Source: Chroococcidiopsis thermalis PCC 7203
GTDB taxonomy: Bacteria; Cyanobacteriota; Cyanobacteriia; Cyanobacteriales; Chroococcidiopsidaceae
Direction: 5' to 3'
Length of the DNA: 64,000 nt
NCBI RefSeq assembly: GCF_000317125.1
Contig: NC_019695.1
Location: forward strand, 4,948,336 to 5,012,335
Both the position numbers and the translations under genes were made by a program. The notes below the pieces were generated by a model. That model ran no database searches and was not told the origin of the DNA. It saw only the letters and a list, made by a program, of their open reading frames with translations. Below are positions 1 through 64,000 of the stretch, one piece after another; the first letter of the stretch is position 1; the number at the start of each line of letters is the position of its first letter.

Positions 1-276
1 AATCGCAATTTCTGCTACTGATGCCGTTGCCAAATCTTCGAGGGTAGGATATCGAGTCAAAAAATCTGCGTAAATTGGAGCAACTGTATTAGCACTAGTT
101 TTTTGCAGCAAAAACTCAGCGATGAAAATAGCATAAGCATCTGTTGTAGTGCGCCAAGGAAATTCTCGCAGATTGAGAGTAGCCCAACTAGTTAACTGAC
201 GACGAAACCACTTAATTTTGTTTGCAGCCAGAAGCAATGTAAAATTTTCTTGAGATTGAGCGATCGCGCTTGTCAC
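1..276 (-). CDS. HhH-GPD base-excision DNA glycosylase (MutY/Mig-like), N-terminal part only
   Basis: Reading leftwards from a GTG at 276, an open frame runs off the window edge. The translation contains a short lead-in, then FPWR, then DAYAIFIAEFLLQKT and YPTLEDLA. This matches the N-terminal half of the HhH-GPD glycosylases (MutY, Mig, endonuclease III), where P-W-R and an LLQ-T segment line the lesion pocket. These enzymes excise mismatched or damaged bases. The catalytic helix-hairpin-helix and any FeS cluster lie outside the window, so adenine versus thymine specificity cannot be decided. The LLQKT segment looks closer to Mig-type or cyanobacterial MutY variants than to E. coli MutY. The start codon is uncertain because the frame continues slightly upstream. 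Confidence 0.65.
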   Translation of the reverse strand, partial: MTSAIAQSQENFTLLLAANKIKWFRRQLTSWATLNLREFPWRTTTDAYAIFIAEFLLQKTSANTVAPIYADFLTRYPTLEDLATASVAEIAI

Positions 277-573
277 AACACCAGATTCCTTTCTTTCAAG
301 ACAAGACACTTAAACTTTTGCCATCGTTCCAATTGAGAAACAATTTTGCGCAACAAGCAGCTTACTCAAAGTTAAATTAGGATGCGAAAATCCAAAACTA
401 CACTTTGCGCCTTTGCACGCCAGTTGCTACAACGGAGGGAACCTCACGCCAGTCGCGGGACTCGGGGGAACCCCCCGCACGGCGCTGGCTCCGCAACGCA
501 CTGGCTCGCCTTTGCGCGACATAATAACTCACCCTGTAAATAGAGACACGACACAGCGCGCCTCTACAAAAAT
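277..573. other. Intergenic region with GC-rich dispersed repeat
   Basis: No credible gene is present. Positions about 415-525 hold a GC-rich, partly self-complementary block (CCAGTTGC...GCGCTGGC...GCACTGGC). It resembles the dispersed CAGTTGC/GCACTGG repeats seen in many cyanobacterial genomes. Positions about 540-568 hold a degenerate copy of the GTAGAGGCGC-type palindrome found elsewhere in the window. Confidence 0.5.
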
Positions 574-1521
574 CTAACTAGACGATAAAGAATAGACTCG
601 TCCATCAAATAGTAGACGTGTGATGCCTTTAGATTGAAGTTGAGAACGAGTTTTTTGCAACATGCGACTGTCAGGAACTTTAATCACGCGATCGCGTTTG
701 CTGGAAAATCGCCGCGCTACCCGATGGTTGTCAAATATCGGTAGAGTTTTTTGTTGGACTTCTTGCACGGGAATTTGTCCCAAATCGCCAAAATCCCTCA
801 GCGGTCGCGTAATTAATTCTGCCATGCGATCGATCACGATATAACATGTTCTCGGCAGCATTGCTTCTGACAACGGTAACACCCTGACGAAGCTTTCGAC
901 GGGCAATCGCCTTCTAATAACTGGTGTTGTCTCTTCCTCGAAATCGTCGTCTTCGTCTAGATCTTCTAAATCTTCTAAATCTTCTAGATCGTCATCCTCA
1001 TCATCTTCGTCTTCATCTTCATCGAGCAATTCTTCTCCTACCATAATTGCTGCAATCTGGCTAGCCTCTGCGCTTACCTCCTCGCGCACTTCTTCTTCTA
1101 CAGGTAGGGAAGGGTTACTGAGTAACTCTAATTGTTCTGCTAGCGGCTCGATTTCTGCTCCAGTCTTCGCTGTCGAACGCCGTTTTTTCACAGGTTTGGG
1201 GGTAGGGGCTTCAACAACTGGTTCGGGTTCAGATATTGTTTTTAGTATGGGTGCTTCTAGGGTGGGTGAGGGTACTTCTACCACAGGGGAAGCGATCGCT
1301 GCTACCTCTTCTCTCTCTGCTCCTCCAGGGGTCCGAGCCGCCCGTTTAGCTGCAATGAGCGTTTCATACTCATCTTCTGGCAAAGTCACTTTTAAGAAGC
1401 GACTAATCGTAGAGTTGCTCACTCCATAGCGATCTGCTAGCGTTGATGTTGTCTCTCCTGTATTGCGATACAAATCCAAAATTTCTGTTCTGTCAGCTTC
1501 CGTTAATTTTTTGACCGTCAT
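574..1521 (-). CDS. HTH-domain protein with long acidic linker, function unknown
   Basis: The protein has three zones. The first ~50 residues from MTVKKL form a transposase/resolvase-like helix-turn-helix (LTEADRTEILDLYR...TLADRYGVSNSTISRFL). A Pro/Glu-rich middle follows, ending in an almost uninterrupted Asp/Glu run with EDL repeats. The C-terminal ~110 residues are ordered-looking and contain VESFVRVLPLSEAML and TRPLRDFGDLGQ. I chose the ATG at 1521 because the HTH begins right there; a GTG at 1584 would add 21 unconserved-looking residues. There are no transposase catalytic residues and no inverted repeats, so it is probably a DNA-binding regulator or structural protein rather than a mobile element. 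It lies alone, divergent from coaD. Confidence 0.6.
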   Translation of the reverse strand: MTVKKLTEADRTEILDLYRNTGETTSTLADRYGVSNSTISRFLKVTLPEDEYETLIAAKRAARTPGGAEREEVAAIASPVVEVPSPTLEAPILKTISEPEPVVEAPTPKPVKKRRSTAKTGAEIEPLAEQLELLSNPSLPVEEEVREEVSAEASQIAAIMVGEELLDEDEDEDDEDDDLEDLEDLEDLDEDDDFEEETTPVIRRRLPVESFVRVLPLSEAMLPRTCYIVIDRMAELITRPLRDFGDLGQIPVQEVQQKTLPIFDNHRVARRFSSKRDRVIKVPDSRMLQKTRSQLQSKGITRLLFDGRVYSLSSS

Positions 1522-1697
1522 ACTCCAGTTTCCCCTCAGCCCGCTTCTCAACGCCAGAATTGGCGATTGCGGCTCGATATTCACTCTCGTCTCTACAGCA
1601 CCAATGGCAAAAGTGGTTTTAGGTTAAGCCCGATCGAGCGCCCACCAATTCCAGCCAGAACACTGCTGCATTCAATTTTAGCGGTACTTTGTTTGTC

Positions 1698-1770
1698 ATT
1701 GGTAATTGGTAATTGGTAGTTGCTCCCCTGCTCCCTATTCCCTGATAACTGATAACTGATAACTGATTTA
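1698..1770. repeat. Short tandem heptamer repeats (STRR)
   Basis: Tandem ATTGGTA units at about 1700-1722 and TAACTGA units at about 1744-1769 sit just upstream of coaD. They are typical cyanobacterial STRR heptamers with no coding potential. Confidence 0.8.
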
Positions 1771-1802
1771 TAATTTTCCAGTAACTCTGAGGCTGTTGAC
1801 TA

Positions 1803-2291
1803 GTGCTAGCCATTTATCCTGGTAGCTTCGATCCAATTACCTTGGGACATCTCGACATTATCGAACGCGGTTGTGAGCTATTCGATCGCTTAGTCGTTGC
1901 CGTGTTGCGCAATCCGAATAAAACACCTATGTTCACCGTGCAAGAACGGCTAGAACAAATTCGCCTCACCACTCGTCATTTACCTAATCTGGAAGTCGAT
2001 AGTTTTGATGGTTTAACCGTCAATTACGCCCAAATGCGACAAGCTAAAGCTCTCATCCGTGGTTTACGAGCAATTTCAGACTTTGAAGCTGAATTACAGA
2101 TGGCTCACATCAATAAAACGCTATCATCTGAAATTGAAACTGTTTTTTTGGCGACATCAAATGAGTACAGTTTTTTAAGTAGTAGTGTGGTGAAAGAGAT
2201 CGCTAAATTTGGCGGTCCCATCGACCATCTAGTCCCACCGCACATTGCTCGGGATGTTTACCGATGCCAAGCCAAAACTCACCCAATCTAG
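1803..2291 (+). CDS. coaD: Phosphopantetheine adenylyltransferase
   Basis: CoaD transfers AMP from ATP to 4'-phosphopantetheine, the penultimate step of coenzyme A synthesis, in the cytoplasm. The 162-residue length is normal for the family. The nucleotidyltransferase signature is clear: GSFDP at residues 7-11 followed by T-L-G-H at 13-16, and the C-terminal SSSVVKE segment corresponds to the family ISSTxVRE motif. The start is a GTG at 1803; no ATG lies near the first conserved residues. The 3' end overlaps the next gene by 28 bases, suggesting translational coupling. Confidence 0.95.
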
Positions 2292-2914
2292 AGCCTGAAG
2301 AGAATAGAGGCTTTCCGCCGCTAGCAGATGCTGCCGATCTAGGTAGCGGAGAAATTCAGCAGGAATTGGCTCGGCTAGAAGAAATAATTCTTTCTAGTCC
2401 CCATATTCCTCTGACGCGCAGAACACTAGTAGATGAGGAGCAGTTGCTAGATCGAATCGATCTGATTCGATCGCTCCTACCAACTGTGTTACAACAAGCA
2501 CAAGCGATCGTCGCGCAAAGACAAAACATTCTCTTGCAGGCAGAACAAGAAGCCAATGAAATTATTCAGACGGCACAGACACAAGCAGCCCAGATTGTCG
2601 AGCGGACGACTATCGTACAACAAGCTGACCTCTCAGCTAGGCAACTCCAGCAGCAAGTTCAACAAGAGTGCTTATTAGCGCAAGAAGAAAATCTGCAACA
2701 AATCGATCGCCTGCGTCAAGAAGCAGAACGGCAAATTGAGCGGATGCGGCAAGAGGCGATTATGGAGGCAGAGGATATTCTACGCGGTGCGGATGATTAT
2801 GCCGATGCTGTCCTTAATAGCTTGGAGCAGCAGCTTACAGAAGCACTCCGCATCATCTACAACGGACGACGGCAGTTGCAACCAGATGAAACACAGCAGC
2901 GAAAATCCGCTTGA
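2264..2914 (+). CDS. Coiled-coil protein, possibly DivIVA/Cdv3-like
   Basis: This 216-residue protein has a disordered N-terminus and then a long Glu/Gln-rich coiled coil from about residue 55 to 165 (repeats such as [13 protein letters not shown] and [12 protein letters not shown]). It ends in a helical segment around [16 protein letters not shown]. Heptad-rich proteins encoded next to coaD in cyanobacteria are often annotated as DivIVA-like cell-division factors. The composition and the YADAVL...LEQQL tail fit that, but there is no diagnostic N-terminal DivIVA membrane motif. The start overlaps coaD by 28 bases. Function remains inferred. Confidence 0.7.
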
Positions 2915-2917
2915 ATC

Positions 2918-2956
2918 AGTTATCAGTTATCAGTTATCAGTTATCAGTTATCAGGG
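2918..2956. repeat. STRR: tandem GTTATCA heptamers
   Basis: About five tandem copies of the heptamer GTTATCA start at the stop codon of the coiled-coil gene. A related TACGACT run follows at about 2975-2998. Confidence 0.85.
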
Positions 2957-2986
2957 AGCAATTAATTCTGACTTATGACTTACGAC

Positions 2987-4044
2987 TTACGACTTACCTA
3001 TTGCTTTGCCTTCAGCTAATAATTTCGGTCGTAAATATAGGTTTTCTAATAGTACTGATGCTCCGGCAATCCAGGGTGGCACGATCACGGCTCCTAGAAT
3101 ACCAAGAACTTGAGTTCCCCCTAAAACCGCTAGTAGTTGATAGAGCGGATGGACTTGGACGGAGGAACCAACAAGTAGAGGATCTAGGACGTAGGTTTCT
3201 AGGTTCTGGACGACGATAAACAACAACAATACCCACAAAAACGTCCAGCCACCTTGGGAAATGGCGACAACTAAAGCCGGAATTACACCTAAGATGGGTC
3301 CGAGAAAAGGAATTAAATTGGTGAATCCAGCGATCGCTCCTAAAGCTAGGGCAAATTCTGATAAACCTAAAATACCCAAACCGATTGTAATGGCAACGGA
3401 TAAAATTGCTGAAACCAAGACTCGACCTTGAATGTATCCTCCCATACGACGGGCGATTGGTTCGACTTGCTCGGCAAGGCGATCGTTCCACGGTTGGGGA
3501 AATAAATTGACTAAACCGGAAATTAAATTTTCCCTACCAGCAACCATATAGCCTGAAAGCAAGAACGCCAGAATTAAGTTAAATATTCCGCCTAAAATGC
3601 CGGTGGTGATGTCGTAGGAACTGACTAATAATTGTTGACCGGAGCGAATTATCCACCCCGTTAATGCTTGCAGGTCAAAAAACTGCTCGATTTCTGATTC
3701 AGTAATTCCCAATTTGAGCGCGAATTGTTCTACCAGTCCGACAAGATTGTCGATATAAAGCGGCAGTATTCTCACCAAAGTTTCAATCTGAGCGATCAGG
3801 GTAGGACCGACAAGTAAACCGACTCCAGTTAAGCCAGCCACTAAAGTGAGATACACGCCAATGACTGCCAGCCAACGAGGAAACCGCAATCTTTCTGCTA
3901 TGTTGACAATAGGCGCGATCGCAGCTGCTAAAACAACAGCAATCATTAAAGTTACTAATAAGCCTCGGAGTTGCCACAACAAAATTGCCAAAAAGATAGT
4001 GGCAACGAGGAGCAGCAAGTTAGATACAGACAACAAAGGACGAT

Positions 4045-4060
<16 letters not shown>
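2987..4060 (-). CDS. AI-2E/PerM-family membrane permease
   Basis: This 357-residue integral membrane protein has roughly eight hydrophobic helices. A pair at the N-terminus (LLLLVATIFLAILLW, then LVTLMIAVVLAAAIAPI) is followed by a loop domain and a C-terminal block with GAIAGFTNLIPFLGPILG and a final GAVIVPP. The pattern and length match the AI-2E transporter (PerM/YdiK/TqsA) superfamily. Substrates in this family vary (autoinducer-2, Na+/H+ exchange) and cannot be read from sequence. Its start overlaps the 3' end of cysS by 16 bases on the same strand, so it is probably co-transcribed downstream of cysS. Confidence 0.85.
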
Positions 4061-5508
<1,448 letters not shown>

Positions 5509-5616
5509 AACAGGGCAACTATGTTTTTAGCGATCGCGCTTTCTGCGTGATGGTCACTAAATCTCATGTTAAACCCTCAAGAGTCATTCATCTTCTGGTT
5601 TATGTATCCCATGCAT

Positions 5617-6196
5617 TTACAAAATACCTTGTAAATCCAAAACGAACGCAGGTAGTATATCTTCTCCTGATAAGGTGGTGGGAGATAATAGCGCTTCTAC
5701 TTCTCGTCCTTGACGATAAATCTCCACATATTGCTGTTTGGGGTCAATCAGCCAACCTAAGCGCACCCCATTTTCTATATACTCTCGCATCTTTGCCTGT
5801 AGGTCTTCGAGCAGATCGCTAGCTGACATCAGTTCGACAACAAAATCGGGGGCTAGAGGTAAAAACTTGTCTGGATTTGGATTTATTGCTTCAATTCGAT
5901 CTCGTCTCACCCATGCAGCGTCAGGAGAACGGATCGCTTTATTAGGTAGGATAAAACCTGTAGATGAGTCAAAGGCAATGCTTAATATTGTCACGTTTTG
6001 CCCAGAGTTCTAGTCTTGTTGATAGTTTAATATTACGGTTTCCAGTTCCCCAGCCCGTAGGTGGCATAATAATTATCTTTCCTGTTGCAGTGCGTTCAAA
6101 CTTGAGATCTCGATTTTGTTGACAAAGCTGAAAAAATTGCTCGTCGGTCAAGTCGATTACTGAATGTAAGTCTAGGGCGATGGTATTCATATACAC
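5617..6196 (-). pseudogene. Uma2-family (DUF820) endonuclease-like gene with a frameshift
   Basis: Two overlapping minus-strand frames together make one Uma2 protein. The first (6196-5969) gives LTDEQFFQLCQQNRDLKFERT and MPPTGWGTGNRN. The second (5994-5617) gives FDSSTGFILPN, SPDAAWVRRDRI, FLPLAPDFVVELMS and GVRLGWLIDP. Family proteins read ...W-IAFDSSTGF without a break. Here an extra base near 5976-5985 moves ATTGCCTTTGAC out of frame, and the first frame stops at TGA. The catalytic-type acidic residues (D of SPD, E of VEL) are present in the second piece. It is either a decayed gene or a sequencing/phase error; restoring one base gives a protein of about 190 residues. Confidence 0.8.
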
Positions 6197-6389
6197 AATC
6201 TCGAAACAATAATCTATTGCAAAATTCTAAATTGCGATCGCATAGATCTGGGGGCGGGTTTGTTAATCGTTTTTGACTCCGACAAAGATTTCAGATAAAA
6301 CCCACCCCTACGATACATTTATCTGCGTTCGCCTACATTTATTAGGCTCTTATACATTTTTGACTTTTAACTTTTAACTTTTGACTTGC

Positions 6390-7772
6390 TTAACTCAAAT
6401 GCTGCCCCAACTCTAACCGCAATCGATACAAAATTGTATTTGGCTCGACTTGAGATAAGATTTCTTGAATGACGGTACTTGCGCCAAATTGTCCCCAACT
6501 ACAACCTTTTTCTAAATACACTTGGGCGGCTTTTCCGACAGCATAAGTACCGTAACCAGCAATTCCCCCTTGAGCGATCGCAGTCCCCGCAAATGCGGTA
6601 ATATTGAACGGATTATCCCCAGAGGCGATCGCAGTCGCACTTTTGCCTAAGCCTAACAGCATTCCGCTACCTAATTCGCTCAATAGCAAACCACCGGAAC
6701 TAAATAAAATTGTCCTCAACAATTTCGTAGCTTCAAACCCTGTCATTGGCAAATTATATAACTTAGCCAAAGCACGAATTAGGGCGAGATCGGCAACAAA
6801 TCCGCCTAAAACGTCAAGTACAGCGATGGGGTTGAGTCCGACAGCTAAAGCTTTGTATTTGGTATATTGCCAAATTAAATCTTCCGCCGCTTCATGAAGA
6901 CGATCTAGAGTTTTACCTGCGATCGCAGCTTCTGCATCTTTGACTTGTAGTAAAGCATTTAAAGCCAGTAGCGATCGCCCTTCGCGATTGAGTACGTGTA
7001 AAATCTTTTGCTGTAACTCTGCAATTTGAGGTGGTGGTGTTTCCCACTCGTAAACAACTTGTCCGTCAGGGTATTCTACCCGCACTTCTTCGGCTGCTGG
7101 TTCCGCCGCCACCATGACAATTTCATCGCTAGACAAAAGTTGCTGTAAGCGTCTTGCTGTCGGACTACCAGCCCCTAATTGTTGGAGATTTTTATAGATT
7201 GCTTCCCTGTCTGTTTCAGGATATAAATCAATTTTATTGAAGACTAAAATTAGCGGTTTTTGTGCTTGCCGTAGTTCGCAAAGTGCTTGATATTCAGTAC
7301 GGGTAATATCGCCAGCGACGACAAATAAAATTAAGTCAGCTTGTCGCGCTACATCCTTTGCCATTTGCGCCCTAGCTTGACCTTCAATTTCATCCAATCC
7401 TGGTGTATCGATTAATTCAATCTGTACTTTTCCGCCTGGATTCCATCGCACGGAACGGGGATATTGAGTCACACCGTGTAGGGGACCCGTGGGTAAAATT
7501 TTCTGCCCGACTAAGGCATTGAGAACCGCTGATTTACCTCGACTCACCAATCCAAAAGCAGCGATACAAATGACATTCGTTTCTAATTTATTCAGCGTGG
7601 AAGTTAGGACTTCCAAGTCTGGTTTAACCAACCCCGCTAATTCAAGCTTTGCAGGCTGTGGATTGGGTTTACGCAGATGTCCGTACCAAGATAGCGCTTG
7701 GCGGATACTTGCACGAGCGCGGTTGAGGTGAGATTCTTGGAGATCGATTCGCTTGGCTTGAGATTGAGTCAA
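6390..7772 (-). CDS. GTPase with C-terminal DUF697 membrane-associated domain
   Basis: This is an Era/HSR1-type small GTPase fused to a hydrophobic C-terminal domain. G1 is GLVSRGKS at residues 74-81, G3 is DTPG at 122-125 and G4 is NKID at 179-182. From about residue 300, glycine/alanine-rich amphipathic helices (LGGFVADLALIRALAKLY, TAIAQGGIAGYGTYAVGKAA) match DUF697, found in cyanobacterial GTP-binding proteins that probably associate with membranes. The physiological role is not known to me. It is a single-gene unit ending in AT-rich repeats (TTTAACTTTTGACTT) just downstream. Confidence 0.85.
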   Translation of the reverse strand: MTQSQAKRIDLQESHLNRARASIRQALSWYGHLRKPNPQPAKLELAGLVKPDLEVLTSTLNKLETNVICIAAFGLVSRGKSAVLNALVGQKILPTGPLHGVTQYPRSVRWNPGGKVQIELIDTPGLDEIEGQARAQMAKDVARQADLILFVVAGDITRTEYQALCELRQAQKPLILVFNKIDLYPETDREAIYKNLQQLGAGSPTARRLQQLLSSDEIVMVAAEPAAEEVRVEYPDGQVVYEWETPPPQIAELQQKILHVLNREGRSLLALNALLQVKDAEAAIAGKTLDRLHEAAEDLIWQYTKYKALAVGLNPIAVLDVLGGFVADLALIRALAKLYNLPMTGFEATKLLRTILFSSGGLLLSELGSGMLLGLGKSATAIASGDNPFNITAFAGTAIAQGGIAGYGTYAVGKAAQVYLEKGCSWGQFGASTVIQEILSQVEPNTILYRLRLELGQHLS

Positions 7773-8100
7773 GGTTGAGAGACTGCGGCAGGGTACAGAT
7801 TTACTCTAGTGCGATCGCAGTTGGAATGGCAAATCGAACGGTTACACAAGGCGGATTTTCTCTATTTGGTTCTGCATGAATCCTCAAACGGTCTGGGAGA
7901 ACGTTGAGTTACTCACAATTTCCTCAAATTTGCTTGCTAAGTTAAACCTATAACCAAACAAGATATGGTTTAAACCAACCTGATGCTATAGCAATTCCCA
8001 AGGGTTCTTACATCTTGGGTGTTAGCTGTTGACTGTTGATTGCTGAGTGTTAACTGTTAATCATTAACCGTTAACTCCTACTAGGTAGAAGGTAATTTGT
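7773..8100. other. Intergenic region, promoter side of two divergent genes
   Basis: This 328-base spacer separates the divergently transcribed GTPase and DUF4327 genes, so it must hold both promoters. I see no unambiguous -10/-35 pair. Positions about 8015-8085 carry degenerate TGTTAACTGTTAA-type repeats. Confidence 0.5.
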
Positions 8101-8322
8101 ATGAAAACCTCAGTTAAGTACGACATCAATGCTATCAAAGACGAAGCGCGTCAACTCGTTGATAAAGGACTTGTTGACCGTCACCAGCCAATTTATGCTT
8201 TGTGCAAATATATTCCAGGTCGTGAGTGGGTTTGCGTAGAAATTGAGCTAGAGGAAAATGATTTTTTGCTTAGGGATCGAATCATCGATTTATTAGGTCG
8301 TGAAGATTGGCAAGAAGACTAG
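8101..8322 (+). CDS. DUF4327 family protein
   Basis: This is a small (73-residue) soluble protein with the pattern YDINAIKDEARQLVDKG, then QPIYALCKYIPGREW and a C-terminal LLRDRIIDLLG. It matches the cyanobacterium-specific DUF4327 family in length and spacing. No function is established that I know of. Its start is well placed after an AGGTAATTTGT leader, and it is not in an obvious operon. Confidence 0.85.
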   Translation: MKTSVKYDINAIKDEARQLVDKGLVDRHQPIYALCKYIPGREWVCVEIELEENDFLLRDRIIDLLGREDWQED

Positions 8323-8526
8323 AAAAGTCAAAAGTCAAAAGTTAAAAGTTAAAACTCGGTTTGATTAATACTTTTAGTATTAGTTTGAAAAGAGTTTGAA
8401 TAGTTTTTTGAGATGGTTTAGAGACGAGTCGAATATAAAATCGACGTTGCAAACCGCAATAATTTATATTGCTAAAAAATAGTTAAGATTACCGAGCAAA
8501 ATCATGAATGCTGCGAGGCGATCGCC

Positions 8527-9558
8527 ATGTCTACAATATCCAATTTCTGCAACATTGAAGCAGCTGAATTTCCCCAAACTGGTACACCTACAGAGCAGCT
8601 CAAGTTTCTTTTAAACTATGCATTGCTAGCTCCTTCTGGGCATAATACTCAACCTTGGAATTTTAAAATTCAAGATGAAGCGATCGCGCTCTATGCTGAC
8701 CGGACTCGCGCTTTGCCTGTTGTCGATCCTCAAGACCGGGAATTAATTATCAGCTGCGGTACGGCATTGTTTAATCTTCGGATTGCTCTACGTCACTTTG
8801 GTTATACGGGCAAAATCTCAACTTTTCCAGAACCCAGTCAACCAGACTTGTTAGCGACGATTCAGTTAGGCAAACCCACACAGGCTAGCGCTGACGAGCA
8901 AATGCTGTTTGAGGCAATTCCCCAAAGACATACGAATCGAAGGGATTATGAAAACCGGGATGTCCCCAAATCGATGCTGACATGGTTACAAGTAGATGCC
9001 GCTAGCGAAGGTGCGTGGTTGCACGTTGTGAAGGGAGATCTAACCCGTCAGGCGATCGTCGAATTAGTGGTACGAGGCGATCGCTGGCAAATGGCAAATC
9101 CCGACTTTCGCCGCGAATTAGCAGCTTGGATTCATCCAGGTAGCAGCTCCAGCCATGATGGTATACCTGGATATGCATATGGAGTGAATCAGTACTTAGA
9201 TTTTGCTACACCTATTTTTGCTTGGGCAATGCGTACCCTCGATCTCGGAGATGCAATGGCTCATCATAACCGCCAACTCACAATCCAGTCTCCGGCAATT
9301 TTAGTGCTGGGTACAGAGCAAGATACTCCGAGAGATTGGCTGGCAGCGGGGCAAGCACTAGAGCGGGTATTGCTGCGAAGTCAAGCAGTAGGATTATCAG
9401 CATCCTTTTTAAATCAGCCGATTGAAGTGCCAACTTTGCGATCGCAACTGAGCAAATTAATCTACGCATCGGGCTATCCACAAATTCTGTTGCGTCTGGG
9501 TTTTGGTTCTGAGGTAAAACCAACAGCAAGGCGAAGAGTTGATGAAGTTTTGCTATAA
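8527..9558 (+). CDS. Nitroreductase-family (Acg-like) flavoprotein
   Basis: This 343-residue protein begins with LKFLLNYALLAPSGHNTQPWNF, the FMN-contacting helix and loop of nitroreductases. It continues with RHTNRRDYENR and, near the C-terminus, ASFLNQPIEVP. The two-domain size and the SGHNTQPW motif match the Acg/Rv2032-like branch (putative NAD(P)H nitroreductases or FMN-storage proteins). The reaction is not predictable from sequence. It ends 6 bases before hypF on the same strand, so it may be co-transcribed with the hydrogenase-maturation genes, where a reductase could serve redox balance; that link is inference. Confidence 0.8.
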   Translation: MSTISNFCNIEAAEFPQTGTPTEQLKFLLNYALLAPSGHNTQPWNFKIQDEAIALYADRTRALPVVDPQDRELIISCGTALFNLRIALRHFGYTGKISTFPEPSQPDLLATIQLGKPTQASADEQMLFEAIPQRHTNRRDYENRDVPKSMLTWLQVDAASEGAWLHVVKGDLTRQAIVELVVRGDRWQMANPDFRRELAAWIHPGSSSSHDGIPGYAYGVNQYLDFATPIFAWAMRTLDLGDAMAHHNRQLTIQSPAILVLGTEQDTPRDWLAAGQALERVLLRSQAVGLSASFLNQPIEVPTLRSQLSKLIYASGYPQILLRLGFGSEVKPTARRRVDEVLL

Positions 9559-9564
9559 GACAAA

Positions 9565-11961
9565 ATGTCAATCCTAAAACAACGTTTACACGTAACTATT
9601 CGGGGTGCTGTACAGGGAGTAGGCTTCCGTCCGTTTATCTACCGACTGGCAACAGAATTAGGACTTGTAGGATGGGTGAATAATTCTGCCCAAGGGGTTT
9701 TGGTTGACGTAGAAGGCACTCAAGCGCAATTGCAGAATTTTTTATTACGCATCGAGCAACAAAAGCCACCCCAGTCGATCGTTCAAAGCTTAGAATCGAA
9801 ATTTCTCGCTCCCATAGGCTACCAGCAGTTTGAGATTCGCACCAGTACGGGTGGTGAGAAATCAGCAACAATATTACCCGACCTTGCCACTTGCTCGGAT
9901 TGTCTGCGCGAAATTTTCAATAAAAGCGATCGCCGTTACGGTTATCCTTTCACCAACTGTACTAACTGCGGTCCCCGCTTTAGCATTATTGAGGCTTTGC
10001 CCTACGATCGCACCAATACGACAATGAAAAAGTTTCAGATGTGCATTCATTGTCAGTCTGAGTATGAAAATCCATTAGATCGTCGCTTTCACGCCCAACC
10101 TAACGCCTGTCCTGAATGCGGACCCCAGCTGGAGTTATGGGAGCGAGATGGCAATGTTCTAGCATTACATCATCAAGCATTGATTCAAGCTGCTGCATCG
10201 ATTTGTCAAGGAAAGATCGTTGCTATCAAGGGTTTGGGCGGGTTTCATCTGGTAGTAGACGCACGTAACGAAGCAGCCGTGCAAAAACTGCGCCGTTGCA
10301 AGCAGCGAGAGGCAAAACCCCTAGCCCTGATGTATCCATCGCTGGAATCGATTCAAGTACACTGTCAAGCTTCAGAATTGGAAGCAAAGCTGTTGCGATC
10401 GCCTCAAGCTCCAATTGTCCTGCTGCAACGGAAGCTAGCATCTCATGCGATCGCCCCCTCAGTTGTTCCTGGCAATCCCTACTTGGGCGTGATGTTGCCT
10501 TACACTCCTCTACATCACCTACTCATGGCTGAGTTGGGTTTTCCGATAGTTGCTACCAGTGGCAATTTAACAGATGAACCTATTTGTATTGATGAAAAAG
10601 AAGCACTGCAACGCCTGAGTAGCATTGCTGAAGTTTTCCTCGTCCATAACCGACCGATCGCCCGTCCTGTAGATGATTCTGTCGTGCGCGTGATGATGGG
10701 AAGAGAAATGGTTTTACGTCGCGCCCGTGGCTATGCACCTTTGTCGATTCAGGGAGCTGGGAGCTGGGAGCTGGGAGCAGAGGAGCAACTACCAACTACC
10801 ACACCCGACTCCCAACTCCTTAGTACGGGCGCACAGCAGTGCGCCCCTAGCGACTCCCTTCTCGCAGTAGGGGCGCATCTCAAAAATACGATCGCGCTTT
10901 GTGTCAAAGAGCAAGTTTTTGTCAGTCAGCATATCGGAGATTTAGAAACAGTACCAGCAGTGAATGCTTTTGAACGGGCGATCGCGGATTTTCAACAACT
11001 TTATCAGACACAACCAGTGGCGATCGCCTGCGATCTTCATCCCGATTACCTCTCTACTCAATTTGCGCGTAATTCTGGGATGCCTGCGATTCCAGTACAA
11101 CACCACTACGCTCACGTTCTCTCATGCATGGCTGAAAATAATTTAATTGGAATGCATGACTCTAAACCTGTCTTAGGTGTTGCTTGGGATGGCTCTGGTT
11201 ATGGACTAGACGGTACAATTTGGGGCGGAGAATTTTTGCTCGTTACAGAAACATCATTTGAGCGAGTCGCCCATCTGCACACTTTTCGGCTGCCTGGGGG
11301 AGAAAAGGCGATTAAAGAGCCGAGACGAGTCGCAATTGGTTTGCTCTATGAGATTTTTGAAGACGAGGTGTTTGAGATGAAGCACCTAGTCCCAGTGCAA
11401 GCTTTTAACGATCGCGAGTTGGGAATTTTGCAGACAATGCTGCAAAGAAATTTCAATACGCCAGTAACTTCTAGTATGGGACGGCTATTTGATGCGATCG
11501 CCTCAATTGTAGGATTGCGTCAACAAAACCAGTTTGAAGGACAAGCAGCAATGGAACTAGAGTTTGCGATCGCCGGATTTGATCTTGACGAGTGCTATAG
11601 CTTTGAGATTTTGGCAACGTCATCGCCTGCGATCGTTGACTGGCTAACGATGGTGCGAGGAATTTTAGTAGATATAGAATTTGGTTTATCAATTGCACAA
11701 ATATCAACCAAGTTTCACAATACGCTCGTTGAGATCGTAGTTGCCATAGCAAAGTCTGTGGGCGAAGAAAAAATTATACTTACAGGCGGTTGTTTTCAAA
11801 ATAAGTATTTAACTGAAAGAGCTATTAAAAGATTGCAAGCAGAAAATTTTTACCCTTACTGGCATCAACGCATTCCACCTAATGATGGGGGAATCGCGCT
11901 AGGACAAATTGTGGCAGCAACTTTTCACTTAAGCAACAGGAAGCACCAGCCATGTGTTTAG
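9565..11961 (+). CDS. hypF: NiFe-hydrogenase maturation carbamoyltransferase
   Basis: HypF makes carbamoyl-AMP from carbamoyl phosphate and passes the carbamoyl group to the HypE C-terminal cysteine, the first step to the cyanide ligands of NiFe-hydrogenase. Domains in order: acylphosphatase (residues 1-92, VQGVGFRPF), two C-X2-C pairs per zinc finger (C110/C113/C132/C135 and C160/C163/C182/C185), a YrdC-like domain (AIKGLGGFHLVVDA, ATSGNLTDEP) and a Kae1-like domain with HHYAH and GGCFQN. Between GYAPLSIQ (ending at residue 398) and HLKNTIAL lies an extra segment of about 35-40 residues encoded by repeats (10747-10880). It overlaps hypC by 10 bases. Confidence 0.96.
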   Translation: MSILKQRLHVTIRGAVQGVGFRPFIYRLATELGLVGWVNNSAQGVLVDVEGTQAQLQNFLLRIEQQKPPQSIVQSLESKFLAPIGYQQFEIRTSTGGEKSATILPDLATCSDCLREIFNKSDRRYGYPFTNCTNCGPRFSIIEALPYDRTNTTMKKFQMCIHCQSEYENPLDRRFHAQPNACPECGPQLELWERDGNVLALHHQALIQAAASICQGKIVAIKGLGGFHLVVDARNEAAVQKLRRCKQREAKPLALMYPSLESIQVHCQASELEAKLLRSPQAPIVLLQRKLASHAIAPSVVPGNPYLGVMLPYTPLHHLLMAELGFPIVATSGNLTDEPICIDEKEALQRLSSIAEVFLVHNRPIARPVDDSVVRVMMGREMVLRRARGYAPLSIQGAGSWELGAEEQLPTTTPDSQLLSTGAQQCAPSDSLLAVGAHLKNTIALCVKEQVFVSQHIGDLETVPAVNAFERAIADFQQLYQTQPVAIACDLHPDYLSTQFARNSGMPAIPVQHHYAHVLSCMAENNLIGMHDSKPVLGVAWDGSGYGLDGTIWGGEFLLVTETSFERVAHLHTFRLPGGEKAIKEPRRVAIGLLYEIFEDEVFEMKHLVPVQAFNDRELGILQTMLQRNFNTPVTSSMGRLFDAIASIVGLRQQNQFEGQAAMELEFAIAGFDLDECYSFEILATSSPAIVDWLTMVRGILVDIEFGLSIAQISTKFHNTLVEIVVAIAKSVGEEKIILTGGCFQNKYLTERAIKRLQAENFYPYWHQRIPPNDGGIALGQIVAATFHLSNRKHQPCV
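10747..10880. repeat. Repeat insertion inside hypF (STRR plus palindrome)
   Basis: The segment contains tandem GGGAGCT heptamers (about 10751-10777), then CAACTACC units, then a copy of the GC-rich palindrome (GTACGGGCGCACAGCAGTGCG start, 10823-10849) and a second GTAGGGGCGC half at about 10867. All of it is read in frame as part of HypF, at the junction of the YrdC-like and Kae1-like domains. Confidence 0.75.
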
Positions 11962-12182
11962 CAGTTCCAGGGAAAATTATCAGTATTAATAACGAACAAG
12001 AACCATTGATGCAAACTGGAAAAGTTAGCTTTGGTGGAGTAATTAAAGAAGTCAGTCTTGCCTATGTTCCTGACGCAAAAGTAGATGACTACGTAATCGT
12101 TCATGTAGGTTTTGCTCTGAGCATTCTCGATTCGCAGGAAGCAGAAAGTACGTTGAATTATTTACAAGAAATGCAACATTGA
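11952..12182 (+). CDS. hypC: Hydrogenase maturation chaperone HypC
   Basis: HypC is a small chaperone that, with HypD, carries the Fe(CN)2CO unit to the hydrogenase large subunit. The family signature MCLAVPGK is at the N-terminus with the essential Cys2, and the conserved His is at position 51 (VHVGFAL). Its 76 residues are typical. The ATG lies inside the end of hypF (10-base overlap), indicating coupled translation. Confidence 0.96.
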   Translation: MCLAVPGKIISINNEQEPLMQTGKVSFGGVIKEVSLAYVPDAKVDDYVIVHVGFALSILDSQEAESTLNYLQEMQH

Positions 12183-12300
12183 GCGATCGTTGGTTCCCCT
12201 TCTATTCTCCTCACAGGTTCCTCAAGTTTTCCTTCTAACTTCAAGGTAGAGCCAAAACAGTCACTTGGTAATACTTTAGAAGCTTGCAAAGGTTGAAAAA

Positions 12301-15300
12301 ATGAAAACAAAAACATTTGCAACCCTAGATGGTAATGAGGCAGTTGCTCAAGTTGCCTATCGCTTGAATGAAGTCATTGCCATTTACCCTATCACTCCCT
12401 CCTCGCCAATGGCTGAATGGGCTGATGCTTGGACAGCAGAAGGCAGGGCAAATATTTGGGGTAATGTTCCTGCCGTAGTCCAAATGCAGAGCGAGGGAGG
12501 AGTTGCTGGGGCGCTTCACGGTGCTTTACAGACAGGTTCGCTAACGACGACTTTCACAGCATCGCAGGGATTATTGTTGATGCTGCCAAATATGTACAAA
12601 ATTGCCGGAGAACTGACACCGACAGTCTTTCACGTAGCAGCGCGATCGCTTGCTGCTCAAGCTTTATCTATTTTCGGCGATCATAGCGATGTGATGGCAG
12701 CACGGACAACCGGTTTTGCTTTGTTGTGTGCCGCATCAGTCCAAGAAGCTCACGATTTCGCCCTTATCGCCACAAGAGCAACATTAGAATCGCGAATTCC
12801 TTTCCTACATTTCTTCGATGGCTTCCGCACCTCGCATGAAATTACCAAAGTGGGACTGTTGCCAGAAGATGACATGCGATCGCTCATCCCCGACGAGCTA
12901 GTCTTTGCCCATCGCGATCGCGCTTTAACTCCCGATCGCCCAGTGATTCGGGGTACAGCCCAAAATCCCGACGTTTACTTTCAAGCTAGGGAAACTGTCA
13001 ATCCTTACTATCTAGCTTGCCCAGACATTACCCAAAAGGTGATGGACGAGTTTGCTCAAATGACGGGCAGACAATATCAATTATTTGAATACCACGGCGA
13101 TCCAGCAGCAGAGAGAGTTATTGTCTTAATGGGTTCAGGTTGCGAAGCCGTCCACGAAACTGTAGATTACCTCAATGCTAGTGACGAAAAAGTAGGAGTC
13201 GTCAAAGTCCGACTCTATCGCCCCTTTGATGCCAAAAGATTTGTCGAAGCGTTACCTGCAACAGTCAAAGCGATCGCAGTTTTAGATCGCACCAAAGAAC
13301 CAGGCGCAGCAGGTGAGCCGTTGTATCAGGATGTTGTTACCGCTGTGTGCGAATATGCAGAGCAGAGGAGACTAGGAGCAGACAAGGGAGACAAGGGAGA
13401 CAAGGGAGACAAGGAAGCAATTCTAGCCACTAGTCACCAGCCACTAGCCACTTCCCCGACTCCCCAGATTATCGGTGGACGCTACGGCTTATCATCCAAA
13501 GAATTTACCCCAGCGATGGTTAAAGCAGTTTTCGATAACCTCGCGCTAGATCGACCTAAAAATCACTTTACCGTGGGCATCAACGATGATGTGACTCACA
13601 CTAGTCTGCCATACGATCCTGAGTTTTCGATTGAATCAGAGCATGTAGTGCGAGCCATCTTTTATGGATTGGGTGCGGATGGCACTGTAGGAGCCAATAA
13701 GAATTCCATCAAAATTATTGGCGAACAGACAGAAAACTACGCTCAAGGCTATTTTGTCTACGATTCCAAAAAATCGGGTTCTGTGACAGTTTCTCATTTA
13801 CGATTTGGAACGCAGCCGATTCGCTCCACGTATTTAGTCAATCGGGCTAACTTTGTTGCCTGTCATCAGTGGGAGTTTATCGAGAAATTTCCATTACTCA
13901 AAGAGATCGTCCCTGGTGGTACTTTCTTGCTCAACAGTCCCTACTCCGCAGATGAAGTTTGGAATTATTTACCGCGATCGCTCCAAGCTCAAATTATTCA
14001 AAAACATCTGAAATTTTATGTCATTAATGGCTACCAAGTTGCCCGCAACGCAGGGATGGGTGGCAGAATTAACACCGTTATGCAAGTTTGCTTCTTTGCT
14101 CTTTCTGGCGTGCTACCAAAAGATGAAGCGATCGCCCAAATTAAGCAATCCATCCGCAAAACCTACGGCAAGAAAGGTGATGAAATTGTCCAGATGAATA
14201 TCCATGCAGTGGATGAAACCCTAGCACATCTCTATGAAGTTGATTATGGAGCGATGGTAAGAAGCAGTCAAGAAAACCAACTGCCAACTACCAACTACCA
14301 ACTACCAATTCCCAATTCAGCCCCAGCTTTTGTCCGAGATGTTTTAGGAAAAATGATGGCGCGGGAGGGTGATGAGCTACCAGTGAGTGCCATGCCCGCA
14401 GACGGAACTTATCCCAGTGGAACATCGAAGTGGGAAAAACGCAATATTGCCCAGGAAATCCCAGTCTGGGATTCAGATGTATGCGTCCAGTGTGGTAAGT
14501 GCGTCATGGTGTGTCCCCACAGCGTGATTCGCAGTAAAGTTTACGAACCGCAGCAACTAGAAACTGCTCCAGCCACTTTTAAGAGTAGCAATGCTAGAGA
14601 GCATGATTGGCAAGGTTTGAAATTTACCATCCAAGTTGCACCGGAAGACTGTACGGGCTGTGGCATCTGCGTCGATGTTTGCCCAGCCAAAAACAAGTCA
14701 CAACCAAAACTGAAAGCAATTAATATGCAACCGCAGCAACCATTGCGGGAAAAGGAAAGGGAAAACTGGAATTTCTTTTTAAATCTTCCCAGTCCCGATC
14801 GCACTCAATTGAAACTGCATAAGATTAATCAGCAGCAAATGCAAGAGCCGTTATTTGAATTTTCTGGTGCTTGTGCGGGTTGTGGAGAAACACCCTATTT
14901 AAAACTAGTTAGTCAATTATTTGGCGATCGCGCCGTCATTGCCAACGCCACTGGTTGTTCTTCGATCTACGGTGGTAACTTACCCACTACACCTTGGACG
15001 CACAACGCCGAGGGGCAGGGTCCTGCTTGGTCTAATTCCTTATTTGAGGATAATGCCGAGTTTGGCTTGGGTTTTCGCGTTGCGATCGACAAACACACAG
15101 AAATTGCTAGCGAATTACTGCGCCTGCTAGCACCAGCAGTAGGTGAAGAACTAGCAACAAGCGTCCTCACTGCCGAACAACAGGATGAAGCAGATATCTA
15201 CGAACAGCGCCAAAGAGTTGAATTACTCAAACAAAAATTGGACGAATTATCAAATAGTCAGGGAGCCCAGGAAGCTGAGGAAGCCCAGGGAGCTGAGGGA

Positions 15301-16107
15301 GCTGAGGGAGCTGAGGGAGCTGAGGGAGCTGAGGGAGCTGAGGGAGCTGAGGAGGATGGGGGAGAAAATACCAATTACCAATTACCAACTACTAATTACC
15401 AATCTAAAATCCAAAATCTAAAATCACTTGCTGACTACTTAGTGAAAAAGAGCGTCTGGATTATTGGCGGTGATGGTTGGGCTTATGATATTGGCTTTGG
15501 TGGACTCGATCACGTCCTGGCAAGCGGACGTAATGTGAATATCCTCGTTCTCGATACAGAGGTTTATTCCAACACTGGCGGGCAAATGTCTAAAGCTACC
15601 CCCAAGGGAGCAGTAGCTAAATTTGCTGCTGGTGGTAAACCCGCACCCAAAAAAGACTTGGGTTTAATCGCCATGACTTACGGAAATGTCTACGTGGCAA
15701 GTGTAGCAATGGGCGCAAGAGACGAGCATACACTTAGAGCCTTTTTAGAAGCTGAAGCTTACGAAGGTCCATCGTTGATTATTGCCTACAGCCATTGCAT
15801 CGCCCACGGCATCAATATGGCAACAGCGATGCAAAATCAAAAGGCTGCGGTAGATTCAGGGCGCTGGCTGTTGTATCGTTTTAACCCTGACCGGATTCAG
15901 CAGGGAGAAAACCCGCTCCAACTTGATTCCCACGCTCCGAAACTCCCAGTAGAGCAATATATGTATCTGGAAAACCGCTTCAAGATGTTGACCAAGAGCA
16001 AGCCAGAAGCAGCTAAGCAGTTATTAGCAGAGGCACAGCAAGATGTCAAGGCTCGTTGGCGCTTGTATGAATATCTAGCTGCGCGATCGCCTGAAACTAT
16101 TCATTAG
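12301..16107 (+). CDS. nifJ: Pyruvate:ferredoxin (flavodoxin) oxidoreductase
   Basis: PFOR converts pyruvate and CoA to acetyl-CoA, CO2 and reduced ferredoxin/flavodoxin using thiamine diphosphate and three [4Fe-4S] clusters. Visible features: N-terminal YPITPSSPMAEW, a ferredoxin domain with CVQCGKCVMVCPHS and CTGCGICVDVCPAKN, then CAGCGET and the ThDP motif GDGWAYDIGFGG. At 1268 residues it is longer than the usual ~1190. The excess sits in three repeat-derived insertions at about residues 358-392, 660-676 and 980-1043, all in frame. It lies 118 bases after hypC. In cyanobacteria nifJ supports fermentation and, in some, nitrogen fixation or mixotrophy; the hyp neighbours favour a hydrogen/fermentation role here. 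Confidence 0.96.
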   Translation: MKTKTFATLDGNEAVAQVAYRLNEVIAIYPITPSSPMAEWADAWTAEGRANIWGNVPAVVQMQSEGGVAGALHGALQTGSLTTTFTASQGLLLMLPNMYKIAGELTPTVFHVAARSLAAQALSIFGDHSDVMAARTTGFALLCAASVQEAHDFALIATRATLESRIPFLHFFDGFRTSHEITKVGLLPEDDMRSLIPDELVFAHRDRALTPDRPVIRGTAQNPDVYFQARETVNPYYLACPDITQKVMDEFAQMTGRQYQLFEYHGDPAAERVIVLMGSGCEAVHETVDYLNASDEKVGVVKVRLYRPFDAKRFVEALPATVKAIAVLDRTKEPGAAGEPLYQDVVTAVCEYAEQRRLGADKGDKGDKGDKEAILATSHQPLATSPTPQIIGGRYGLSSKEFTPAMVKAVFDNLALDRPKNHFTVGINDDVTHTSLPYDPEFSIESEHVVRAIFYGLGADGTVGANKNSIKIIGEQTENYAQGYFVYDSKKSGSVTVSHLRFGTQPIRSTYLVNRANFVACHQWEFIEKFPLLKEIVPGGTFLLNSPYSADEVWNYLPRSLQAQIIQKHLKFYVINGYQVARNAGMGGRINTVMQVCFFALSGVLPKDEAIAQIKQSIRKTYGKKGDEIVQMNIHAVDETLAHLYEVDYGAMVRSSQENQLPTTNYQLPIPNSAPAFVRDVLGKMMAREGDELPVSAMPADGTYPSGTSKWEKRNIAQEIPVWDSDVCVQCGKCVMVCPHSVIRSKVYEPQQLETAPATFKSSNAREHDWQGLKFTIQVAPEDCTGCGICVDVCPAKNKSQPKLKAINMQPQQPLREKERENWNFFLNLPSPDRTQLKLHKINQQQMQEPLFEFSGACAGCGETPYLKLVSQLFGDRAVIANATGCSSIYGGNLPTTPWTHNAEGQGPAWSNSLFEDNAEFGLGFRVAIDKHTEIASELLRLLAPAVGEELATSVLTAEQQDEADIYEQRQRVELLKQKLDELSNSQGAQEAEEAQGAEGAEGAEGAEGAEGAEGAEEDGGENTNYQLPTTNYQSKIQNLKSLADYLVKKSVWIIGGDGWAYDIGFGGLDHVLASGRNVNILVLDTEVYSNTGGQMSKATPKGAVAKFAAGGKPAPKKDLGLIAMTYGNVYVASVAMGARDEHTLRAFLEAEAYEGPSLIIAYSHCIAHGINMATAMQNQKAAVDSGRWLLYRFNPDRIQQGENPLQLDSHAPKLPVEQYMYLENRFKMLTKSKPEAAKQLLAEAQQDVKARWRLYEYLAARSPETIH
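13379..13465. repeat. Repeat insertion 1 inside nifJ
   Basis: Tandem GACAAGGGA 9-mers (13381-13413) are followed by CAGCCACTAGCCACTT-like repeats. They encode a DKG-rich linker before the IIGGRYGLSS domain and keep the frame open. Confidence 0.85.
14276..14320. repeat. Repeat insertion 2 inside nifJ
   Basis: Tandem CCAACTA/CCAATTA heptamers encode a QLPTTNYQLP stretch just before the domain that leads into the ferredoxin-like region. Confidence 0.85.
15258..15425. repeat. Repeat insertion 3 inside nifJ
   Basis: About eight tandem GAGGGAGCT 9-mers (15290-15348) encode EGA repeats. They are followed by ACCAATT heptamers and AAAATCC units up to 15425. The whole forms a low-complexity acidic linker of about 55-60 residues directly before the SLADYLVKKSVWIIGG domain. 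Confidence 0.9.
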
Positions 16108-16152
16108 ATCTCAAGTTCTTTTCCTAACTTCAAGGTTTTAGGAGGGAGACAA

Positions 16153-17184
16153 ATGGACTTAACTACAACTTACATGGGGTTACAATTGCGATCGCCCCTA
16201 GTACCTTCAGCCTCACCCCTTTCCGAAGACATCGATAATATCAAGCGAATGGAAGATGCGGGGGCAGCGGCTGTTGTGATGCATTCCCTATTTGAAGAAC
16301 AATTACGCCAAGAGCGCTACGAACTGCACCATCACCTGACGCACGGAACGGAAAGCTATCCCGAAGCCCTGACCTATTTTCCAGAACCGCACAGCTTTCG
16401 AGTCGGAGCGGAAGAATATCTAAATCACATCCAAAGGGCAAAGGAGAAAATCAATATTCCTCTCATTGCTAGCCTTAACGGTTCATCTGTTGGCGGTTGG
16501 ACTAACTATGCCAGACAACTCCAACAAGCAGGCGCAGACGGACTGGAATTGAATGTGTATTACGTCCCTACAGACATGGACTTGACAGGCGAACAGATCG
16601 AGCAAACCTACATTGAGATTTTGCAATCGGTCAAAGCCGCCGTGACAATTCCTGTAGCGATCAAACTCAGCCCCTATTTTACCAACATGGCAAATATGGC
16701 TCGACGTTTGGACAACGCAGGGGCAAATGCTCTCGTTTTGTTCAATCGCTTCTACCAGCCAGACATCAACCTCAAAACCCTAGAGGTTGAACCAAACGTG
16801 CTTTTAAGTACTCCGCAGTCCATGCGTTTACCGATGCGTTGGATTGCAATTCTCTACGATCGCATCAATGCTAGTTTGGCTGCAACGAGCGGTATCCACA
16901 AAGGGCAGGATGCCATCAAGTTGTTGATGGCAGGGGCTAACATCACGATGCTATGTTCGGTGCTGCTAAGGCACGGCATCGACCAGATCCGCGCGATCGA
17001 GCAGGAAATGCGTGAATGGATGGTAGAACACGAGTATGAATCCGTGCGGCAACTACAAGGAAGCATGAGTCAGAAAAATTGCCCCGACAAGAGTGCCTTT
17101 GAACGCGCCCAATACATGCGATCGCTCCAAACCTACAAACCAGAATGGGAGCGAGTTTTCGATACATCTCATTATTTTGGATAA
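16153..17184 (+). CDS. Dihydroorotate dehydrogenase-like flavoprotein
   Basis: This 343-residue TIM-barrel protein of the class 1 DHOD-like family begins MDLTTTYMGLQLRSPLVPSA. It contains IPLIASLNGSSVGGW, a lysine-containing strand TIPVAIKLSPYF and a C-terminal phosphate-binding region (GIHKGQDAIKLLMAGA). Cyanobacteria commonly carry this paralogue next to nifJ, distinct from the pyrimidine-pathway PyrD. The true substrate is uncertain; a partner role in pyruvate/ferredoxin redox metabolism is inference from location. A strong AGGAGG ribosome-binding site sits at about 16140-16146. The same CTAACTTCAAGGT sequence occurs before this gene and before nifJ. Confidence 0.8.
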   Translation: MDLTTTYMGLQLRSPLVPSASPLSEDIDNIKRMEDAGAAAVVMHSLFEEQLRQERYELHHHLTHGTESYPEALTYFPEPHSFRVGAEEYLNHIQRAKEKINIPLIASLNGSSVGGWTNYARQLQQAGADGLELNVYYVPTDMDLTGEQIEQTYIEILQSVKAAVTIPVAIKLSPYFTNMANMARRLDNAGANALVLFNRFYQPDINLKTLEVEPNVLLSTPQSMRLPMRWIAILYDRINASLAATSGIHKGQDAIKLLMAGANITMLCSVLLRHGIDQIRAIEQEMREWMVEHEYESVRQLQGSMSQKNCPDKSAFERAQYMRSLQTYKPEWERVFDTSHYFG

Positions 17185-17189
17185 AGTCA

Positions 17190-17297
17190 AAAGTCAAAAG
17201 TCAAAACTAATAACAACTATCCATCAATTACTACAAATGACAAATGACAAATGACGACCAACTACCAATTACCAACTACCAATTACCAACTACCAAA
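17190..17297. repeat. STRR cluster before pfk
   Basis: Runs of GTCAAAA, GACAAAT and CAACTACCAATTAC heptamer-type repeats fill the gap between the DHOD-like gene and pfk. Confidence 0.8.
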
Positions 17298-17302
17298 ACC
17301 CT

Positions 17303-18376
17303 ATGCAAAAACGAATTGGTATTTTGACCAGTGGCGGTGACTGCCCCGGGTTGAACTGTGCGATTCGGGCTGTTGTCAGTCATGCCAAGCTACAACACGA
17401 TTGGGAAGTGCTAGGGATTCCTTACGCTACCCAAGGGTTATTGGAGCGCAAGACGACGTTACTCAATTTGCATGGCTTAGATTTACGCGGAATCGATCCT
17501 TTACTCAGTATGGGTGGCACGATTTTAGGATCGATTAATAAAGGAGACACGCTAGCTCATGCGAGTGAAATTATTGCTAGTTATCGGGCGTTGGCGTTAG
17601 ATGCCTTAATTGCGATCGGTGGCGATGGTAGTCTTGCCATTCTCCACCAACTAGCTTGTCAAGGAAACTGGAATCTCATCGCGATTCCCAAGACAATCGA
17701 TAACGATGTAGCACTTACGGAACGAGCAATTGGGTTTGATACGGCTGTCAATACGATTGTTGATGCTTTGAATCGTCTGACTTTTACAGCTGCCAGTCAC
17801 GATCGCGTCATGGTTGTGGAAGTTATGGGACGCACAGCAGGGCATCTAGCACTCCATGCTGGAATTGCAGGCGGAGCAGATTGTATTCTCATTCCTGAAA
17901 TTCCTTACTCGATTGACGGAGTTTGCCATCAAATTAGCGAACTGCGCGATCGCTGGGGACGAAAATTTGCGATCGTTGTTGTTGCTGAAGGTGCTAAAAC
18001 TGCTAACGATAGTTCTATTGCCGAAACACAAAATTTTGCCTCTCTAGAGTGCGGTATGGGACAGTACATTGCCAATCAAATCAAATCCCACAACACCCTT
18101 ACCGATCGCCTTGACGTTCGGGTTTCGATCTTAGGGCATATTCAGCGCGGTGGTATACCATCGGCTTTAGACCGCTTGAGTGCAACAGCTTTTGGTAAGG
18201 CAGCAGTAGATTTAATCGCGCGGGAACAATACGGTCAAATGGTAGCTTGGCAAAATGGACGAGTTGTAGATGTGCCGATCGTCGATGTTGTCGCTCGAAG
18301 TCCTTTGCCTGTAGCACCTGATAACTATCTCGTCCAAACCGCTCGCTGTATGGGGATTTACGTGGGGGATGGATAA
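17303..18376 (+). CDS. pfkA: 6-phosphofructokinase
   Basis: The enzyme phosphorylates fructose 6-phosphate. Motifs: [11 protein letters not shown] (residues 9-19), GGDGS at 106-110 and PKTIDND at 129-135, then [14 protein letters not shown]. The Gly in GGDGS is typical of ATP users, since PPi-dependent enzymes have Asp there. The Lys of PKTIDND is shared with the PPi-dependent and 'group III' ATP-dependent enzymes. The combination points to a group III-type ATP-PFK. It ends two bases before the hypD start, so the two genes are almost certainly co-transcribed. Confidence 0.93.
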
Positions 18377-18378
18377 CA

Positions 18379-19485
18379 ATGAAGTTCGTTGACGAATACC
18401 GAGATGCTGATGCTGCTGGACAATACGCGCGGGCGATCGCTGCCATTACTACCCAAGCTTGGACAATTATGGAAATCTGCGGCGGTCAGACCCATTCTAT
18501 TGTCAAATTTGGCATAGATGAACTTTTACCCCCAGAAATTACCTTAATTCACGGACCTGGTTGTCCCGTCTGCGTCACGCCTGTGGAATTAATCGATCGG
18601 GCGATCGCGATCGCAACGCAACCCGAAGTTATTTTCTGTTCGTTTGGAGATATGTTGCGTGTTCCAGGGAGCAGGGGAGTAGAGGAGAGGGAGAAAGATT
18701 TGCTGGCGGTTAAGGCAATGGGGGGAGATATTCGCATTGTCTATTCTCCGCTTGATGCGCTCAAAATCGCTCAAGCTCATCCTCACAAACAAGTTGTTTT
18801 CTTTGCTGTGGGGTTTGAAACGACTGCACCCGCTACAGCGATGGCGGTTTACCAAGCTGCGCGACAGGAAGTTAAAAATTTCTCCTTACTGGTTTCTCAC
18901 GTATTAGTTCCGCCAGCAATGGAGGCGATTCTTGCCTCACCTCATCATCGAGTTCAGGGATTTTTAGCAGCCGGTCATGTCTGCACGGTAATGGGATACA
19001 CCCAGTACGAACCGCTCGTACAGAAATATCGCATTCCGATTGTCGTCACGGGGTTTGAACCGCTAGACATCCTCCAAGGGGTGTATATGTGCATTCAGCA
19101 ATTGGAATCGGGGCGATCGCAACTAGAAAATCAATACGCTCGTTCGGTGCGGCACAGTGGAAATGAAACCGCTCAACGATTAATGCGTGAAGTATTTGAG
19201 GTCGTACCGAGGCAATGGCGCGGAATTGGTCGTATTCCTCAAAGTGGGTTGGGCTTACGCGATCGATATGCTGAATTTGATGCTCAAAAGCGCTTTGATA
19301 TTTTTAACTACGCAATTGCAGAATCTACCGAATGTCTGAGCGGACAGATCTTACAAGGCATCAAAAAACCTCACGAATGTCCTGTCTTTGGCGATCGCTG
19401 TACGCCAGAACATCCCCTGGGTGCGCCGATGGTTTCCTCAGAAGGGGCTTGTGCGGCATATTATCGTTATCGGCATCGGGTGTAA
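18379..19485 (+). CDS. hypD: Hydrogenase maturation iron-sulfur protein HypD
   Basis: HypD holds a [4Fe-4S] cluster and with HypC forms the scaffold on which Fe(CN)2CO is assembled. Conserved stretches: [15 protein letters not shown] (Cys34), [11 protein letters not shown] (Cys62, Cys65), and the C-terminal cysteine cluster in [16 protein letters not shown] and GACAAYYRY. The 368-residue length is normal. Between VPGSRG and DLLAVKA there is a short extra VEEREK segment encoded by GGGGAGTAGAGGAGAGGG, which resembles the local STRR motif. The gene starts two bases after pfkA stops. Confidence 0.96.
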
Positions 19486-19519
19486 GAAGGCAACAGGCAG
19501 AGGAGCAGAGGAGTTGTCA

Positions 19520-20575
19520 GTGAGCGAACCCGAAGACTTTATCCTGTCTTGTCCCATCCCAATTGACAAGTATCCCCGCGTTCTACTGGCGCATGGGGGT
19601 GGTGGAAGGTTAATGCATCAGTTGATTTCACAAATGTTTTTGGCGACATTTAGCCATAGCGATCGCGCGCCACATGACGCTGCCGAAATTCACCTCAAAA
19701 GCGGCAGAATTGCTTTTACCACTGATTCTTATGTAGTTCAACCCCTGTTTTTTCCAGGCGGCGATATCGGAATGCTGGCAGTTAACGGCACTGTCAACGA
19801 TCTGGCGATGAGCGGAGCGCGTCCGCTGTATTTAAGTGCTGGGTTTATTTTGGAAGAAGGGCTACCGATGGAAACGCTCTGGCGGGTGGTGCGATCGATG
19901 CAACAAGCAGCTCAAACAGCCAACGTGCAGATCGTGACTGGCGATACAAAGGTTGTGGATAAAGGGAAGGGAGACGGCATTTTTATCAATACTGCTGGTG
20001 TTGGAATTATCGAGCATGACCAGGCGATCGCCCCCCAATCAATTCAGCCTGGGGATGTGTTGCTCCTCAATGGCGATCTCGGTCGTCACGGCATTGCTAT
20101 TATGACCGAGAGGGAGGGTTTAGCCTTTGAAACTACCATAGAGAGCGACGCTGCACCGTTAGCGAGTCTGATTCTAGAACTGCTTGCGGCTGAAATTGAA
20201 ATTCACTGTTTGCGCGATTTGACTCGTGGCGGTTTATCGAGCGCTCTAAATGAAATTGCCCAAGCTGCCTGCGTCAAAACTGAAATTGATGAAAGTGCCA
20301 TCCCCATAAGTGAAGAAGTGCAAGGAGCGTGTGAAATCCTCGGTTTCGATCCGCTTTATGTCGCTAATGAAGGAAGATTTGTCGCTTTTGTGCCACCAGA
20401 ATTTGCCCAAACAGCAATAAAAATTATGCGATCGCATCCTTTAGGAAAATCTGCTCAAATTATTGGCAGTGTTACCGAACGCAAAACATCTGGTTTTGTC
20501 ACGATGAAGAGTAAAATTGGCGCTCAACGCATTGTCGATATGTTAAGCGGAGAACAACTACCGCGAATCTGCTAA
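19520..20575 (+). CDS. hypE: Hydrogenase maturation protein HypE
   Basis: HypE dehydrates the carbamoyl group on its C-terminal cysteine to a thiocyanate that supplies the CN ligands. The protein ends in LPRIC, with the required terminal Cys. Upstream, [30 protein letters not shown] and [15 protein letters not shown] define the PurM/ThiL-like ATP-binding fold. The frame is open from 19388, overlapping hypD, but conservation begins at about SEPEDF, so I choose the GTG at 19520. The 34-base gap after hypD is built of GGCAGAGGAGCAGAGGAG repeats. Its stop faces the DUF456 gene only 11 bases away. Confidence 0.95.
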
Positions 20576-20586
20576 TCCGAATTTGC

Positions 20587-21102
20587 TCATCCCATCACTT
20601 GTGGTAGCGTGGCATAGAGAAAAAAGCCGACTGCCACAATTGCCAATAACCCCTGAATCAAATTTCCCACCAGAGAACCGACTACAATTCCGATTCCAGC
20701 TTTCAAGGCTCGTTTAAGATCGCGTTGATAAATATACTCGCCAATAATTGCTCCTAACAAAGGTCCGAGCAAAATTCCTAACAAGGGACCACCAAACGGC
20801 AAAGCAGGCAATAAACCAAAAATACCCAATAGCAAACCAACAACCGCACCAATCTGTCCCCATTTACTGGCTCCAGCGCGTTTCGCTCCCCAGAAGGTAG
20901 CCAGCAGATCGATGCCGACGCTAAGCGCCAACACCACCACCGTCACAATTAGAGGTACGGCAATGCTACCAAAAGAACCTTGCACCACACCCCAAATTGC
21001 GATCGCGACTAAAATCAAACTCGTCCCAGGAATCCCTGGAACCACTGCCCCAATCACACCGACAACCATGAGGGCAACTAATAACCAATAGAGAGTTAGC
21101 AT
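20587..21102 (-). CDS. DUF456 family membrane protein
   Basis: This is a 171-residue, very hydrophobic protein with four to five membrane helices. It has VVPGIPGTSLILVAIAIWG near the N-terminus and glycine-rich helices (LPFGGPLLGILLGPLLGAIIGEY) in the middle, the hallmark of DUF456 proteins. No biochemical function is established for the family as far as I know. It is convergent with hypE. Confidence 0.85.
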   Translation of the reverse strand: MLTLYWLLVALMVVGVIGAVVPGIPGTSLILVAIAIWGVVQGSFGSIAVPLIVTVVVLALSVGIDLLATFWGAKRAGASKWGQIGAVVGLLLGIFGLLPALPFGGPLLGILLGPLLGAIIGEYIYQRDLKRALKAGIGIVVGSLVGNLIQGLLAIVAVGFFLYATLPQVMG

Positions 21103-21108
21103 AATTTT

Positions 21109-21215
21109 TCATTTGTCATTTGTCGTTCGTCATTTGTCATTAGTGAATCGTTAATTTTGACTTTTAACTTTTGACTTTTGACTTTTTCCCTACTCCCTGC
21201 TCCCTGCTCCCTGCT
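21109..21215. repeat. STRR cluster
   Basis: TCATTTG heptamers, TTTTGAC/TTTAACT units and CTCCCTG heptamers fill the gap between DUF456 and the CCB-like gene. Confidence 0.8.
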
Positions 21216-21852
21216 CCCTAAAAAGGGTAACGTCTAACTTGTCAGCAATACCAGCGATCCAGGTTTCGTCTTGCTTGGTATAGCTGCGGGGAGCATTTGC
21301 ACCCAAAATCATTACGCCTTGCTGACCGATGGGCTGACAAATAACTCCTTGGGTGTTTTCTGGCAAGTAGTCAAATTCAAATCGTCCTGGGTAAACGCTC
21401 AAAGCCACTAAGTAAACTGGTTTATGTTTTTCCAGCACCCGTTGGACGATCGCCCCTGGAGTCACTTCGGCTTTCTCTGGTAAGATGCCGCGCCGCAGCA
21501 ACACTTTTCCCTGATAAAACACGATCAGCGATCGCGTGACGGTATTTGTCAACAACAAATAAGATGCCCATGCTAGTTCTGTCCTAACTGTTTCGGGCAA
21601 GTCTGGAGCCAACTCGAACCTTTGCTCGCCCACGAGTTCTACTGCATCCGGCAGGCGCGGTGCGACTTGCTGCCAAAGCAAGCCAGTCAAAATTAGCACC
21701 GCACTGACAATTGCCCCCAAAACATCCGACCGTGCCTGAGTCACTGTCAGTTCCGGTGTCAGCAACCGATTGACCAACAGCAACACAGCAGCTAACCCCC
21801 CTACCACTAGAGGTATTAGCCTTACAACTCGATTTGGATCTGGTTTAGCCAT
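21190..21852 (-). CDS. Cofactor assembly of complex C subunit B (CCB2/CCB4-like)
   Basis: It matches the CCB2/CCB4 (DUF2930) family, which attaches haem ci to cytochrome b6 of the b6f complex on the stromal/cytoplasmic side of the thylakoid. The sequence has two N-terminal membrane helices (LIPLVVGGLAAVLLLV, VLGAIVSAVLILTGLLW) followed by a soluble domain with YQGKVLLRRGILP and YLPENTQGVICQPIGQ. I choose ATG 21852, giving 220 residues. The frame stays open to 22056, but that extension consists of GDKG/GGQG repeats from STRR DNA and is unlikely to be translated. Confidence 0.82.
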   Translation of the reverse strand: MAKPDPNRVVRLIPLVVGGLAAVLLLVNRLLTPELTVTQARSDVLGAIVSAVLILTGLLWQQVAPRLPDAVELVGEQRFELAPDLPETVRTELAWASYLLLTNTVTRSLIVFYQGKVLLRRGILPEKAEVTPGAIVQRVLEKHKPVYLVALSVYPGRFEFDYLPENTQGVICQPIGQQGVMILGANAPRSYTKQDETWIAGIADKLDVTLFREQGAGSRE

Positions 21853-21859
21853 GTTGGAG

Positions 21860-22050
21860 TGAGTAGTGAGTAACGAGCAGTGAGTAGTGAACAAAGAAGG
21901 ATGTAGAGTGTTGGGTGTAGTGAAATTTCGATCTCTCCCTTGTCCCCCTTGTCCCCCTTGTCCCCCTAATCCCCACTCCCTTCGGTCGTGGGGAAGAGCG
22001 AGTTCCCCCTTGTCCCCCTTGTCCCCCTTGTCCGTCTCTTTTCCCAAATT
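21860..22050. repeat. STRR cluster between the CCB-like gene and rpaB
   Basis: GAGTAGTGAGTAACG-type repeats (about 21860-21890) and two arrays of TTGTCCCCC 9-mers (about 21935-21965 and 22005-22032). They stay open in the reading frame of the CCB-like gene, which can mislead gene callers about its start. Confidence 0.8.
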
Positions 22051-22069
22051 AGCCACTATCCACCAGTAT

Positions 22070-22807
22070 TCACTCCTCTCCCGGTTCGATAATCCGTTGG
22101 AATAGATAACCCGTGCCTCTAGCGGTAAGGATTAATTCTGGGTTACTAGGGTCGTCTTCTAACTTCGCCCGCAGTCGCGAGATATGCACGTCTACTACGC
22201 GAGTGTCTACATGTCGTTCGGGCGTATAGCCCCAAACTTCCTGCAAGATTTCCGATCGCGAAAAGGCTTCCCCCGAACGGCTGACTAACAGCTCTAGCAA
22301 GCTAAATTCCATTCCAGTTAATCGAATCCGCTCGTCTCCTTTGTAAACCTGTCGCTTATTCGTGTCAATTTTGATACTTCCTACTTGGATCACGCCAGAG
22401 CTAGGAATTCCCGAAGCACCTGTTTTATCTACCCGTCGCAATACAGAGCGAATGCGTGCTTCCAGTTCTTTCGGGGAAAATGGCTTGACTACGTAATCAT
22501 CCGCACCTAATTCCAGTCCGGTGATCCGATCGGCGACATCGCCCAGGGCTGTTAGCATAATAATTGGTACATCTGATTCCTTGCGTAGCTCTTGACACAC
22601 GCCGTAGCCATCTAACTTCGGCATCATCACGTCCAAGACAACCAAATCTGGATCGGCTTTGCGAAATGTATCCAAAGCTTCCTCGCCGTCTGCTGCTGTC
22701 ACGACATCGTAACCAATCATCGACAGCCGCGTTTCTAAGATCCGCCGAATGCTGGCTTCGTCGTCCACGACTAGGATTTTTTCTTTATGACTTTCCAAAT
22801 TGACCAA
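22070..22807 (-). CDS. rpaB: OmpR-family response regulator RpaB (Ycf27)
   Basis: RpaB is the essential cyanobacterial response regulator that binds HLR1 elements and controls high-light and photosystem genes, paired with the kinase Hik33/NblS. The receiver domain has DD at 15-16, phosphoacceptor Asp59 (VVLDVMMPKLDG), Thr in MLTALGD and Lys in VVKPFSPKELEAR. The winged-helix domain ends RGTGYLFQRI. The near-complete match to the highly conserved RpaB sequence (GLELGADDYVVKPFSPKELE) separates it from its paralogue RpaA. At 245 residues it is full length, and it is divergent from radA. Confidence 0.93.
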   Translation of the reverse strand: MVNLESHKEKILVVDDEASIRRILETRLSMIGYDVVTAADGEEALDTFRKADPDLVVLDVMMPKLDGYGVCQELRKESDVPIIMLTALGDVADRITGLELGADDYVVKPFSPKELEARIRSVLRRVDKTGASGIPSSGVIQVGSIKIDTNKRQVYKGDERIRLTGMEFSLLELLVSRSGEAFSRSEILQEVWGYTPERHVDTRVVDVHISRLRAKLEDDPSNPELILTARGTGYLFQRIIEPGEE

Positions 22808-22984
22808 CGCTCCTTAAAACCAACATTTTTGAATTTTAATTTTTAGTACTATTACATGAAGATCTTATCCCATTCAATCCATGTAAATTAGCCGAAATTC
22901 TCGCACTCACTTACTTTCAAGGTTTTTTAATATTTGCGGTTTTACCAACAAAATTTAACTTAACGCAACAAAAGCACTAAACGA

Positions 22985-24505
22985 ATGCCCAAACCCCGTA
23001 CCTATTTCGTTTGCAATGAATGTGGCGCAGAGTCGCCTCAGTGGTTTGGTAAGTGTCCTGCCTGCGGGACTTACAATTCCTTAGAAGAACAAATTACGAG
23101 TACAACTCTCGGGACGCTACCAACTCGTGGGGTTAGCTGGCAGCAAACGCCGCAAAGCAATGGTAAGTCGATCGCTAAAGCCGCAAAACCCCGCGCTTCT
23201 CTAACCTTCGACCAAATTAGCGATCGCCAAGTGAGCCGCTGGTGTTCTGGCTATGACGAACTCGACCGAGTACTCGGTGGTGGTATTGTACCAGGTTCTA
23301 TGGTTTTGATCGGCGGCGATCCGGGGATTGGCAAATCGACTTTGTTACTACAGGTTTCTAACCAACTCGCCCAAAACTATCGCATTCTCTACGTTTGCGG
23401 TGAAGAGTCAGGACAGCAAGTGAAGTTACGCGCTTCTCGTTTGGGTGTATCTAAATTTCAAAACCCTATAGAGGAATCAGATCCCCAGCTTCAAAACCAA
23501 TCGCCTAACGGTCATTTAGTTAACAATGGTAGTGCAAGAGCCGATTTATACGTTTTGCCAGAAACAGATCTCGAAGAAATACTGAGGGAAGTCGATTCGC
23601 TCAAACCCAATGTAGCTGTCATCGATAGTATCCAAACCGTCTATTTTCCCGCCTTAACTTCCGCCCCTGGTTCGGTAGCACAGGTGCGAGAATGTACCTC
23701 AGCCCTGATGCAAGTCGCAAAACGGGAAGATATTACGATGTTAATTGTGGGACACGTTACCAAAGAAGGTGCGATTGCGGGTCCCAAAGTTTTAGAACAT
23801 TTGGTAGATACAGTACTTTATTTTGAAGGCGATCGCTTCGCCTCCCATCGGTTGTTACGCACAGTCAAGAATCGCTTTGGCGCTACTCATGAAATTGGCA
23901 TCTTTGAAATGATCGATCGCGGGTTGCGGGAAGTCGCCAACCCTTCAGAATTATTTCTCGGTAGCCGCGACGATCCTTCACCAGGAACGGCGATAGTGGT
24001 TGCTTGCGAAGGCACGCGCCCGATTGTGGTAGAGTTACAAGCCTTGGTTAGTCCCACCAGCTATGCTTCACCCCGTCGTTCTACCACGGGGATAGACTAC
24101 AGCCGTTTACTGCAAATTTTGGCAGTGTTAGAAAAACGAGTTGGCATTCCTTTGTCTAAACTGGATGCCTATGTCGCCTCTGCTGGTGGCTTAAGCGTGG
24201 AAGAACCAGCTGTAGATCTGGGAGTCGCGATCGCCGTAGTCGCTTCTTTCCGCGATCGCATTGTCGATCAGCGCACTGTTTTAATTGGAGAAGTCGGGTT
24301 AGGCGGACAAGTACGCCCCGTCTCTCAAATGGAACTGCGTCTGAAAGAAGCTGCTAAACTAGGATTTAAGCGGGCAATTGTACCCAAAGGGCAACCCTAT
24401 CCTGACGTAGATTTGGAAATTATTCCTGTCGCCAAAGTACTCGATGCGATTATCGCTGCAATCCCCCCACAATCGTTCCCAGATTTAGATTTAGAAGAGG
24501 AATAG
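22985..24505 (+). CDS. radA: DNA repair protein RadA
   Basis: RadA is a RecA-like DnaB-type helicase that aids branch migration in recombinational repair. It has an N-terminal zinc finger C10-X2-C13-X10-C24-X2-C27, a Walker A GDPGIGKST at 111-119, the RadA-specific KNRFG motif (LLRTVKNRFGATHEIG) and a C-terminal Lon-like domain (DAYVASAGGLSVEEPAVDLG). The 506-residue length is slightly above the usual ~460; the extra lies in a loop around residues 158-185 (EESDPQLQNQSPNGHLVN). Confidence 0.96.
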   Translation: MPKPRTYFVCNECGAESPQWFGKCPACGTYNSLEEQITSTTLGTLPTRGVSWQQTPQSNGKSIAKAAKPRASLTFDQISDRQVSRWCSGYDELDRVLGGGIVPGSMVLIGGDPGIGKSTLLLQVSNQLAQNYRILYVCGEESGQQVKLRASRLGVSKFQNPIEESDPQLQNQSPNGHLVNNGSARADLYVLPETDLEEILREVDSLKPNVAVIDSIQTVYFPALTSAPGSVAQVRECTSALMQVAKREDITMLIVGHVTKEGAIAGPKVLEHLVDTVLYFEGDRFASHRLLRTVKNRFGATHEIGIFEMIDRGLREVANPSELFLGSRDDPSPGTAIVVACEGTRPIVVELQALVSPTSYASPRRSTTGIDYSRLLQILAVLEKRVGIPLSKLDAYVASAGGLSVEEPAVDLGVAIAVVASFRDRIVDQRTVLIGEVGLGGQVRPVSQMELRLKEAAKLGFKRAIVPKGQPYPDVDLEIIPVAKVLDAIIAAIPPQSFPDLDLEEE

Positions 24506-24845
24506 TATTTGGGTTAGCAGTAGGGCATTCGTTCCCCTCTTTTTAAGGGGGGTTAGGGGGGATCGAAATCTGAAACTTCAAATGCTTCACTCCCGCTAGT
24601 ATTGCCGATCGCGATCCAACGTTGAACTTGTGGTAGATCGCAAAGTCGGGTTGAATGTGAAAAAATATAAATCAGCGCTCCATCGAGCGATCGCCACACA
24701 ACTAAATCCTTAACTTAATTCGGTCAAAACTCCAGAGATTAATAGAACTGCAAACCAAGTTTCCGTAATATTGCTGTAGTTGACGCTCGGTTTTCGTGAT
24801 ACACAGAATGAGTTATGTAAATTTCTATGGAGAGTTCTTGTCATT
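24506..24845. other. Intergenic region with repeat and possible short ORF
   Basis: Positions 24533-24562 carry the pyrimidine/purine element CCCCTCTTTTTAAGGGG plus TTAGGGGGGATC, a common cyanobacterial intergenic sequence. A 48-codon open frame on the minus strand is listed separately. No other gene is evident. Confidence 0.5.
24553..24699 (-). CDS. Possible small ORF or gene remnant, unknown
   Basis: Reading from a GTG at 24699, the frame gives VWRSLDGALIYIFSHSTRL, then PQVQRWIAIGNTS and FEVSDFDPP before a stop in the CCCCCCTAA element. It has protein-like composition and HIP1-free codons, but no convincing ribosome-binding site, and the end is formed by a repeat element. It could be a genuine short protein or the truncated end of a lost gene. 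I do not recognise the family. Confidence 0.3.
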   Translation of the reverse strand: MWRSLDGALIYIFSHSTRLCDLPQVQRWIAIGNTSGSEAFEVSDFDPP

Positions 24846-25109
24846 ATGGTAAATAGTTCTGACTTTCTGCATCCTCGCAGTCGTTACTATGGCAAAGTAC
24901 AGCCTGAAAATTTAGTCTTTAACGCCAATCTCCAAGAATTCGCCCAGCATGTCAGTTACATCTGTAACTTAGAAACTGCCGGAAAAATTTCTCCGGATGA
25001 AGCATACAAAAAAATTCGCGACTTGTGGAAACAACTCAAACGCTCGAAAAAAGAGTTGGGAATCGGTGAAAACCCATTTCAGAATGACGACGAGCAAAAA
25101 GATAGCTAA
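24846..25109 (+). CDS. Small conserved cyanobacterial protein, function unknown
   Basis: This 87-residue soluble protein begins MVNSSDFLHPRSRYYGK and continues with PENLVFNANLQEFAQHVSYIC and ISPDEAYKKIRDLWKQLK. Similar short proteins with the same YPRSRYYG/NLQEF pattern are widespread in cyanobacteria and unnamed. I chose ATG 24846 because the upstream 22 codons (from a TTG at 24780) look unconserved. No domain of known function is visible. Confidence 0.75.
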   Translation: MVNSSDFLHPRSRYYGKVQPENLVFNANLQEFAQHVSYICNLETAGKISPDEAYKKIRDLWKQLKRSKKELGIGENPFQNDDEQKDS

Positions 25110-25160
25110 CGTTCTATTGTCATAGCACGATGTTTACATCCGCGTTAAAAATTTCTCTTT

Positions 25161-25190
25161 TGTAGAGACGTTACATGTAACGTCTCTACA
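25161..25190. repeat. Perfect 30-bp palindrome, copy A
   Basis: TGTAGAGACGTTACA is followed immediately by its exact reverse complement. A partial third arm (TGTCTCTACA) follows at 25194-25203. It is identical to 63457-63486. It could fold as a hairpin downstream of the preceding gene. Confidence 0.95.
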
Positions 25191-25210
25191 TTTTGTCTCT
25201 ACATTTTTTA

Positions 25211-26350
25211 TTAACCTACCAAAACATTCTCTGCCAAACGCTTTGACTCTACCATCTGATAATATCCCTGTAACTGACGAGTAGCCGCCGCCCATCCCCA
25301 GCGTTCTGCCTCCAAACGGGCATTTTGACGAATGGTTTCTCGCTCCTGTTTTTGCTCTAACAGATGTAAAGTTGCAGCGATCGCTCCTTGTTCGTCTTTA
25401 GGATCGAATAAATAACCATTGACTCCAGACGTGACAATATCGACAATTCCGCCTGAATTTGCTGCAACTACAGGACAGCCAGCCGCCATTGCCTCAAGTA
25501 AAACTAGTCCCAGCGTCTCAGTCCGCGAAGGAAACAGAAACGCATCAGCAGAAGCAAACGCTGCACCAAGGTCTCTACCCGTGAGATAGCCGACAAAGTG
25601 AGTATTCGTTCCCGCAAAATGTTTCTCTAAAGCTAAACGATGAGGTCCATCTCCTACCAAAGCTAAGCGCGCCTCTGGAATTGCCTCTAATACGGGTTTA
25701 ATCCGTTCGATTTCTTTTTCCGCTGACAGACGACCGACGTAGAGTAACAAGGGACTATCGGGATGACCTTGAGATAGCCGCGATCGCATTTGTTCGCAAG
25801 TTAAATCGGGATGAAACAACTCCGTATCAACTCCCCGCTGCCACAAGTCTACTCGTTGGATTCCGTGGCTAGATAGCTCTTCTACCATTGCCGTTGAAGT
25901 ACACAAATTTAATTCTGCTTGATTGTGAGCAGTTTTGAGCAATTCCCACAGCAAGCCTTCCAACATTCCTAGTCCGTAATGCTGTAAATACTGCGGTAAG
26001 TGAGTGTGATACGAGGCAACTAAGGGAATTTTTAACACTTTCGCATAAAATAACCCCGATAGTCCTAACACTGCGGGGTTGACTACATGGACGATATCGG
26101 GTTGGAATCTCTCCAGTTCGTGACCGATCGCGGGGCGTGGTAATGCCATTTTTAACTCTGGATACAATGGTAAAGGGAAACCCGAAACACCGTAAACTTT
26201 CGCCCCTTGATACTCTGTAATCCCCCCTTCGGGTGCAACAACTAAAACGCGATCGCCGTTACGTTGTAAATGTTCGACCGTGTGACGCAACCGCGTGACA
26301 ATACCGTCAACCTTGGGTAGGAAGGTTTCTGTAAATAAGGCAATTTTCAT
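25211..26350 (-). CDS. sqdX: Sulfoquinovosyl diacylglycerol synthase (sulfolipid glycosyltransferase)
   Basis: SqdX transfers sulfoquinovose from UDP-sulfoquinovose to diacylglycerol, the last step in making the thylakoid lipid SQDG. It is a GT4 glycosyltransferase of 379 residues starting MKIALFTETFLPKVDGIV. It has VASYHTHLPQYLQHYG in the N-lobe and the nucleotide-binding segment FLFPSRTETLGLVLLEAMAAGCPVV (E-X7-E). ATG 26350 begins the conserved sequence; 24 upstream codons in frame are excluded. Location next to sqdB supports SqdX over other GT4 enzymes. Confidence 0.9.
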   Translation of the reverse strand: MKIALFTETFLPKVDGIVTRLRHTVEHLQRNGDRVLVVAPEGGITEYQGAKVYGVSGFPLPLYPELKMALPRPAIGHELERFQPDIVHVVNPAVLGLSGLFYAKVLKIPLVASYHTHLPQYLQHYGLGMLEGLLWELLKTAHNQAELNLCTSTAMVEELSSHGIQRVDLWQRGVDTELFHPDLTCEQMRSRLSQGHPDSPLLLYVGRLSAEKEIERIKPVLEAIPEARLALVGDGPHRLALEKHFAGTNTHFVGYLTGRDLGAAFASADAFLFPSRTETLGLVLLEAMAAGCPVVAANSGGIVDIVTSGVNGYLFDPKDEQGAIAATLHLLEQKQERETIRQNARLEAERWGWAAATRQLQGYYQMVESKRLAENVLVG

Positions 26351-26434
26351 ACTTATTGAGGGGCGCTGAGGCTGGGGAAAGTTACCAGCAAGTATTTTCC
26401 GATAATCCCAACTTCTTCGCAATATTGGGATCTC

Positions 26435-26626
26435 TCACGGGATAGACAGTTGCTCGAATTTAAATTCTCCGCCAAAATAGCCATCTTCGGCAGCAAAACG
26501 ACCGATCGCTGAGCGATAAGCTTGGTATACCATAATGGAGCGGTCATCATATTGCGCCACAATATGATTTCCCGACTTAGGCAATCGGTCGATCTGCAAT
26601 CGGTAAAGTTTCGTCACCAGTGACAT
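26435..26626 (-). pseudogene. DUF4291 gene remnant (N-terminal fragment)
   Basis: The fragment reads LYRLQIDRLPKSGNHIVAQY, then DDRSIMVYQAYRSAIG and ends FKFEQLSIP. Full DUF4291 proteins continue with a conserved W-I-K-P..W-M-M-Y-R segment, which is absent here, and the total length should be near 180-200 residues. The 3' part is deleted. It lies between sqdB and sqdX on the same strand. Confidence 0.7.
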
Positions 26627-26708
26627 TACAACGACCCTCTCCCTCAACTACGTATTATGAGGGACAAGCGGATTCTCCAACTAACTACCAACTACCAACT
26701 ACCAGTAA

Positions 26709-27872
<1,164 letters not shown>

Positions 27873-28124
27873 TTACTCGCTGATATTCGCTAAATCTACC
27901 AGGTTTATGTCCCCCTTTTGCGTCCTAAATTAGGAGTATATTTTCTGTACAATTGCCTAACCAATCAAAGCCTCTTGCCTCTTGCCTCTTACCTCCTATT
28001 TGAATTTTCGGATTTTTGTTAAAAAATGTTACATTTATGCCGTCAAAACGCTACGCTGTCTTGACACTATGCGAGTAAGCCGATAACGTGATATACATAC
28101 CCGGGTAAGACGATTGAAAAAAAT

Positions 28125-28460
28125 ATGCAAGCTAAGCAAAAAGTTACGCTGTATTTAACGCCTGAACTGCATCGGCGGCTCAAAATCAGAGCCGCGATCG
28201 ACTCGGAACCAATGTCAGAACTCGCTGCCCGCGCGCTCGCTTTTTATTTATCTCACCAAGAGTTAATAGACGAAGCAGAGTCATACGGCAACACGCACAG
28301 AGTTTATGCATGTCCTGAATGTGCAACAACGGTGGCATTGAACGAAGGCGAACTAGTATCCCTCAAGGATCAGCCGGGGGTAATAGAGCAGTCCAAGCCG
28401 GCAAGAGTTGCGGCTGAAGCAGCAATACAAGAAGGGCAACTAGCCCTCGCCAGCCACTAA
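28125..28460 (+). CDS. Ribbon-helix-helix / zinc-ribbon-like small protein
   Basis: In its 111 residues, the first ~45 (KVTLYLTPELHRRLKIRAAI, SMSELAARALAFYLSH-like) form a CopG/MetJ-type ribbon-helix-helix. A CPEC motif (YACPECATTVALNEGEL) then suggests half of a metal ribbon, which would need dimerisation to bind metal. It is likely a DNA-binding regulator. It precedes the Ycf46-type ATPase by 96 bases on the same strand, so a regulatory link to that gene is plausible but unproven. Confidence 0.65.
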   Translation: MQAKQKVTLYLTPELHRRLKIRAAIDSEPMSELAARALAFYLSHQELIDEAESYGNTHRVYACPECATTVALNEGELVSLKDQPGVIEQSKPARVAAEAAIQEGQLALASH

Positions 28461-28556
28461 TTTCATTGAAACTAATTTCATTGAAGCTGATTCATCAAAG
28501 CTGAATCCGAAGCGCTGTCCGTACTATCTTTAGGGTCAAAAGTAAGGTCAAAGGCA

Positions 28557-30065
28557 ATGAAAGAAGAGCTAAATATTCTCATACAAGCTCAATACCCGCT
28601 GATATACCTTGTGACCTCTGAGGAAGAGCGGGCTGAACAAGCAATAGCAACGATCGCCCAGTTAAGACCGCAGCGCCGAATATTCATCTGGACGGTGACG
28701 CACGGAATCGTAGAACACGGTCAGCCACGCCACGTCACGCAGCATAATACCGTATCTCCAGAAGCAGCGATCGAGTGGGTGATCCGCCAACGAGAGCCGA
28801 GCATATTCATATTTAAGGATTTACACCCCTTTATTGACGCACCAGTAACGACGAGATGGCTGCGAGATGCGATCGCCAGCTTTAAAGGCACGCAGAAAAC
28901 GATCGTTCTGATGTCACCGATGCAGCAGGTTCCAATCGAATTAGAGAAAGAAGTTGTCGTACTAGACTTCCCGCTCCCCGATTTGGCAGAATTGAACCAA
29001 GTATTAGAGCGGCAGTTAGAGCAGAATCGCGGACGGCGGCTGACAACAGATGCCAGAGAGAAATTATTAAAAGCAGCTTTGGGCTTAACGCGAGATGAGT
29101 CAGAAAAAGTCTACCGCAAGGCTCAGGTAACAGCGGGACAGCTATCAGAAAATGAAGTAGAAGTCGTCTTATCCGAGAAAAAGCAATTAATCCGGCGCAA
29201 CGGCATTTTAGAATACATTGAAGAGGATGCCACAATCGATGCCGTTGGTGGTTTAGAAGAGCTGAAACGCTGGCTCAAACAACGTTCTAATGCTTTTACA
29301 GAAAGAGCGAGAGAATACGGTCTGCCTCAGCCGAAGGGAATGCTGATTTTAGGGGTTCCTGGGTGTGGTAAATCTTTGATCGCCAAAACGACATCTCGCT
29401 TGTGGGGTCTGCCCCTACTTAGGCTAGACATGGGGCGAGTATATGATGGTTCGATGGTAGGGCGTTCTGAAGCTAACCTACGCAATGCCCTCAAAACCGC
29501 AGAATCAATCTCGCCGACAATCCTATTTATTGACGAGTTAGATAAAGCCTTTGCAGGTACGGCAGGCTCGGCTGACTCTGACGGTGGTACGTCTAGCCGC
29601 ATCTTCGGCTCTTTCCTGACCTGGATGCAAGAGAAAACTTCTCCCGTATTCGTGATGGCAACAGCTAACCGCGTGGAAAGATTACCAGGGGAGTTTTTAC
29701 GTAAAGGGAGATTCGACGAAATCTTCTTTGTGGATCTGCCAACCGCGGAAGAACGCAAAGATATATTTAGCATTCACCTGCTCAAGCGCAAACGGGATCT
29801 GTCCCGCTTCGACCTCGATCAATTAGCAAAAATTGCCGATGGGTTCTCTGGTGCAGAGATCGAGCAAGCCTTAATCGCTGCGATGTACGATGCTTTTGCT
29901 CAAGATCGAGAGTTTACCCAACTAGATATTATTGCTGCAATTAAAGCCACGCTACCCCTCTCTCGGACAATGACCGAGCAAGTAACGGCTCTGAGAGAAT
30001 GGGCGAGACAGCGTGCTAGACCAGCAGCATCCTCCGTGGCTGAGTATCAGCGCATGGAGTTTTAA
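28557..30065 (+). CDS. ycf46: AAA ATPase, Ycf46 family
   Basis: This 502-residue protein has an N-terminal domain typical of Ycf46 (LNILIQAQYPLIYLVTSEEERAE shortened) and a C-terminal AAA module. Walker A is GVPGCGKS (266-273), Walker B ILFIDE (322-327), and the second region of homology ends in RKGRFDEIFFVDLP with the arginine finger. Ycf46 is encoded in red-algal plastids and cyanobacteria. In Synechocystis the homologue has been linked to control of inorganic carbon use and photosynthesis. Biochemical activity is not known. Confidence 0.9.
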   Translation: MKEELNILIQAQYPLIYLVTSEEERAEQAIATIAQLRPQRRIFIWTVTHGIVEHGQPRHVTQHNTVSPEAAIEWVIRQREPSIFIFKDLHPFIDAPVTTRWLRDAIASFKGTQKTIVLMSPMQQVPIELEKEVVVLDFPLPDLAELNQVLERQLEQNRGRRLTTDAREKLLKAALGLTRDESEKVYRKAQVTAGQLSENEVEVVLSEKKQLIRRNGILEYIEEDATIDAVGGLEELKRWLKQRSNAFTERAREYGLPQPKGMLILGVPGCGKSLIAKTTSRLWGLPLLRLDMGRVYDGSMVGRSEANLRNALKTAESISPTILFIDELDKAFAGTAGSADSDGGTSSRIFGSFLTWMQEKTSPVFVMATANRVERLPGEFLRKGRFDEIFFVDLPTAEERKDIFSIHLLKRKRDLSRFDLDQLAKIADGFSGAEIEQALIAAMYDAFAQDREFTQLDIIAAIKATLPLSRTMTEQVTALREWARQRARPAASSVAEYQRMEF

Positions 30066-30213
30066 AAAGCTTTCTCCTACGTTCACAGGGGGAAAGGCTA
30101 GCCGCCCAGCTAGCAGATTACCTAAGCCGCATATCCCATCCCAAGACTGCGGCGACATTAACTAAGCTAAACCGTTGTCGTTTATCGTTACTATCCTTCA
30201 GGAGGAATCCCAA

Positions 30214-30567
30214 ATGTCTCACTTTAGCACTCTGCGTACAAAAATCACCGATGCAGAAATCCTCAAGACTTCTCTGCGCGACTTAGGAATTAATGTTAAG
30301 ACCGAAGCTGATGTCCGTGGTTACAACGGTCAGCGCGTTCGCTCTGACATCGTAGCAGTTCTAGAAGGCGAATACGATCTGGGTTGGTCTCGCAACAGCG
30401 ATGGTTCTTTCGATCTAATCGCTGACCTGTGGGGTGTTGCTAAGAAGCACAACCAAACCGAGTTAATTAACTCCATCAACCAAAAGTATGCAGTAAATAA
30501 GACTTTGGCAGAAGTCAAGCAGCGCGGTCTGCAAAATGCCAATGTCAAATTGGTCGTGCAAAAATAA
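30214..30567 (+). CDS. ycf35: Ycf35 (DUF1257) protein
   Basis: This 117-residue soluble protein starts MSHFSTLRTKITDAEILK and continues LRDLGINVKTEADVRGYNG and DLGWSRNSDGSFDLIADLWG, all characteristic of DUF1257/Ycf35. It is conserved in cyanobacteria and algal plastids; function unknown. ATG 30214 follows a near-perfect AGGAGG at 30200-30205. A strong terminator lies 25 bases after the stop. Confidence 0.93.
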   Translation: MSHFSTLRTKITDAEILKTSLRDLGINVKTEADVRGYNGQRVRSDIVAVLEGEYDLGWSRNSDGSFDLIADLWGVAKKHNQTELINSINQKYAVNKTLAEVKQRGLQNANVKLVVQK

Positions 30568-30592
30568 GTTCTCTGCGCGTTCCCAAGCTTGC

Positions 30593-30631
30593 GGGTTAAC
30601 CAGATTTAGAAGGGGTTAACCCCTTTTTTTT
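30593..30631 (+). terminator. Rho-independent terminator after ycf35
   Basis: GGGTTAACC (30593-30601) pairs with GGTTAACCC (30614-30622) over a 12-base loop and is followed by eight T residues. It is well placed to end the ycf46/ycf35 transcript. Confidence 0.9.
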
Positions 30632-31388
30632 GCCATTGGTCATTTGTCATTAGTCATTTGTGAAATGCGCTCTTGTTGCAAGCACTCTACGGTAGGGTGG
30701 GTATTGCCCACCACAGGCGTGAATTTCACTCCTCAAATGAGACTGTTATTGACTAGTCAATAATTACTAATAAACAATACCAATAGAATTAATATCATTC
30801 AGGATATAACGTTTCCCATGCAGGTGAAATACATTCGTAGAGGCGCACGGCTGTGCGCCTCTACGAATTTTTAATTTTTATTTTTGATTTATTCATTGAG
30901 CCATAGCTGAGCTATGGCTATGCTGAAATCAAATCTTAAATTATTGTTGCTGGCTGTACTATCTATAATATTTTCGTATTTTAATAGTATTTTGAAGCTT
31001 AAATTTCAGTATATCTACTGAGTTTTATAAATGTCAGGAAAATCGTATACATCATAACTGAATACAATCAAATACAACCGATACAACCGAATAAATCAGT
31101 AAGGCAATGAACGATCGCATTGAGAGAAAATTTTTAGACTCATGCGACAGTTTTTGTATGGGTATCAAGATTTCACTCAAGGCGCAGCAACTCTCAACGA
31201 GTTTTTTTGTTGAATTACGGAATCTGCTGTCACAGATGTGGATCGCTATAAAGCGTTATTACTGACACACCTATCAACATTTGCTACTGGCGAACAGCGA
31301 TCGCGATCGCTGTTAAATTTTAGTGCTGAAAATTACATAAACAAATCGCTCGATCGAAAATTCACGTCAACCCAAGGCTTGAGCAAAA
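30632..31388. other. Long intergenic region before the coiled-coil cassette
   Basis: This 757-base region contains TCATTAGTCATTTG repeats (30640-30660), a GGTAGGGTGGGTATTGCCCACC-type element in part (30690-30715), and a GC-rich palindrome (listed separately). It also has an AT-rich stretch and, from 31144, traces that look like coding sequence: one short frame from ATG 31144 stops after 23 codons. A second frame is open from about 31216 (through a GTG and DRYKALLLTHLSTFATGEQ) to 31406, overlapping the start of the next gene. I read it as a frameshifted remnant or leader, not a gene. Confidence 0.45.
30835..30866. repeat. GC-rich palindrome, 14-bp perfect stem
   Basis: TCGTAGAGGCGCAC and its exact reverse complement flank a GGCT loop, followed by a T-rich tract. 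Related palindromes occur at 10823, 46357, 50473 and 55200. Confidence 0.9.
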
Positions 31389-32282
31389 ATGGCAGACAAC
31401 ATTAACGACTTATTAGATCAGTGCGAACAAAGATCGCAAGTGCTAACTCAATCGGCAGAACAAGCTAACGAGCAAGTCACTCAAATTTTAGAATTTGCCA
31501 CCAATTTAGCAGCTAATCTCGCTTCCATCGCTGAGGAAGCATTTACTAAGTTTGATGCTCTCAGTGACGAACTAGAAGCTGCCGAACAAAACTTAGAAAG
31601 CGAAATGGAAGCTGCTAAGCAGGGCTTCAGCGATTTACAGCAAAAGGTAGGCGAATTGCAATCTCAAACAGAAGCAAAGATCGAGCAGATTGGCGAACAA
31701 CTAGAAGAGTTAAAGAACCGGAAGGAAGAAATGCTTTCGGAAGTGGAGCAGGAAACCGAAACAACCAAATCGGGTTTTGAGGAGCTATCGAAGCTCGTGG
31801 AGGAAGTCGAGCAAGAAGCAGAGAAGCATTTAGAAAAAGCAAAAGAGCAGATCGAGCAGTTTCATGGCAAAGTTGAGGATGCAGAAAGTCGTTTTGGCGA
31901 TCGCAAATCCTCTGTTTTAGAAGACTTTGCAGCTTTGACAGAAGAACTACAAAATCAGCTCGAATCACTAACAAATGACTTCTCCGACGTAGCTAACGAG
32001 AAAAAAGACAAAATCAGTGCAGTTGAGAGTAGCTTAGATTCAACTTCTCAGGACATATTATCAGCACTGACGCAAAAGTTTGTCGAAGAAGTTATGGGTG
32101 AACTAACGAGTTCAGCCGAAAAAATCACCGAAGCCACATCGCATTTACAAGATGCAGGAGATGAGGTAAACGATGCATTAGACAGCAAAATAGGTGAGAT
32201 TTTGGACAAGGTTGGTGAAGTCACTGATATTGTCGAAAAAATCGAACCAGTACTAGACATGGTTGATAAAATCTTAGGCTAA
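31389..32282 (+). CDS. Acidic coiled-coil protein 1 of 4, function unknown
   Basis: The 297 residues are dominated by Glu, Gln, Ser, Leu and Lys in heptad spacing and predicted almost entirely helical. There are no Cys beyond residue 12, no aromatic core and no signal peptide. The central part (LEELKNRKEEMLSEVEQE, ELSKLVEEVEQEAEKHLEK) is a long coiled coil. The C-terminus turns amphipathic and more hydrophobic (VTDIVEKIEPVLDMVDKILG), which could bind a membrane surface or form a bundle. No enzyme motif is visible. It begins an apparent four-gene operon; the gap to the next gene is 46 bases. It could be cytoskeletal (coiled-coil-rich protein), LEA-like or a scaffold. I cannot assign it. Confidence 0.8.
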   Translation: MADNINDLLDQCEQRSQVLTQSAEQANEQVTQILEFATNLAANLASIAEEAFTKFDALSDELEAAEQNLESEMEAAKQGFSDLQQKVGELQSQTEAKIEQIGEQLEELKNRKEEMLSEVEQETETTKSGFEELSKLVEEVEQEAEKHLEKAKEQIEQFHGKVEDAESRFGDRKSSVLEDFAALTEELQNQLESLTNDFSDVANEKKDKISAVESSLDSTSQDILSALTQKFVEEVMGELTSSAEKITEATSHLQDAGDEVNDALDSKIGEILDKVGEVTDIVEKIEPVLDMVDKILG

Positions 32283-32328
32283 TCGATAACTTTTATTTTT
32301 GCTAAATTCAAAATAAGGATAATACAGC

Positions 32329-33324
32329 ATGGCACAAGTTCTAGATTTTGGGCGTGACGTTGATGAAGCTAGTGAGAAGCTGAACGAACTATTAGGTATT
32401 CTCGAAACTGCTTGTACGCAAATGGAAGAAGTGTGTACCGATCTAGAATCTGAAACTGAAACTTTAGATGAATCTGCCGAGAGCGTTAGTACAAATATTG
32501 AAACTTTAGCAGAATCTTTGCAGACAGCTTTAGAAGAGTTTAGCAGTAATGAAGAAGAAACGAGAGCCGAACTCGATGCTTTGCAACAAGCAATGACAGA
32601 CATTGAAGGAAAATTAGATGAAGTTGCTCAATCTGTAGAAGCAGCTCAGGCTAATTTTGAATCAGAGATTAACGAGAGTAAATCAGAGCTAGAATCAAGC
32701 TTAGAAGAATTAAAAGAAGCATTTAAGAGTTTAGAAGATACAATTTCTAATACTGAAAACTCTGTAGGCGAAGGTCAAACAGAAGCTCAGGAAAAATTTG
32801 ACGATTTAACTGAGGCGATCGAAGAACTTCAGGAACAGATTGAAGCATTCCAAAGTGAGTTGGAATCAAAATTTGAAGAAGTAGCAAACGAAATTAGCGA
32901 TACTCAAAATTCTAATCTTGAAAAAGCTTTTAGCGAATACAGCGATAAACTCACCGGAGAGCAGTTAGACAAAATCACCTCTGGTTTTGAGGAATTAGAA
33001 AATAATTTCAGCGAATCTTTTGGAGATTTTAACGAACAAGTTACTGAATTTGCTGACGAACTCAAAGAACGATTGACCGAAATTCTAGAAAATACTAGCG
33101 AACACGTAGAAGATAACCTCAAGAACGAGCTACAAGAATCTTTTGAGAATGCGATTCAGGAAGTTGTAGAAGGAATGATTGAAGAAGTAGCGGAAAACAT
33201 CATGATGATGACAACAGGTTCGTCTGTAACAGGTGCGCTGAGTCCTATCTTACCAGCGTTAGCTGCTGCCAAGGTTGCTACCGGAGCGATTAAAGCAGTT
33301 TTGGATTGTGTCGATATATTCTAA
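32329..33324 (+). CDS. Acidic coiled-coil protein 2 of 4, function unknown
   Basis: This 331-residue Glu/Ser-rich coiled coil (LDEVAQSVEAAQANFE, ELQEQIEAFQSELESK) differs from its neighbours by a hydrophobic C-terminal segment rich in Ala and Gly (GALSPILPALAAAKVATGAI). That segment could insert into a membrane or form a hairpin. SELESSLEELKEAFKSL (from residue 119) aligns with SELESTLEAVEEVFKSL of protein 4 (from residue 116) at 12 of 17 positions, direct evidence that the cassette arose by duplication. A ribosome-binding site AAGGA lies 8-12 bases upstream. Confidence 0.8.
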   Translation: MAQVLDFGRDVDEASEKLNELLGILETACTQMEEVCTDLESETETLDESAESVSTNIETLAESLQTALEEFSSNEEETRAELDALQQAMTDIEGKLDEVAQSVEAAQANFESEINESKSELESSLEELKEAFKSLEDTISNTENSVGEGQTEAQEKFDDLTEAIEELQEQIEAFQSELESKFEEVANEISDTQNSNLEKAFSEYSDKLTGEQLDKITSGFEELENNFSESFGDFNEQVTEFADELKERLTEILENTSEHVEDNLKNELQESFENAIQEVVEGMIEEVAENIMMMTTGSSVTGALSPILPALAAAKVATGAIKAVLDCVDIF

Positions 33325-33382
33325 ATATTTTAACGCTGTTTTCAACTCATCGATCGCGTCTCAACTATTGGAAGTCTAAAAT

Positions 33383-34321
33383 ATGAACGAGCAATTAGGA
33401 CAAACCCTGACATCGTTATCTCAAATGGCGAGTGTATTTCCTGAAAAACTAGATGGTTTAGTACAACTATCATCGGAAGTCCAAGCAGAAGCCGATCGCC
33501 TGGTTAGCAATATTGAAGAAAAGCAAGAGCAGATTGCAGAAATTCTCGAACAAATTCAAACTGCACTAACCGAATTAAAAGAGGAAGCTACAGAGCATCA
33601 ATCTCAACTTGAAAGTGAAATTGCCGAACTTGAAAGTGGAGTTGAATCTTTAACAGAATTTATCTCTGAAGCTCAAGGACAACTCAGTAGCGAAATTGAA
33701 ACGACTCAAGGCAAAATTTCAGAACTCAAAGAACATTTGGATGAAAGTAGTTCTAAAACTGAAAGGACGGGTGAAGAAACTCAAAGCACGCTAACACAAG
33801 CTCAAGAAAAAATTCAATCCGGTCAAGACAAATTAACTTCTGCTGTAGAAGCAACCAATAAAGAGGTAGAAGCTTTCCAAGAAAAGCTAGACGAATTAAA
33901 ATCTGCTCTTAGCGAACAGATCGAGCAATTTACTGAAGATATGGAGAAGTCACAAGGAGAAGTTGGTGAAAAGATTCAAGCTATGGCAGATACTTTTCTT
34001 GACTTACATCAAGAATTTACTACCAATTTAAATAAATTAAGTACGCAAACCGTCAAAGGCGAAACGGACGAGCTGTTAAATCAAGCTCAAGAAAAAATTC
34101 AAGCAGAACTGAAAGAATTAATTACAGAAGCCGTTAAAAACGTGACAGATTCCGTAGAAGAGATGAGTCAGAAAATTTCGGGTTCTAGCGAAGATGCTTC
34201 TATTGCTCGTAAAGCATTAGAGCCATTATTCGACCAGCTTGATGAATTTATCGATCCGCTTAAAGATGGAGTTGAAGCTGTGAAAGATGTAGCCGAAAGC
34301 GTGGGAATAGATTTTGGCTAA
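33383..34321 (+). CDS. Acidic coiled-coil protein 3 of 4, function unknown
   Basis: This 312-residue protein starts with a less charged helix (LGQTLTSLSQMASVFPEKLDG). It then runs as a Glu/Gln/Lys coiled coil (IEEKQEQIAEILEQIQTAL, TQAQEKIQSGQDKL) and ends in an amphipathic region (ALEPLFDQLDEFIDPLKDGV). There is no Cys and no Trp. It shares length, composition and topology with the other three members. It starts 58 bases after protein 2. Confidence 0.8.
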   Translation: MNEQLGQTLTSLSQMASVFPEKLDGLVQLSSEVQAEADRLVSNIEEKQEQIAEILEQIQTALTELKEEATEHQSQLESEIAELESGVESLTEFISEAQGQLSSEIETTQGKISELKEHLDESSSKTERTGEETQSTLTQAQEKIQSGQDKLTSAVEATNKEVEAFQEKLDELKSALSEQIEQFTEDMEKSQGEVGEKIQAMADTFLDLHQEFTTNLNKLSTQTVKGETDELLNQAQEKIQAELKELITEAVKNVTDSVEEMSQKISGSSEDASIARKALEPLFDQLDEFIDPLKDGVEAVKDVAESVGIDFG

Positions 34322-34365
34322 AGCAATTAAGTGAAACTATATTAGAACTATAATCGAGGTAAATC

Positions 34366-35271
34366 GTGGCTGATTTTGAAACAACTGCAACAGAAACAGT
34401 AACTAAACTGACAGAATTATTAGGTGAAGCCGAGCAAGCACAGTCAGAATTAACAGGCTTGCGAGAACAAATTGCTCAGGTTTCCGAGCAAATGGATAGT
34501 CACTGGCAGACATTAAGCGATCGCGCTCAATCTTTGTTAGAACGAATTAATAGCGCTAAGGAAGATTTGAGTGAAGAAGCTGAATCGCTCAGTCAAGAAG
34601 TCACTCAGCTCAAGGAAAATGTAGAAACTTGGCAGAATGAAACTAACGAAGAAAACGAAGCTACCAAAACAGAAATCAGTTCGTTTGGTGAAGACTTAGA
34701 CTCGACTAAATCCGAGCTAGAATCGACTTTAGAGGCAGTAGAAGAAGTTTTTAAATCTCTTCAAGAAAAACTAGAGGAAGTTGCCACAGAGTTAGAGGAA
34801 CAGTTTTCAGAGCAGGAAGATTTTCTCCAAAATGATGTATCCGATCGGCTAGAGAGTCACCAATCCGATTTAGAAGAACGAGCTTCAGAGTTTGAATCGC
34901 ACATTAAAGATGAATCTGCTCCAGCAATTGCCGAATTAGTTAGCGAATTTGCAACTCAGGTTGAGGATGTAATAGAGCAACTAACTGAGAAAACCAAAGA
35001 TTTGCAAGAATCGACATCAGATACAACTGAAGATGCCATCTCTAAATATAAAGAAACTCAAGAAGAAGTCTTCGATCGGCTGATGGATACGGCAAAAGAT
35101 CTCGAAAAAATGATGGATAAACTGAGCGGCTTTGTTGATAAAAGTGGTAATACAGCTGAGACTGCTAAAGATACCATGACTGAGGGCGTAGAAGCTACTA
35201 ATGTAGGTTTAAATGCAGCTCTGGGAATAATTGAAGATACTTATGAGATCTTAAAGAAGTTTATTCCTTAG
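34366..35271 (+). CDS. Acidic coiled-coil protein 4 of 4, function unknown
   Basis: This 301-residue protein starts at a GTG preceded by GAGG, giving MADFETTATETVTKLTELLG; its N-terminus resembles that of protein 1 (MADN...). A long coiled coil (VFKSLQEKLEEVATELEEQ) and a final hydrophobic helix (LNAALGIIEDTYEILKKFIP) repeat the cassette pattern. It is followed by 212 bases and then the HetZ-related gene on the same strand. Confidence 0.8.
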   Translation: MADFETTATETVTKLTELLGEAEQAQSELTGLREQIAQVSEQMDSHWQTLSDRAQSLLERINSAKEDLSEEAESLSQEVTQLKENVETWQNETNEENEATKTEISSFGEDLDSTKSELESTLEAVEEVFKSLQEKLEEVATELEEQFSEQEDFLQNDVSDRLESHQSDLEERASEFESHIKDESAPAIAELVSEFATQVEDVIEQLTEKTKDLQESTSDTTEDAISKYKETQEEVFDRLMDTAKDLEKMMDKLSGFVDKSGNTAETAKDTMTEGVEATNVGLNAALGIIEDTYEILKKFIP

Positions 35272-35483
35272 AAAAAATCCAAGTGTAGGGGGGCAATGTC
35301 AACCCTGCTAAGGTGAGATTTTTCTTTGTCTAATAAACGAGCAGTAGAAACGCCGCTTTTGGATAAGCCAAGGATAGTATTTCGCAAAATACGTTTTGTT
35401 CGCATGTATACGACTCCAACCCCTGCATAAATTTTCCAATCGCTCGCTATTTAAGAAGATAGTTCAACACACGGCAGGGTGAT

Positions 35484-36659
35484 ATGCAAACTATACAAGT
35501 AAACGTGGCGGAGCGCGATCGCCATCTAGCGACAGCGACGGAAATTTCCCAAGAATGGCGTTTGCGTCTCACTCAAGAATGTCCGGCGCAAAGCGATACT
35601 GCCCGAGAAAGCATAGTCCGTTGGCTGATTGGTGAAGATACAGAACGCTATCAAACGTGCAATTCTCTTCAGTTATCTATAGCACAGCAAGCTATGGAAT
35701 ACCGCTTTCGCATCCTCAAACAGCGTTATTTAGGGGTTTCACCTCAGCAGGCATATCACCGCTTGACAATACGTTTGTGCAGTTTAGTACTACTGCGAAA
35801 TAAAATTCACGCCCTCGTTGCTTTGGGTGGCGATCGCCGTCGGGCAGTCGTTGACGTTTTGCAAGAAATTATCCAAGATTTGTTGCAGCGCGATCGCTAT
35901 TTGCAACAACAAACAGCTTGGATTGCGGCGTGTACTGACGATATGAGGCTGCGAACTGCCTTGCTATTAACTACTGTAGAAGAATATTGTTTGCGCCCGA
36001 TTCACAATCGACCTTTAATCGTGCATCGCTTTGTCAATTTTCTTCGCCGGACGCAGATGGGAGGAGTCACACAAGTTCCAGAACGCAGAATTCTCAAACT
36101 ATTGTCTGACGAATTCCTTTCTGATGATGGCGATCGCACTTGGAGCGCGATCGACGTGCGATCGGTCAGCGTGTATCAAGACAGCCAAACCCAAGCAGAC
36201 CAGTACGCAGCAAGACATCTCGTGCAATCGAAATTTAGCAACTATTTAACTAACAATTTGGGAGAAACTGCCGCGCAATGGTTAGAACTATACTTACAAG
36301 GTAGGTCTCAAGAAGCGATCGCCCAACAGTTAAATTTATCAGTCAAAGAAGTCTATCGACTGCGAGAAAAAATTGTCTACCATGCCGTGAAAGTATTTGG
36401 ATTAAAACATCATCCAGAACTAGTGAGTCATTGGCTGGGCACGAGTTTAGAAGAACACAGTTTCGGCTTGACACCTAAGCAATGGCAGGAATTTTGGGAG
36501 CAACTAACCCCAAGGCAGCGCCAAGTTGTAGAGTTAAGAAAGTCTGGCAAAAATTTAGATGCGATCGCCTACACTCTCAACCGCAAGTTAAATCAAATTA
36601 CTAGCGAATGGAATAAACTTTGCTTAGTAGCCCAAGTCGTGCGAAGTGGGATGAACTAA
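35484..36659 (+). CDS. HetZ-related DNA-binding protein
   Basis: This 391-residue helical protein contains RESIVRWLIGEDTERY, RILKQRYLGVSPQQAYHRL, VVDVLQEIIQDLLQRDRYLQQQ and PIHNRPLIVHRFVNFLRRTQ, which I recognise as the pattern of cyanobacterial HetZ-related proteins. Two sigma-region-4/LuxR-like HTH segments lie at the C-terminus (GRSQEAIAQQLNLSVKEVYRLRE, and LTPRQRQVVELRKSGKNLDAIA). HetZ is an early heterocyst differentiation regulator. Family members also exist in unicellular and non-heterocystous cyanobacteria, where their role is unclear. No trace of other het/pat genes is seen here. Confidence 0.7.
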   Translation: MQTIQVNVAERDRHLATATEISQEWRLRLTQECPAQSDTARESIVRWLIGEDTERYQTCNSLQLSIAQQAMEYRFRILKQRYLGVSPQQAYHRLTIRLCSLVLLRNKIHALVALGGDRRRAVVDVLQEIIQDLLQRDRYLQQQTAWIAACTDDMRLRTALLLTTVEEYCLRPIHNRPLIVHRFVNFLRRTQMGGVTQVPERRILKLLSDEFLSDDGDRTWSAIDVRSVSVYQDSQTQADQYAARHLVQSKFSNYLTNNLGETAAQWLELYLQGRSQEAIAQQLNLSVKEVYRLREKIVYHAVKVFGLKHHPELVSHWLGTSLEEHSFGLTPKQWQEFWEQLTPRQRQVVELRKSGKNLDAIAYTLNRKLNQITSEWNKLCLVAQVVRSGMN

Positions 36660-36703
36660 AATACTAATTTTTTTAGATAACAAGTTTTCGAGGCAATAAC
36701 TTT

Positions 36704-36844
36704 TTACTTACTCGATTCCTCAACAGTTTCAATCGCTGCTAAACAAAACTGAGAAACAGCCATAATCGCAAACACAGAACCAAAATAGATAGCAGTGAGG
36801 AATTCAACCGTGTTATCGAAAGGAATGAAGGCAGTCATGGTCAT
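36704..36844 (-). CDS. Small single-helix membrane protein, unrecognised
   Basis: A 46-residue frame begins MTMTAFIPFDNTVEF and contains one hydrophobic helix (FLTAIYFGSVFAIMAVSQF) and an acidic tail ending EESSK. A good ribosome-binding site (AGGAG) lies 5-9 bases upstream. Size and topology resemble the small subunits of photosynthetic complexes, but it matches none that I know (PsbX, PsbN, PetM, Psb30). It lies downstream of argD on the same strand. Confidence 0.5.
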   Translation of the reverse strand: MTMTAFIPFDNTVEFLTAIYFGSVFAIMAVSQFCLAAIETVEESSK

Positions 36845-36854
36845 CGTCTCCTGA

Positions 36855-36893
36855 GAGGGAGCAGGGAGCAGGGAGCAGGGAGCAGATGGGCTT
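36855..36893. repeat. STRR: tandem GGAGCAG heptamers
   Basis: About five GGGAGCA/GGAGCAG heptamers sit just upstream of the small membrane ORF. Confidence 0.85.
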
Positions 36894-37037
36894 CAGGAGA
36901 AATCCAAAATTCATCGCAGTGCGAATTGTTTTCCTTTCTTAGCCTTCTTTTCGCCTACTCTCTCGAAACAGTAGACCACCCTTTTGTGTTGTAGTCAAGC
37001 AAAAATTTTGCTTTTTTTTGCTGTCTGGCAACCGCTG

Positions 37038-38318
37038 CTATACGTTTACAGTAGCGATCGCTCGTTCGACAATTTGTAAGGCTGCGTCCACTTCTGCGGC
37101 TGTCACAATCAAGGGTGGTACGAAGCGCAGCACTTTTGCTCCGGCTGGCACGAGTAATAAACCTTCGGCGATCGCCGCTTTAACTACATCCGCTGCGGTA
37201 ATTTCGCTGTCGGCAGCTAACTCCATCCCATGAATTAAACCCCAACCGCGCACGTCAGTGATGAGGGCGGGATATTTGGCTGCCAGCGCCCGCAAGCCCG
37301 TTCTGAGCTGTTCGCCGCGTGCTTGCACGTTTTCTAACAAATTCTCCCGTTCAATTGTTTGGCACACCGTCAAGGCGACTGCACAGGCAAATGGATTGCC
37401 CCCAAACGTACTGGCGTGATCTCCTGGTGCAAACACATCGCAATGCTGCTTGCACATCATCGCGCCGATGGGGATACCACCACCTAAACCCTTGGCAGAA
37501 GTGAAAATATCTGGTTCGATGCCTAAATTCTCGTAGCCCCACAATTTCCCAGTTCGTCCCATTCCCGCTTGCACTTCGTCCAGAATTAGTAAAATTCCGG
37601 TTTCGTCACAAATCCGCCGAATTGCTTGGAAGTATGCCACTTCTCCGGGGCGCACCCCGCCTTCTCCTTGCAGCGGTTCGAGCAGAATTGCACTCACTGC
37701 CCGATCGCCTTCATCTAGTTCTGAGATGGCGGCTTCGATCGCCTGAATCTCGTTATAGGGGACGTAATGGAACCCTGGGACTAAGGGGGCAAAGTTTTTC
37801 TGATATTTCGGTTGTCCGGTAGCGGTGATCGTGGCTAGGGTTCTGCCGTGGAAGCTGGCGTTGGCCGTGAGCATGACTGGATGCTCGATCTTCTGTACGG
37901 TGTGGGCGTATTTGCGCGCCAGTTTAATTGCCGCTTCGTTAGCCTCCGCTCCAGAATTGCACAAAAAGACTTTCTCGGCACATGAATGCTGAACTAGCCA
38001 TTGTGCTAGTTGCCCTTGCACGGGGATGTAAAACAGGTTGGAGACGTGGTGTAGCGTCTGAATTTGGCGCGTCACTGTTTCCACCATCGCTGGGTGTGCG
38101 TGTCCCAGGGTACATGTTGCAATTCCGGCGACCAAATCGAGATATTCTTTTCCTGTGCTGTCCCAGACCCGACAACCCGCACCCCGTTCTAAGGCAATCG
38201 GGAAACGGGCATATGTGTCCATGACTGACTCTTTGAAGCGATCGAAGTCATATTCACCAGTTTGTTGCAGATTGGATTCTACGACTGATGTAGGCTGAGA
38301 AACAGTGTCTAAGCTCAT
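37038..38318 (-). CDS. argD: Acetylornithine aminotransferase
   Basis: ArgD is a PLP class III aminotransferase in arginine synthesis (N-acetylornithine + 2-oxoglutarate). Motifs: LFLCNSGAEANEAAIKLARKY-type phosphate-binding region (CNSGAEANE), LILDEVQAGMGRTGKLWGYE with the PLP-contacting Asp, and SAKGLGGGIPIGAM with the Schiff-base Lys. C-terminal RFVPPLIVTAAEVD completes the fold. The 426-residue length is normal with a slightly extended N-terminus. A related enzyme such as ornithine aminotransferase cannot be fully excluded by sequence alone. Confidence 0.92.
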   Translation of the reverse strand: MSLDTVSQPTSVVESNLQQTGEYDFDRFKESVMDTYARFPIALERGAGCRVWDSTGKEYLDLVAGIATCTLGHAHPAMVETVTRQIQTLHHVSNLFYIPVQGQLAQWLVQHSCAEKVFLCNSGAEANEAAIKLARKYAHTVQKIEHPVMLTANASFHGRTLATITATGQPKYQKNFAPLVPGFHYVPYNEIQAIEAAISELDEGDRAVSAILLEPLQGEGGVRPGEVAYFQAIRRICDETGILLILDEVQAGMGRTGKLWGYENLGIEPDIFTSAKGLGGGIPIGAMMCKQHCDVFAPGDHASTFGGNPFACAVALTVCQTIERENLLENVQARGEQLRTGLRALAAKYPALITDVRGWGLIHGMELAADSEITAADVVKAAIAEGLLLVPAGAKVLRFVPPLIVTAAEVDAALQIVERAIATVNV

Positions 38319-38383
38319 GGATGATTCCTTGATTGTGGGTGGTAGAATTCTAGGGACGTTATATGTAAGTCTCTATAAAATAT

Positions 38384-38803
38384 TCAATTACCTACTTGTA
38401 AAATCTCTTCTAAAATCAACTTTTCAGCAGTAGAGTTACCCGCACTCAGCTTTACTTTAGCGCGATCGCAGGCATGTAACTTACCATTCGGCTCGAACTG
38501 AAAATCTTGCTCCCGTACAAACCCTTGTGCTTGGAGTTTCTTCAGGGCAAACTGGGTTGCCCACTCTACCAAATCTAGTTCGGGTTCGAGATATTGAGGA
38601 TGACGTAAAAGCCAACGACAAGCATCGGGATCGGTATCGGCAAGCTGATAAAGTGCCGTAGCTAAGATCTCCTCGACACATTTAGGGCTAGGTAAAGCGG
38701 TAAAAAAGTCTTTAAGCGAGCTAATTAGCGTAGGTGTCTGAGTTTTAAACACATCTACAGCTAATTCAACATGTGGCTTACAGGTACTATTAGATATACA
38801 CAT
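38384..38803 (-). CDS. Hypothetical protein, helical
   Basis: From ATG 38803 the frame encodes 139 residues: a Cys-containing start (MCISNSTCKPHVEL), then helical segments (CVEEILATALYQLADTD, VEWATQFALKKLQAQGF) and a tail ending ILEEILQVGN. An in-frame ATG at 38824 would add seven residues. No recognised domain. It lies upstream of argD on the same strand with a 65-base gap. Confidence 0.6.
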   Translation of the reverse strand: MCISNSTCKPHVELAVDVFKTQTPTLISSLKDFFTALPSPKCVEEILATALYQLADTDPDACRWLLRHPQYLEPELDLVEWATQFALKKLQAQGFVREQDFQFEPNGKLHACDRAKVKLSAGNSTAEKLILEEILQVGN

Positions 38804-38824
38804 AATGGCTGCCTTCCACTTCAC

Positions 38825-39122
38825 TCACCCATCGGCAGACAAGACAACACAGAGTGGTTGACAGTGCGTTGACAGTTTACCGTTGACCAGCGATCGGCGA
38901 TCGATCTCCGGCTAAGTTGTCTGACTTTAAATCTGAAGTTAAAAGAAAAATGTGAATAATTTGTGAACCGTAGTAGCACCATTTCTGGCGATCGTATATA
39001 AACTTAAAGCGAGGGGCGAGAGCGTGGTGTGTGGAAGGAGGCGAGAGGCAAGAGGTTTTTGACTTACGACTTACGGCTTACGACTTACGACTTCTCTCCT
39101 TATTCCTTATCTCTACCAAAAC
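38825..39122. other. Intergenic region with STRR
   Basis: No gene seen. Positions about 39057-39100 are TTACGACTTACGACT heptamer repeats immediately before the methyltransferase; the rest is AT-rich promoter-like DNA between two divergent genes. Confidence 0.5.
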
Positions 39123-39920
39123 ATGAACGAACAATCCTATTCCTACGAGGCACTCCAAGATCAAAAACAGTTTTACAATTCTCGGTTTCAAGCAGGTTAT
39201 ATGCAGGACTTTTCAGGATTATTTGAGTCCTGTAGATTTTATGCAATGCAAGATATATTGAAGCAAATAAAATCGAGCGGTTTCAATCCAGCATCGATTT
39301 TAGATTATGGTTGTGGCGAAGGACGATATCTCAATTTGTTAAAAGATTTCTTTCCTACATCTGCTCTCCACGGCTGTGATATATCAGACGAAGCATTAAC
39401 AATTGCTAAAAATCTATATTCATCAGCTCAATATACTCCCATGAGTGATGAAACAGTTAATTTACCTGACAATTCTTTCGATCTCATCATCTCCATAGAA
39501 GTTCTAGAACATGTAGGTGATGTTGCTCAGTCTATAAGAGAGATCGGTCGATTGCTCAAACCGCAAGGAATGACAATATTATCCACGCCTTGCGCTAATA
39601 AATTTTCTTTTGAATGGTGGCAAAATCGCTTGACGGGAGGCTTGCAGCCATCATTTGATGGTTATGGCAGATTTAAAACCGATGAACCAGGACATCTACG
39701 CCGACTTTGCGATCGCCACCTGAAATCTCTATGCTCTGATGTCGGGATAGATATTTATAAAATCTACCATCGCGCCCATTTATTTGAAACCCTTGCCCCT
39801 AAAGGTAGGCTGTTTAAGCGCATACCTCAAGCTTGCGTTGGTTTTGGCATGTTAGATTGGTATTTATTCAAAAACTTCCCCAACGGTTCAACTATGATTG
39901 CTTTAGGAAAGAAAAGATAG
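39123..39920 (+). CDS. Class I SAM-dependent methyltransferase
   Basis: This 265-residue protein has the SAM-binding motif I ILDYGCGEGRYLNLL, an acidic motif II region (LHGCDISDEAL) and a motif around FDLIISIEVLEHVGDV followed by LKPQGMTILSTP, placing it in the Methyltransf_11/UbiG-like group. The substrate is unknown. It stands alone between repeat-filled spacers. Confidence 0.85.
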   Translation: MNEQSYSYEALQDQKQFYNSRFQAGYMQDFSGLFESCRFYAMQDILKQIKSSGFNPASILDYGCGEGRYLNLLKDFFPTSALHGCDISDEALTIAKNLYSSAQYTPMSDETVNLPDNSFDLIISIEVLEHVGDVAQSIREIGRLLKPQGMTILSTPCANKFSFEWWQNRLTGGLQPSFDGYGRFKTDEPGHLRRLCDRHLKSLCSDVGIDIYKIYHRAHLFETLAPKGRLFKRIPQACVGFGMLDWYLFKNFPNGSTMIALGKKR

Positions 39921-39963
39921 CGTTCTTGTTGATAGTTATCAGTTATCAGTGACCAGTGAAGAA

Positions 39964-40135
39964 TGGGGTGTGGGGTGTGGGGTGTAGGGTGTGGGGTGTG
40001 GGGTGTAGGGTGTAGGGTGTAGGGTGTGGGGTGTGGGGTGTGGAGATTTTAAATTTCTTTCTCCCTCAGCCTCCTCAGTTTCCTCAGCTTCCTCAGCTCC
40101 CTCAGCTTCCTCAGCTCCGCGACTCTCTCTTCCCC
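39964..40135. repeat. Large STRR block
   Basis: About eleven tandem GGGGTGT/AGGGTGT heptamers (39964-40042), then nine or so CCTCAGCTT 9-mers (40062-40125). The block separates the methyltransferase from the ABM-type gene, and its C-terminal end touches the latter's coding region. Confidence 0.9.
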
Positions 40136-40137
40136 TC

Positions 40138-40473
40138 TCAGCTCTCTTCCGCTGCCTGGGGTTGAATTTGACAAACCACTTCATAAAGAGTAGTTGTAGG
40201 AGCGCGATCGAATAAAGGGGACATCTTTTTTAGTATGCTCCTGTAGTTTTCCTCATGCTCATTAGCTTCCATCTCATCTACACTTTCCCAGAAAATCACA
40301 GAAACGCCTCGATCTGTACCTGGTTCTTGCAGGAGATATGCACCTTTAAACCCATGTCTATAAGTTGAAACTGCCTGTTCGTAAATTCTTCTTGCTTCTT
40401 CAAACTTGCCCGGTTTGAATTCTCCAACTGTAACTTGAGTATATTGCCGTTTGAGAAAATCTTGAAAATCCAT
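40138..40473 (-). CDS. ABM-like (antibiotic biosynthesis monooxygenase-type) small protein
   Basis: The 111-residue alpha/beta protein YTQVTVGEFKPGKFEEARRIYEQ (shortened here), KGAYLLQEPGTDRGVSVIFW, SVDEMEANEHEENYR resembles the dimeric ferredoxin-like ABM fold. Family members can be haem-degrading or quinol monooxygenases or non-catalytic. No catalytic assignment is possible. Confidence 0.65.
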   Translation of the reverse strand: MDFQDFLKRQYTQVTVGEFKPGKFEEARRIYEQAVSTYRHGFKGAYLLQEPGTDRGVSVIFWESVDEMEANEHEENYRSILKKMSPLFDRAPTTTLYEVVCQIQPQAAEES

Positions 40474-40826
40474 CGTTTATCACCTCAATGATTTATTTGT
40501 CATTAGTCATTTGTCATTTGTCATCAGTAAGTGGTTTATGACTTACGACTTACGATTTACGACTTATTGTTTGACTTCTTGTGGATTCACATCCATTTTG
40601 AATTTTGATAAATGTAGATTTAATCATTAAAAATGATTTTATAGTCTTTTGCTCTCACAATTGACTAAAACTATAGATTTTGTTGCGATGTGGCGATCGC
40701 AGCTTGGGGGCTAGGAATGCAGCAAACGTTACGAGCTGTGTTAGATGCCCGATTGCCGCACTCTACCTTCTGCTATTTTGCCATAGCGATCGAATCCAAA
40801 TCTAAAATCTAAATCTGGCAGTTCTA
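40474..40826. other. Intergenic region with STRR and possible remnant
   Basis: TCATTTGTCAT repeats (40498-40525) and GACTTACGACT repeats (40540-40566) are followed by AT-rich DNA. Around 40685-40795 a short open stretch reads VAIAAWGLGMQQTLRAVLDAR, possibly a gene remnant, but it lacks a start and context. Confidence 0.45.
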
Positions 40827-41423
40827 CTAAATTAAACCTCGAACAACGAATAAAACTGCAAACAGGCTAGATACTAAGGCAAGAAATCTAAACACGGGGG
40901 CAACTTCTTCTATATGGCGATTTGGTTTGAGAAAGAAACTTTGTACGAAGCGCGATCGCTGTACTGAAATAGACACGAACAAAACAAACCAAAAGGGTAA
41001 ACTTAAAGTAGAAACTGATAAATTTAGATAGGAATAATTAGCACAAACTAATAAAAAAATATTCCATAACACAAGCGCTGAAACGACAACTTGCCAGTAA
41101 ATAGGACTACCGTTTCGACGAGGAAATTCCTCAACACGCGCTGCTGGTAGAAAACCAGCTTGTTTAATGCAATCAAAAAAGCTCTGAGTACTTTGAGTCA
41201 AAAAAACAATATTGGCAGGATATTCAGCAACGGTGTGTCTAATTCTAACTCCACCCCACGTTTTTTCTAAAGAAACAATTTGCTGTGGGTAAAATTTATA
41301 GTCAGCCAACAAAAAAACATTGAGTTTTAGTTGGTTATAATCTGCTGACAAATTCGCTAAAGGTTGAGGCAGTTTCATCTCCCCAATAGAAACACCTCCA
41401 ATCAAATTTGCTGAATGCGGCAT
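40827..41423 (-). CDS. Hypothetical membrane protein
   Basis: Of 198 residues, the N-terminal ~105 are soluble-like (LKLNVFLLADYKFYPQQIV, WGGVRIRHTVAEY). Then come three hydrophobic helices: WQVVVSALVLWNIFLLVCA, LPFWFVLFVSIS and FRFLALVSSLFAVLFVV. No recognised family. Confidence 0.65.
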   Translation of the reverse strand: MPHSANLIGGVSIGEMKLPQPLANLSADYNQLKLNVFLLADYKFYPQQIVSLEKTWGGVRIRHTVAEYPANIVFLTQSTQSFFDCIKQAGFLPAARVEEFPRRNGSPIYWQVVVSALVLWNIFLLVCANYSYLNLSVSTLSLPFWFVLFVSISVQRSRFVQSFFLKPNRHIEEVAPVFRFLALVSSLFAVLFVVRGLI

Positions 41424-41983
41424 TTGAAATTTATCCTACTAATTGTTCAATTGACATGCGATTTCATGAATCTAGCTGTATTCTTCCCCTTCAAAACAGC
41501 AACTATATCAATAGGTAGGTCAAGGTAACACAAAGTTACATAAGCTATTCTTATAAATTACTGTCATTTTCTAGCTACAGTCGCTCTATGAGATCTCATG
41601 GCAAAGTCACAAGCCTTATTCTGCCTAGCAAGGGAGCAATCGATGCTCAGTTAAGGAAATGTTCAAATTCCTGCAAGAAATTGCAGCAAACAGAGCATAA
41701 CGCAGGAATTGCGATTTCAATCGCTCTTATTGCCTGCAACCCTGCTCTATAATCTATGAAGATAGTGTAAAACTTGAATGAGTCTCGTTACAGTCCACCA
41801 ACCAAGCTAAATGAAACCGTGCAGCATATACAGACAACTATAACTGGATAACAGATTATTAGAAATAGATCGAGTTAACTTTACAAATTGTACGAATGCG
41901 ATCGATTGAGCAACCAATAGTGGGCTGCCGTCCATAAAAATTTGGATCGAGAAATTTGGGTCAAAAACTTTCGGTCAACTACA
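41424..41983. other. Intergenic region, promoter for the Ser/Thr kinase
   Basis: This 560-base gap between divergent genes contains no credible gene. A 54-codon frame starting at 41588 has poor composition and was rejected. Direct and inverted structure is weak; it probably holds both promoters. Confidence 0.45.
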
Positions 41984-43162
41984 ATGTTAGGCAAGTTACT
42001 AGAGGGACGTTATCAAGTCATGCAAGTTCTGAGTGCAGGGGGTTTTTGTCAGACCTACCTCGCTCAAGACACCCATATTTCCAATCGCCCTACATGCGTA
42101 GTCAAGCATCTCAAACCTGCCAATAGTTCTCCTAATGCCCTACAAACGTTGAGATGGTTGTTTACAGGTGAAGCCCAAGCTTTAGAAAAATTAGGATGTC
42201 ACAATCAAATTCCTCGGCTGCTAGACCACTTTGAGGAAAACCAAGAATTTTATCTCATTCAAGAATTCGTACAAGGGCATACCTTAAGTGCAGAACTACA
42301 ACCAGGTAAGCCTTGGAGTGAAAGCCAAGTGTTTTACATGTTGCAAGAAGTACTGCAAATCTTAGAGTTTATTCACTCGCACGGCTTAATTCATCGCGAT
42401 ATCAAGCCAAATAACTTGCTCAGGCGCAAGCACGATCGCCGTCTGGTGCTAATTGATTTTGGTTCGGTCAAACAAGCATGGACGCAGGTTGTGACGCTGC
42501 AAGGGCAGAAGATCAATACGTTTTCCATTGGCTTACCAGCAACAATTACAATCGGCACTCCTGGCTACATGCCTACAGAACAAGAACGAGGCAAGCCTCG
42601 TCCTAACAGCGATATCTATGCTTTGGGAATGGTGGCAATTCAAGGTTTGACAGGCATCCATCCGACTCAGCTAGATACCGATCCAGATACCTGTGAAATT
42701 CTATGGCGACACTATCGTAAAATCAGCCCCGAACTAGCGCAAATTATAGATAACATGGTGCGCTACGGCTTTAAAGATCGCTACCAATCTGCAACAGAAG
42801 TCTTAGCAGCCCTAGAACCTCTAGCAAATCGGTATCAACCCGTGCTGCATTATGGTTTTCACGAATTACATGGTACTCAGGTTCAGATACCCACAGTAGC
42901 GCAAGATTCGCACTCTTTACTGGGTGAAGAAGAGACTGTTTCTTATAGCTGGGGCGATCGCCCGCAATTACAAATACCAAATACAATTAGCAAAGCTACA
43001 GCTGCAATTTCAGCCAAAAGATCGACTTCCTTAATCGATTTAGGAATTGGCGCGATCGCTTTAGCGACTTTACTCGTAGGTATCTATTTCGCCTCCCACT
43101 CCCCCACACCAGCCTTCAAACCAGAAAAGTATCCTGTATCAATTCCCTTGAAAAGTAAATAG
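41984..43162 (+). CDS. Serine/threonine protein kinase with C-terminal membrane anchor
   Basis: This is a Hanks-type kinase of 392 residues. It has a glycine loop (LSAGGFCQTYLAQD), VVKHLKP with the ATP-binding Lys, the catalytic loop LIHRDIKPNN, DFGS and an APE-like GTPGYMPTEQ. One transmembrane helix (IGAIALATLLVGIYFA) is near the C-terminus, leaving only a short outside tail. I take ATG 41984, where kinase homology begins, over 41942. It is closely related to the kinase at 50728 (shared GRYxVxxVLxAGGF, LKPANS, SAEL), so the two are paralogues. Confidence 0.9.
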   Translation: MLGKLLEGRYQVMQVLSAGGFCQTYLAQDTHISNRPTCVVKHLKPANSSPNALQTLRWLFTGEAQALEKLGCHNQIPRLLDHFEENQEFYLIQEFVQGHTLSAELQPGKPWSESQVFYMLQEVLQILEFIHSHGLIHRDIKPNNLLRRKHDRRLVLIDFGSVKQAWTQVVTLQGQKINTFSIGLPATITIGTPGYMPTEQERGKPRPNSDIYALGMVAIQGLTGIHPTQLDTDPDTCEILWRHYRKISPELAQIIDNMVRYGFKDRYQSATEVLAALEPLANRYQPVLHYGFHELHGTQVQIPTVAQDSHSLLGEEETVSYSWGDRPQLQIPNTISKATAAISAKRSTSLIDLGIGAIALATLLVGIYFASHSPTPAFKPEKYPVSIPLKSK

Positions 43163-43181
43163 CACGCGAAGTTAAAAGTTC

Positions 43182-43246
43182 GTAGGGGCGGGTTTGGCGA
43201 GAATCCCTCATCATGAACGAAGATCGTTTGCCAAAACCCGCCCGTA
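43182..43246. repeat. Imperfect inverted repeat after the kinase gene
   Basis: GTAGGGGCGGGTTTGGC and GCCAAAACCCGCCCGTAC flank about 30 bases. This is a member of the GTAGGGGCG-type dispersed palindromes. Confidence 0.7.
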
Positions 43247-43348
43247 CAAAAGTTACAGCGTCATCAATCTGGTGCTATGAGCTTTTGACGCTATAACTTA
43301 TGTAGTGGTTTATTTGACTGATCGGTGATTTATTTTCGCTATGCTGCG

Positions 43349-43687
43349 CTACCCGTTTTTCTCTGACAAGGTTAGTAAAAAAGCTAAGTTTTCCTGGGCT
43401 TTTAAAGCGTGAGGAGCATTTGCAGGCATGAAGATGAATACTCCTGGTTCTAGAACAATGTCTTGTCCTTCTAGGGTGAGAATTCCCTTGCCATCCAACA
43501 CGTTGACGGTAGCGTTGCGAGTAGATGTATGTTCGGAAATTTCAGTTCCAGCCGCGAGACAAAACAGAGTGTATTGACAGCAACTATCTTTAACCAGCAC
43601 TTTACTCAATACCCCAGCTTGGGGATATTCAATATTTGCCCGTAACTGCGTGGATGAAGATCGTAAGGGTAATAGGGTGGTACTCAT
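43349..43687 (-). CDS. Cupin-domain protein
   Basis: This 112-residue small beta-barrel protein contains AAGTEISEHTSTRNATVNVLDGKG and a second cupin motif around GVFIFMPANAPHALKA, with His residues for a metal site. Function is unassigned (sensor, isomerase or dioxygenase are all possible). It follows the methyltransferase gene on the same strand after 75 bases of STRR, so probably the same transcript. Confidence 0.8.
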   Translation of the reverse strand: MSTTLLPLRSSSTQLRANIEYPQAGVLSKVLVKDSCCQYTLFCLAAGTEISEHTSTRNATVNVLDGKGILTLEGQDIVLEPGVFIFMPANAPHALKAQENLAFLLTLSEKNG

Positions 43688-43762
43688 GAATTCCTCGGTT
43701 AAAAGTTAAAAGTTAAAAGTTAAAAGTCAAAATGCTCAGAGCTATTGTTGATAGGTGTGAGC

Positions 43763-44539
43763 TTAAGAGCGAACAGCAGACAAAATAATGTAACCTAAGT
43801 CCTGCCGATACTTTTGGAAAACTTGGCGCATTGTTAAAACTCGTTGCCGAATTTGCGATCGCGTCAGTATATTCCACCAAATGTGAATTGTGTTAAAAAT
43901 ACCTTCGTCTGCAAGCATTTGCTGCGGTTTGAGCAATCCCATTTCTCCGGTTTGATGTTGCTGTACTGTTAATCCAGCCGCTTCACAAGCTGCAATCCAA
44001 TTAGACTCTGATAAAGGCGTAGAATTGACTCGGATCGCTTGTGCTAAAGCGCGGTGAATCTCTTCTTCTCGATTTTGTGCTAAAAGTTCGTGAGATAAAA
44101 ACTTACCACCAGGCTTGAGGCGATCGCGAATTCCTGCTAAGATTTTCGCTTTTCCTGGCGGAGATTGCATGGTCAGGATCGCTTCTGCCAATACATAATC
44201 AAACTTTTCTGTCAAGCGATCGAGATGAAAGATATCGCCTTCAATAATTTCAACTCGATCGCTCAAACCTGCTGCGGCAACATTAGCACGAGCGCGAACC
44301 ACAGAATCGGGATTTTTCTCAATTCCCACAACCCGCACGCCATAGCGCTGAGCAATTGCGATCGCGCTTAAACCGAAACTCGCTGCTAATTCTAAAACCG
44401 TTTCCCCTGGTTGAAAATTCGCCCATTGAAATAGTTGCTCTGTCGCTAAACGTCCGCCTGGACGGAGATATTTTTTGCCTGCTGCTGCTAAAACTTCATG
44501 TCCTGGGGCAGTTTCGTAGTTAAGGGTAGCGTGGGTCAT
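43763..44539 (-). CDS. SAM-dependent methyltransferase
   Basis: This 258-residue class I methyltransferase has motif I GETVLELAASFGLSAIAIA, acidic residue after VVGIEKNPDSV, then VEIIEGDIFHL and the post-motif FDYVLAEAIL. It continues through LKPGGKFLSHEL. An N-terminal segment (KKYLRPGGRLATEQLF) precedes the fold. Substrate unknown; it pairs with a cupin gene. Confidence 0.85.
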   Translation of the reverse strand: MTHATLNYETAPGHEVLAAAGKKYLRPGGRLATEQLFQWANFQPGETVLELAASFGLSAIAIAQRYGVRVVGIEKNPDSVVRARANVAAAGLSDRVEIIEGDIFHLDRLTEKFDYVLAEAILTMQSPPGKAKILAGIRDRLKPGGKFLSHELLAQNREEEIHRALAQAIRVNSTPLSESNWIAACEAAGLTVQQHQTGEMGLLKPQQMLADEGIFNTIHIWWNILTRSQIRQRVLTMRQVFQKYRQDLGYIILSAVRS

Positions 44540-44669
44540 ACATTTGACCTCTAAGTTAATTCTTGGCTACCTTTACTGTGACAAAATAGCTTTGAGTTAT
44601 CTATGAGCTAGCTCAGTTGTCAGGGAGTAGGGAGTAGCGACTTGCGACTTACCAACTACCAACTATCAT

Positions 44670-44762
44670 TCAACAATTAACTTCTTCAACCACTTGACTA
44701 AATGCTTCCACTATGGGTGATGCATCTTCGCGTCGCCATGCAAAAGCATACTCCCGCAGGCT
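44670..44762 (-). pseudogene. LysR-type regulator remnant (C-terminal tail)
   Basis: A roughly 30-residue frame bounded by stops reads SLREYAFAWRREDASPIVEA then FSQVVEEVNC. The A-W-R-R-E-D-x-S-P-x-V-x-A-F pattern is the typical C-terminal end of LysR-family substrate-binding domains. The rest of the gene is missing. Confidence 0.5.
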
Positions 44763-44794
44763 TCAGCGGAAGAATTTGCTATCAATTAATTTTT

Positions 44795-44872
44795 GTAAAA
44801 GCGATCGCCACGATCTCCTTACTCGCATGGACGGGGATCGTTATCTGCGGTCGCTTGATTGCCTATACTTGA
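44795..44872 (+). pseudogene. Membrane-protein C-terminal remnant
   Basis: The frame reads AIATISLLAWTGIVICGRL followed by IAYT and a stop. This resembles the last helix of small cyanobacterial membrane proteins ending in GRLIAY (DUF6644/DUF2214 types). It is adjacent to the LysR remnant in opposite orientation, as if both marked a deletion junction. Confidence 0.4.
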
Positions 44873-45080
44873 GCTTTTCAGGTAATTTAGTCAAACTGTC
44901 AATTCTTTTTGCTCAAGTTAAGTACAAATTCATGCTTGAGTATAGGTAGTACTTTCCTGTATATTCTAAAAGCTAATCAGTTTGATGCATTTTCCACATC
45001 ATAACTGTTTATTATTTATGACTAATTTTGTATAGATATTACTAACCACAAAATTTCTCAATCTATTACTCAGAGGCACA

Positions 45081-45224
45081 ATGGATAAAAAAGCACAACT
45101 TCAAAAAACTCAACCCGTGACAAATAACGCGATCGCCGATAGCAAAGATTTTAACTTCGATCTTTGGGCGAATGCAGTCAGAAAACAAATGCTTTCTGTA
45201 CTACAAGAAAAAACACAACATTAA
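45081..45224 (+). CDS. Small conserved-looking protein, unknown
   Basis: From ATG 45081, with AGAGG about 8 bases upstream, 47 residues read MDKKAQLQKTQPVTNNAIAD, then FNFDLWANAVRKQML and a stop. It is polar with one amphipathic helix. The good ribosome-binding site and the protein-like composition argue for a real gene; I do not recognise a named family. It lies 190 bases before narM on the same strand. Confidence 0.5.
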   Translation: MDKKAQLQKTQPVTNNAIADSKDFNFDLWANAVRKQMLSVLQEKTQH

Positions 45225-45225
45225 C

Positions 45226-45276
45226 AGTTATCAGTGACCAGTGACCAGTGACCAGTGACCAGTGACCAGTGACCAA
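45226..45276. repeat. STRR: tandem CAGTGAC heptamers
   Basis: About seven tandem copies of CAGTGAC start immediately after the small ORF. Confidence 0.9.
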
Positions 45277-45414
45277 CTCGGCAGCGGTTAGCAACCTAAT
45301 CCCGAATTTTGCATTCGCGATTGCAGGTTGTCGGAGATGGGTTGCTGATGTTTTACGCTGGAAGTATGGGCGATGCTTTATATCCAATGCCGTTCTCGCA
45401 TCGCGAATCATGAT

Positions 45415-45870
45415 ATGACACGATTTTTTCAATTTGAAGCTGACTTTGTAGACTCCCTGCGCTGTATTCCCATGCAGGTACGTTACAAGTTAGATACTTG
45501 TGGAATTAAACTGAAATTACCTGAATGGAACCAATTCAGTCAGGAAGATCGACAAGCACTAATCGATCGCCCCTGTAATACGCCAGCAGAAATTCAAGCA
45601 TATCGTCAGTGGTTGCAAGACTTAGTTTTTCAATATACTGGTAAATCGGCTAGCGAACTGCCAGTAGAAGAGAATCCCGATTGGATGAATGCAGCAACTG
45701 TTCCTGCTAGCATTGGGGAGAAAGCTGGCGAGTTTGGCGTGACGCTTAGTTCAGAGCAATGGGCAAATTTACCACCCGTAGAAAGATTTGCATTAATTAA
45801 ACTCAGCCGTTCGAGCCACGAAAACCGAAATTTTCTACCCGCACTCAAAGAATTTCACCTGATCGATTAG
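45415..45870 (+). CDS. narM: Nitrate reductase-associated maturation protein NarM
   Basis: NarM is required for formation of active molybdenum nitrate reductase in cyanobacteria. The protein starts MTRFFQFEADFVDSLRCIPM and continues RYKLDTCGIKLKLPEWNQF, ending ERFALIKLSRSSHENRNFLP, the NARP1 family pattern. I choose ATG 45415, where conservation starts, giving 151 residues. narB is not in the window, so narM is separated from the nitrate assimilation genes here. Confidence 0.88.
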   Translation: MTRFFQFEADFVDSLRCIPMQVRYKLDTCGIKLKLPEWNQFSQEDRQALIDRPCNTPAEIQAYRQWLQDLVFQYTGKSASELPVEENPDWMNAATVPASIGEKAGEFGVTLSSEQWANLPPVERFALIKLSRSSHENRNFLPALKEFHLID

Positions 45871-45969
45871 AGTAAGCTCTCTACTGTTAACTAGTTAATA
45901 AAATAGCCGTTCATGGGCATTGCTCATCGATCGCCGATCGGTAGTATTTTCCCGCACCACGCACCACTA

Positions 45970-46194
45970 TTAACTGTTAACTGTCTCTACCAGTTGACAC
46001 GCCTGTACTCTTTCCCGCGAGACAATCTGCAATTCGTGGGGATAGCGGGGGCGCGGATCTTTCTCTAACCAAATGGGGGGAACCATAGTTAGATCGTAAG
46101 CCGCGATCGTATCAATTACGCCGGGACGAGACTTCAGCTCAACTACGAGTCCTGGCAAATATTCAAAAGCTTCTTCCCAATCGATTTGTGACAC
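45970..46194 (-). CDS. Conserved small protein, unknown
   Basis: This 74-residue protein begins MSQIDWEEAFEYLPGLVVEL and has AAYDLTMVPPIWLEKDPRP and RYPHELQIVSR. The pattern looks like a conserved cyanobacterial short protein without assigned function. It is convergent with narM. Confidence 0.6.
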   Translation of the reverse strand: MSQIDWEEAFEYLPGLVVELKSRPGVIDTIAAYDLTMVPPIWLEKDPRPRYPHELQIVSRERVQACQLVETVNS

Positions 46195-46356
46195 GGTTAT
46201 AAGTAAAACTGTATTTATTGATACGATTTTATAATAACTCGGCGGATAAATAAATACGTCTGTAGCTAGAAATACATTTTTTTACATTTGTGGAGATGCG
46301 ATCGCAATATCTCCTAACACAAATCGCTGTTTTCAGTTACGTAGGGTACACAATGT

Positions 46357-46388
46357 GTAGGGGGGCACAGCTAACTGTGCCCCCCTAC
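46357..46388. repeat. GC-rich palindrome, 14-bp perfect stem
   Basis: GTAGGGGGGCACAG, loop CTAA, and the exact reverse complement CTGTGCCCCCCTAC. It belongs to the same dispersed family as 30835-30866 and lies downstream of the CobW-like gene. Confidence 0.9.
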
Positions 46389-46452
46389 GAATGTAATGCC
46401 AAGTATTTCCCGCAAAGGCGCTAAATCAGCTCTGCATCTTTGCGCCATATTT

Positions 46453-47571
46453 TCATCCTTTGCTAAACCCTTTACCACGACTGGTAGAAGGCAGACAAAT
46501 GCAGTTTTGTAGTTGTTGAAGCAAAGCCTCTCGATCTAGATTTTGTCCGATCAGTACCAGTTGATTCTTTTTGGGTTTGCCGTTCCATTCCTCGTCTTCT
46601 AGAGTAAAGCGCTTACCACAGAGGTGAAAAATATGGCGTTTTGGACTTTCCTCAAACCACATAATCCCCTTGGCGCGGAAGATATTTTCAGGAAGTTGGT
46701 TGTCTAGAAAATACTGAAACTTTCTAATTGCCAGTGGCTTATCGCTTTGGAAAGATATTGAGGTAAAACCATCGTTCTCTAAGTGATCGGAGTGATGATG
46801 GTGATGGTCGTGATGGTCGTGATGGTCGTGATGGTCGTGGTCGCAGTCTGAATGGTCGTGATGGTCGTGATGGTCGTGATGGTCGTGATGGTCGTGACCA
46901 GCGGGAGTATCGAAATACTTATCCGACTCGAACAGACCGACGCTAAGAATCAATGGGAGAGGAACTTGCGATCGCGTTGTCCGCAAAATTCTTGCCCCAT
47001 CTTTAATATCCCGAATCTTGACTTCTAAAAGATCGAGATCTGCTTCCTCGACTAAATCCGCCTTGTTAAGAATGATGACATCCCCATAGGCAATTTGACT
47101 GTAAGCTGCTTGAGAGTTAAACAGATCCAAACTGTAATTTGCCGCATCTACGACCGTGATGATTGAATCTAGGCGTGTCATGTCGCGTAACTCCGTGCCT
47201 AGAAAAGTCAGCGCCACAGGGAGAGGATCGGCAACTCCTGTTGTTTCTACGACGAGATAATCAACTTTTTCTGGACGTTCCAACACTTTGTAAACGGCTT
47301 CTACCAAATCATTATTAATCGTGCAGCAGATACAGCCGTTACTCAACTCCACCATGTCATCACCTGTGGTGACGATCAACTCGTTATCAATCCCAATTTC
47401 GCCGAATTCATTCACTAAAACGGCTGTTTTGAGACCTTGCTGGTTAGTCAGGATGTGATTGAGCAGAGTTGTTTTACCGCTACCGAGAAAGCCTGTAATG
47501 ATAGTGACTGGTAGCCCCTGTTTCGGTGCATCCATTGCGGGAGATTGGTCAGAACCTACTGCTGATTGCAT
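46453..47571 (-). CDS. CobW/COG0523 G3E GTPase, His-rich metallochaperone
   Basis: This 372-residue G3E-family GTPase has Walker A GFLGSGKT (27-34), metal site CICC (Cys80, Cys82, Cys83), VVETTGVADP and NKADLVEEADL. C-terminal CobW domain: SISFQSDKPLAIRKFQYFL and FEESPKRHIFHLCGKRF. Between the domains (about residues 222-260) lies an exceptional His/Asp run encoded by 9-bp repeats. COG0523 proteins with His-rich linkers act as zinc or other metal chaperones (ZNG1/YeiR/CobW), so zinc handling is the likeliest role. No Zur-like palindrome was found upstream. Confidence 0.88.
   Translation of the reverse strand: MQSAVGSDQSPAMDAPKQGLPVTIITGFLGSGKTTLLNHILTNQQGLKTAVLVNEFGEIGIDNELIVTTGDDMVELSNGCICCTINNDLVEAVYKVLERPEKVDYLVVETTGVADPLPVALTFLGTELRDMTRLDSIITVVDAANYSLDLFNSQAAYSQIAYGDVIILNKADLVEEADLDLLEVKIRDIKDGARILRTTRSQVPLPLILSVGLFESDKYFDTPAGHDHHDHHDHHDHHDHSDCDHDHHDHHDHHDHHHHHSDHLENDGFTSISFQSDKPLAIRKFQYFLDNQLPENIFRAKGIMWFEESPKRHIFHLCGKRFTLEDEEWNGKPKKNQLVLIGQNLDREALLQQLQNCICLPSTSRGKGFSKG
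46790..46905. repeat. Tandem 9-bp repeat coding His-Asp-His
   Basis: Two arrays of TGGTCGTGA units (reverse strand codes HDH) form the His-rich linker of the CobW-like protein. Repeat number may vary between strains. Confidence 0.85.
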
Positions 47572-47802
47572 AGCGCTGCTGATTTAAATCTTGAAAGTCT
47601 TATCTTACAATCTGCTAGGGCAAGAAGTATGACTTACACTCTTGCCCCATCTTTATTCATTATGTCGCGTTCGATGAATTCAGGAGGCGCTTAGCAAAAT
47701 TCGCGATCGATACACCGACTCAATCTCCGCTGGAAACCGATCGCCTCGAATGAGCGATCGCCTGAAGTGACGTAGCTGCGATCCAAAAAGGCAAGTCAAG
47801 CT

Positions 47803-48321
47803 TTAAGTTGAATAGTTAAACATCTTGACTATCGTAGTCATAGGCAAAAATAGTCGATTTGGACGATCTGGAAACGGAATAAAGTCATAATATTCGTAAA
47901 AAGAACGAGCCTTTTCATCTTTGGCATCAACCACTACAGCCATTGAAGCGACACTATTTGCATGTGACTGACTGCGGTACAAGGCATCCATCAATAACTC
48001 TTCGCCTAATCCCTTGCCTCGGTAATTTTCATCAACTGCTAATCGTCCGAGCAAAGTTGCTGGTAAACTTGGAGATCTCGGCAGCTTTTTAACTATCTGG
48101 GCTGGTAGTTCTCCTGCAATAATACTCGTTCCGCTCAACGTGTAATACCCAATAACGACATTAGAGGTTTTGTCAAACAAGACGTAAGGAATAGCAACAT
48201 AATTACGAGCATCTTGTCCTGCCTGCTTCTGAAGATAACGATCTAGTTTTTCAACGCCGCAACAAAAAACCGCTCGGTTATGCTCTGAACCCAGCGGCTC
48301 TATTAAATAATCAAAATCCAT
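47803..48321 (-). CDS. GNAT-family acetyltransferase toxin (TacT-like)
   Basis: This 172-residue GNAT protein with CGVEKLDRYLQKQAGQD, a beta-hairpin around VIGYYTLSGTSI, acetyl-CoA loop LGRLAVDENYRGKGLGEELL and FYEYYDFIPFPDRPNRLF matches the TacT/AtaT-like toxins that acetylate charged tRNAs and block translation. It lies 13 bases downstream of a DUF1778 antitoxin gene, the standard arrangement. The toxic target cannot be read from sequence. Confidence 0.85.
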   Translation of the reverse strand: MDFDYLIEPLGSEHNRAVFCCGVEKLDRYLQKQAGQDARNYVAIPYVLFDKTSNVVIGYYTLSGTSIIAGELPAQIVKKLPRSPSLPATLLGRLAVDENYRGKGLGEELLMDALYRSQSHANSVASMAVVVDAKDEKARSFYEYYDFIPFPDRPNRLFLPMTTIVKMFNYST

Positions 48322-48334
48322 TGAGCGATTTCAC

Positions 48335-48646
48335 CTACAATTCCATTTTTTGCTGATAACGTCTAGCGGCAGCTCGTAGTTTATTGCTTGGCTCTGGGGG
48401 ATTAAGCAGTGCTTCAACAAAAACTGCTCGATCGCGCGCGCTTAAAATCATCAGCTCCTGTTCCTGAATCGCCTGTTTTGCTGCCTCAGCTACACTGCTA
48501 ATCACAAAATCTGTCAGCGAACGTCCTTGGAGATCGGCAGCTCGCTGAAACAACTCTTTTTGCTCTTTAGTAACGCGAGCCTCTAACCGTTCACCCTTAG
48601 CACGTTCTCTTGTAGGCTTACGGCTTTTATTTGCCGTGTTATGCAT
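48335..48646 (-). CDS. DUF1778 antitoxin (TacA-like RHH)
   Basis: From ATG 48646 the 103-residue protein has a basic start (KSRKPTRERAKGERLEARV), a ribbon-helix-helix-like segment (TKEQKELFQRAADLQGRSLTDFVISSVAEAA) shown here in part and a C-terminal toxin-neutralising tail (VFVEALLNPPEPSNKL). It normally binds its own promoter. The reading frame is open to 48691, but that part is taken up by direct repeats likely to be the operator, so ATG 48646 is preferred. Confidence 0.85.
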   Translation of the reverse strand: MHNTANKSRKPTRERAKGERLEARVTKEQKELFQRAADLQGRSLTDFVISSVAEAAKQAIQEQELMILSARDRAVFVEALLNPPEPSNKLRAAARRYQQKMEL

Positions 48647-48655
48647 AATAATTGT

Positions 48656-48695
48656 GTCCAAATACGTCCAAATATGTCTAATTATGTTCAACTAT
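48656..48695 (-). promoter_or_regulatory. Four 10-bp direct repeats upstream of the antitoxin gene
   Basis: GTCCAAATAC, GTCCAAATAT, GTCTAATTAT and GTTCAACTAT follow each other without gaps (4 x 10 bp), ending 10 bases before the antitoxin ATG. The helical-turn spacing suggests an operator for the RHH antitoxin. Confidence 0.6.
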
Positions 48696-49005
48696 ACTGA
48701 GTATTGTACGGCAATTGATCGTACCTGTCAAAAAATGAGTTCGTTCCCTATCCAAGTCAATAAACTTTAGTTGTCGGTTATCAGTTATCAGTGACCAGTT
48801 ATCAGTCAACCAACAACTAACAACTGACAACCAATCCCACGTAGAATTACGCGATCGATTTAGTATATTGTTCTACTAAGAGATCGCAAGTTTGGGGCGA
48901 TCGCTTCTCTTGAATGCAAGACCGATTGGTGTTTGTATAACAGGTAAGAGGTCGTATCTCTACACTGATAACCGCTCGCAGAGAACTGATAACTGATAAC
49001 TGACA
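48696..49005. other. Intergenic region with STRR
   Basis: GTTATCAGTGACCAGTTATCAGTCAACC repeats in part at about 48775-48835 and GATAACTGATAACTG at 48985-49003. No gene seen. Confidence 0.5.
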
Positions 49006-50445
49006 ATGCAATCTTCTGCTACACTGACGCTTTGCGAATCTTCCGAGCCAGCGGGAGCGCGAGAACAACCGCGTTATTTTCTCTCTCCCAATGAAGAAAT
49101 TGTCATTGGGCGATCGCCTGATTGTCAAATTGCTCTCGATCCTAAGCGTTACACGACGGTTTCGCGCTATCACGCCAAGTTACGCTGGCAAAAAAGTTCC
49201 GAGCCTGTTTGGGAAGTTTGTAACCTCAGCTCGACCAACGGCACGTATATTAACGGTAAGCAAATTGGCGAAGAATGGCGGAGGTTAAAATCGGGCGATC
49301 GCATTACCCTTAGTTGGGAAGGTGCAGAGTTTCTGTTTGAATGCCAAGCTTTGCCTGCGACTGTACTCGTTAAAGCTCCGACGAGCGCCCAAAAACCGAT
49401 AACGGAAGCTCATGCAAATGCAGTTGTCCCTGTAGCAGAATCAGCAGTTGAGCCTGAACCAATCGTTGCTACACCAGAACCACCGCAACCTGAAGTAGTA
49501 CAGCCACCCGCTCCTGAAATCGAGCCAGCCAAGCCAGCACCACAGACTGATGCGGTGGAACAACCTGCGGCGATCGCCCAACCAGAAGCAGCAGCGATCG
49601 CTCCAATCCCCGAACCTATATCTGCTGTCATTTCTGCAAGTCCTGCGATTCCAGCACTACCCGATACTGGTAAAAGCTTATGGGAGCTTGGTTTAAATCC
49701 AACAATTCTGACATTAACCGGACATTCAGATTTGGTACGTACAGTTGCGTTTAGTCCTGACGGTCAAGTTCTTGCTAGCGGTAGCGCTGATAAAACCATC
49801 AAATTGTGGCAACTCAATACTGGGCAAGTTGTCAATACCTTTAACGGACATAAATCGGCGATTAATGCCGTTGCGTTTAGTCCTGACAGTCAAGTTCTTG
49901 CCAGTGGTAGCGCCGATAAGACAATCAAACTCTGGAACCTCAGCACGGCTGAAGAAATCTCTACTTTTATCGGTCATAGTTCGGCTGTAAATAGCGTTGC
50001 GTTTAGCTCTGATTGTCAGATGCTAGTGAGTGGCAGCGCGGATAAAACCGTGAGACTATGGGATCTCGGCACGGGTGCAGAAATCCACAAACTGGAAGGA
50101 TACAAATTAGGGGTGAATGCGGTGGCTATTAGCCCTGACGGTCAAATTATCGCTAGTGGCGGTGCAGATAAGATTATTAAACTGTGGCATATCGATACGG
50201 GTGAAGAATCTGCTTTGCCAGCTTTGCGGGCTGCGGTAAACGCGATCGCCTTTAGTCCTGATGGTAAACTACTAGCGATCGCGACTGAAGATAAATTACT
50301 CAAAGTCTGGGATCTAAGTGCAGCAGAGGAAGTGTATGCTATCTGCGGCTATGCATGGCAAGTTGGGGCGATCGCGATTAGTCCGAACGGGCAATTCCTC
50401 GCTAGTGGCGATCGCGACAAGGCGATCGCGCTGTGGCAGTTATAG
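49006..50445 (+). CDS. FHA domain and WD40 repeat protein
   Basis: The N-terminal forkhead-associated domain (about residues 24-108) has IVIGRSPDCQIAL, SRYHAKL and LSSTNGTYING, the phosphothreonine-binding core. A Pro/Ala/Glu-rich linker (about 120-225) follows. Then six WD40 repeats, each with GH...V..VAFSPDG..LASGSADKTIKLW, finish the protein. It probably reads phosphorylation by Hanks-type kinases and scaffolds partners. It lies just upstream of the membrane Ser/Thr kinase on the same strand. Confidence 0.9.
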   Translation: MQSSATLTLCESSEPAGAREQPRYFLSPNEEIVIGRSPDCQIALDPKRYTTVSRYHAKLRWQKSSEPVWEVCNLSSTNGTYINGKQIGEEWRRLKSGDRITLSWEGAEFLFECQALPATVLVKAPTSAQKPITEAHANAVVPVAESAVEPEPIVATPEPPQPEVVQPPAPEIEPAKPAPQTDAVEQPAAIAQPEAAAIAPIPEPISAVISASPAIPALPDTGKSLWELGLNPTILTLTGHSDLVRTVAFSPDGQVLASGSADKTIKLWQLNTGQVVNTFNGHKSAINAVAFSPDSQVLASGSADKTIKLWNLSTAEEISTFIGHSSAVNSVAFSSDCQMLVSGSADKTVRLWDLGTGAEIHKLEGYKLGVNAVAISPDGQIIASGGADKIIKLWHIDTGEESALPALRAAVNAIAFSPDGKLLAIATEDKLLKVWDLSAAEEVYAICGYAWQVGAIAISPNGQFLASGDRDKAIALWQL

Positions 50446-50472
50446 CAATTCTCGATTGCGTACGCGATCTTT

Positions 50473-50501
50473 GTAGGGGCTCTTTCTCTGTGCGCCCCTA
50501 C
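50473..50501. repeat. Degenerate GC-rich palindrome
   Basis: GTAGGGGC...GCCCCTAC arms, spaced by 13 bases, are a member of the dispersed GTAGGGGCGC family in the gap after the FHA-WD40 gene. Confidence 0.7.
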
Positions 50502-50727
50502 TACTTTATAGTAATTGTACTGCGTAATTAGAATAGTAAATATTTTTAGCAAAGCTTATGATTTCATAATCCATAAATCTGTCATAGTTAGGTTTTAGAA
50601 TTACTTGTCTGATTGCGGATTATCTTACTAACCAATTTTTTAACAAAAAGTAAATAAAAAACAGATAATATCCGAAATCATCTACTTTTCAATTGAATGC
50701 ATCTTTAACTCGCAAAATATCACATCA

Positions 50728-52794
50728 ATGCTAGGTCAATTATTAGATGGGCGTTATCGAGTCCTGAAAGTCTTGGGTGCAGGTGGATTTAGCCAAACTT
50801 ACATCGCTGAAGATACCCGTCGTCCTGGTAATCCTTGCTGTGTAGTCAAACATTTGAAGCCAGCAAATAGCAATACCAACTTTTTAATAGCAGCTAGACG
50901 ATTATTTGATAAAGAAGCCAAAATTTTAGAAAAGCTAGGAATTCACGACCAAATTCCCAGATTACTAGCCTATTTCGAGCAAGACCAAGAATTTTATTTG
51001 GTGCAAGAGTTAATCGAAGGACATTTGCTAAGTGCAGAATTGTTCGGTGGTCGTCGTTGGCACGAAGATCGAGTAATCCAAATGCTCTTAGACGTGTTAG
51101 GGATTCTTAACTTCGTGCATCAGCAGGGAGCAATCCATCGCGATGTCAAACCAAATAACATAATTCGTCGCCAACAAGATAATAAATTAGTCCTCGTAGA
51201 TTTTGGTATTGTTAAAGAGATTAACGTCCAACTGCTGACAGCTCAAAGCCAAGTTAGCGCCTCGATCGCCGTGGGTACTGTTGGATATATGCCACCGGAA
51301 CAAGCGCGAGGTAGACCGCAATTCAATAGCGATATCTACGCGCTGGGAGTCATTGCGATTCAGGCACTCACCGGACTCACGACGCAAGATTTAAGAGAAA
51401 ATTTTCAGGGAGAAATTGACTGGCAAGGTCAGGCACAAGTTAGCGATCGCCTCGCAGCAACGATCGACAAAATGGTACGCTACGACTTTAGAGAGCGCTA
51501 TCAGTCAGCAGCTGAAGTTATAGAGGCATTGCGATCGCCATCTTCAATCAACGCTGGTTATGCCACGACAGAGTTAGACCAACGCCCCAAATACTCGCAG
51601 ACGCAACAAGCAAGTCAATACGCCGTCTTACCAGCGACAGCTCCCAGCAGTCAGTTTTCGGCTCCGTCAATTCCTCAGACTCCAGTTAACTTCACTCAGC
51701 CAGCGACGAACCAAAACATCACGACAAATTCACCCAGCACTCAACCTAGCAAGCGATCGGGTGGTTTAGCTAATTTTGCGGCTAAACTCAAATCTCCTTT
51801 GGGAATGACTATGGGTGCTGCTGCTGTCGTTAGTGTCGCGGCTGCTTTCGGACTGGTCGTGATGAATAAAGAAAGCATCAAATCTGGCTTAGCACAAGTT
51901 GAAGTGTTGAAAAAAACAAAACAATACGAAGAATGCATCAAGCATGGCGCAACTATTAACATTCCTAGCAGCAATACCATAGAAGATAAACAAGCACAAA
52001 CAAATTTAACGAAATCGGTTAATGAGTGTCGCATCGCTCAAGCTAAAGCTTTAGCAGAGGAATTCAAAATTGCTGAGGCGCTAGCAGTCGTGTCTACAGT
52101 GCCAGCGGAGCAACCTTTGTTTGAAGAAGCTCAACTACTCACTAGTCAGTGGTCTAAGAGAATTTTTCAAGAAGCGAAAGACGCTTATGAAAGAGATGGT
52201 GATTTTGAAAAAGCTGTTTTATTAACCAGAGCAATTCCTCCAAAAAGCTCTATTTTTAAAGACGTAAGACAAACAGTCGCTACTTGGGAAAGAGAATCAA
52301 AAACGAATCAAGACTACTTAAAACTAGCAGAACAAGCCCTCAGCCAAAGTCGATGGCAGGATGCAGTTAACACAGCTAAAAAAATTCCATCCAGCACGCT
52401 ATTTTGGAATACAAAACGTAACGAAATTGTCGAGCAAGCTAATGCTCGACTGGCGCAAAAACCAAATCCACCAACTCCATCTCCCGCTGCTGCTAAACCA
52501 GCTCAAGTCCTGCCTCAACAGCCACAGCCAGTTATCAAAGCTGTAAATCCTCCTATACAGCAGAAGATTCCAGGATCTAGTAAAGCTGCTAAATCGACTC
52601 CTGAAGCATCAATCCCAGAGTTGAAACAAACTTCTACATTTGTCGAGCCAGATGCGTCAGATCCTTGTCCCAACGGCGATCCAGCATTTGGATGCGTGGA
52701 TGACAATAATAGCGCCACCGAGGAAGCACCTAATAGTGCGATCGAACAAGAACCAAATGGTAACAGCACCGAGGATAATAATCCAGGTTGGTAG
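50728..52794 (+). CDS. Membrane serine/threonine protein kinase
   Basis: The kinase domain occupies residues 1-270: AGGFSQTYIAED, VVKHLKP, AIHRDVKPNN, LVDFGIVK and VGTVGYMPPEQARGR. A Gln/Ser/Pro-rich spacer leads to one membrane helix (GMTMGAAAVVSVAAAFGLVV, about residues 355-375). The outer region has helical repeats (VEVLKKTKQYEECIKHG, FEKAVLLTRAIPPKS, WQDAVNTAKKIPSS) of TPR-like character, then a Pro-rich and acidic tail ending EDNNPGW. The outer repeats may sense a ligand. Paralogue of the kinase at 41984. Confidence 0.9.
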   Translation: MLGQLLDGRYRVLKVLGAGGFSQTYIAEDTRRPGNPCCVVKHLKPANSNTNFLIAARRLFDKEAKILEKLGIHDQIPRLLAYFEQDQEFYLVQELIEGHLLSAELFGGRRWHEDRVIQMLLDVLGILNFVHQQGAIHRDVKPNNIIRRQQDNKLVLVDFGIVKEINVQLLTAQSQVSASIAVGTVGYMPPEQARGRPQFNSDIYALGVIAIQALTGLTTQDLRENFQGEIDWQGQAQVSDRLAATIDKMVRYDFRERYQSAAEVIEALRSPSSINAGYATTELDQRPKYSQTQQASQYAVLPATAPSSQFSAPSIPQTPVNFTQPATNQNITTNSPSTQPSKRSGGLANFAAKLKSPLGMTMGAAAVVSVAAAFGLVVMNKESIKSGLAQVEVLKKTKQYEECIKHGATINIPSSNTIEDKQAQTNLTKSVNECRIAQAKALAEEFKIAEALAVVSTVPAEQPLFEEAQLLTSQWSKRIFQEAKDAYERDGDFEKAVLLTRAIPPKSSIFKDVRQTVATWERESKTNQDYLKLAEQALSQSRWQDAVNTAKKIPSSTLFWNTKRNEIVEQANARLAQKPNPPTPSPAAAKPAQVLPQQPQPVIKAVNPPIQQKIPGSSKAAKSTPEASIPELKQTSTFVEPDASDPCPNGDPAFGCVDDNNSATEEAPNSAIEQEPNGNSTEDNNPGW

Positions 52795-52804
52795 TGTGTT
52801 TATT

Positions 52805-53026
<222 letters not shown>

Positions 53027-53029
53027 CTT

Positions 53030-55120
53030 ATGTCACCCAAATATGAAAAGCTACAAGCACGAATTCAGGAAATTCAAAAATTTGTCAGCACTAACTTTGA
53101 GCGAGATCGAAAATTTAGAACGGTTTTTCAAGAATTAGAAAAAATTGCCGCTTGTCTCAAAACAGAAAAAATAAAATTACAAATTGTCAGCAATAACTCG
53201 ATCGCAGCGCGATCGCTTCAAATTTATTTCGAGCGGCATAGATTATCGCAATTTTATCAGGTTGGAGTCAGCGCTTTACCAAAGCAGGTCGAACCCGTGC
53301 GATCGGCAGGAAGTGCCATACTAGTATTATCGACATCTAGCAGCGAAAAAATATACCCGCTTTCTACTACTGAAACAACTAGTATCGGACGTAATCCTGA
53401 TAGCAAAATAGCAATCGATTCAAGTTTGTACAAAAAAGTTTCTTGGAATCACGCTCAAATTAGTCCTTGTGGAAATTTAGCTTGGGAAATTTGCGATCGC
53501 AACAGCACTAATGGGACTTATATTAATGGAGTTCGATTACAAGGATGCCAAAAATTACAGACAGGCGATCGCATTACTCTCGCCGCATCAGCAAGTTCGG
53601 CTTATCCAGAATTTGTGTTTGAGTACAGTTTAACGACTGAATACCCAGAATCTTTAGTAGAAATGCTCGATTGCGATATTCTTTGTTTGGTGTGCGATCT
53701 CGCCACACTTACAAACGCTTGGCAGGGATTAATAACGATCGCTAATGCAGCACCGATCGCTAAGTGCGTTGTTATTGGTAGTATTCCCAGTTTAACTCAA
53801 GTTGAAACCTGGCTGCGCAGTCAAGATCTAAGTGATGTTTTTGAATTAGTAGTTCTATCTCTCAGTTCGTTCTCTCTCCAAACTCAAACCTCAGAAATTA
53901 ATTCAGTAGCGCAACAAGAACTAGAAAAATTTTGTCAATCTTTAGAAACATTTATTAAAGGTAAGCCAGAAGATATTTTAGCTCAACGATTGACTGCACG
54001 AGTGATAAAAGAACTTAGCGTCATCGAGCAAGTTCTCGATCGCGAAGCTGAGGCGATCGCTCAACAACTTCAGCAAGAAGAAGCGCGAATTCAAGGTTTA
54101 GCAACTGACGATGTAAAAGAGCAGGCAAAGAAAGCTTTACGAAAAGCTAGTGATGACAAGGATAAGTTTTTTAAGCAAGTTAAGCTCGAACTCAATCAAT
54201 CGAAAGCTGCTTTATTAGATATGTATAGTAAAAAAAGTATTACGTACAAAGTTGAAGAGTTTATCGAGCGACTAAAACCGCAACTTTTGAAAAAAGGTGG
54301 ATTTCAATATATTCAACTAAGAGCAGAAAATCCAGTCACTGCGAATGGTAACGTTAACGCCGACTTAACGTATTTTTGCAGCCATGAATTGAAAAAGTGG
54401 GCAGATAAAGAATGGCAATTAGTGACTACGACTTATGGTGAAGGTGGATTAAATACCATAGTTGAAACTGTATATAAAACACTCAATTTCTTACCATCGA
54501 TAAACCTAGAAAAATCCCTTTTTTATTCTGACCGACGCATAGACCTTCAAAAAAGCTTAATGAATTCGTTCATTGAAGCTCCTTATGAAGGTCGCTATCA
54601 GGGGGTTTCTCCACTAACATATGTCCTGAAGCAAATCCGAGCCAACATGATGCAATTTACTTTTCTAGTTGGCTTTGGTGCTATGTTTATTGGGATAAGA
54701 GTCAGTGGTGGTGGCAAGCAAGTTATTTCCAGTATTACCCAACCTCTAAGAGAAAATCCTATTCTGTTTGGTATTGTGATATTTTTATTAATTTGTTTGC
54801 TGACCTACACTTATCAGAAAGATACCACGCTTCAGCTAGAGGCGATCGCCGATAAATTAAGAAAAGAATTATCCAATCACTATCAGTCTTTGAGTAAAAA
54901 TTTAGTCGAGAAATTAGTTTTGGAAATTGCGACAGTTTTAGAGACGGAAGAGAAGCGATTGAAAGATGCTCTAGAAATTGCCAACGATCGATTTACTACT
55001 TATATTATCGATATTGAAAAGAATCAGTTGTTACTTAAAAGTAATTTAGAACAGCAAAAAATCCAACTTAGAAATTTGGACAAAGAAAAAGCCGATCTGC
55101 AAAAGCTAAAAAGATTTTAG
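53030..55120 (+). CDS. FHA-domain membrane protein with dynamin-like layout, no G motifs
   Basis: This 696-residue protein has a helical N-terminus, then an FHA domain (about 105-200) with TSIGRNPDSKIAID, SWNHAQI and NSTNGTYING. A beta/alpha stretch (CDILCLVCDLATL, IAKCVVIGSIPSL) follows, then a long coiled coil (320-400), and two close membrane helices (about 541-558 and 577-595, TFLVGFGAMFIGI and FGIVIFLLICLLTY). A final coiled coil (600-690) ends the chain. The layout is that of bacterial dynamin-like or mitofusin-like proteins, but no P-loop, DxxG or NKxD is visible. It may be a degenerate GTPase with an inserted FHA domain. It is downstream of the Ser/Thr kinase, separated by the 41-bp repeat block. 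Confidence 0.75.
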   Translation: MSPKYEKLQARIQEIQKFVSTNFERDRKFRTVFQELEKIAACLKTEKIKLQIVSNNSIAARSLQIYFERHRLSQFYQVGVSALPKQVEPVRSAGSAILVLSTSSSEKIYPLSTTETTSIGRNPDSKIAIDSSLYKKVSWNHAQISPCGNLAWEICDRNSTNGTYINGVRLQGCQKLQTGDRITLAASASSAYPEFVFEYSLTTEYPESLVEMLDCDILCLVCDLATLTNAWQGLITIANAAPIAKCVVIGSIPSLTQVETWLRSQDLSDVFELVVLSLSSFSLQTQTSEINSVAQQELEKFCQSLETFIKGKPEDILAQRLTARVIKELSVIEQVLDREAEAIAQQLQQEEARIQGLATDDVKEQAKKALRKASDDKDKFFKQVKLELNQSKAALLDMYSKKSITYKVEEFIERLKPQLLKKGGFQYIQLRAENPVTANGNVNADLTYFCSHELKKWADKEWQLVTTTYGEGGLNTIVETVYKTLNFLPSINLEKSLFYSDRRIDLQKSLMNSFIEAPYEGRYQGVSPLTYVLKQIRANMMQFTFLVGFGAMFIGIRVSGGGKQVISSITQPLRENPILFGIVIFLLICLLTYTYQKDTTLQLEAIADKLRKELSNHYQSLSKNLVEKLVLEIATVLETEEKRLKDALEIANDRFTTYIIDIEKNQLLLKSNLEQQKIQLRNLDKEKADLQKLKRF

Positions 55121-55198
55121 TCTGAATTTTCACAGGAGATACTCGCTCGATTCCCTAACTGAATTGAAAAGAGGGCTTTAATTCCCCCTGTTTAAGGG

Positions 55199-55244
55199 TG
55201 TAGGGGCGCACGGCTGTGCGCCCTAACAGCCGTGCGCCTCTACA
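55199..55244. repeat. GC-rich palindrome cluster
   Basis: TGTAGGGGCGCACGGCTGTG is followed by CGCCCTAACAGCCGTGCGCC and TCTACA: two overlapping hairpins of the GTAGGGGCGCAC family, lying between the FHA protein and bgtB. Confidence 0.85.
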
Positions 55245-55402
55245 AACATCACGCACGCAATCGAGAATTGCGATAAATTTGTAGCAAAGCGATCGCCTAA
55301 CTCTGAAAATAAGTCTTAGGATAGTTGGAACTGTTCTTAAAATCTCTCAAATATAGCTTAGCAACAGTTCAACACCATAGATAAAAACAAAAGTTGATTG
55401 CT

Positions 55403-56860
55403 ATGCCCAGAAAAAAAAGGCTTTTGTTTGCACTTTTATTGAGTACGGCATTATTTGTTAGTCTCTGCTTTGGCTGGGTAAATGAACTAGTCGCCCAACA
55501 GCCATATGCAGGCAAAAAACTGGTAATGGTAACATCAGCGGACTATCCACCTTACGAATTTCGCGATACGGCAAAAGGTAAAGGCGAAATCATCGGCTTT
55601 GACGTTGATATTGCAAAATACATCGCCAAAGAGTTAGGCTTTGAGCTAGAAATTCGCGATACTGACTTTAGCGGTATTATTCCGGCTCTGCAATCTCGAC
55701 GAGCTGATTTTGCGATGGCGGGAATGACACCTACCCCCGAACGCAGAAAAAATGTCGATTTTTCTGACATTTATTACGAAGCTAAAAATACAATTATTGC
55801 CCAGAAAGGTAGTAACCTAACTAAATCAACAGACTTAGCAGGCAAAAAAGTCGGCGTTCAACTCGGTTCTCTGCAAGAGAAAGCCGCGAAAAAATTTAAA
55901 GGAGTAAACTTAGTTCCTTTAAACAGAATTGGTGAAATTATCCAAGAAGTTAAATCTGGTAGAATTCAAGCAGCAATTATTGAAGATACAATTGCCAAAG
56001 GTTTTGTTGCTAACAATCCAGATTTAGAATTTCATACTCTTGCTAATACAGAAGAAGCTGGATCTGCGATCGCTTTTCCCAAAGGCTCAAATTTAGTTGG
56101 CGATTTTAACCGCGTCCTTAAACAATTACAGGACAGCGGTGAAATGAAAAATCTGATTAATAAATGGTTTGGGAATAACGAACAACCAGCTACCAACGCA
56201 GCAACATCGGGTTCGGGTAATATTTCTGCCAGTATTCCTTTCATTATTGAAGGCGTAGGAACTACACTACTTTTTAGTGCCTTGTCTGTCTTTTTCGGCT
56301 TCATTTGGGGAACAATTCTTTCATTGTTAAAAATTTCTACATTTAAGCCGTTGGTGTGGCTTGCTAATGCCTATACCTCTATATTTCGCGGTACGCCATT
56401 ACTACTACAAATTGCTTTAGTCTACTATGCTACACCACAACTCACGGGCTTTGATATTCCCGCTTTATTAGCAGGGGTCATCACCTTCACCCTCAACTCA
56501 GGAGCGTACATTTCTGAGACAATTCGCGGGGGCATTTTGGCAGTCGATAAGGGACAAAGGGAAGCAGCTTTGTCATTAGGAATTGCCTACCAGCCGATGA
56601 TGTTAGATATTATTTTGCCTCAAGCAATCAAAAATATTTTACCAGCTTTGGTGAATGAAAGTATTACTTTACTTAAGGATTCGGCATTAGTTTCTACAAT
56701 AGGTGTAGCCGATCTTTTGCGTCGCGCTCAAATCGTTGGAGCAGAAAAATATATCTATTTTGAACCGCTGCTGTTTGCGGGTTTAATTTACTACTTATTA
56801 GTCATGAGTTTGACTTGGGGGGGATATGTACTTGAAAGAAGATTACAGCGTAGCACTTGA
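55403..56860 (+). CDS. bgtB: Amino-acid ABC transporter, substrate-binding/permease fusion (BgtB-like)
   Basis: One polypeptide joins a signal-type N-terminus ([18 protein letters not shown]), a periplasmic GlnH-like binding domain ([27 protein letters not shown]) and a HisM/GlnP-type permease ([54 protein letters not shown]). This fused layout is the BgtB type of cyanobacterial basic amino acid/glutamine transporters. I start at ATG 55403, three codons after an in-frame TTG. It overlaps the ATPase gene by 35 bases. Confidence 0.88.
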
Positions 56861-57593
56861 GCAAGATGTTGCTGTTCATGTTGAAAATTTAGAGAAATCT
56901 TTTGGCAGTCTCAAAGTTTTGCAAGGGATTTCGACCCAAATTAGAAAAGGAGAAGTTGTTGCAGTTATTGGACCTTCTGGTTCGGGAAAATCTACATTCT
57001 TGCGATGTATAAACTTACTAGAAGTACCAACTGCGGGTAAAATTTATATTAATGGTACTGATATTACTTCCCGCCACACTGATATTATAAAAATCCGTCA
57101 AAATGTCGGTATGGTATTTCAGCATTTCAATTTATTTCCGCACATGACAGTATTAGATAATGTCACCTATGCTCCGATTAAAGTCAAGCACGTACCGAAA
57201 GATACAGCCCGTGAAGCAGGAATGGAACTGCTAGAAAAAGTTGGTTTAGCAGAAAAAGCTAAGGTATATCCATCAAAATTATCTGGAGGACAAAAGCAAC
57301 GAGTGGCAATCGCTCGTGCTTTGGCTATGAAACCAGAAGTTATGTTGTTTGATGAGCCAACTTCAGCCCTCGATCCAGAAATGGTTAAGGAGGTGTTGGA
57401 AGTTATGAAAGATCTTGCTAGAACTAAGATTACAATGGCGATCGTCACTCATGAAATGGGATTTGCGCGAGAAGTTGCCGATCGCATTTTGTTTTTAGAT
57501 GGAGGACGGTTAGCGGAGGATGCATCGCCTCAGCAGTTTTTTACTCATCCTCAGTGCGATCGCGCTAAGCAATTTTTGGAGAAGATATTGTAG
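56826..57593 (+). CDS. bgtA: Amino-acid ABC transporter ATP-binding protein (BgtA-like)
   Basis: This is a 255-residue ABC ATPase: Walker [11 protein letters not shown]-loop [13 protein letters not shown], signature [15 protein letters not shown], Walker [15 protein letters not shown] and the H-loop [11 protein letters not shown]. This is the GlnQ/HisP-type sequence, and the gene starts inside bgtB, so the pair forms one transporter. ATG 56826 is the likely start since no closer codon precedes the ATPase fold. A terminator follows. Confidence 0.92.
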
Positions 57594-57612
57594 TTGAGGA
57601 GATTTAGTTTTT

Positions 57613-57649
57613 TATCCTCTCTATATAGCTGGGTGGAGGATATTTTTTT
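57613..57649 (+). terminator. Rho-independent terminator after bgtA
   Basis: TATCCTC (57613-57619) pairs with GAGGATA (57636-57642) over a 16-base loop, followed directly by seven T residues. It lies 20 bases after the bgtA stop. Confidence 0.8.
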
Positions 57650-57767
57650 CTTTGTTTCGCGCAGAGACGCAAAGACGCAAAGAAGGACACAAAGAGTATT
57701 TAAGCTGTGTTTGTGAAACATTATAATATATACTCAGATAAAAAGTTCTGTCAAAATAGTTGATTTA

Positions 57768-58991
57768 ATGAAAATATCAACGTTAATCTTAGCTGCGCTT
57801 GGATTAGGAATTGCTTTTGGAATCTTGTTAATTTATGGCTTTCCAGAGGCGATCGCGTTTCTCGACTACTACCTTCTTTCCCCTCTTGGTGAGGCTTTCT
57901 TACGTCTGATTCAATTTGTAGTTGTGCCGATTGTTTTCTCTTCGCTGATTCTCGGCTTAACTCGGATTCAAAATGCAACTCAAGTCGGTAGATACACGCT
58001 AAAGTTAATTTCTAGTTATGTAGTTACTAGTGCGATCGCGGTTGGTTTGGGTATCTTTCTGGCGATTGTCTTGAAACCTGGAGTTGGAGTTACTGGCTTT
58101 CAGATCGCGGAAGTTACGCAAATGACTCAAAAGCAATCTTTGATTGATTGGTTGGTGAGTCTAATTCCGGTTAATCCTTTAGAAGCATTAAGCACGGGAA
58201 ATTTGCTTCAGACGATTTTTTCTGCTGCTTTAATTGGTGTTGCCATTCAATTAGTCGGAGATAGAGCAACAAACTTTGTTAGCCTAATAGAAAGTGTTTA
58301 TTTTATTTTTGAGAAGATCTTATCGTTGATTTTATATACAGCTCCAATTGGAGTTTTTGCTTTAATTAGTTCGGCGATCGCCACTCAGGGATTAGAATTA
58401 ATTGTTAAACTTTTTGTCTATGTTATCGGTTTATGTATTGGCTCGATAATTATGATTGGTTTTTATGCTCTTGTTCTATTCATTCTTAAAGCCAAGCCGA
58501 TACACTTTTTTCAATGTTTTTTCCCAACTTTATCTTTAGCATTTGGTACGGCAAGCTCGAATGCAGCGCTACCAATTGCTTTACAGAATGCCCAAGAAAA
58601 CTATGGAATGCGCGAAGATATTGCTAGTTTTGCTATTCCTTTGGGTACGGCTTTAAAACGCGACGGTTCGGCAATTTTACAAGGGTTTAACGCTCTATTT
58701 ATCGCCCAACTCTATCAGATTCCGCTGACTCCATCACTAATGCTGGCGATCGCTCTCAGTACTTTTTTGGTTTCATTTAGTACCGCAGGCGTACCAGGCG
58801 CAGGAATTATTATGATGACAACTGTACTCTCAGCCGCCGGACTGCCCGTAGAGGGTGTAGCCCTTGTTGCAGGTGTCGATCGCCTCACGGATGGCTTGAA
58901 AACTGTTTTAAATGTCGTCAGTAATACGGTTAACGCTGTCATCTTAAGCCATTGGGAAAGCTCCTCTGTGGAACCCACTACCGAACATTGA
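57768..58991 (+). CDS. Dicarboxylate/amino acid:cation symporter (DAACS family)
   Basis: This 407-residue membrane protein has about eight helices and two re-entrant loops. The first loop carries the serine-rich GTASSNAALPI, the second STAGVPGAGIIMMTTVL, and between them is the cation-site segment PLGTALKRDGSAI. The terminal helix has DRLTDGLKTVLNVVSNTV with the substrate-binding Asp/Asn. These are GltP/DctA/GltS-type features: Na+- or H+-driven uptake of glutamate, aspartate or C4-dicarboxylates. The exact substrate is not predictable. Confidence 0.9.
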   Translation: MKISTLILAALGLGIAFGILLIYGFPEAIAFLDYYLLSPLGEAFLRLIQFVVVPIVFSSLILGLTRIQNATQVGRYTLKLISSYVVTSAIAVGLGIFLAIVLKPGVGVTGFQIAEVTQMTQKQSLIDWLVSLIPVNPLEALSTGNLLQTIFSAALIGVAIQLVGDRATNFVSLIESVYFIFEKILSLILYTAPIGVFALISSAIATQGLELIVKLFVYVIGLCIGSIIMIGFYALVLFILKAKPIHFFQCFFPTLSLAFGTASSNAALPIALQNAQENYGMREDIASFAIPLGTALKRDGSAILQGFNALFIAQLYQIPLTPSLMLAIALSTFLVSFSTAGVPGAGIIMMTTVLSAAGLPVEGVALVAGVDRLTDGLKTVLNVVSNTVNAVILSHWESSSVEPTTEH

Positions 58992-59578
58992 TATTACAGC
59001 GATCTCCAACAGCGTCTTGAGACATCAGCACTAATTTTATATTATTAGTACATTTGTTCGCTACTTGACCTTGCAATGTACCTCACTTGTGTCAGAATAA
59101 TAGACTACAAGAATATATCGTATGCTTAACATACCTGACCAGATACGTAGAATGCTTACCCTATAAGAGGTGTAAATTTTGCCTTGAAAGGAAAAGCGCG
59201 ATCGCCCCAAAGTTATTTGCCAATTGTGTAGTATGTGTATTACACTGCGATCTAGCAATTCGTCCATTCACAAACTCTTGTATCCGGAACTGTCGCGAGC
59301 GATCGCTCATCCGAGTTTATACTCAAGTTGTTTTATCTGCTCCCTGCTTTCTGTTTTCTGTTTTCTGATTCATAACCAAATCATCTTGCTTTTGTAGGCT
59401 TTGCCTCCTTGCCTGAATTGAGAGAAAAATGGGTACTTTACCAATTAGCCTGCGCACATCGCTAACTTCAGCTATGGAGAGAAGCAAAAATGCTACCGAT
59501 CGGGATTTCAAGCGTGTCAGACCTCTAGTCGGGTGAATAACTTCCGACTGCCGACTTCCGACTTCGTAATAATACTTT
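58992..59578. other. Intergenic region before the RND gene
   Basis: This 587-base gap has no gene with support. Repeats at 59336-59372 (CTGTTTTCTGTTTTCTG) and at about 59545-59570 (GACTGCCGACTTCCGACTTC). The rest is mixed, and a promoter for the RND gene should lie in the last 200 bases. No adaptor-protein remnant was recognised. Confidence 0.45.
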
Positions 59579-62500
59579 ATGATTTTCTCGATTTCCGATA
59601 CTTTCATCAAACGCCCCGTCTTTGCAGCGGTGTGTTCGATTATCATTGCCCTGCTGGGAATTGCATTTATCCCTACATTACCAGTCGCGCAGTATCCTGA
59701 AATTGCTCCGCCGCAAGTCAGCGTCACTTCAAACTATGTCGGAGCAAATGCCTCAGTTGTTGAATCGACCGTTACCAACGTCTTAGAGCAAGAACTCAAC
59801 GGTATCCAAGGCTTACGCTACATCAAATCGACCAGCGCTAACGATGGAACCAGTAGCATCAATCTGACATTTGAATTAGGACGCAACCAAGACTTAGCAG
59901 CGGTAGACGTGCAAAATCGGGTATCGACGGTACTATCGCGGTTGCCTGGACCCGTGACGCAGACAGGCGTGCAAGTCACGAAAGCTAACAACAACTTTTT
60001 GCTAGCATTTGGAGTTTATTCCGATCGCGATGAAAACAAAAAACAAGACATCTATGACGAAACTTATTTAAGCAACTATGCCGATCTCTACATTGCCGAT
60101 GCCCTCAAACGGATTAAAGGAGTTGGTGGTGTAGAAATCTTTGGCGAACGCAAATATGCAATGCGCTTGTGGCTCGACCCCAATCGTCTCGCCAGTCGTA
60201 ACTTGACTCCCCAAGATGCGATCGCGGCATTGCAACAGCAAAACCTGCAAGTTGGGGCAGGACAGATCGGACAACCACCGAATAAATCCGAGCAACTGTA
60301 CCAGTATGCCGTTAATGCCCAAGGTAGATTGCAGAACGAAGAGGAATTTAACAATCTCGTCATTAGAACCGCTGAGGATGGCACATTAATCAGGCTGAGG
60401 GATATCGGTCGAGCGGAGTTGGGTGCGGAAAATTACAGTTCTCTGTTGCGGTTTACTGCGAGCGATCGCATCACGCACCGGGGTGTAGGCTTAGGCATCA
60501 ATCAGCAATTTGGCAGTAACGCCCTCGATACGGCGGCGGCTGTGAAGCAGGAAATGGAACGATTAAAAGAAACTTTTCCGCCTGGGATGCACTACGAAAT
60601 TGCTTTCGATACCACGACATTTATCCAAGCTGGAACGGAAGAGGTGATCGTCTCGCTGCTGCAAGCGGTGGGATTGGTCGTCATTATCGTTTACATCTTC
60701 TTGCAAAATTGGCGATCGGCATTGGTGATTTCAATTGCCATGCCTGTAGCTTTAATCGGGACGTTTATTTTTGTTAAAATCTTCGGTTTTTCAATTAATA
60801 CCCTGACTCTCTTCGGCTTGACCTTGGCAACGGGTTTAGTTGTAGATGATGCGGTGGTGATTGTCGAAGATATCACGCGCCGGATTCAGGATGATGGGAT
60901 GCGACCTGTAGATGCAGCGATCGCCTCGATGAATTCGTTGTTTAGTGCCGTCATTGCCACTTCTCTCGTCTTGATTACCGTATTCGTCCCAGTGGCGTTT
61001 TTTCCTGGGACAACCGGACAGTTATACAGACAGTTTGCACTGACGATCGCCTTTTCGATTACCGTATCGACGTTTAATGCCGTAACATTTACGCCGATGC
61101 TGTCTGCGGTGTTACTCAGACGCGGGCAAGTCCCGAATAACTGGTTTTTTAATGGGATTAACTGGGCGATCGACAAAACCCGAATAATTTACAGTCGTAG
61201 TATTTCTAAGCTGACTAACGCTAAGGGAATTATTCTCGCCCTATTTGCAGTCGCGTTAGGGTTTACTTATTGGCTCTACAATTTCATTCCCGCAGGCTTT
61301 ATTCCTGATGAAGACCAAGGGGTGTTTATTACTATCGTCCAAGCACCAGAAGGGGTATCGCTTAACTACACCGAAAAAGTTTTAGAAAAAGCCGAGGCAA
61401 TACTCAAGGAAGTGCCAGAAGTGCAACAAGTTTTTGCTGTCGGTGGTTTTAGCTTCAGCGGTTCGACACCTAATAACGGCTTGATTTTTACCACTCTTAA
61501 ACCGTGGGCAGAGAGACGAGGCGCAAACCAATCGTTACAAGCAATTATTGGCGGCTTTTTCCCCCAGCCTTCGGGTTTATTCCCGAAAATGCTGAGTATT
61601 CAAGAAGCTACCGTCATTCCGTTTAACTTTCCCGCGATCAATGGTGTGGGTAATTTTGGCGGTTTTGAGTTTCACCTACAAGATAGGGCAAATTTAGGCT
61701 TTGACGCGATGGGTACAGCCTTGGGTCAATTTATGGGTCGCGCCAACACTTACCCATCTCCCGAACGACCGCAACTGACGGGTTTACGTCCTAATTTCAG
61801 TGCAAATACACCGCAAATTTCTGTAGAAGTCGATCGCGATAAGGCTAACGCGCTTGGGGTTCCGGTGGAAGATATTTTCAACACCCTACAAGCCTTTCTC
61901 GGTTCTACATACGTGAATGACTTCAACCAGTTCAATCGGGCGTATCGAGTTTACGTACAAGCTGATACTCAGTTTCGTTCCAACCCAGAAGATATTAAGA
62001 AATTGTACGTGCGTTCGCGCAGCGTCTCCGAAGGAGAATCGCGTAACATCCCTGAAGGAGCGCAAACGGGTGAAATGATTTCGCTAGGTAACTTAGTTAC
62101 CGTGAAAGAAATTATCGCACCCTCAATTATCAACCACTACAACTTGTCCCGCTCGGTGGAAATCAACGGTTCCCCTGTCCCAGGGGTGAGTTCGGGACAA
62201 GCTATTAAAGCGATGGATGCAGTGGCAAAAGAAACACTACCAAGAGGATTTGGCTATGAGTGGTCTGGACTTTCTTTAGAAGAAGTCGAGTCTGGCGGAC
62301 AGGCAATTTTTATCTTTGGTTTGGGCGTAATCTTCGTGTTTCTGACACTAGCAGCCCAGTACGAAAGCTTTGTCGATCCGTTTATTATTCTGCTGACAGT
62401 ACCATTAGCAATTCTTGGCGCTTTACTTGCCGTTCTCGTTCGAGGTGCAGCCAACGATATTTACACTCAAGTTGGATTTGTGATGCTAATTGGGATGGCA

Positions 62501-62824
62501 AGTAAAAACTCAATTCTGATTGTCGAGTTTGCCAACCAACTGCACGATGAGGGATTGAGTATTACCAAGTCAGCCGTTGAGGCGGCGAAAGAACGCTTGC
62601 GACCGATTTTGATGACAGCCTTTTCCACGGTTGCGGGTGGTATTCCCCTGATGATAGCTACGGGTCCCGGTGCGGCGGCGCGTCAATCACTGGGAACGGC
62701 AACTTTCGGCGGGATGTGCGTTGCAACTGTGTTGAGTCTATTCGTCATCCCCGTGCTGTATATCATTATCAAGTCAATCGAAACTCGCTTCTCTAGGAAA
62801 GCGCCCGTCGATCGCAGTTTCTAG
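59579..62824 (+). CDS. RND-family (HAE1/AcrB-like) efflux transporter
   Basis: This 1081-residue inner-membrane pump has FIKRPVFAAVCSIIIALLGI at the N-terminus, LPVAQYPEIAPPQVSVT, the proton-relay pair Asp-Asp in TGLVVDDAVVIVEDI and the second-half signature GMASKNSILIVEFANQL. Proton-driven tripartite pumps of this type need a periplasmic adaptor (MFP) and a TolC-like outer-membrane channel, and neither is encoded next to it. It therefore probably works with partners encoded elsewhere. Substrate (drug, lipid or metabolite) is not predictable. Confidence 0.93.
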   Translation: MIFSISDTFIKRPVFAAVCSIIIALLGIAFIPTLPVAQYPEIAPPQVSVTSNYVGANASVVESTVTNVLEQELNGIQGLRYIKSTSANDGTSSINLTFELGRNQDLAAVDVQNRVSTVLSRLPGPVTQTGVQVTKANNNFLLAFGVYSDRDENKKQDIYDETYLSNYADLYIADALKRIKGVGGVEIFGERKYAMRLWLDPNRLASRNLTPQDAIAALQQQNLQVGAGQIGQPPNKSEQLYQYAVNAQGRLQNEEEFNNLVIRTAEDGTLIRLRDIGRAELGAENYSSLLRFTASDRITHRGVGLGINQQFGSNALDTAAAVKQEMERLKETFPPGMHYEIAFDTTTFIQAGTEEVIVSLLQAVGLVVIIVYIFLQNWRSALVISIAMPVALIGTFIFVKIFGFSINTLTLFGLTLATGLVVDDAVVIVEDITRRIQDDGMRPVDAAIASMNSLFSAVIATSLVLITVFVPVAFFPGTTGQLYRQFALTIAFSITVSTFNAVTFTPMLSAVLLRRGQVPNNWFFNGINWAIDKTRIIYSRSISKLTNAKGIILALFAVALGFTYWLYNFIPAGFIPDEDQGVFITIVQAPEGVSLNYTEKVLEKAEAILKEVPEVQQVFAVGGFSFSGSTPNNGLIFTTLKPWAERRGANQSLQAIIGGFFPQPSGLFPKMLSIQEATVIPFNFPAINGVGNFGGFEFHLQDRANLGFDAMGTALGQFMGRANTYPSPERPQLTGLRPNFSANTPQISVEVDRDKANALGVPVEDIFNTLQAFLGSTYVNDFNQFNRAYRVYVQADTQFRSNPEDIKKLYVRSRSVSEGESRNIPEGAQTGEMISLGNLVTVKEIIAPSIINHYNLSRSVEINGSPVPGVSSGQAIKAMDAVAKETLPRGFGYEWSGLSLEEVESGGQAIFIFGLGVIFVFLTLAAQYESFVDPFIILLTVPLAILGALLAVLVRGAANDIYTQVGFVMLIGMASKNSILIVEFANQLHDEGLSITKSAVEAAKERLRPILMTAFSTVAGGIPLMIATGPGAAARQSLGTATFGGMCVATVLSLFVIPVLYIIIKSIETRFSRKAPVDRSF

Positions 62825-62973
62825 CTATTAACTTTTATTAAGATAGTTAGTAAGTCAAAAGGCAAAAGTCAAAAGTCAAAACGGGAAAATGTAGTTTTCC
62901 TAAGACCCTTGGCTGCTATCTTTAGGCAAATTAAATGTGGCACAACTGACTCGAACTATCAAGCGATCGCTAT

Positions 62974-63453
62974 ATGTCGTTATCAAACACCCAGCCTCAC
63001 GCAACTCAAACAGCTATACAGTCTCCGACCTGGCAAATTAAGCTGTTGTATGACAGCGAGTGTCCCTTGTGTATGCGTGAGGTCAATTTTTTGCGCAAAC
63101 GAGATGCCAATCGGGGACTAGTCGAGTTTGTAGACATTGCAGACGAGAATTACAACCCCGCAGCTAATAGTGGAGTTGACTTTGAAACGGCAATGGGACG
63201 CATCCACGCTATTCTTCCTGACGGCACGATTGTCAAAAACGTAGAAGTTTTTCGCCGAGTTTACGAAATCCTGGGTATGGGTTGGGTCTATGCTGCAACC
63301 AAATTGCCTATAGTTGGTTCTATAGTCGATCGCCTCTACGGAATTTGGGCTGACTGGCGCTTAGCGCTAACGGGACGACCGGATCTGAAAACAATTATCG
63401 CCCAACGCCAACAAAAGACTGAGTGCAATACCGAAGGGCGTTGTCAACTTTGA
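62974..63453 (+). CDS. DUF393 / thiol-disulfide oxidoreductase DCC-family protein
   Basis: This 159-residue protein contains LLYDSECPLCMREVNFLRKRD, the D-x-x-C-P-x-C motif that names the DCC family, then GRIHAILPDGTIVKNVEVFR and YAATKLPIVGSIVDRLYGIW. Likely a membrane-associated redox protein; substrate unknown. Confidence 0.85.
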   Translation: MSLSNTQPHATQTAIQSPTWQIKLLYDSECPLCMREVNFLRKRDANRGLVEFVDIADENYNPAANSGVDFETAMGRIHAILPDGTIVKNVEVFRRVYEILGMGWVYAATKLPIVGSIVDRLYGIWADWRLALTGRPDLKTIIAQRQQKTECNTEGRCQL

Positions 63454-63456
63454 CAG

Positions 63457-63486
63457 TGTAGAGACGTTACATGTAACGTCTCTACA
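63457..63486. repeat. Perfect 30-bp palindrome, copy B
   Basis: TGTAGAGACGTTACA followed directly by its reverse complement, identical base for base to 25161-25190. It lies 3 bases after the DCC gene and 43 before msrA. Confidence 0.95.
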
Positions 63487-63528
63487 ATTTCCCACGTATC
63501 ACTCACCACGCACCACTCACCACTTATT

Positions 63529-64000
63529 ATGGCAATAGCAACTTTTGGAGCCGGATGCTTTTGGGGTGTAGAAGCTGCTTTTCGCACCTGTAAAGGTGTT
63601 GTCTCCACTTCTGTTGGTTACATGGGTGGACATTTCGAGCATCCAAGCTATTTGGACGTACTCTCTCGGATTACGGGACACGCTGAGGTGTGTCAGGTAG
63701 AGTACGAGCCTGCGGTAGTCAGCTATGAGACGCTACTCGACTTATTCTGGAGTATCCACGATCCGACAAGTTTAAATCGACAAGGTGCAGACCGAGGAGA
63801 ACAATATCGCTCGGTCATTTTCTATCACACACCCGCACAAGAACAAGCAGCTAGACAGTCTAAAGAGCAGTTGGAGCGATCGCATAAGTACAATAAGGCG
63901 ATCGTCACTCAAATTCAACCTGCTTCAACTTATTGGCTGGCGGAAGACTATCATCAACAATATTTGGAGAAGAAAGGGCAACACAATTTAAAATACTCAA
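63529..64000 (+). CDS. msrA: Peptide-methionine (S)-S-oxide reductase, 3' end outside window
   Basis: MsrA reduces methionine-S-sulfoxide in proteins using thioredoxin. The catalytic motif GCFWG is at residues 9-13 (Cys10), followed by VGYMGGHFEHPSYLDV, GHAEVCQVEYEP and the conserved DPTSLNRQGADRGEQYRSVI (20 residues). WLAEDYHQQYLEKKG near the C-terminus shows that only the last few residues are lost at the window edge. ATG 63529 directly starts the conserved sequence. Confidence 0.93.
   Translation, partial: MAIATFGAGCFWGVEAAFRTCKGVVSTSVGYMGGHFEHPSYLDVLSRITGHAEVCQVEYEPAVVSYETLLDLFWSIHDPTSLNRQGADRGEQYRSVIFYHTPAQEQAARQSKEQLERSHKYNKAIVTQIQPASTYWLAEDYHQQYLEKKGQHNLKYS

What the first reader, a model, noticed from the sequence alone, without database searches (positions are those of the whole stretch)
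31389..36659. Four-gene cassette of acidic coiled-coil paralogues upstream of a HetZ-related regulator
Four consecutive genes (297, 331, 312, 301 residues; gaps 46, 58, 44 bases) encode Glu-rich, nearly all-helical proteins with an amphipathic or hydrophobic C-terminal segment and no enzyme motif. Proteins 2 and 4 align at the same position (12 of 17 identical from residues 119 and 116), which supports tandem duplication. Similar sizes and tight spacing suggest hetero-oligomerisation, for example filaments, a membrane-associated scaffold or a desiccation-protective (LEA-like) set. A HetZ-related DNA-binding protein follows on the same strand. I know of no described system with this layout.
Basis: partly seen in the sequence, partly recalled or inferred. 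Interest (0 to 1): 0.75.

Follow-up and report, generated by a model that had tools for sequence, protein, structure and literature searches.

The report
Cyanobacterial four-protein helical cassette system
Four related, very acidic helical proteins are kept together as a set in scattered cyanobacteria, occur with kinases and a phosphorylation-reading dynamin-like protein, and in some genomes sit with interchangeable toxins, which points to an undescribed carrier or delivery machine.

Summary
The four genes (31389-35271) are real and form a conserved unit. All four families occur together in the 21 cassette genomes examined; 18 keep the order c1-c2-c3-c4 on one strand. They align collinearly beyond reversed-profile controls, and a second quartet arose as a block in one family. 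The HetZ-like neighbour is ordinary and not part of the set. The real partners are Ser/Thr kinases, an FHA-WD40 protein and an FHA-dynamin-like protein without a P-loop. The last lies in this window (53030-55120) and is in all 21 genomes; in a 148-genome sample it is in 13 of 13 c2-positive and 5 of 135 c2-negative genomes. In four genomes of three families, small polymorphic toxins with one shared leader and swapped ends (Ntox24, Ntox44) sit inside or beside the cassette, several with immunity-like neighbours. T6SS VipB and T7SSb EssC (over cut-off) were absent from 8 of 8 cassette genomes tested. Best reading: the quartet forms a helical hetero-oligomer under Thr-phosphorylation control that carries or delivers cargo. 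Assembly, docking and delivery are inferred; no such toxin was found in this genome.

The parts
31389..32282 (+). c1: acidic all-helical protein, 297 aa
   Evidence: ORF; alignment of 18 rows; one clade in the tree, 100/99
32329..33324 (+). c2: acidic all-helical protein, 331 aa, with a moderately hydrophobic C-terminus (307-325)
   Evidence: ORF; alignment; clade 97/99; hydropathy; low-confidence helical AF2 model
33383..34321 (+). c3: acidic all-helical protein, 312 aa
   Evidence: ORF; alignment; clade 99/93
34366..35271 (+). c4: acidic all-helical protein, 301 aa, GTG start
   Evidence: ORF; alignment; clade 99/96
41942..43162 (+). Ser/Thr protein kinase, 406 aa, HRD and DFG present; possible associate, weaker evidence than for the next three
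   Evidence: sequence; HRD/DFG pattern and similarity to kinase 50728-52794
49006..50445 (+). FHA domain + WD40 propeller protein, 479 aa; homologues near the cassette in other genomes
   Evidence: WD40 by Pfam; FHA stretch matched by the A1 profile; neighbours
50728..52794 (+). Ser/Thr kinase with one hydrophobic segment, 688 aa
   Evidence: Pkinase, Pfam; hydrophobic segment 358-381; HRD/DFG
53030..55120 (+). FHA-dynamin-like protein, 696 aa: G-domain-like core without a P-loop, FHA insert, hydrophobic segment 572-597, long C-terminal helix
   Evidence: FHA; found with a profile of cassette-side homologues, E 3.4e-186; AF2 model pLDDT 70.7; Foldseek best hits are bacterial dynamins and FHA domains; no G....GK[ST] in 14 of 14 aligned members
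35484..36659 (+).

Best explanation
c1-c4 are four ancient paralogues that most likely assemble into an elongated, acidic helical hetero-oligomer (inferred). The assembly is controlled at the membrane by Ser/Thr phosphorylation: kinases phosphorylate Thr residues, and these are read by FHA domains on a WD40 protein and on a dynamin-like pseudo-GTPase that anchors or remodels membrane beside the assembly (parts and linkage shown; the order of events inferred). In some genomes the assembly carries cargo: small polymorphic toxins dock by a shared short helical leader of about 30-40 residues and are exported or delivered, while an immunity gene protects the producer (genes and leader shown; docking and export inferred). 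In the window's organism the machinery is present but its cargo is unknown.
For: All four families in 21 of 21 cassette genomes; 18 in order on one strand. FHA-dynamin protein in 13 of 13 c2-positive against 5 of 135 c2-negative genomes of one 148-genome sample (Fisher 5.6e-15, not corrected for phylogeny), in the 7 other numbered cassette genomes and in L078. Second quartet in family f14, q1, q3 and q4 sister to c1, c3 and c4. Toxin plus partner gene between c2 and c3 in G029 and G213, which are of different orders; Ntox24 + PT-HINT and Ntox44 pass Pfam cut-offs; the partner in G213 is SUKH. The leader is found in 6 ORFs, the model's own rows, all at cassette loci and in no other ORF of the held loci or window; no leader outside cassettes in 386 phylum and 19 family genomes. 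Leader alignments score 52-180, C-terminal parts 21-54 for 14 of 15 pairs. In G012 and G017 the toxins sit with the extra copies c1b and c4b, while the c2 and c3 there are of the window's type. FHA-dynamin fold.
Against: No leader or pretoxin match in the window genome or its two congeners at E 0.001. The toxin-side copies form their own clade in the c1 and c4 trees, so the toxin link may hold for that subtype only. No translocase, pore or outer-membrane part was identified. In 6 of 21 genomes the FHA-dynamin gene is more than 20 kb away or on another contig. Five genomes of the 148 have it without c2, six with the weaker G411. Cassette-side kinases of G149 and G139 have a degraded catalytic motif, and those of G215 and G180 also fail my HRD/DFG pattern. 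Hetero-oligomerisation was not modelled or tested.
Confidence: 0.42

Rival explanations
1. A membrane-associated scaffold or cytoskeletal system with no delivery role: the acidic quartet and the dynamin-like protein organise or protect membranes under kinase control, and toxin genes in some genomes are hitchhikers.
For: Leader-bearing toxins were found at cassettes of 4 of 21 genomes only, not in this one. Dynamin-like fold. Amphipathic-helix (apolipoprotein-type) HMM matches for all four, below the Pfam cut-off. A GluR0-like channel gene lies near the cassette in six loci (Pfam for L062; printed sequence for L065, L069, L070; size and place only for L063, L067).
Against: The toxin leader is found only at cassettes and is shared by unrelated toxin bodies; c1b and c4b lie with toxins in G012 and G017.
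Confidence: 0.33
2. An intracellular conflict or abortive-infection system: kinase and FHA sensing triggers assembly of the quartet and releases toxins inside the producing cell.
For: The window kinase 50728-52794 matches PADLOC PD-T4-6 kinase models, best E 1.1e-101. Patchy distribution (8 of 386 genomes). FHA domains, propeller repeats and coiled coils are reported among parts of NTP-dependent conflict systems (PMC7159879, passages).
Against: The PD-T4-6 matches cover the kinase domain, a common domain. Immunity-like neighbours (SUKH, LRR) and a HINT pretoxin domain fit toxins that leave the cell. The FHA-dynamin protein and the three toxins scanned had no PADLOC match at E 1e-5.
Confidence: 0.13
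3. A divergent member of a known secretion system (T7SSb or T6SS), with c1-c4 as WXG100/LXG-like partners or regulators.
For: T7SSb has a pseudokinase (YukC/EssB) and helper proteins for LXG toxins (titles and abstract starts; FHA domains on EssC are recalled), and T6SS uses a kinase-FHA switch (PMC3953482, abstract). c4 passes the Pfam WXG100_2 cut-off by 0.9 bits.
Against: EssC over its cut-off in 0 of 8 and T6SS VipB in 0 of 8 of the 21 cassette genomes; three of the 8 have a weaker EssC match, as have 9 of 14 control genomes. The WXG match sits among dozens of unrelated coiled-coil cross-matches.
Confidence: 0.06
4. Similarity among c1-c4 is only shared coiled-coil composition, and the cluster is an accidental run of unrelated genes.
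For: Reversed profiles still score 66-85 between families and 63-98 within a family (c4 against itself reversed, 97.6, exceeds three of the six real pairs), so much of the raw similarity is composition.
Against: Each real pair beats its own reversed pair (6 of 6), and N-half/N-half beats N-half/C-half in 12 of 12; kept as a set in 21 genomes.
Confidence: 0.02

Closest known systems
Polymorphic toxin systems (Ntox24, Ntox44, PT-HINT, SUKH immunity)
   Same: At cassettes of G012, G017, G029 and G213: constant leader, swapped toxin ends, immunity-like neighbours
   Different: No Pfam family matched the leader. The quartet and pseudo-dynamin are not in the passages of PMC3482391 that I saw. The window itself has no such toxin.
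Bacterial dynamin-like proteins (BDLP, Campylobacter DLP pair, IniA, LeoA)
   Same: Predicted fold of 53030-55120: Foldseek hits 5owv 7e-8, 2j69 4e-7, 6j72 1e-6, LeoA 4aur 1.5e-4. LeoABC is proposed to aid vesicle-linked toxin secretion (PMC4159319, passages)
   Different: FHA domain inserted in the G-domain-like core and no P-loop in 14 of 14 rows; two homologues (L032, L033) lack the FHA domain
T6SS threonine-phosphorylation pathway (PpkA-Fha)
   Same: Ser/Thr kinase plus FHA protein beside a machinery that can carry toxins (PMC3953482, abstract)
   Different: No VipB in 8 of 8 genomes tested
T7SSb with LXG toxins and small partner proteins
   Same: Polymorphic toxins with a conserved N-terminal domain that need targeting factors (PMC9600955, start of abstract)
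   Different: No EssC over the cut-off in 8 of 8 genomes tested; partners there are called small (title of PMC10653861), here four proteins of about 300 residues
ZicK-ZacK heteropolymer of Anabaena (coiled-coil-rich proteins)
   Same: Cyanobacterial coiled-coil proteins that depend on each other to polymerise (PMC7766704, passages)
   Different: Two proteins; homology to c1-c4 not tested

Membership tests
Polymorphic toxin system | variable toxin domain behind a constant N-terminus | tested here: met
   At other cassettes only (G012, G017, G029, G213):
Polymorphic toxin system | a toxin gene with this leader in or near the window cassette | tested here: not met
   No leader/pretoxin match in G000, G001, G002 at E 0.001; no leader in window ORFs of 40 aa or more
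Polymorphic toxin system | immunity gene next to the toxin | tested here: met
   At other cassettes: SUKH beside the G213 toxin; LRR protein beside a G017 toxin. The 160-aa protein beside the G029 toxin has no Pfam match
T7SSb | EssC FtsK/SpoIIIE-type ATPase | tested here: not met
   0 of 8 cassette genomes over the cut-off, 3 of 8 with a weak match; among 14 controls 9 ring, one over the cut-off
T7SSb | WXG100 protein | tested here: inconclusive
   c4 passes PF25547 by 0.9 bits, PF06013 not passed; coiled-coil cross-matches abound
T6SS | sheath protein VipB/TssC | tested here: not met
   0 of 8 cassette genomes; control E. coli rings
Dynamin superfamily | dynamin-like fold | tested here: met
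   Foldseek ranks 1, 2 and 4 are bacterial dynamins; but model pLDDT 70.7, pTM 0.40 and TM-scores of the dynamin rows 0.12-0.35, so a match of topology and local structure, not of superposition. The 50 rows of VIA-align were FHA-containing chains aligned over the FHA domain
Dynamin superfamily | GTP-binding P-loop | tested here: not met
   0 of 14; at most a pseudo-GTPase
HetZ-linked system | conserved linkage to a HetZ-family gene | tested here: not met
   Adjacent in 2 of 21 genomes; five matches of the protein in G000 alone
LEA proteins | desiccation-inducible disordered protectant | not testable with these tools
   No expression data; no LEA family among the listed Pfam matches, best 25 per protein

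The most novel reading that the evidence does not exclude
A new protein-delivery machine of cyanobacteria: a four-subunit acidic helical carrier, loaded through a short helical leader on interchangeable cargo, assembled at a membrane by an FHA-bearing pseudo-dynamin and fired by Ser/Thr kinases, unrelated to T6SS or T7SS.
Probability: 0.27. Interest if true: 0.87.

Novelty: categorically new. Interest (0 to 1): 0.72.

Why it matters
Cyanobacterial toxin delivery and the biology of bacterial dynamins are both little explored. Here four protein families for which I found no description, a phospho-peptide-reading dynamin relative and, in some genomes, toxins are tied together by genome evidence, with short clonable genes and a clear leader peptide. 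That makes both the carrier idea and a role for pseudo-dynamins directly testable.

Tried and rejected
Rejected: HetZ as a partner. Rejected: Pfam/NCBIfam names for c1-c4; dozens of coiled-coil families match the same stretches (best 25 per protein seen), nearly all below cut-offs. Over the cut-off were c2 with Baculo_PEP_C, Hydro_N_hd and CorA, and c4 with WXG100_2; I take these as cross-matches. PADLOC matches of c1-c4 to ZorA, JetC, LmuB, Leo and PbeC models are likewise taken as coiled-coil matches. ESCRT-III/IM30 was considered because both are helical membrane remodellers; no such family is among the matches listed.

Led nowhere: c2 against plasmids (none); c2 single-sequence scan of genome contigs (38 stretches, none confirmed); the AF2 model of c2 (pLDDT 59), whose Foldseek search gave nothing at E 0.001; an ungapped-diagonal test that was badly normalised and that I discard; promoter/terminator scan (numbers as in shuffles). 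The column-shuffle null (means 14-16) is too weak, and I rely on the reversed profiles. VIA-align listed FHA-domain alignments only.

Choices and dropped rows: of 13 genomes with a c2 match at E 0.001, six (G008, G020, G023, G024, G030, G034) had only weak matches (E 1.2e-6 to 9.7e-4) and were dropped as coiled-coil cross-matches; only G008's locus was read (L037, no quartet). The E 1e-50 line for 'FHA-dynamin present' was set after seeing the list; G411 (1e-36) then counts as absent. Training rows: G029 for the FHA-dynamin profile; G000 and G029 for the c2 profile; G011, G017 and G407 for the profile; the six leader ORFs for the leader model. Kinase, FHA-WD40 and HetZ neighbours were called by similarity to the window's own proteins. 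The hallmark tests took 8 of the 21 genomes.
Full report
WHAT IS THERE. They are Glu-rich (17.3-20.5%) and carry net charges of -46 to -70. The quoted 12-of-17 match between c2 and c4 is correct. Only c2 has a segment over a Kyte-Doolittle mean of 1.6. The window is G000:C1:4948336-5012335 of a 6.69-Mb, three-contig genome; the size suggests Chroococcidiopsis thermalis PCC 7203, but that name is recalled and comes from no call.

FOUR FAMILIES, ONE UNIT. Of 40 genomes (G000 and 39 relatives) 13 have a c2 match at E 0.001, but only seven are strong, 2e-48 or better (G000, G001, G002, G011, G012, G017, G029); the six weak ones I dropped. With a c2 profile, 8 of 386 genomes drawn from the phylum and 13 of 148 drawn from the order are positive at E 1e-10. 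Together that makes 20 genomes (G000, G001, G002, G011, G012, G017, G029, G139, G149, G180, G213, G215, G393, G407, G413, G445, G462, G466, G485, G486). I mapped the neighbourhood of all 20 and of one more, L078, found later through another gene. All 21 hold c1, c2, c3 and c4. Eighteen have them in that order on one strand; among these G029 and G213 have a toxin and partner gene between c2 and c3, and G413 a small two-gene insert on the other strand between c3 and c4. G012 and G017 have c2-c3-c4 facing c1; G011 has that arrangement once and an ordered copy with a broken c4 once. The 20 numbered genomes belong to nine families (f1, f9, f12, f13, f14, f19, f23, f31, f54).

PARALOGY. Profile-profile scores for the six pairs are 91-114; with one profile reversed 66-85; families against themselves reversed 63-98, so c4's self-reversed score (97.6) exceeds three real pairs. 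Composition thus explains much of the raw similarity. What it does not explain is position: each real pair beats its own reversed pair, and the N-terminal half of each family matches the N-terminal half of the others better than the C-terminal half in 12 of 12 comparisons. A maximum-likelihood tree of 97 rows separates c1, c2, c3 and c4 as single clades (100/99, 97/99, 99/93, 99/96). In family f14 a second, divergent set follows c4: G486 and G180 have four such genes, G149 and G139 three. In the tree its q1, q3 and q4 are sisters of c1, c3 and c4 (96/82, 98/95, 99/96), and q2 is unresolved; the program warns of long branches, and the root is a midpoint. Read plainly, the quartet was copied as a block, which favours the quartet as the working unit. 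dN/dS between G000 and G002 is 0.07-0.22.

THE HETZ NEIGHBOUR. The protein is NCBIfam HetZ_rel_2. It adjoins the cassette in G000 and G001; in G002 the 98% identical copy lies about 6.6 kb beyond c4. At E 1e-60 it matches in 18 of 19 family genomes, with or without the cassette, five times in G000, one of those with an internal stop. It is a neighbour, not a part.

THE REAL PARTNERS. Beside the cassette in other genomes stand Ser/Thr kinases, an FHA-WD40 protein and a protein of about 600-750 residues, usually with an FHA domain, and with a hydrophobic stretch. A profile of four such proteins found a homologue inside this very window, 53030-55120, E 3.4e-186, next to an FHA-WD40 protein (49006-50445) and a kinase (50728-52794), 17.8 kb after c4. 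In the same 148 genomes it is present (E 1e-50 or better) in all 13 c2-positive and in 5 of 135 c2-negative genomes (Fisher 5.6e-15, without correction for kinship). It is also in the seven other numbered cassette genomes and in L078: 21 of 21. It is within 10 kb of a cassette copy in 13 of 21, 15-23 kb away in three (G445, G000, G002), and elsewhere in the genome or on another contig in five (G001, G139, G149, G180, G486). Starting from a fragment of this protein, a scan of named genomes gave five loci.

A PSEUDO-DYNAMIN. AlphaFold2 with five sequences (pLDDT 70.7, pTM 0.40) gives an alternating strand-helix core interrupted by the FHA sandwich, then long helices. Foldseek's first hits are a bacterial dynamin pair (5owv, 7e-8), BDLP (2j69, 4e-7), an FHA domain, and IniA (6j72, 1e-6), with mitofusin and LeoA further down among more FHA domains. 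TM-scores are low, and the VIA-align listing showed FHA-domain alignments only. None of 14 aligned members has a P-loop. The Gly-Arg, Ser and Asn positions of the FHA stretch are nearly invariant; that these make the phospho-Thr site is recalled. The window kinases keep HRD and DFG; those of G149 and G139 have lost them, and the cassette-side kinases of G215 and G180 also fail my pattern.

CARGO AT SOME CASSETTES. In G029 (L036) c2 is followed by a 387-residue protein with PT-HINT and Ntox24 domains over the Pfam cut-offs and a 160-residue partner without a Pfam match. In G213 (L064) the same place holds a 262-residue protein with the same N-terminus and a SUKH protein. G012 and G017 each have two proteins with the same leader: one pair of Ntox44 type (Pfam run on the G012 member, over the cut-off), and in G017 one with a GIY-YIG-like stretch below the cut-off beside an LRR protein. 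A 38-residue leader model made from these six finds only these six among the ORFs of the loci from L031 on and the window. The 110-residue profile finds the leader nowhere outside cassettes in 386 phylum and 19 family genomes, though two other places match its pretoxin part, one of them in a subtilase/LysM protein near C39-ABC and HlyD export genes (L087). Since all leader seeds came from cassette loci, the test is the absence elsewhere. Leader pairs score 52-180, C-terminal parts 21-54 for 14 of 15 pairs, the exception being the two Ntox44-type proteins (450). In G011 two proteins beside c1 and a c4 copy share no body (32) but a similar 30-residue tail (56), perhaps a C-terminal form of the same signal; whether they are toxins is unknown. 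The toxin-side copies c1b and c4b of G012 and G017 group with the G029 and G213 copies in the c1 (97/99) and c4 (100/98) trees, while the c1, c2, c3 and c4 of G012 and G017 group on the window's side. So toxins mark a subtype, but in G012 and G017 that subtype's c1b and c4b share a locus with window-type c2 and c3 and no others of their own. No such cargo was found in the window's genome.

NOT T6SS OR T7SSb. In 8 of the 21 cassette genomes VipB is absent (0 of 8) and EssC is not over its cut-off (0 of 8; three weak matches).

HOW IT MOST LIKELY WORKS. Shown: the set, its partners, the likely fold class, the leader-toxin-immunity genes. Inferred: that c1-c4 form one helical assembly; that kinases and FHA proteins switch it; that the pseudo-dynamin ties it to a membrane; that the leader docks toxins onto it; that cargo leaves the cell. 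I give the whole chain 0.42, the plain membrane-scaffold rival 0.33. That the quartet is a conserved functional unit I hold as nearly certain, and that it works with the kinase/FHA/dynamin module as likely.

LITERATURE. Ten searches listed nothing that I recognised as a description of this layout; I saw passages of PMC7159879, PMC3482391, PMC5827413, PMC4159319, PMC9950537 and PMC7766704 and the abstract of PMC3953482, and only listings of the rest. The library lacks most subscription papers, so 'not in print' is limited to these searches.

Noticed in passing
L062:7431-8621, L063:12054-13223, L065:9217-10332, L067:7150-8247, L069:16090-17220, L070:1027-2157: A GluR0-like glutamate-receptor channel gene lies near the cassette in families f14 and f19 (SBP_bac_3 + Lig_chan + Ion_trans_2 by Pfam in L062; printed sequence for L065, L069, L070; size and place only for L063, L067). 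In the window an amino-acid ABC transporter and an SDF symporter follow the FHA-dynamin gene.
   Followed up: partly
L069:5910-12953 and L082:43-7829: A large protein resembling a two-partner-secretion haemagglutinin (by eye) and a 560-residue neighbour resembling its transporter stand close to FHA-dynamin genes, with COP23-like and trypsin-like genes around.
   Followed up: no
L062:14130-15707, L067:13419-15080, L084:11506-13140: c2-like members of the second quartet are 525-553 residues long; the one measured (L067) has an N-terminal hydrophobic segment (9-29), so this quartet may be membrane-anchored.
   Followed up: partly
L034:4963-6762: Two neighbouring proteins with unrelated bodies share a similar C-terminal tail, perhaps a C-terminal docking signal.
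   Followed up: partly
   Followed up: no
window 28125-30567: Upstream lie an slr0373-family blue-light stress gene, an AAA ATPase and a DUF1257 (ycf35-like) gene; the last matches in 18 of 19 family genomes, so the cassette may be inserted beside a conserved gene block.
   Followed up: partly
window 30833-30868: A 16-pair hairpin with a T-run, a strong terminator-like site, upstream of c1.
   Followed up: no
L062:5431-7167, L063:13366-15099: Cassette-side kinases with HQI in place of HRD and no DFG by pattern: likely pseudokinases.
   Followed up: partly
L087:2673-5306: A subtilase + LysM protein with a pretoxin-like region as in the cassette toxins, near C39-peptidase ABC and HlyD genes.
   Followed up: partly
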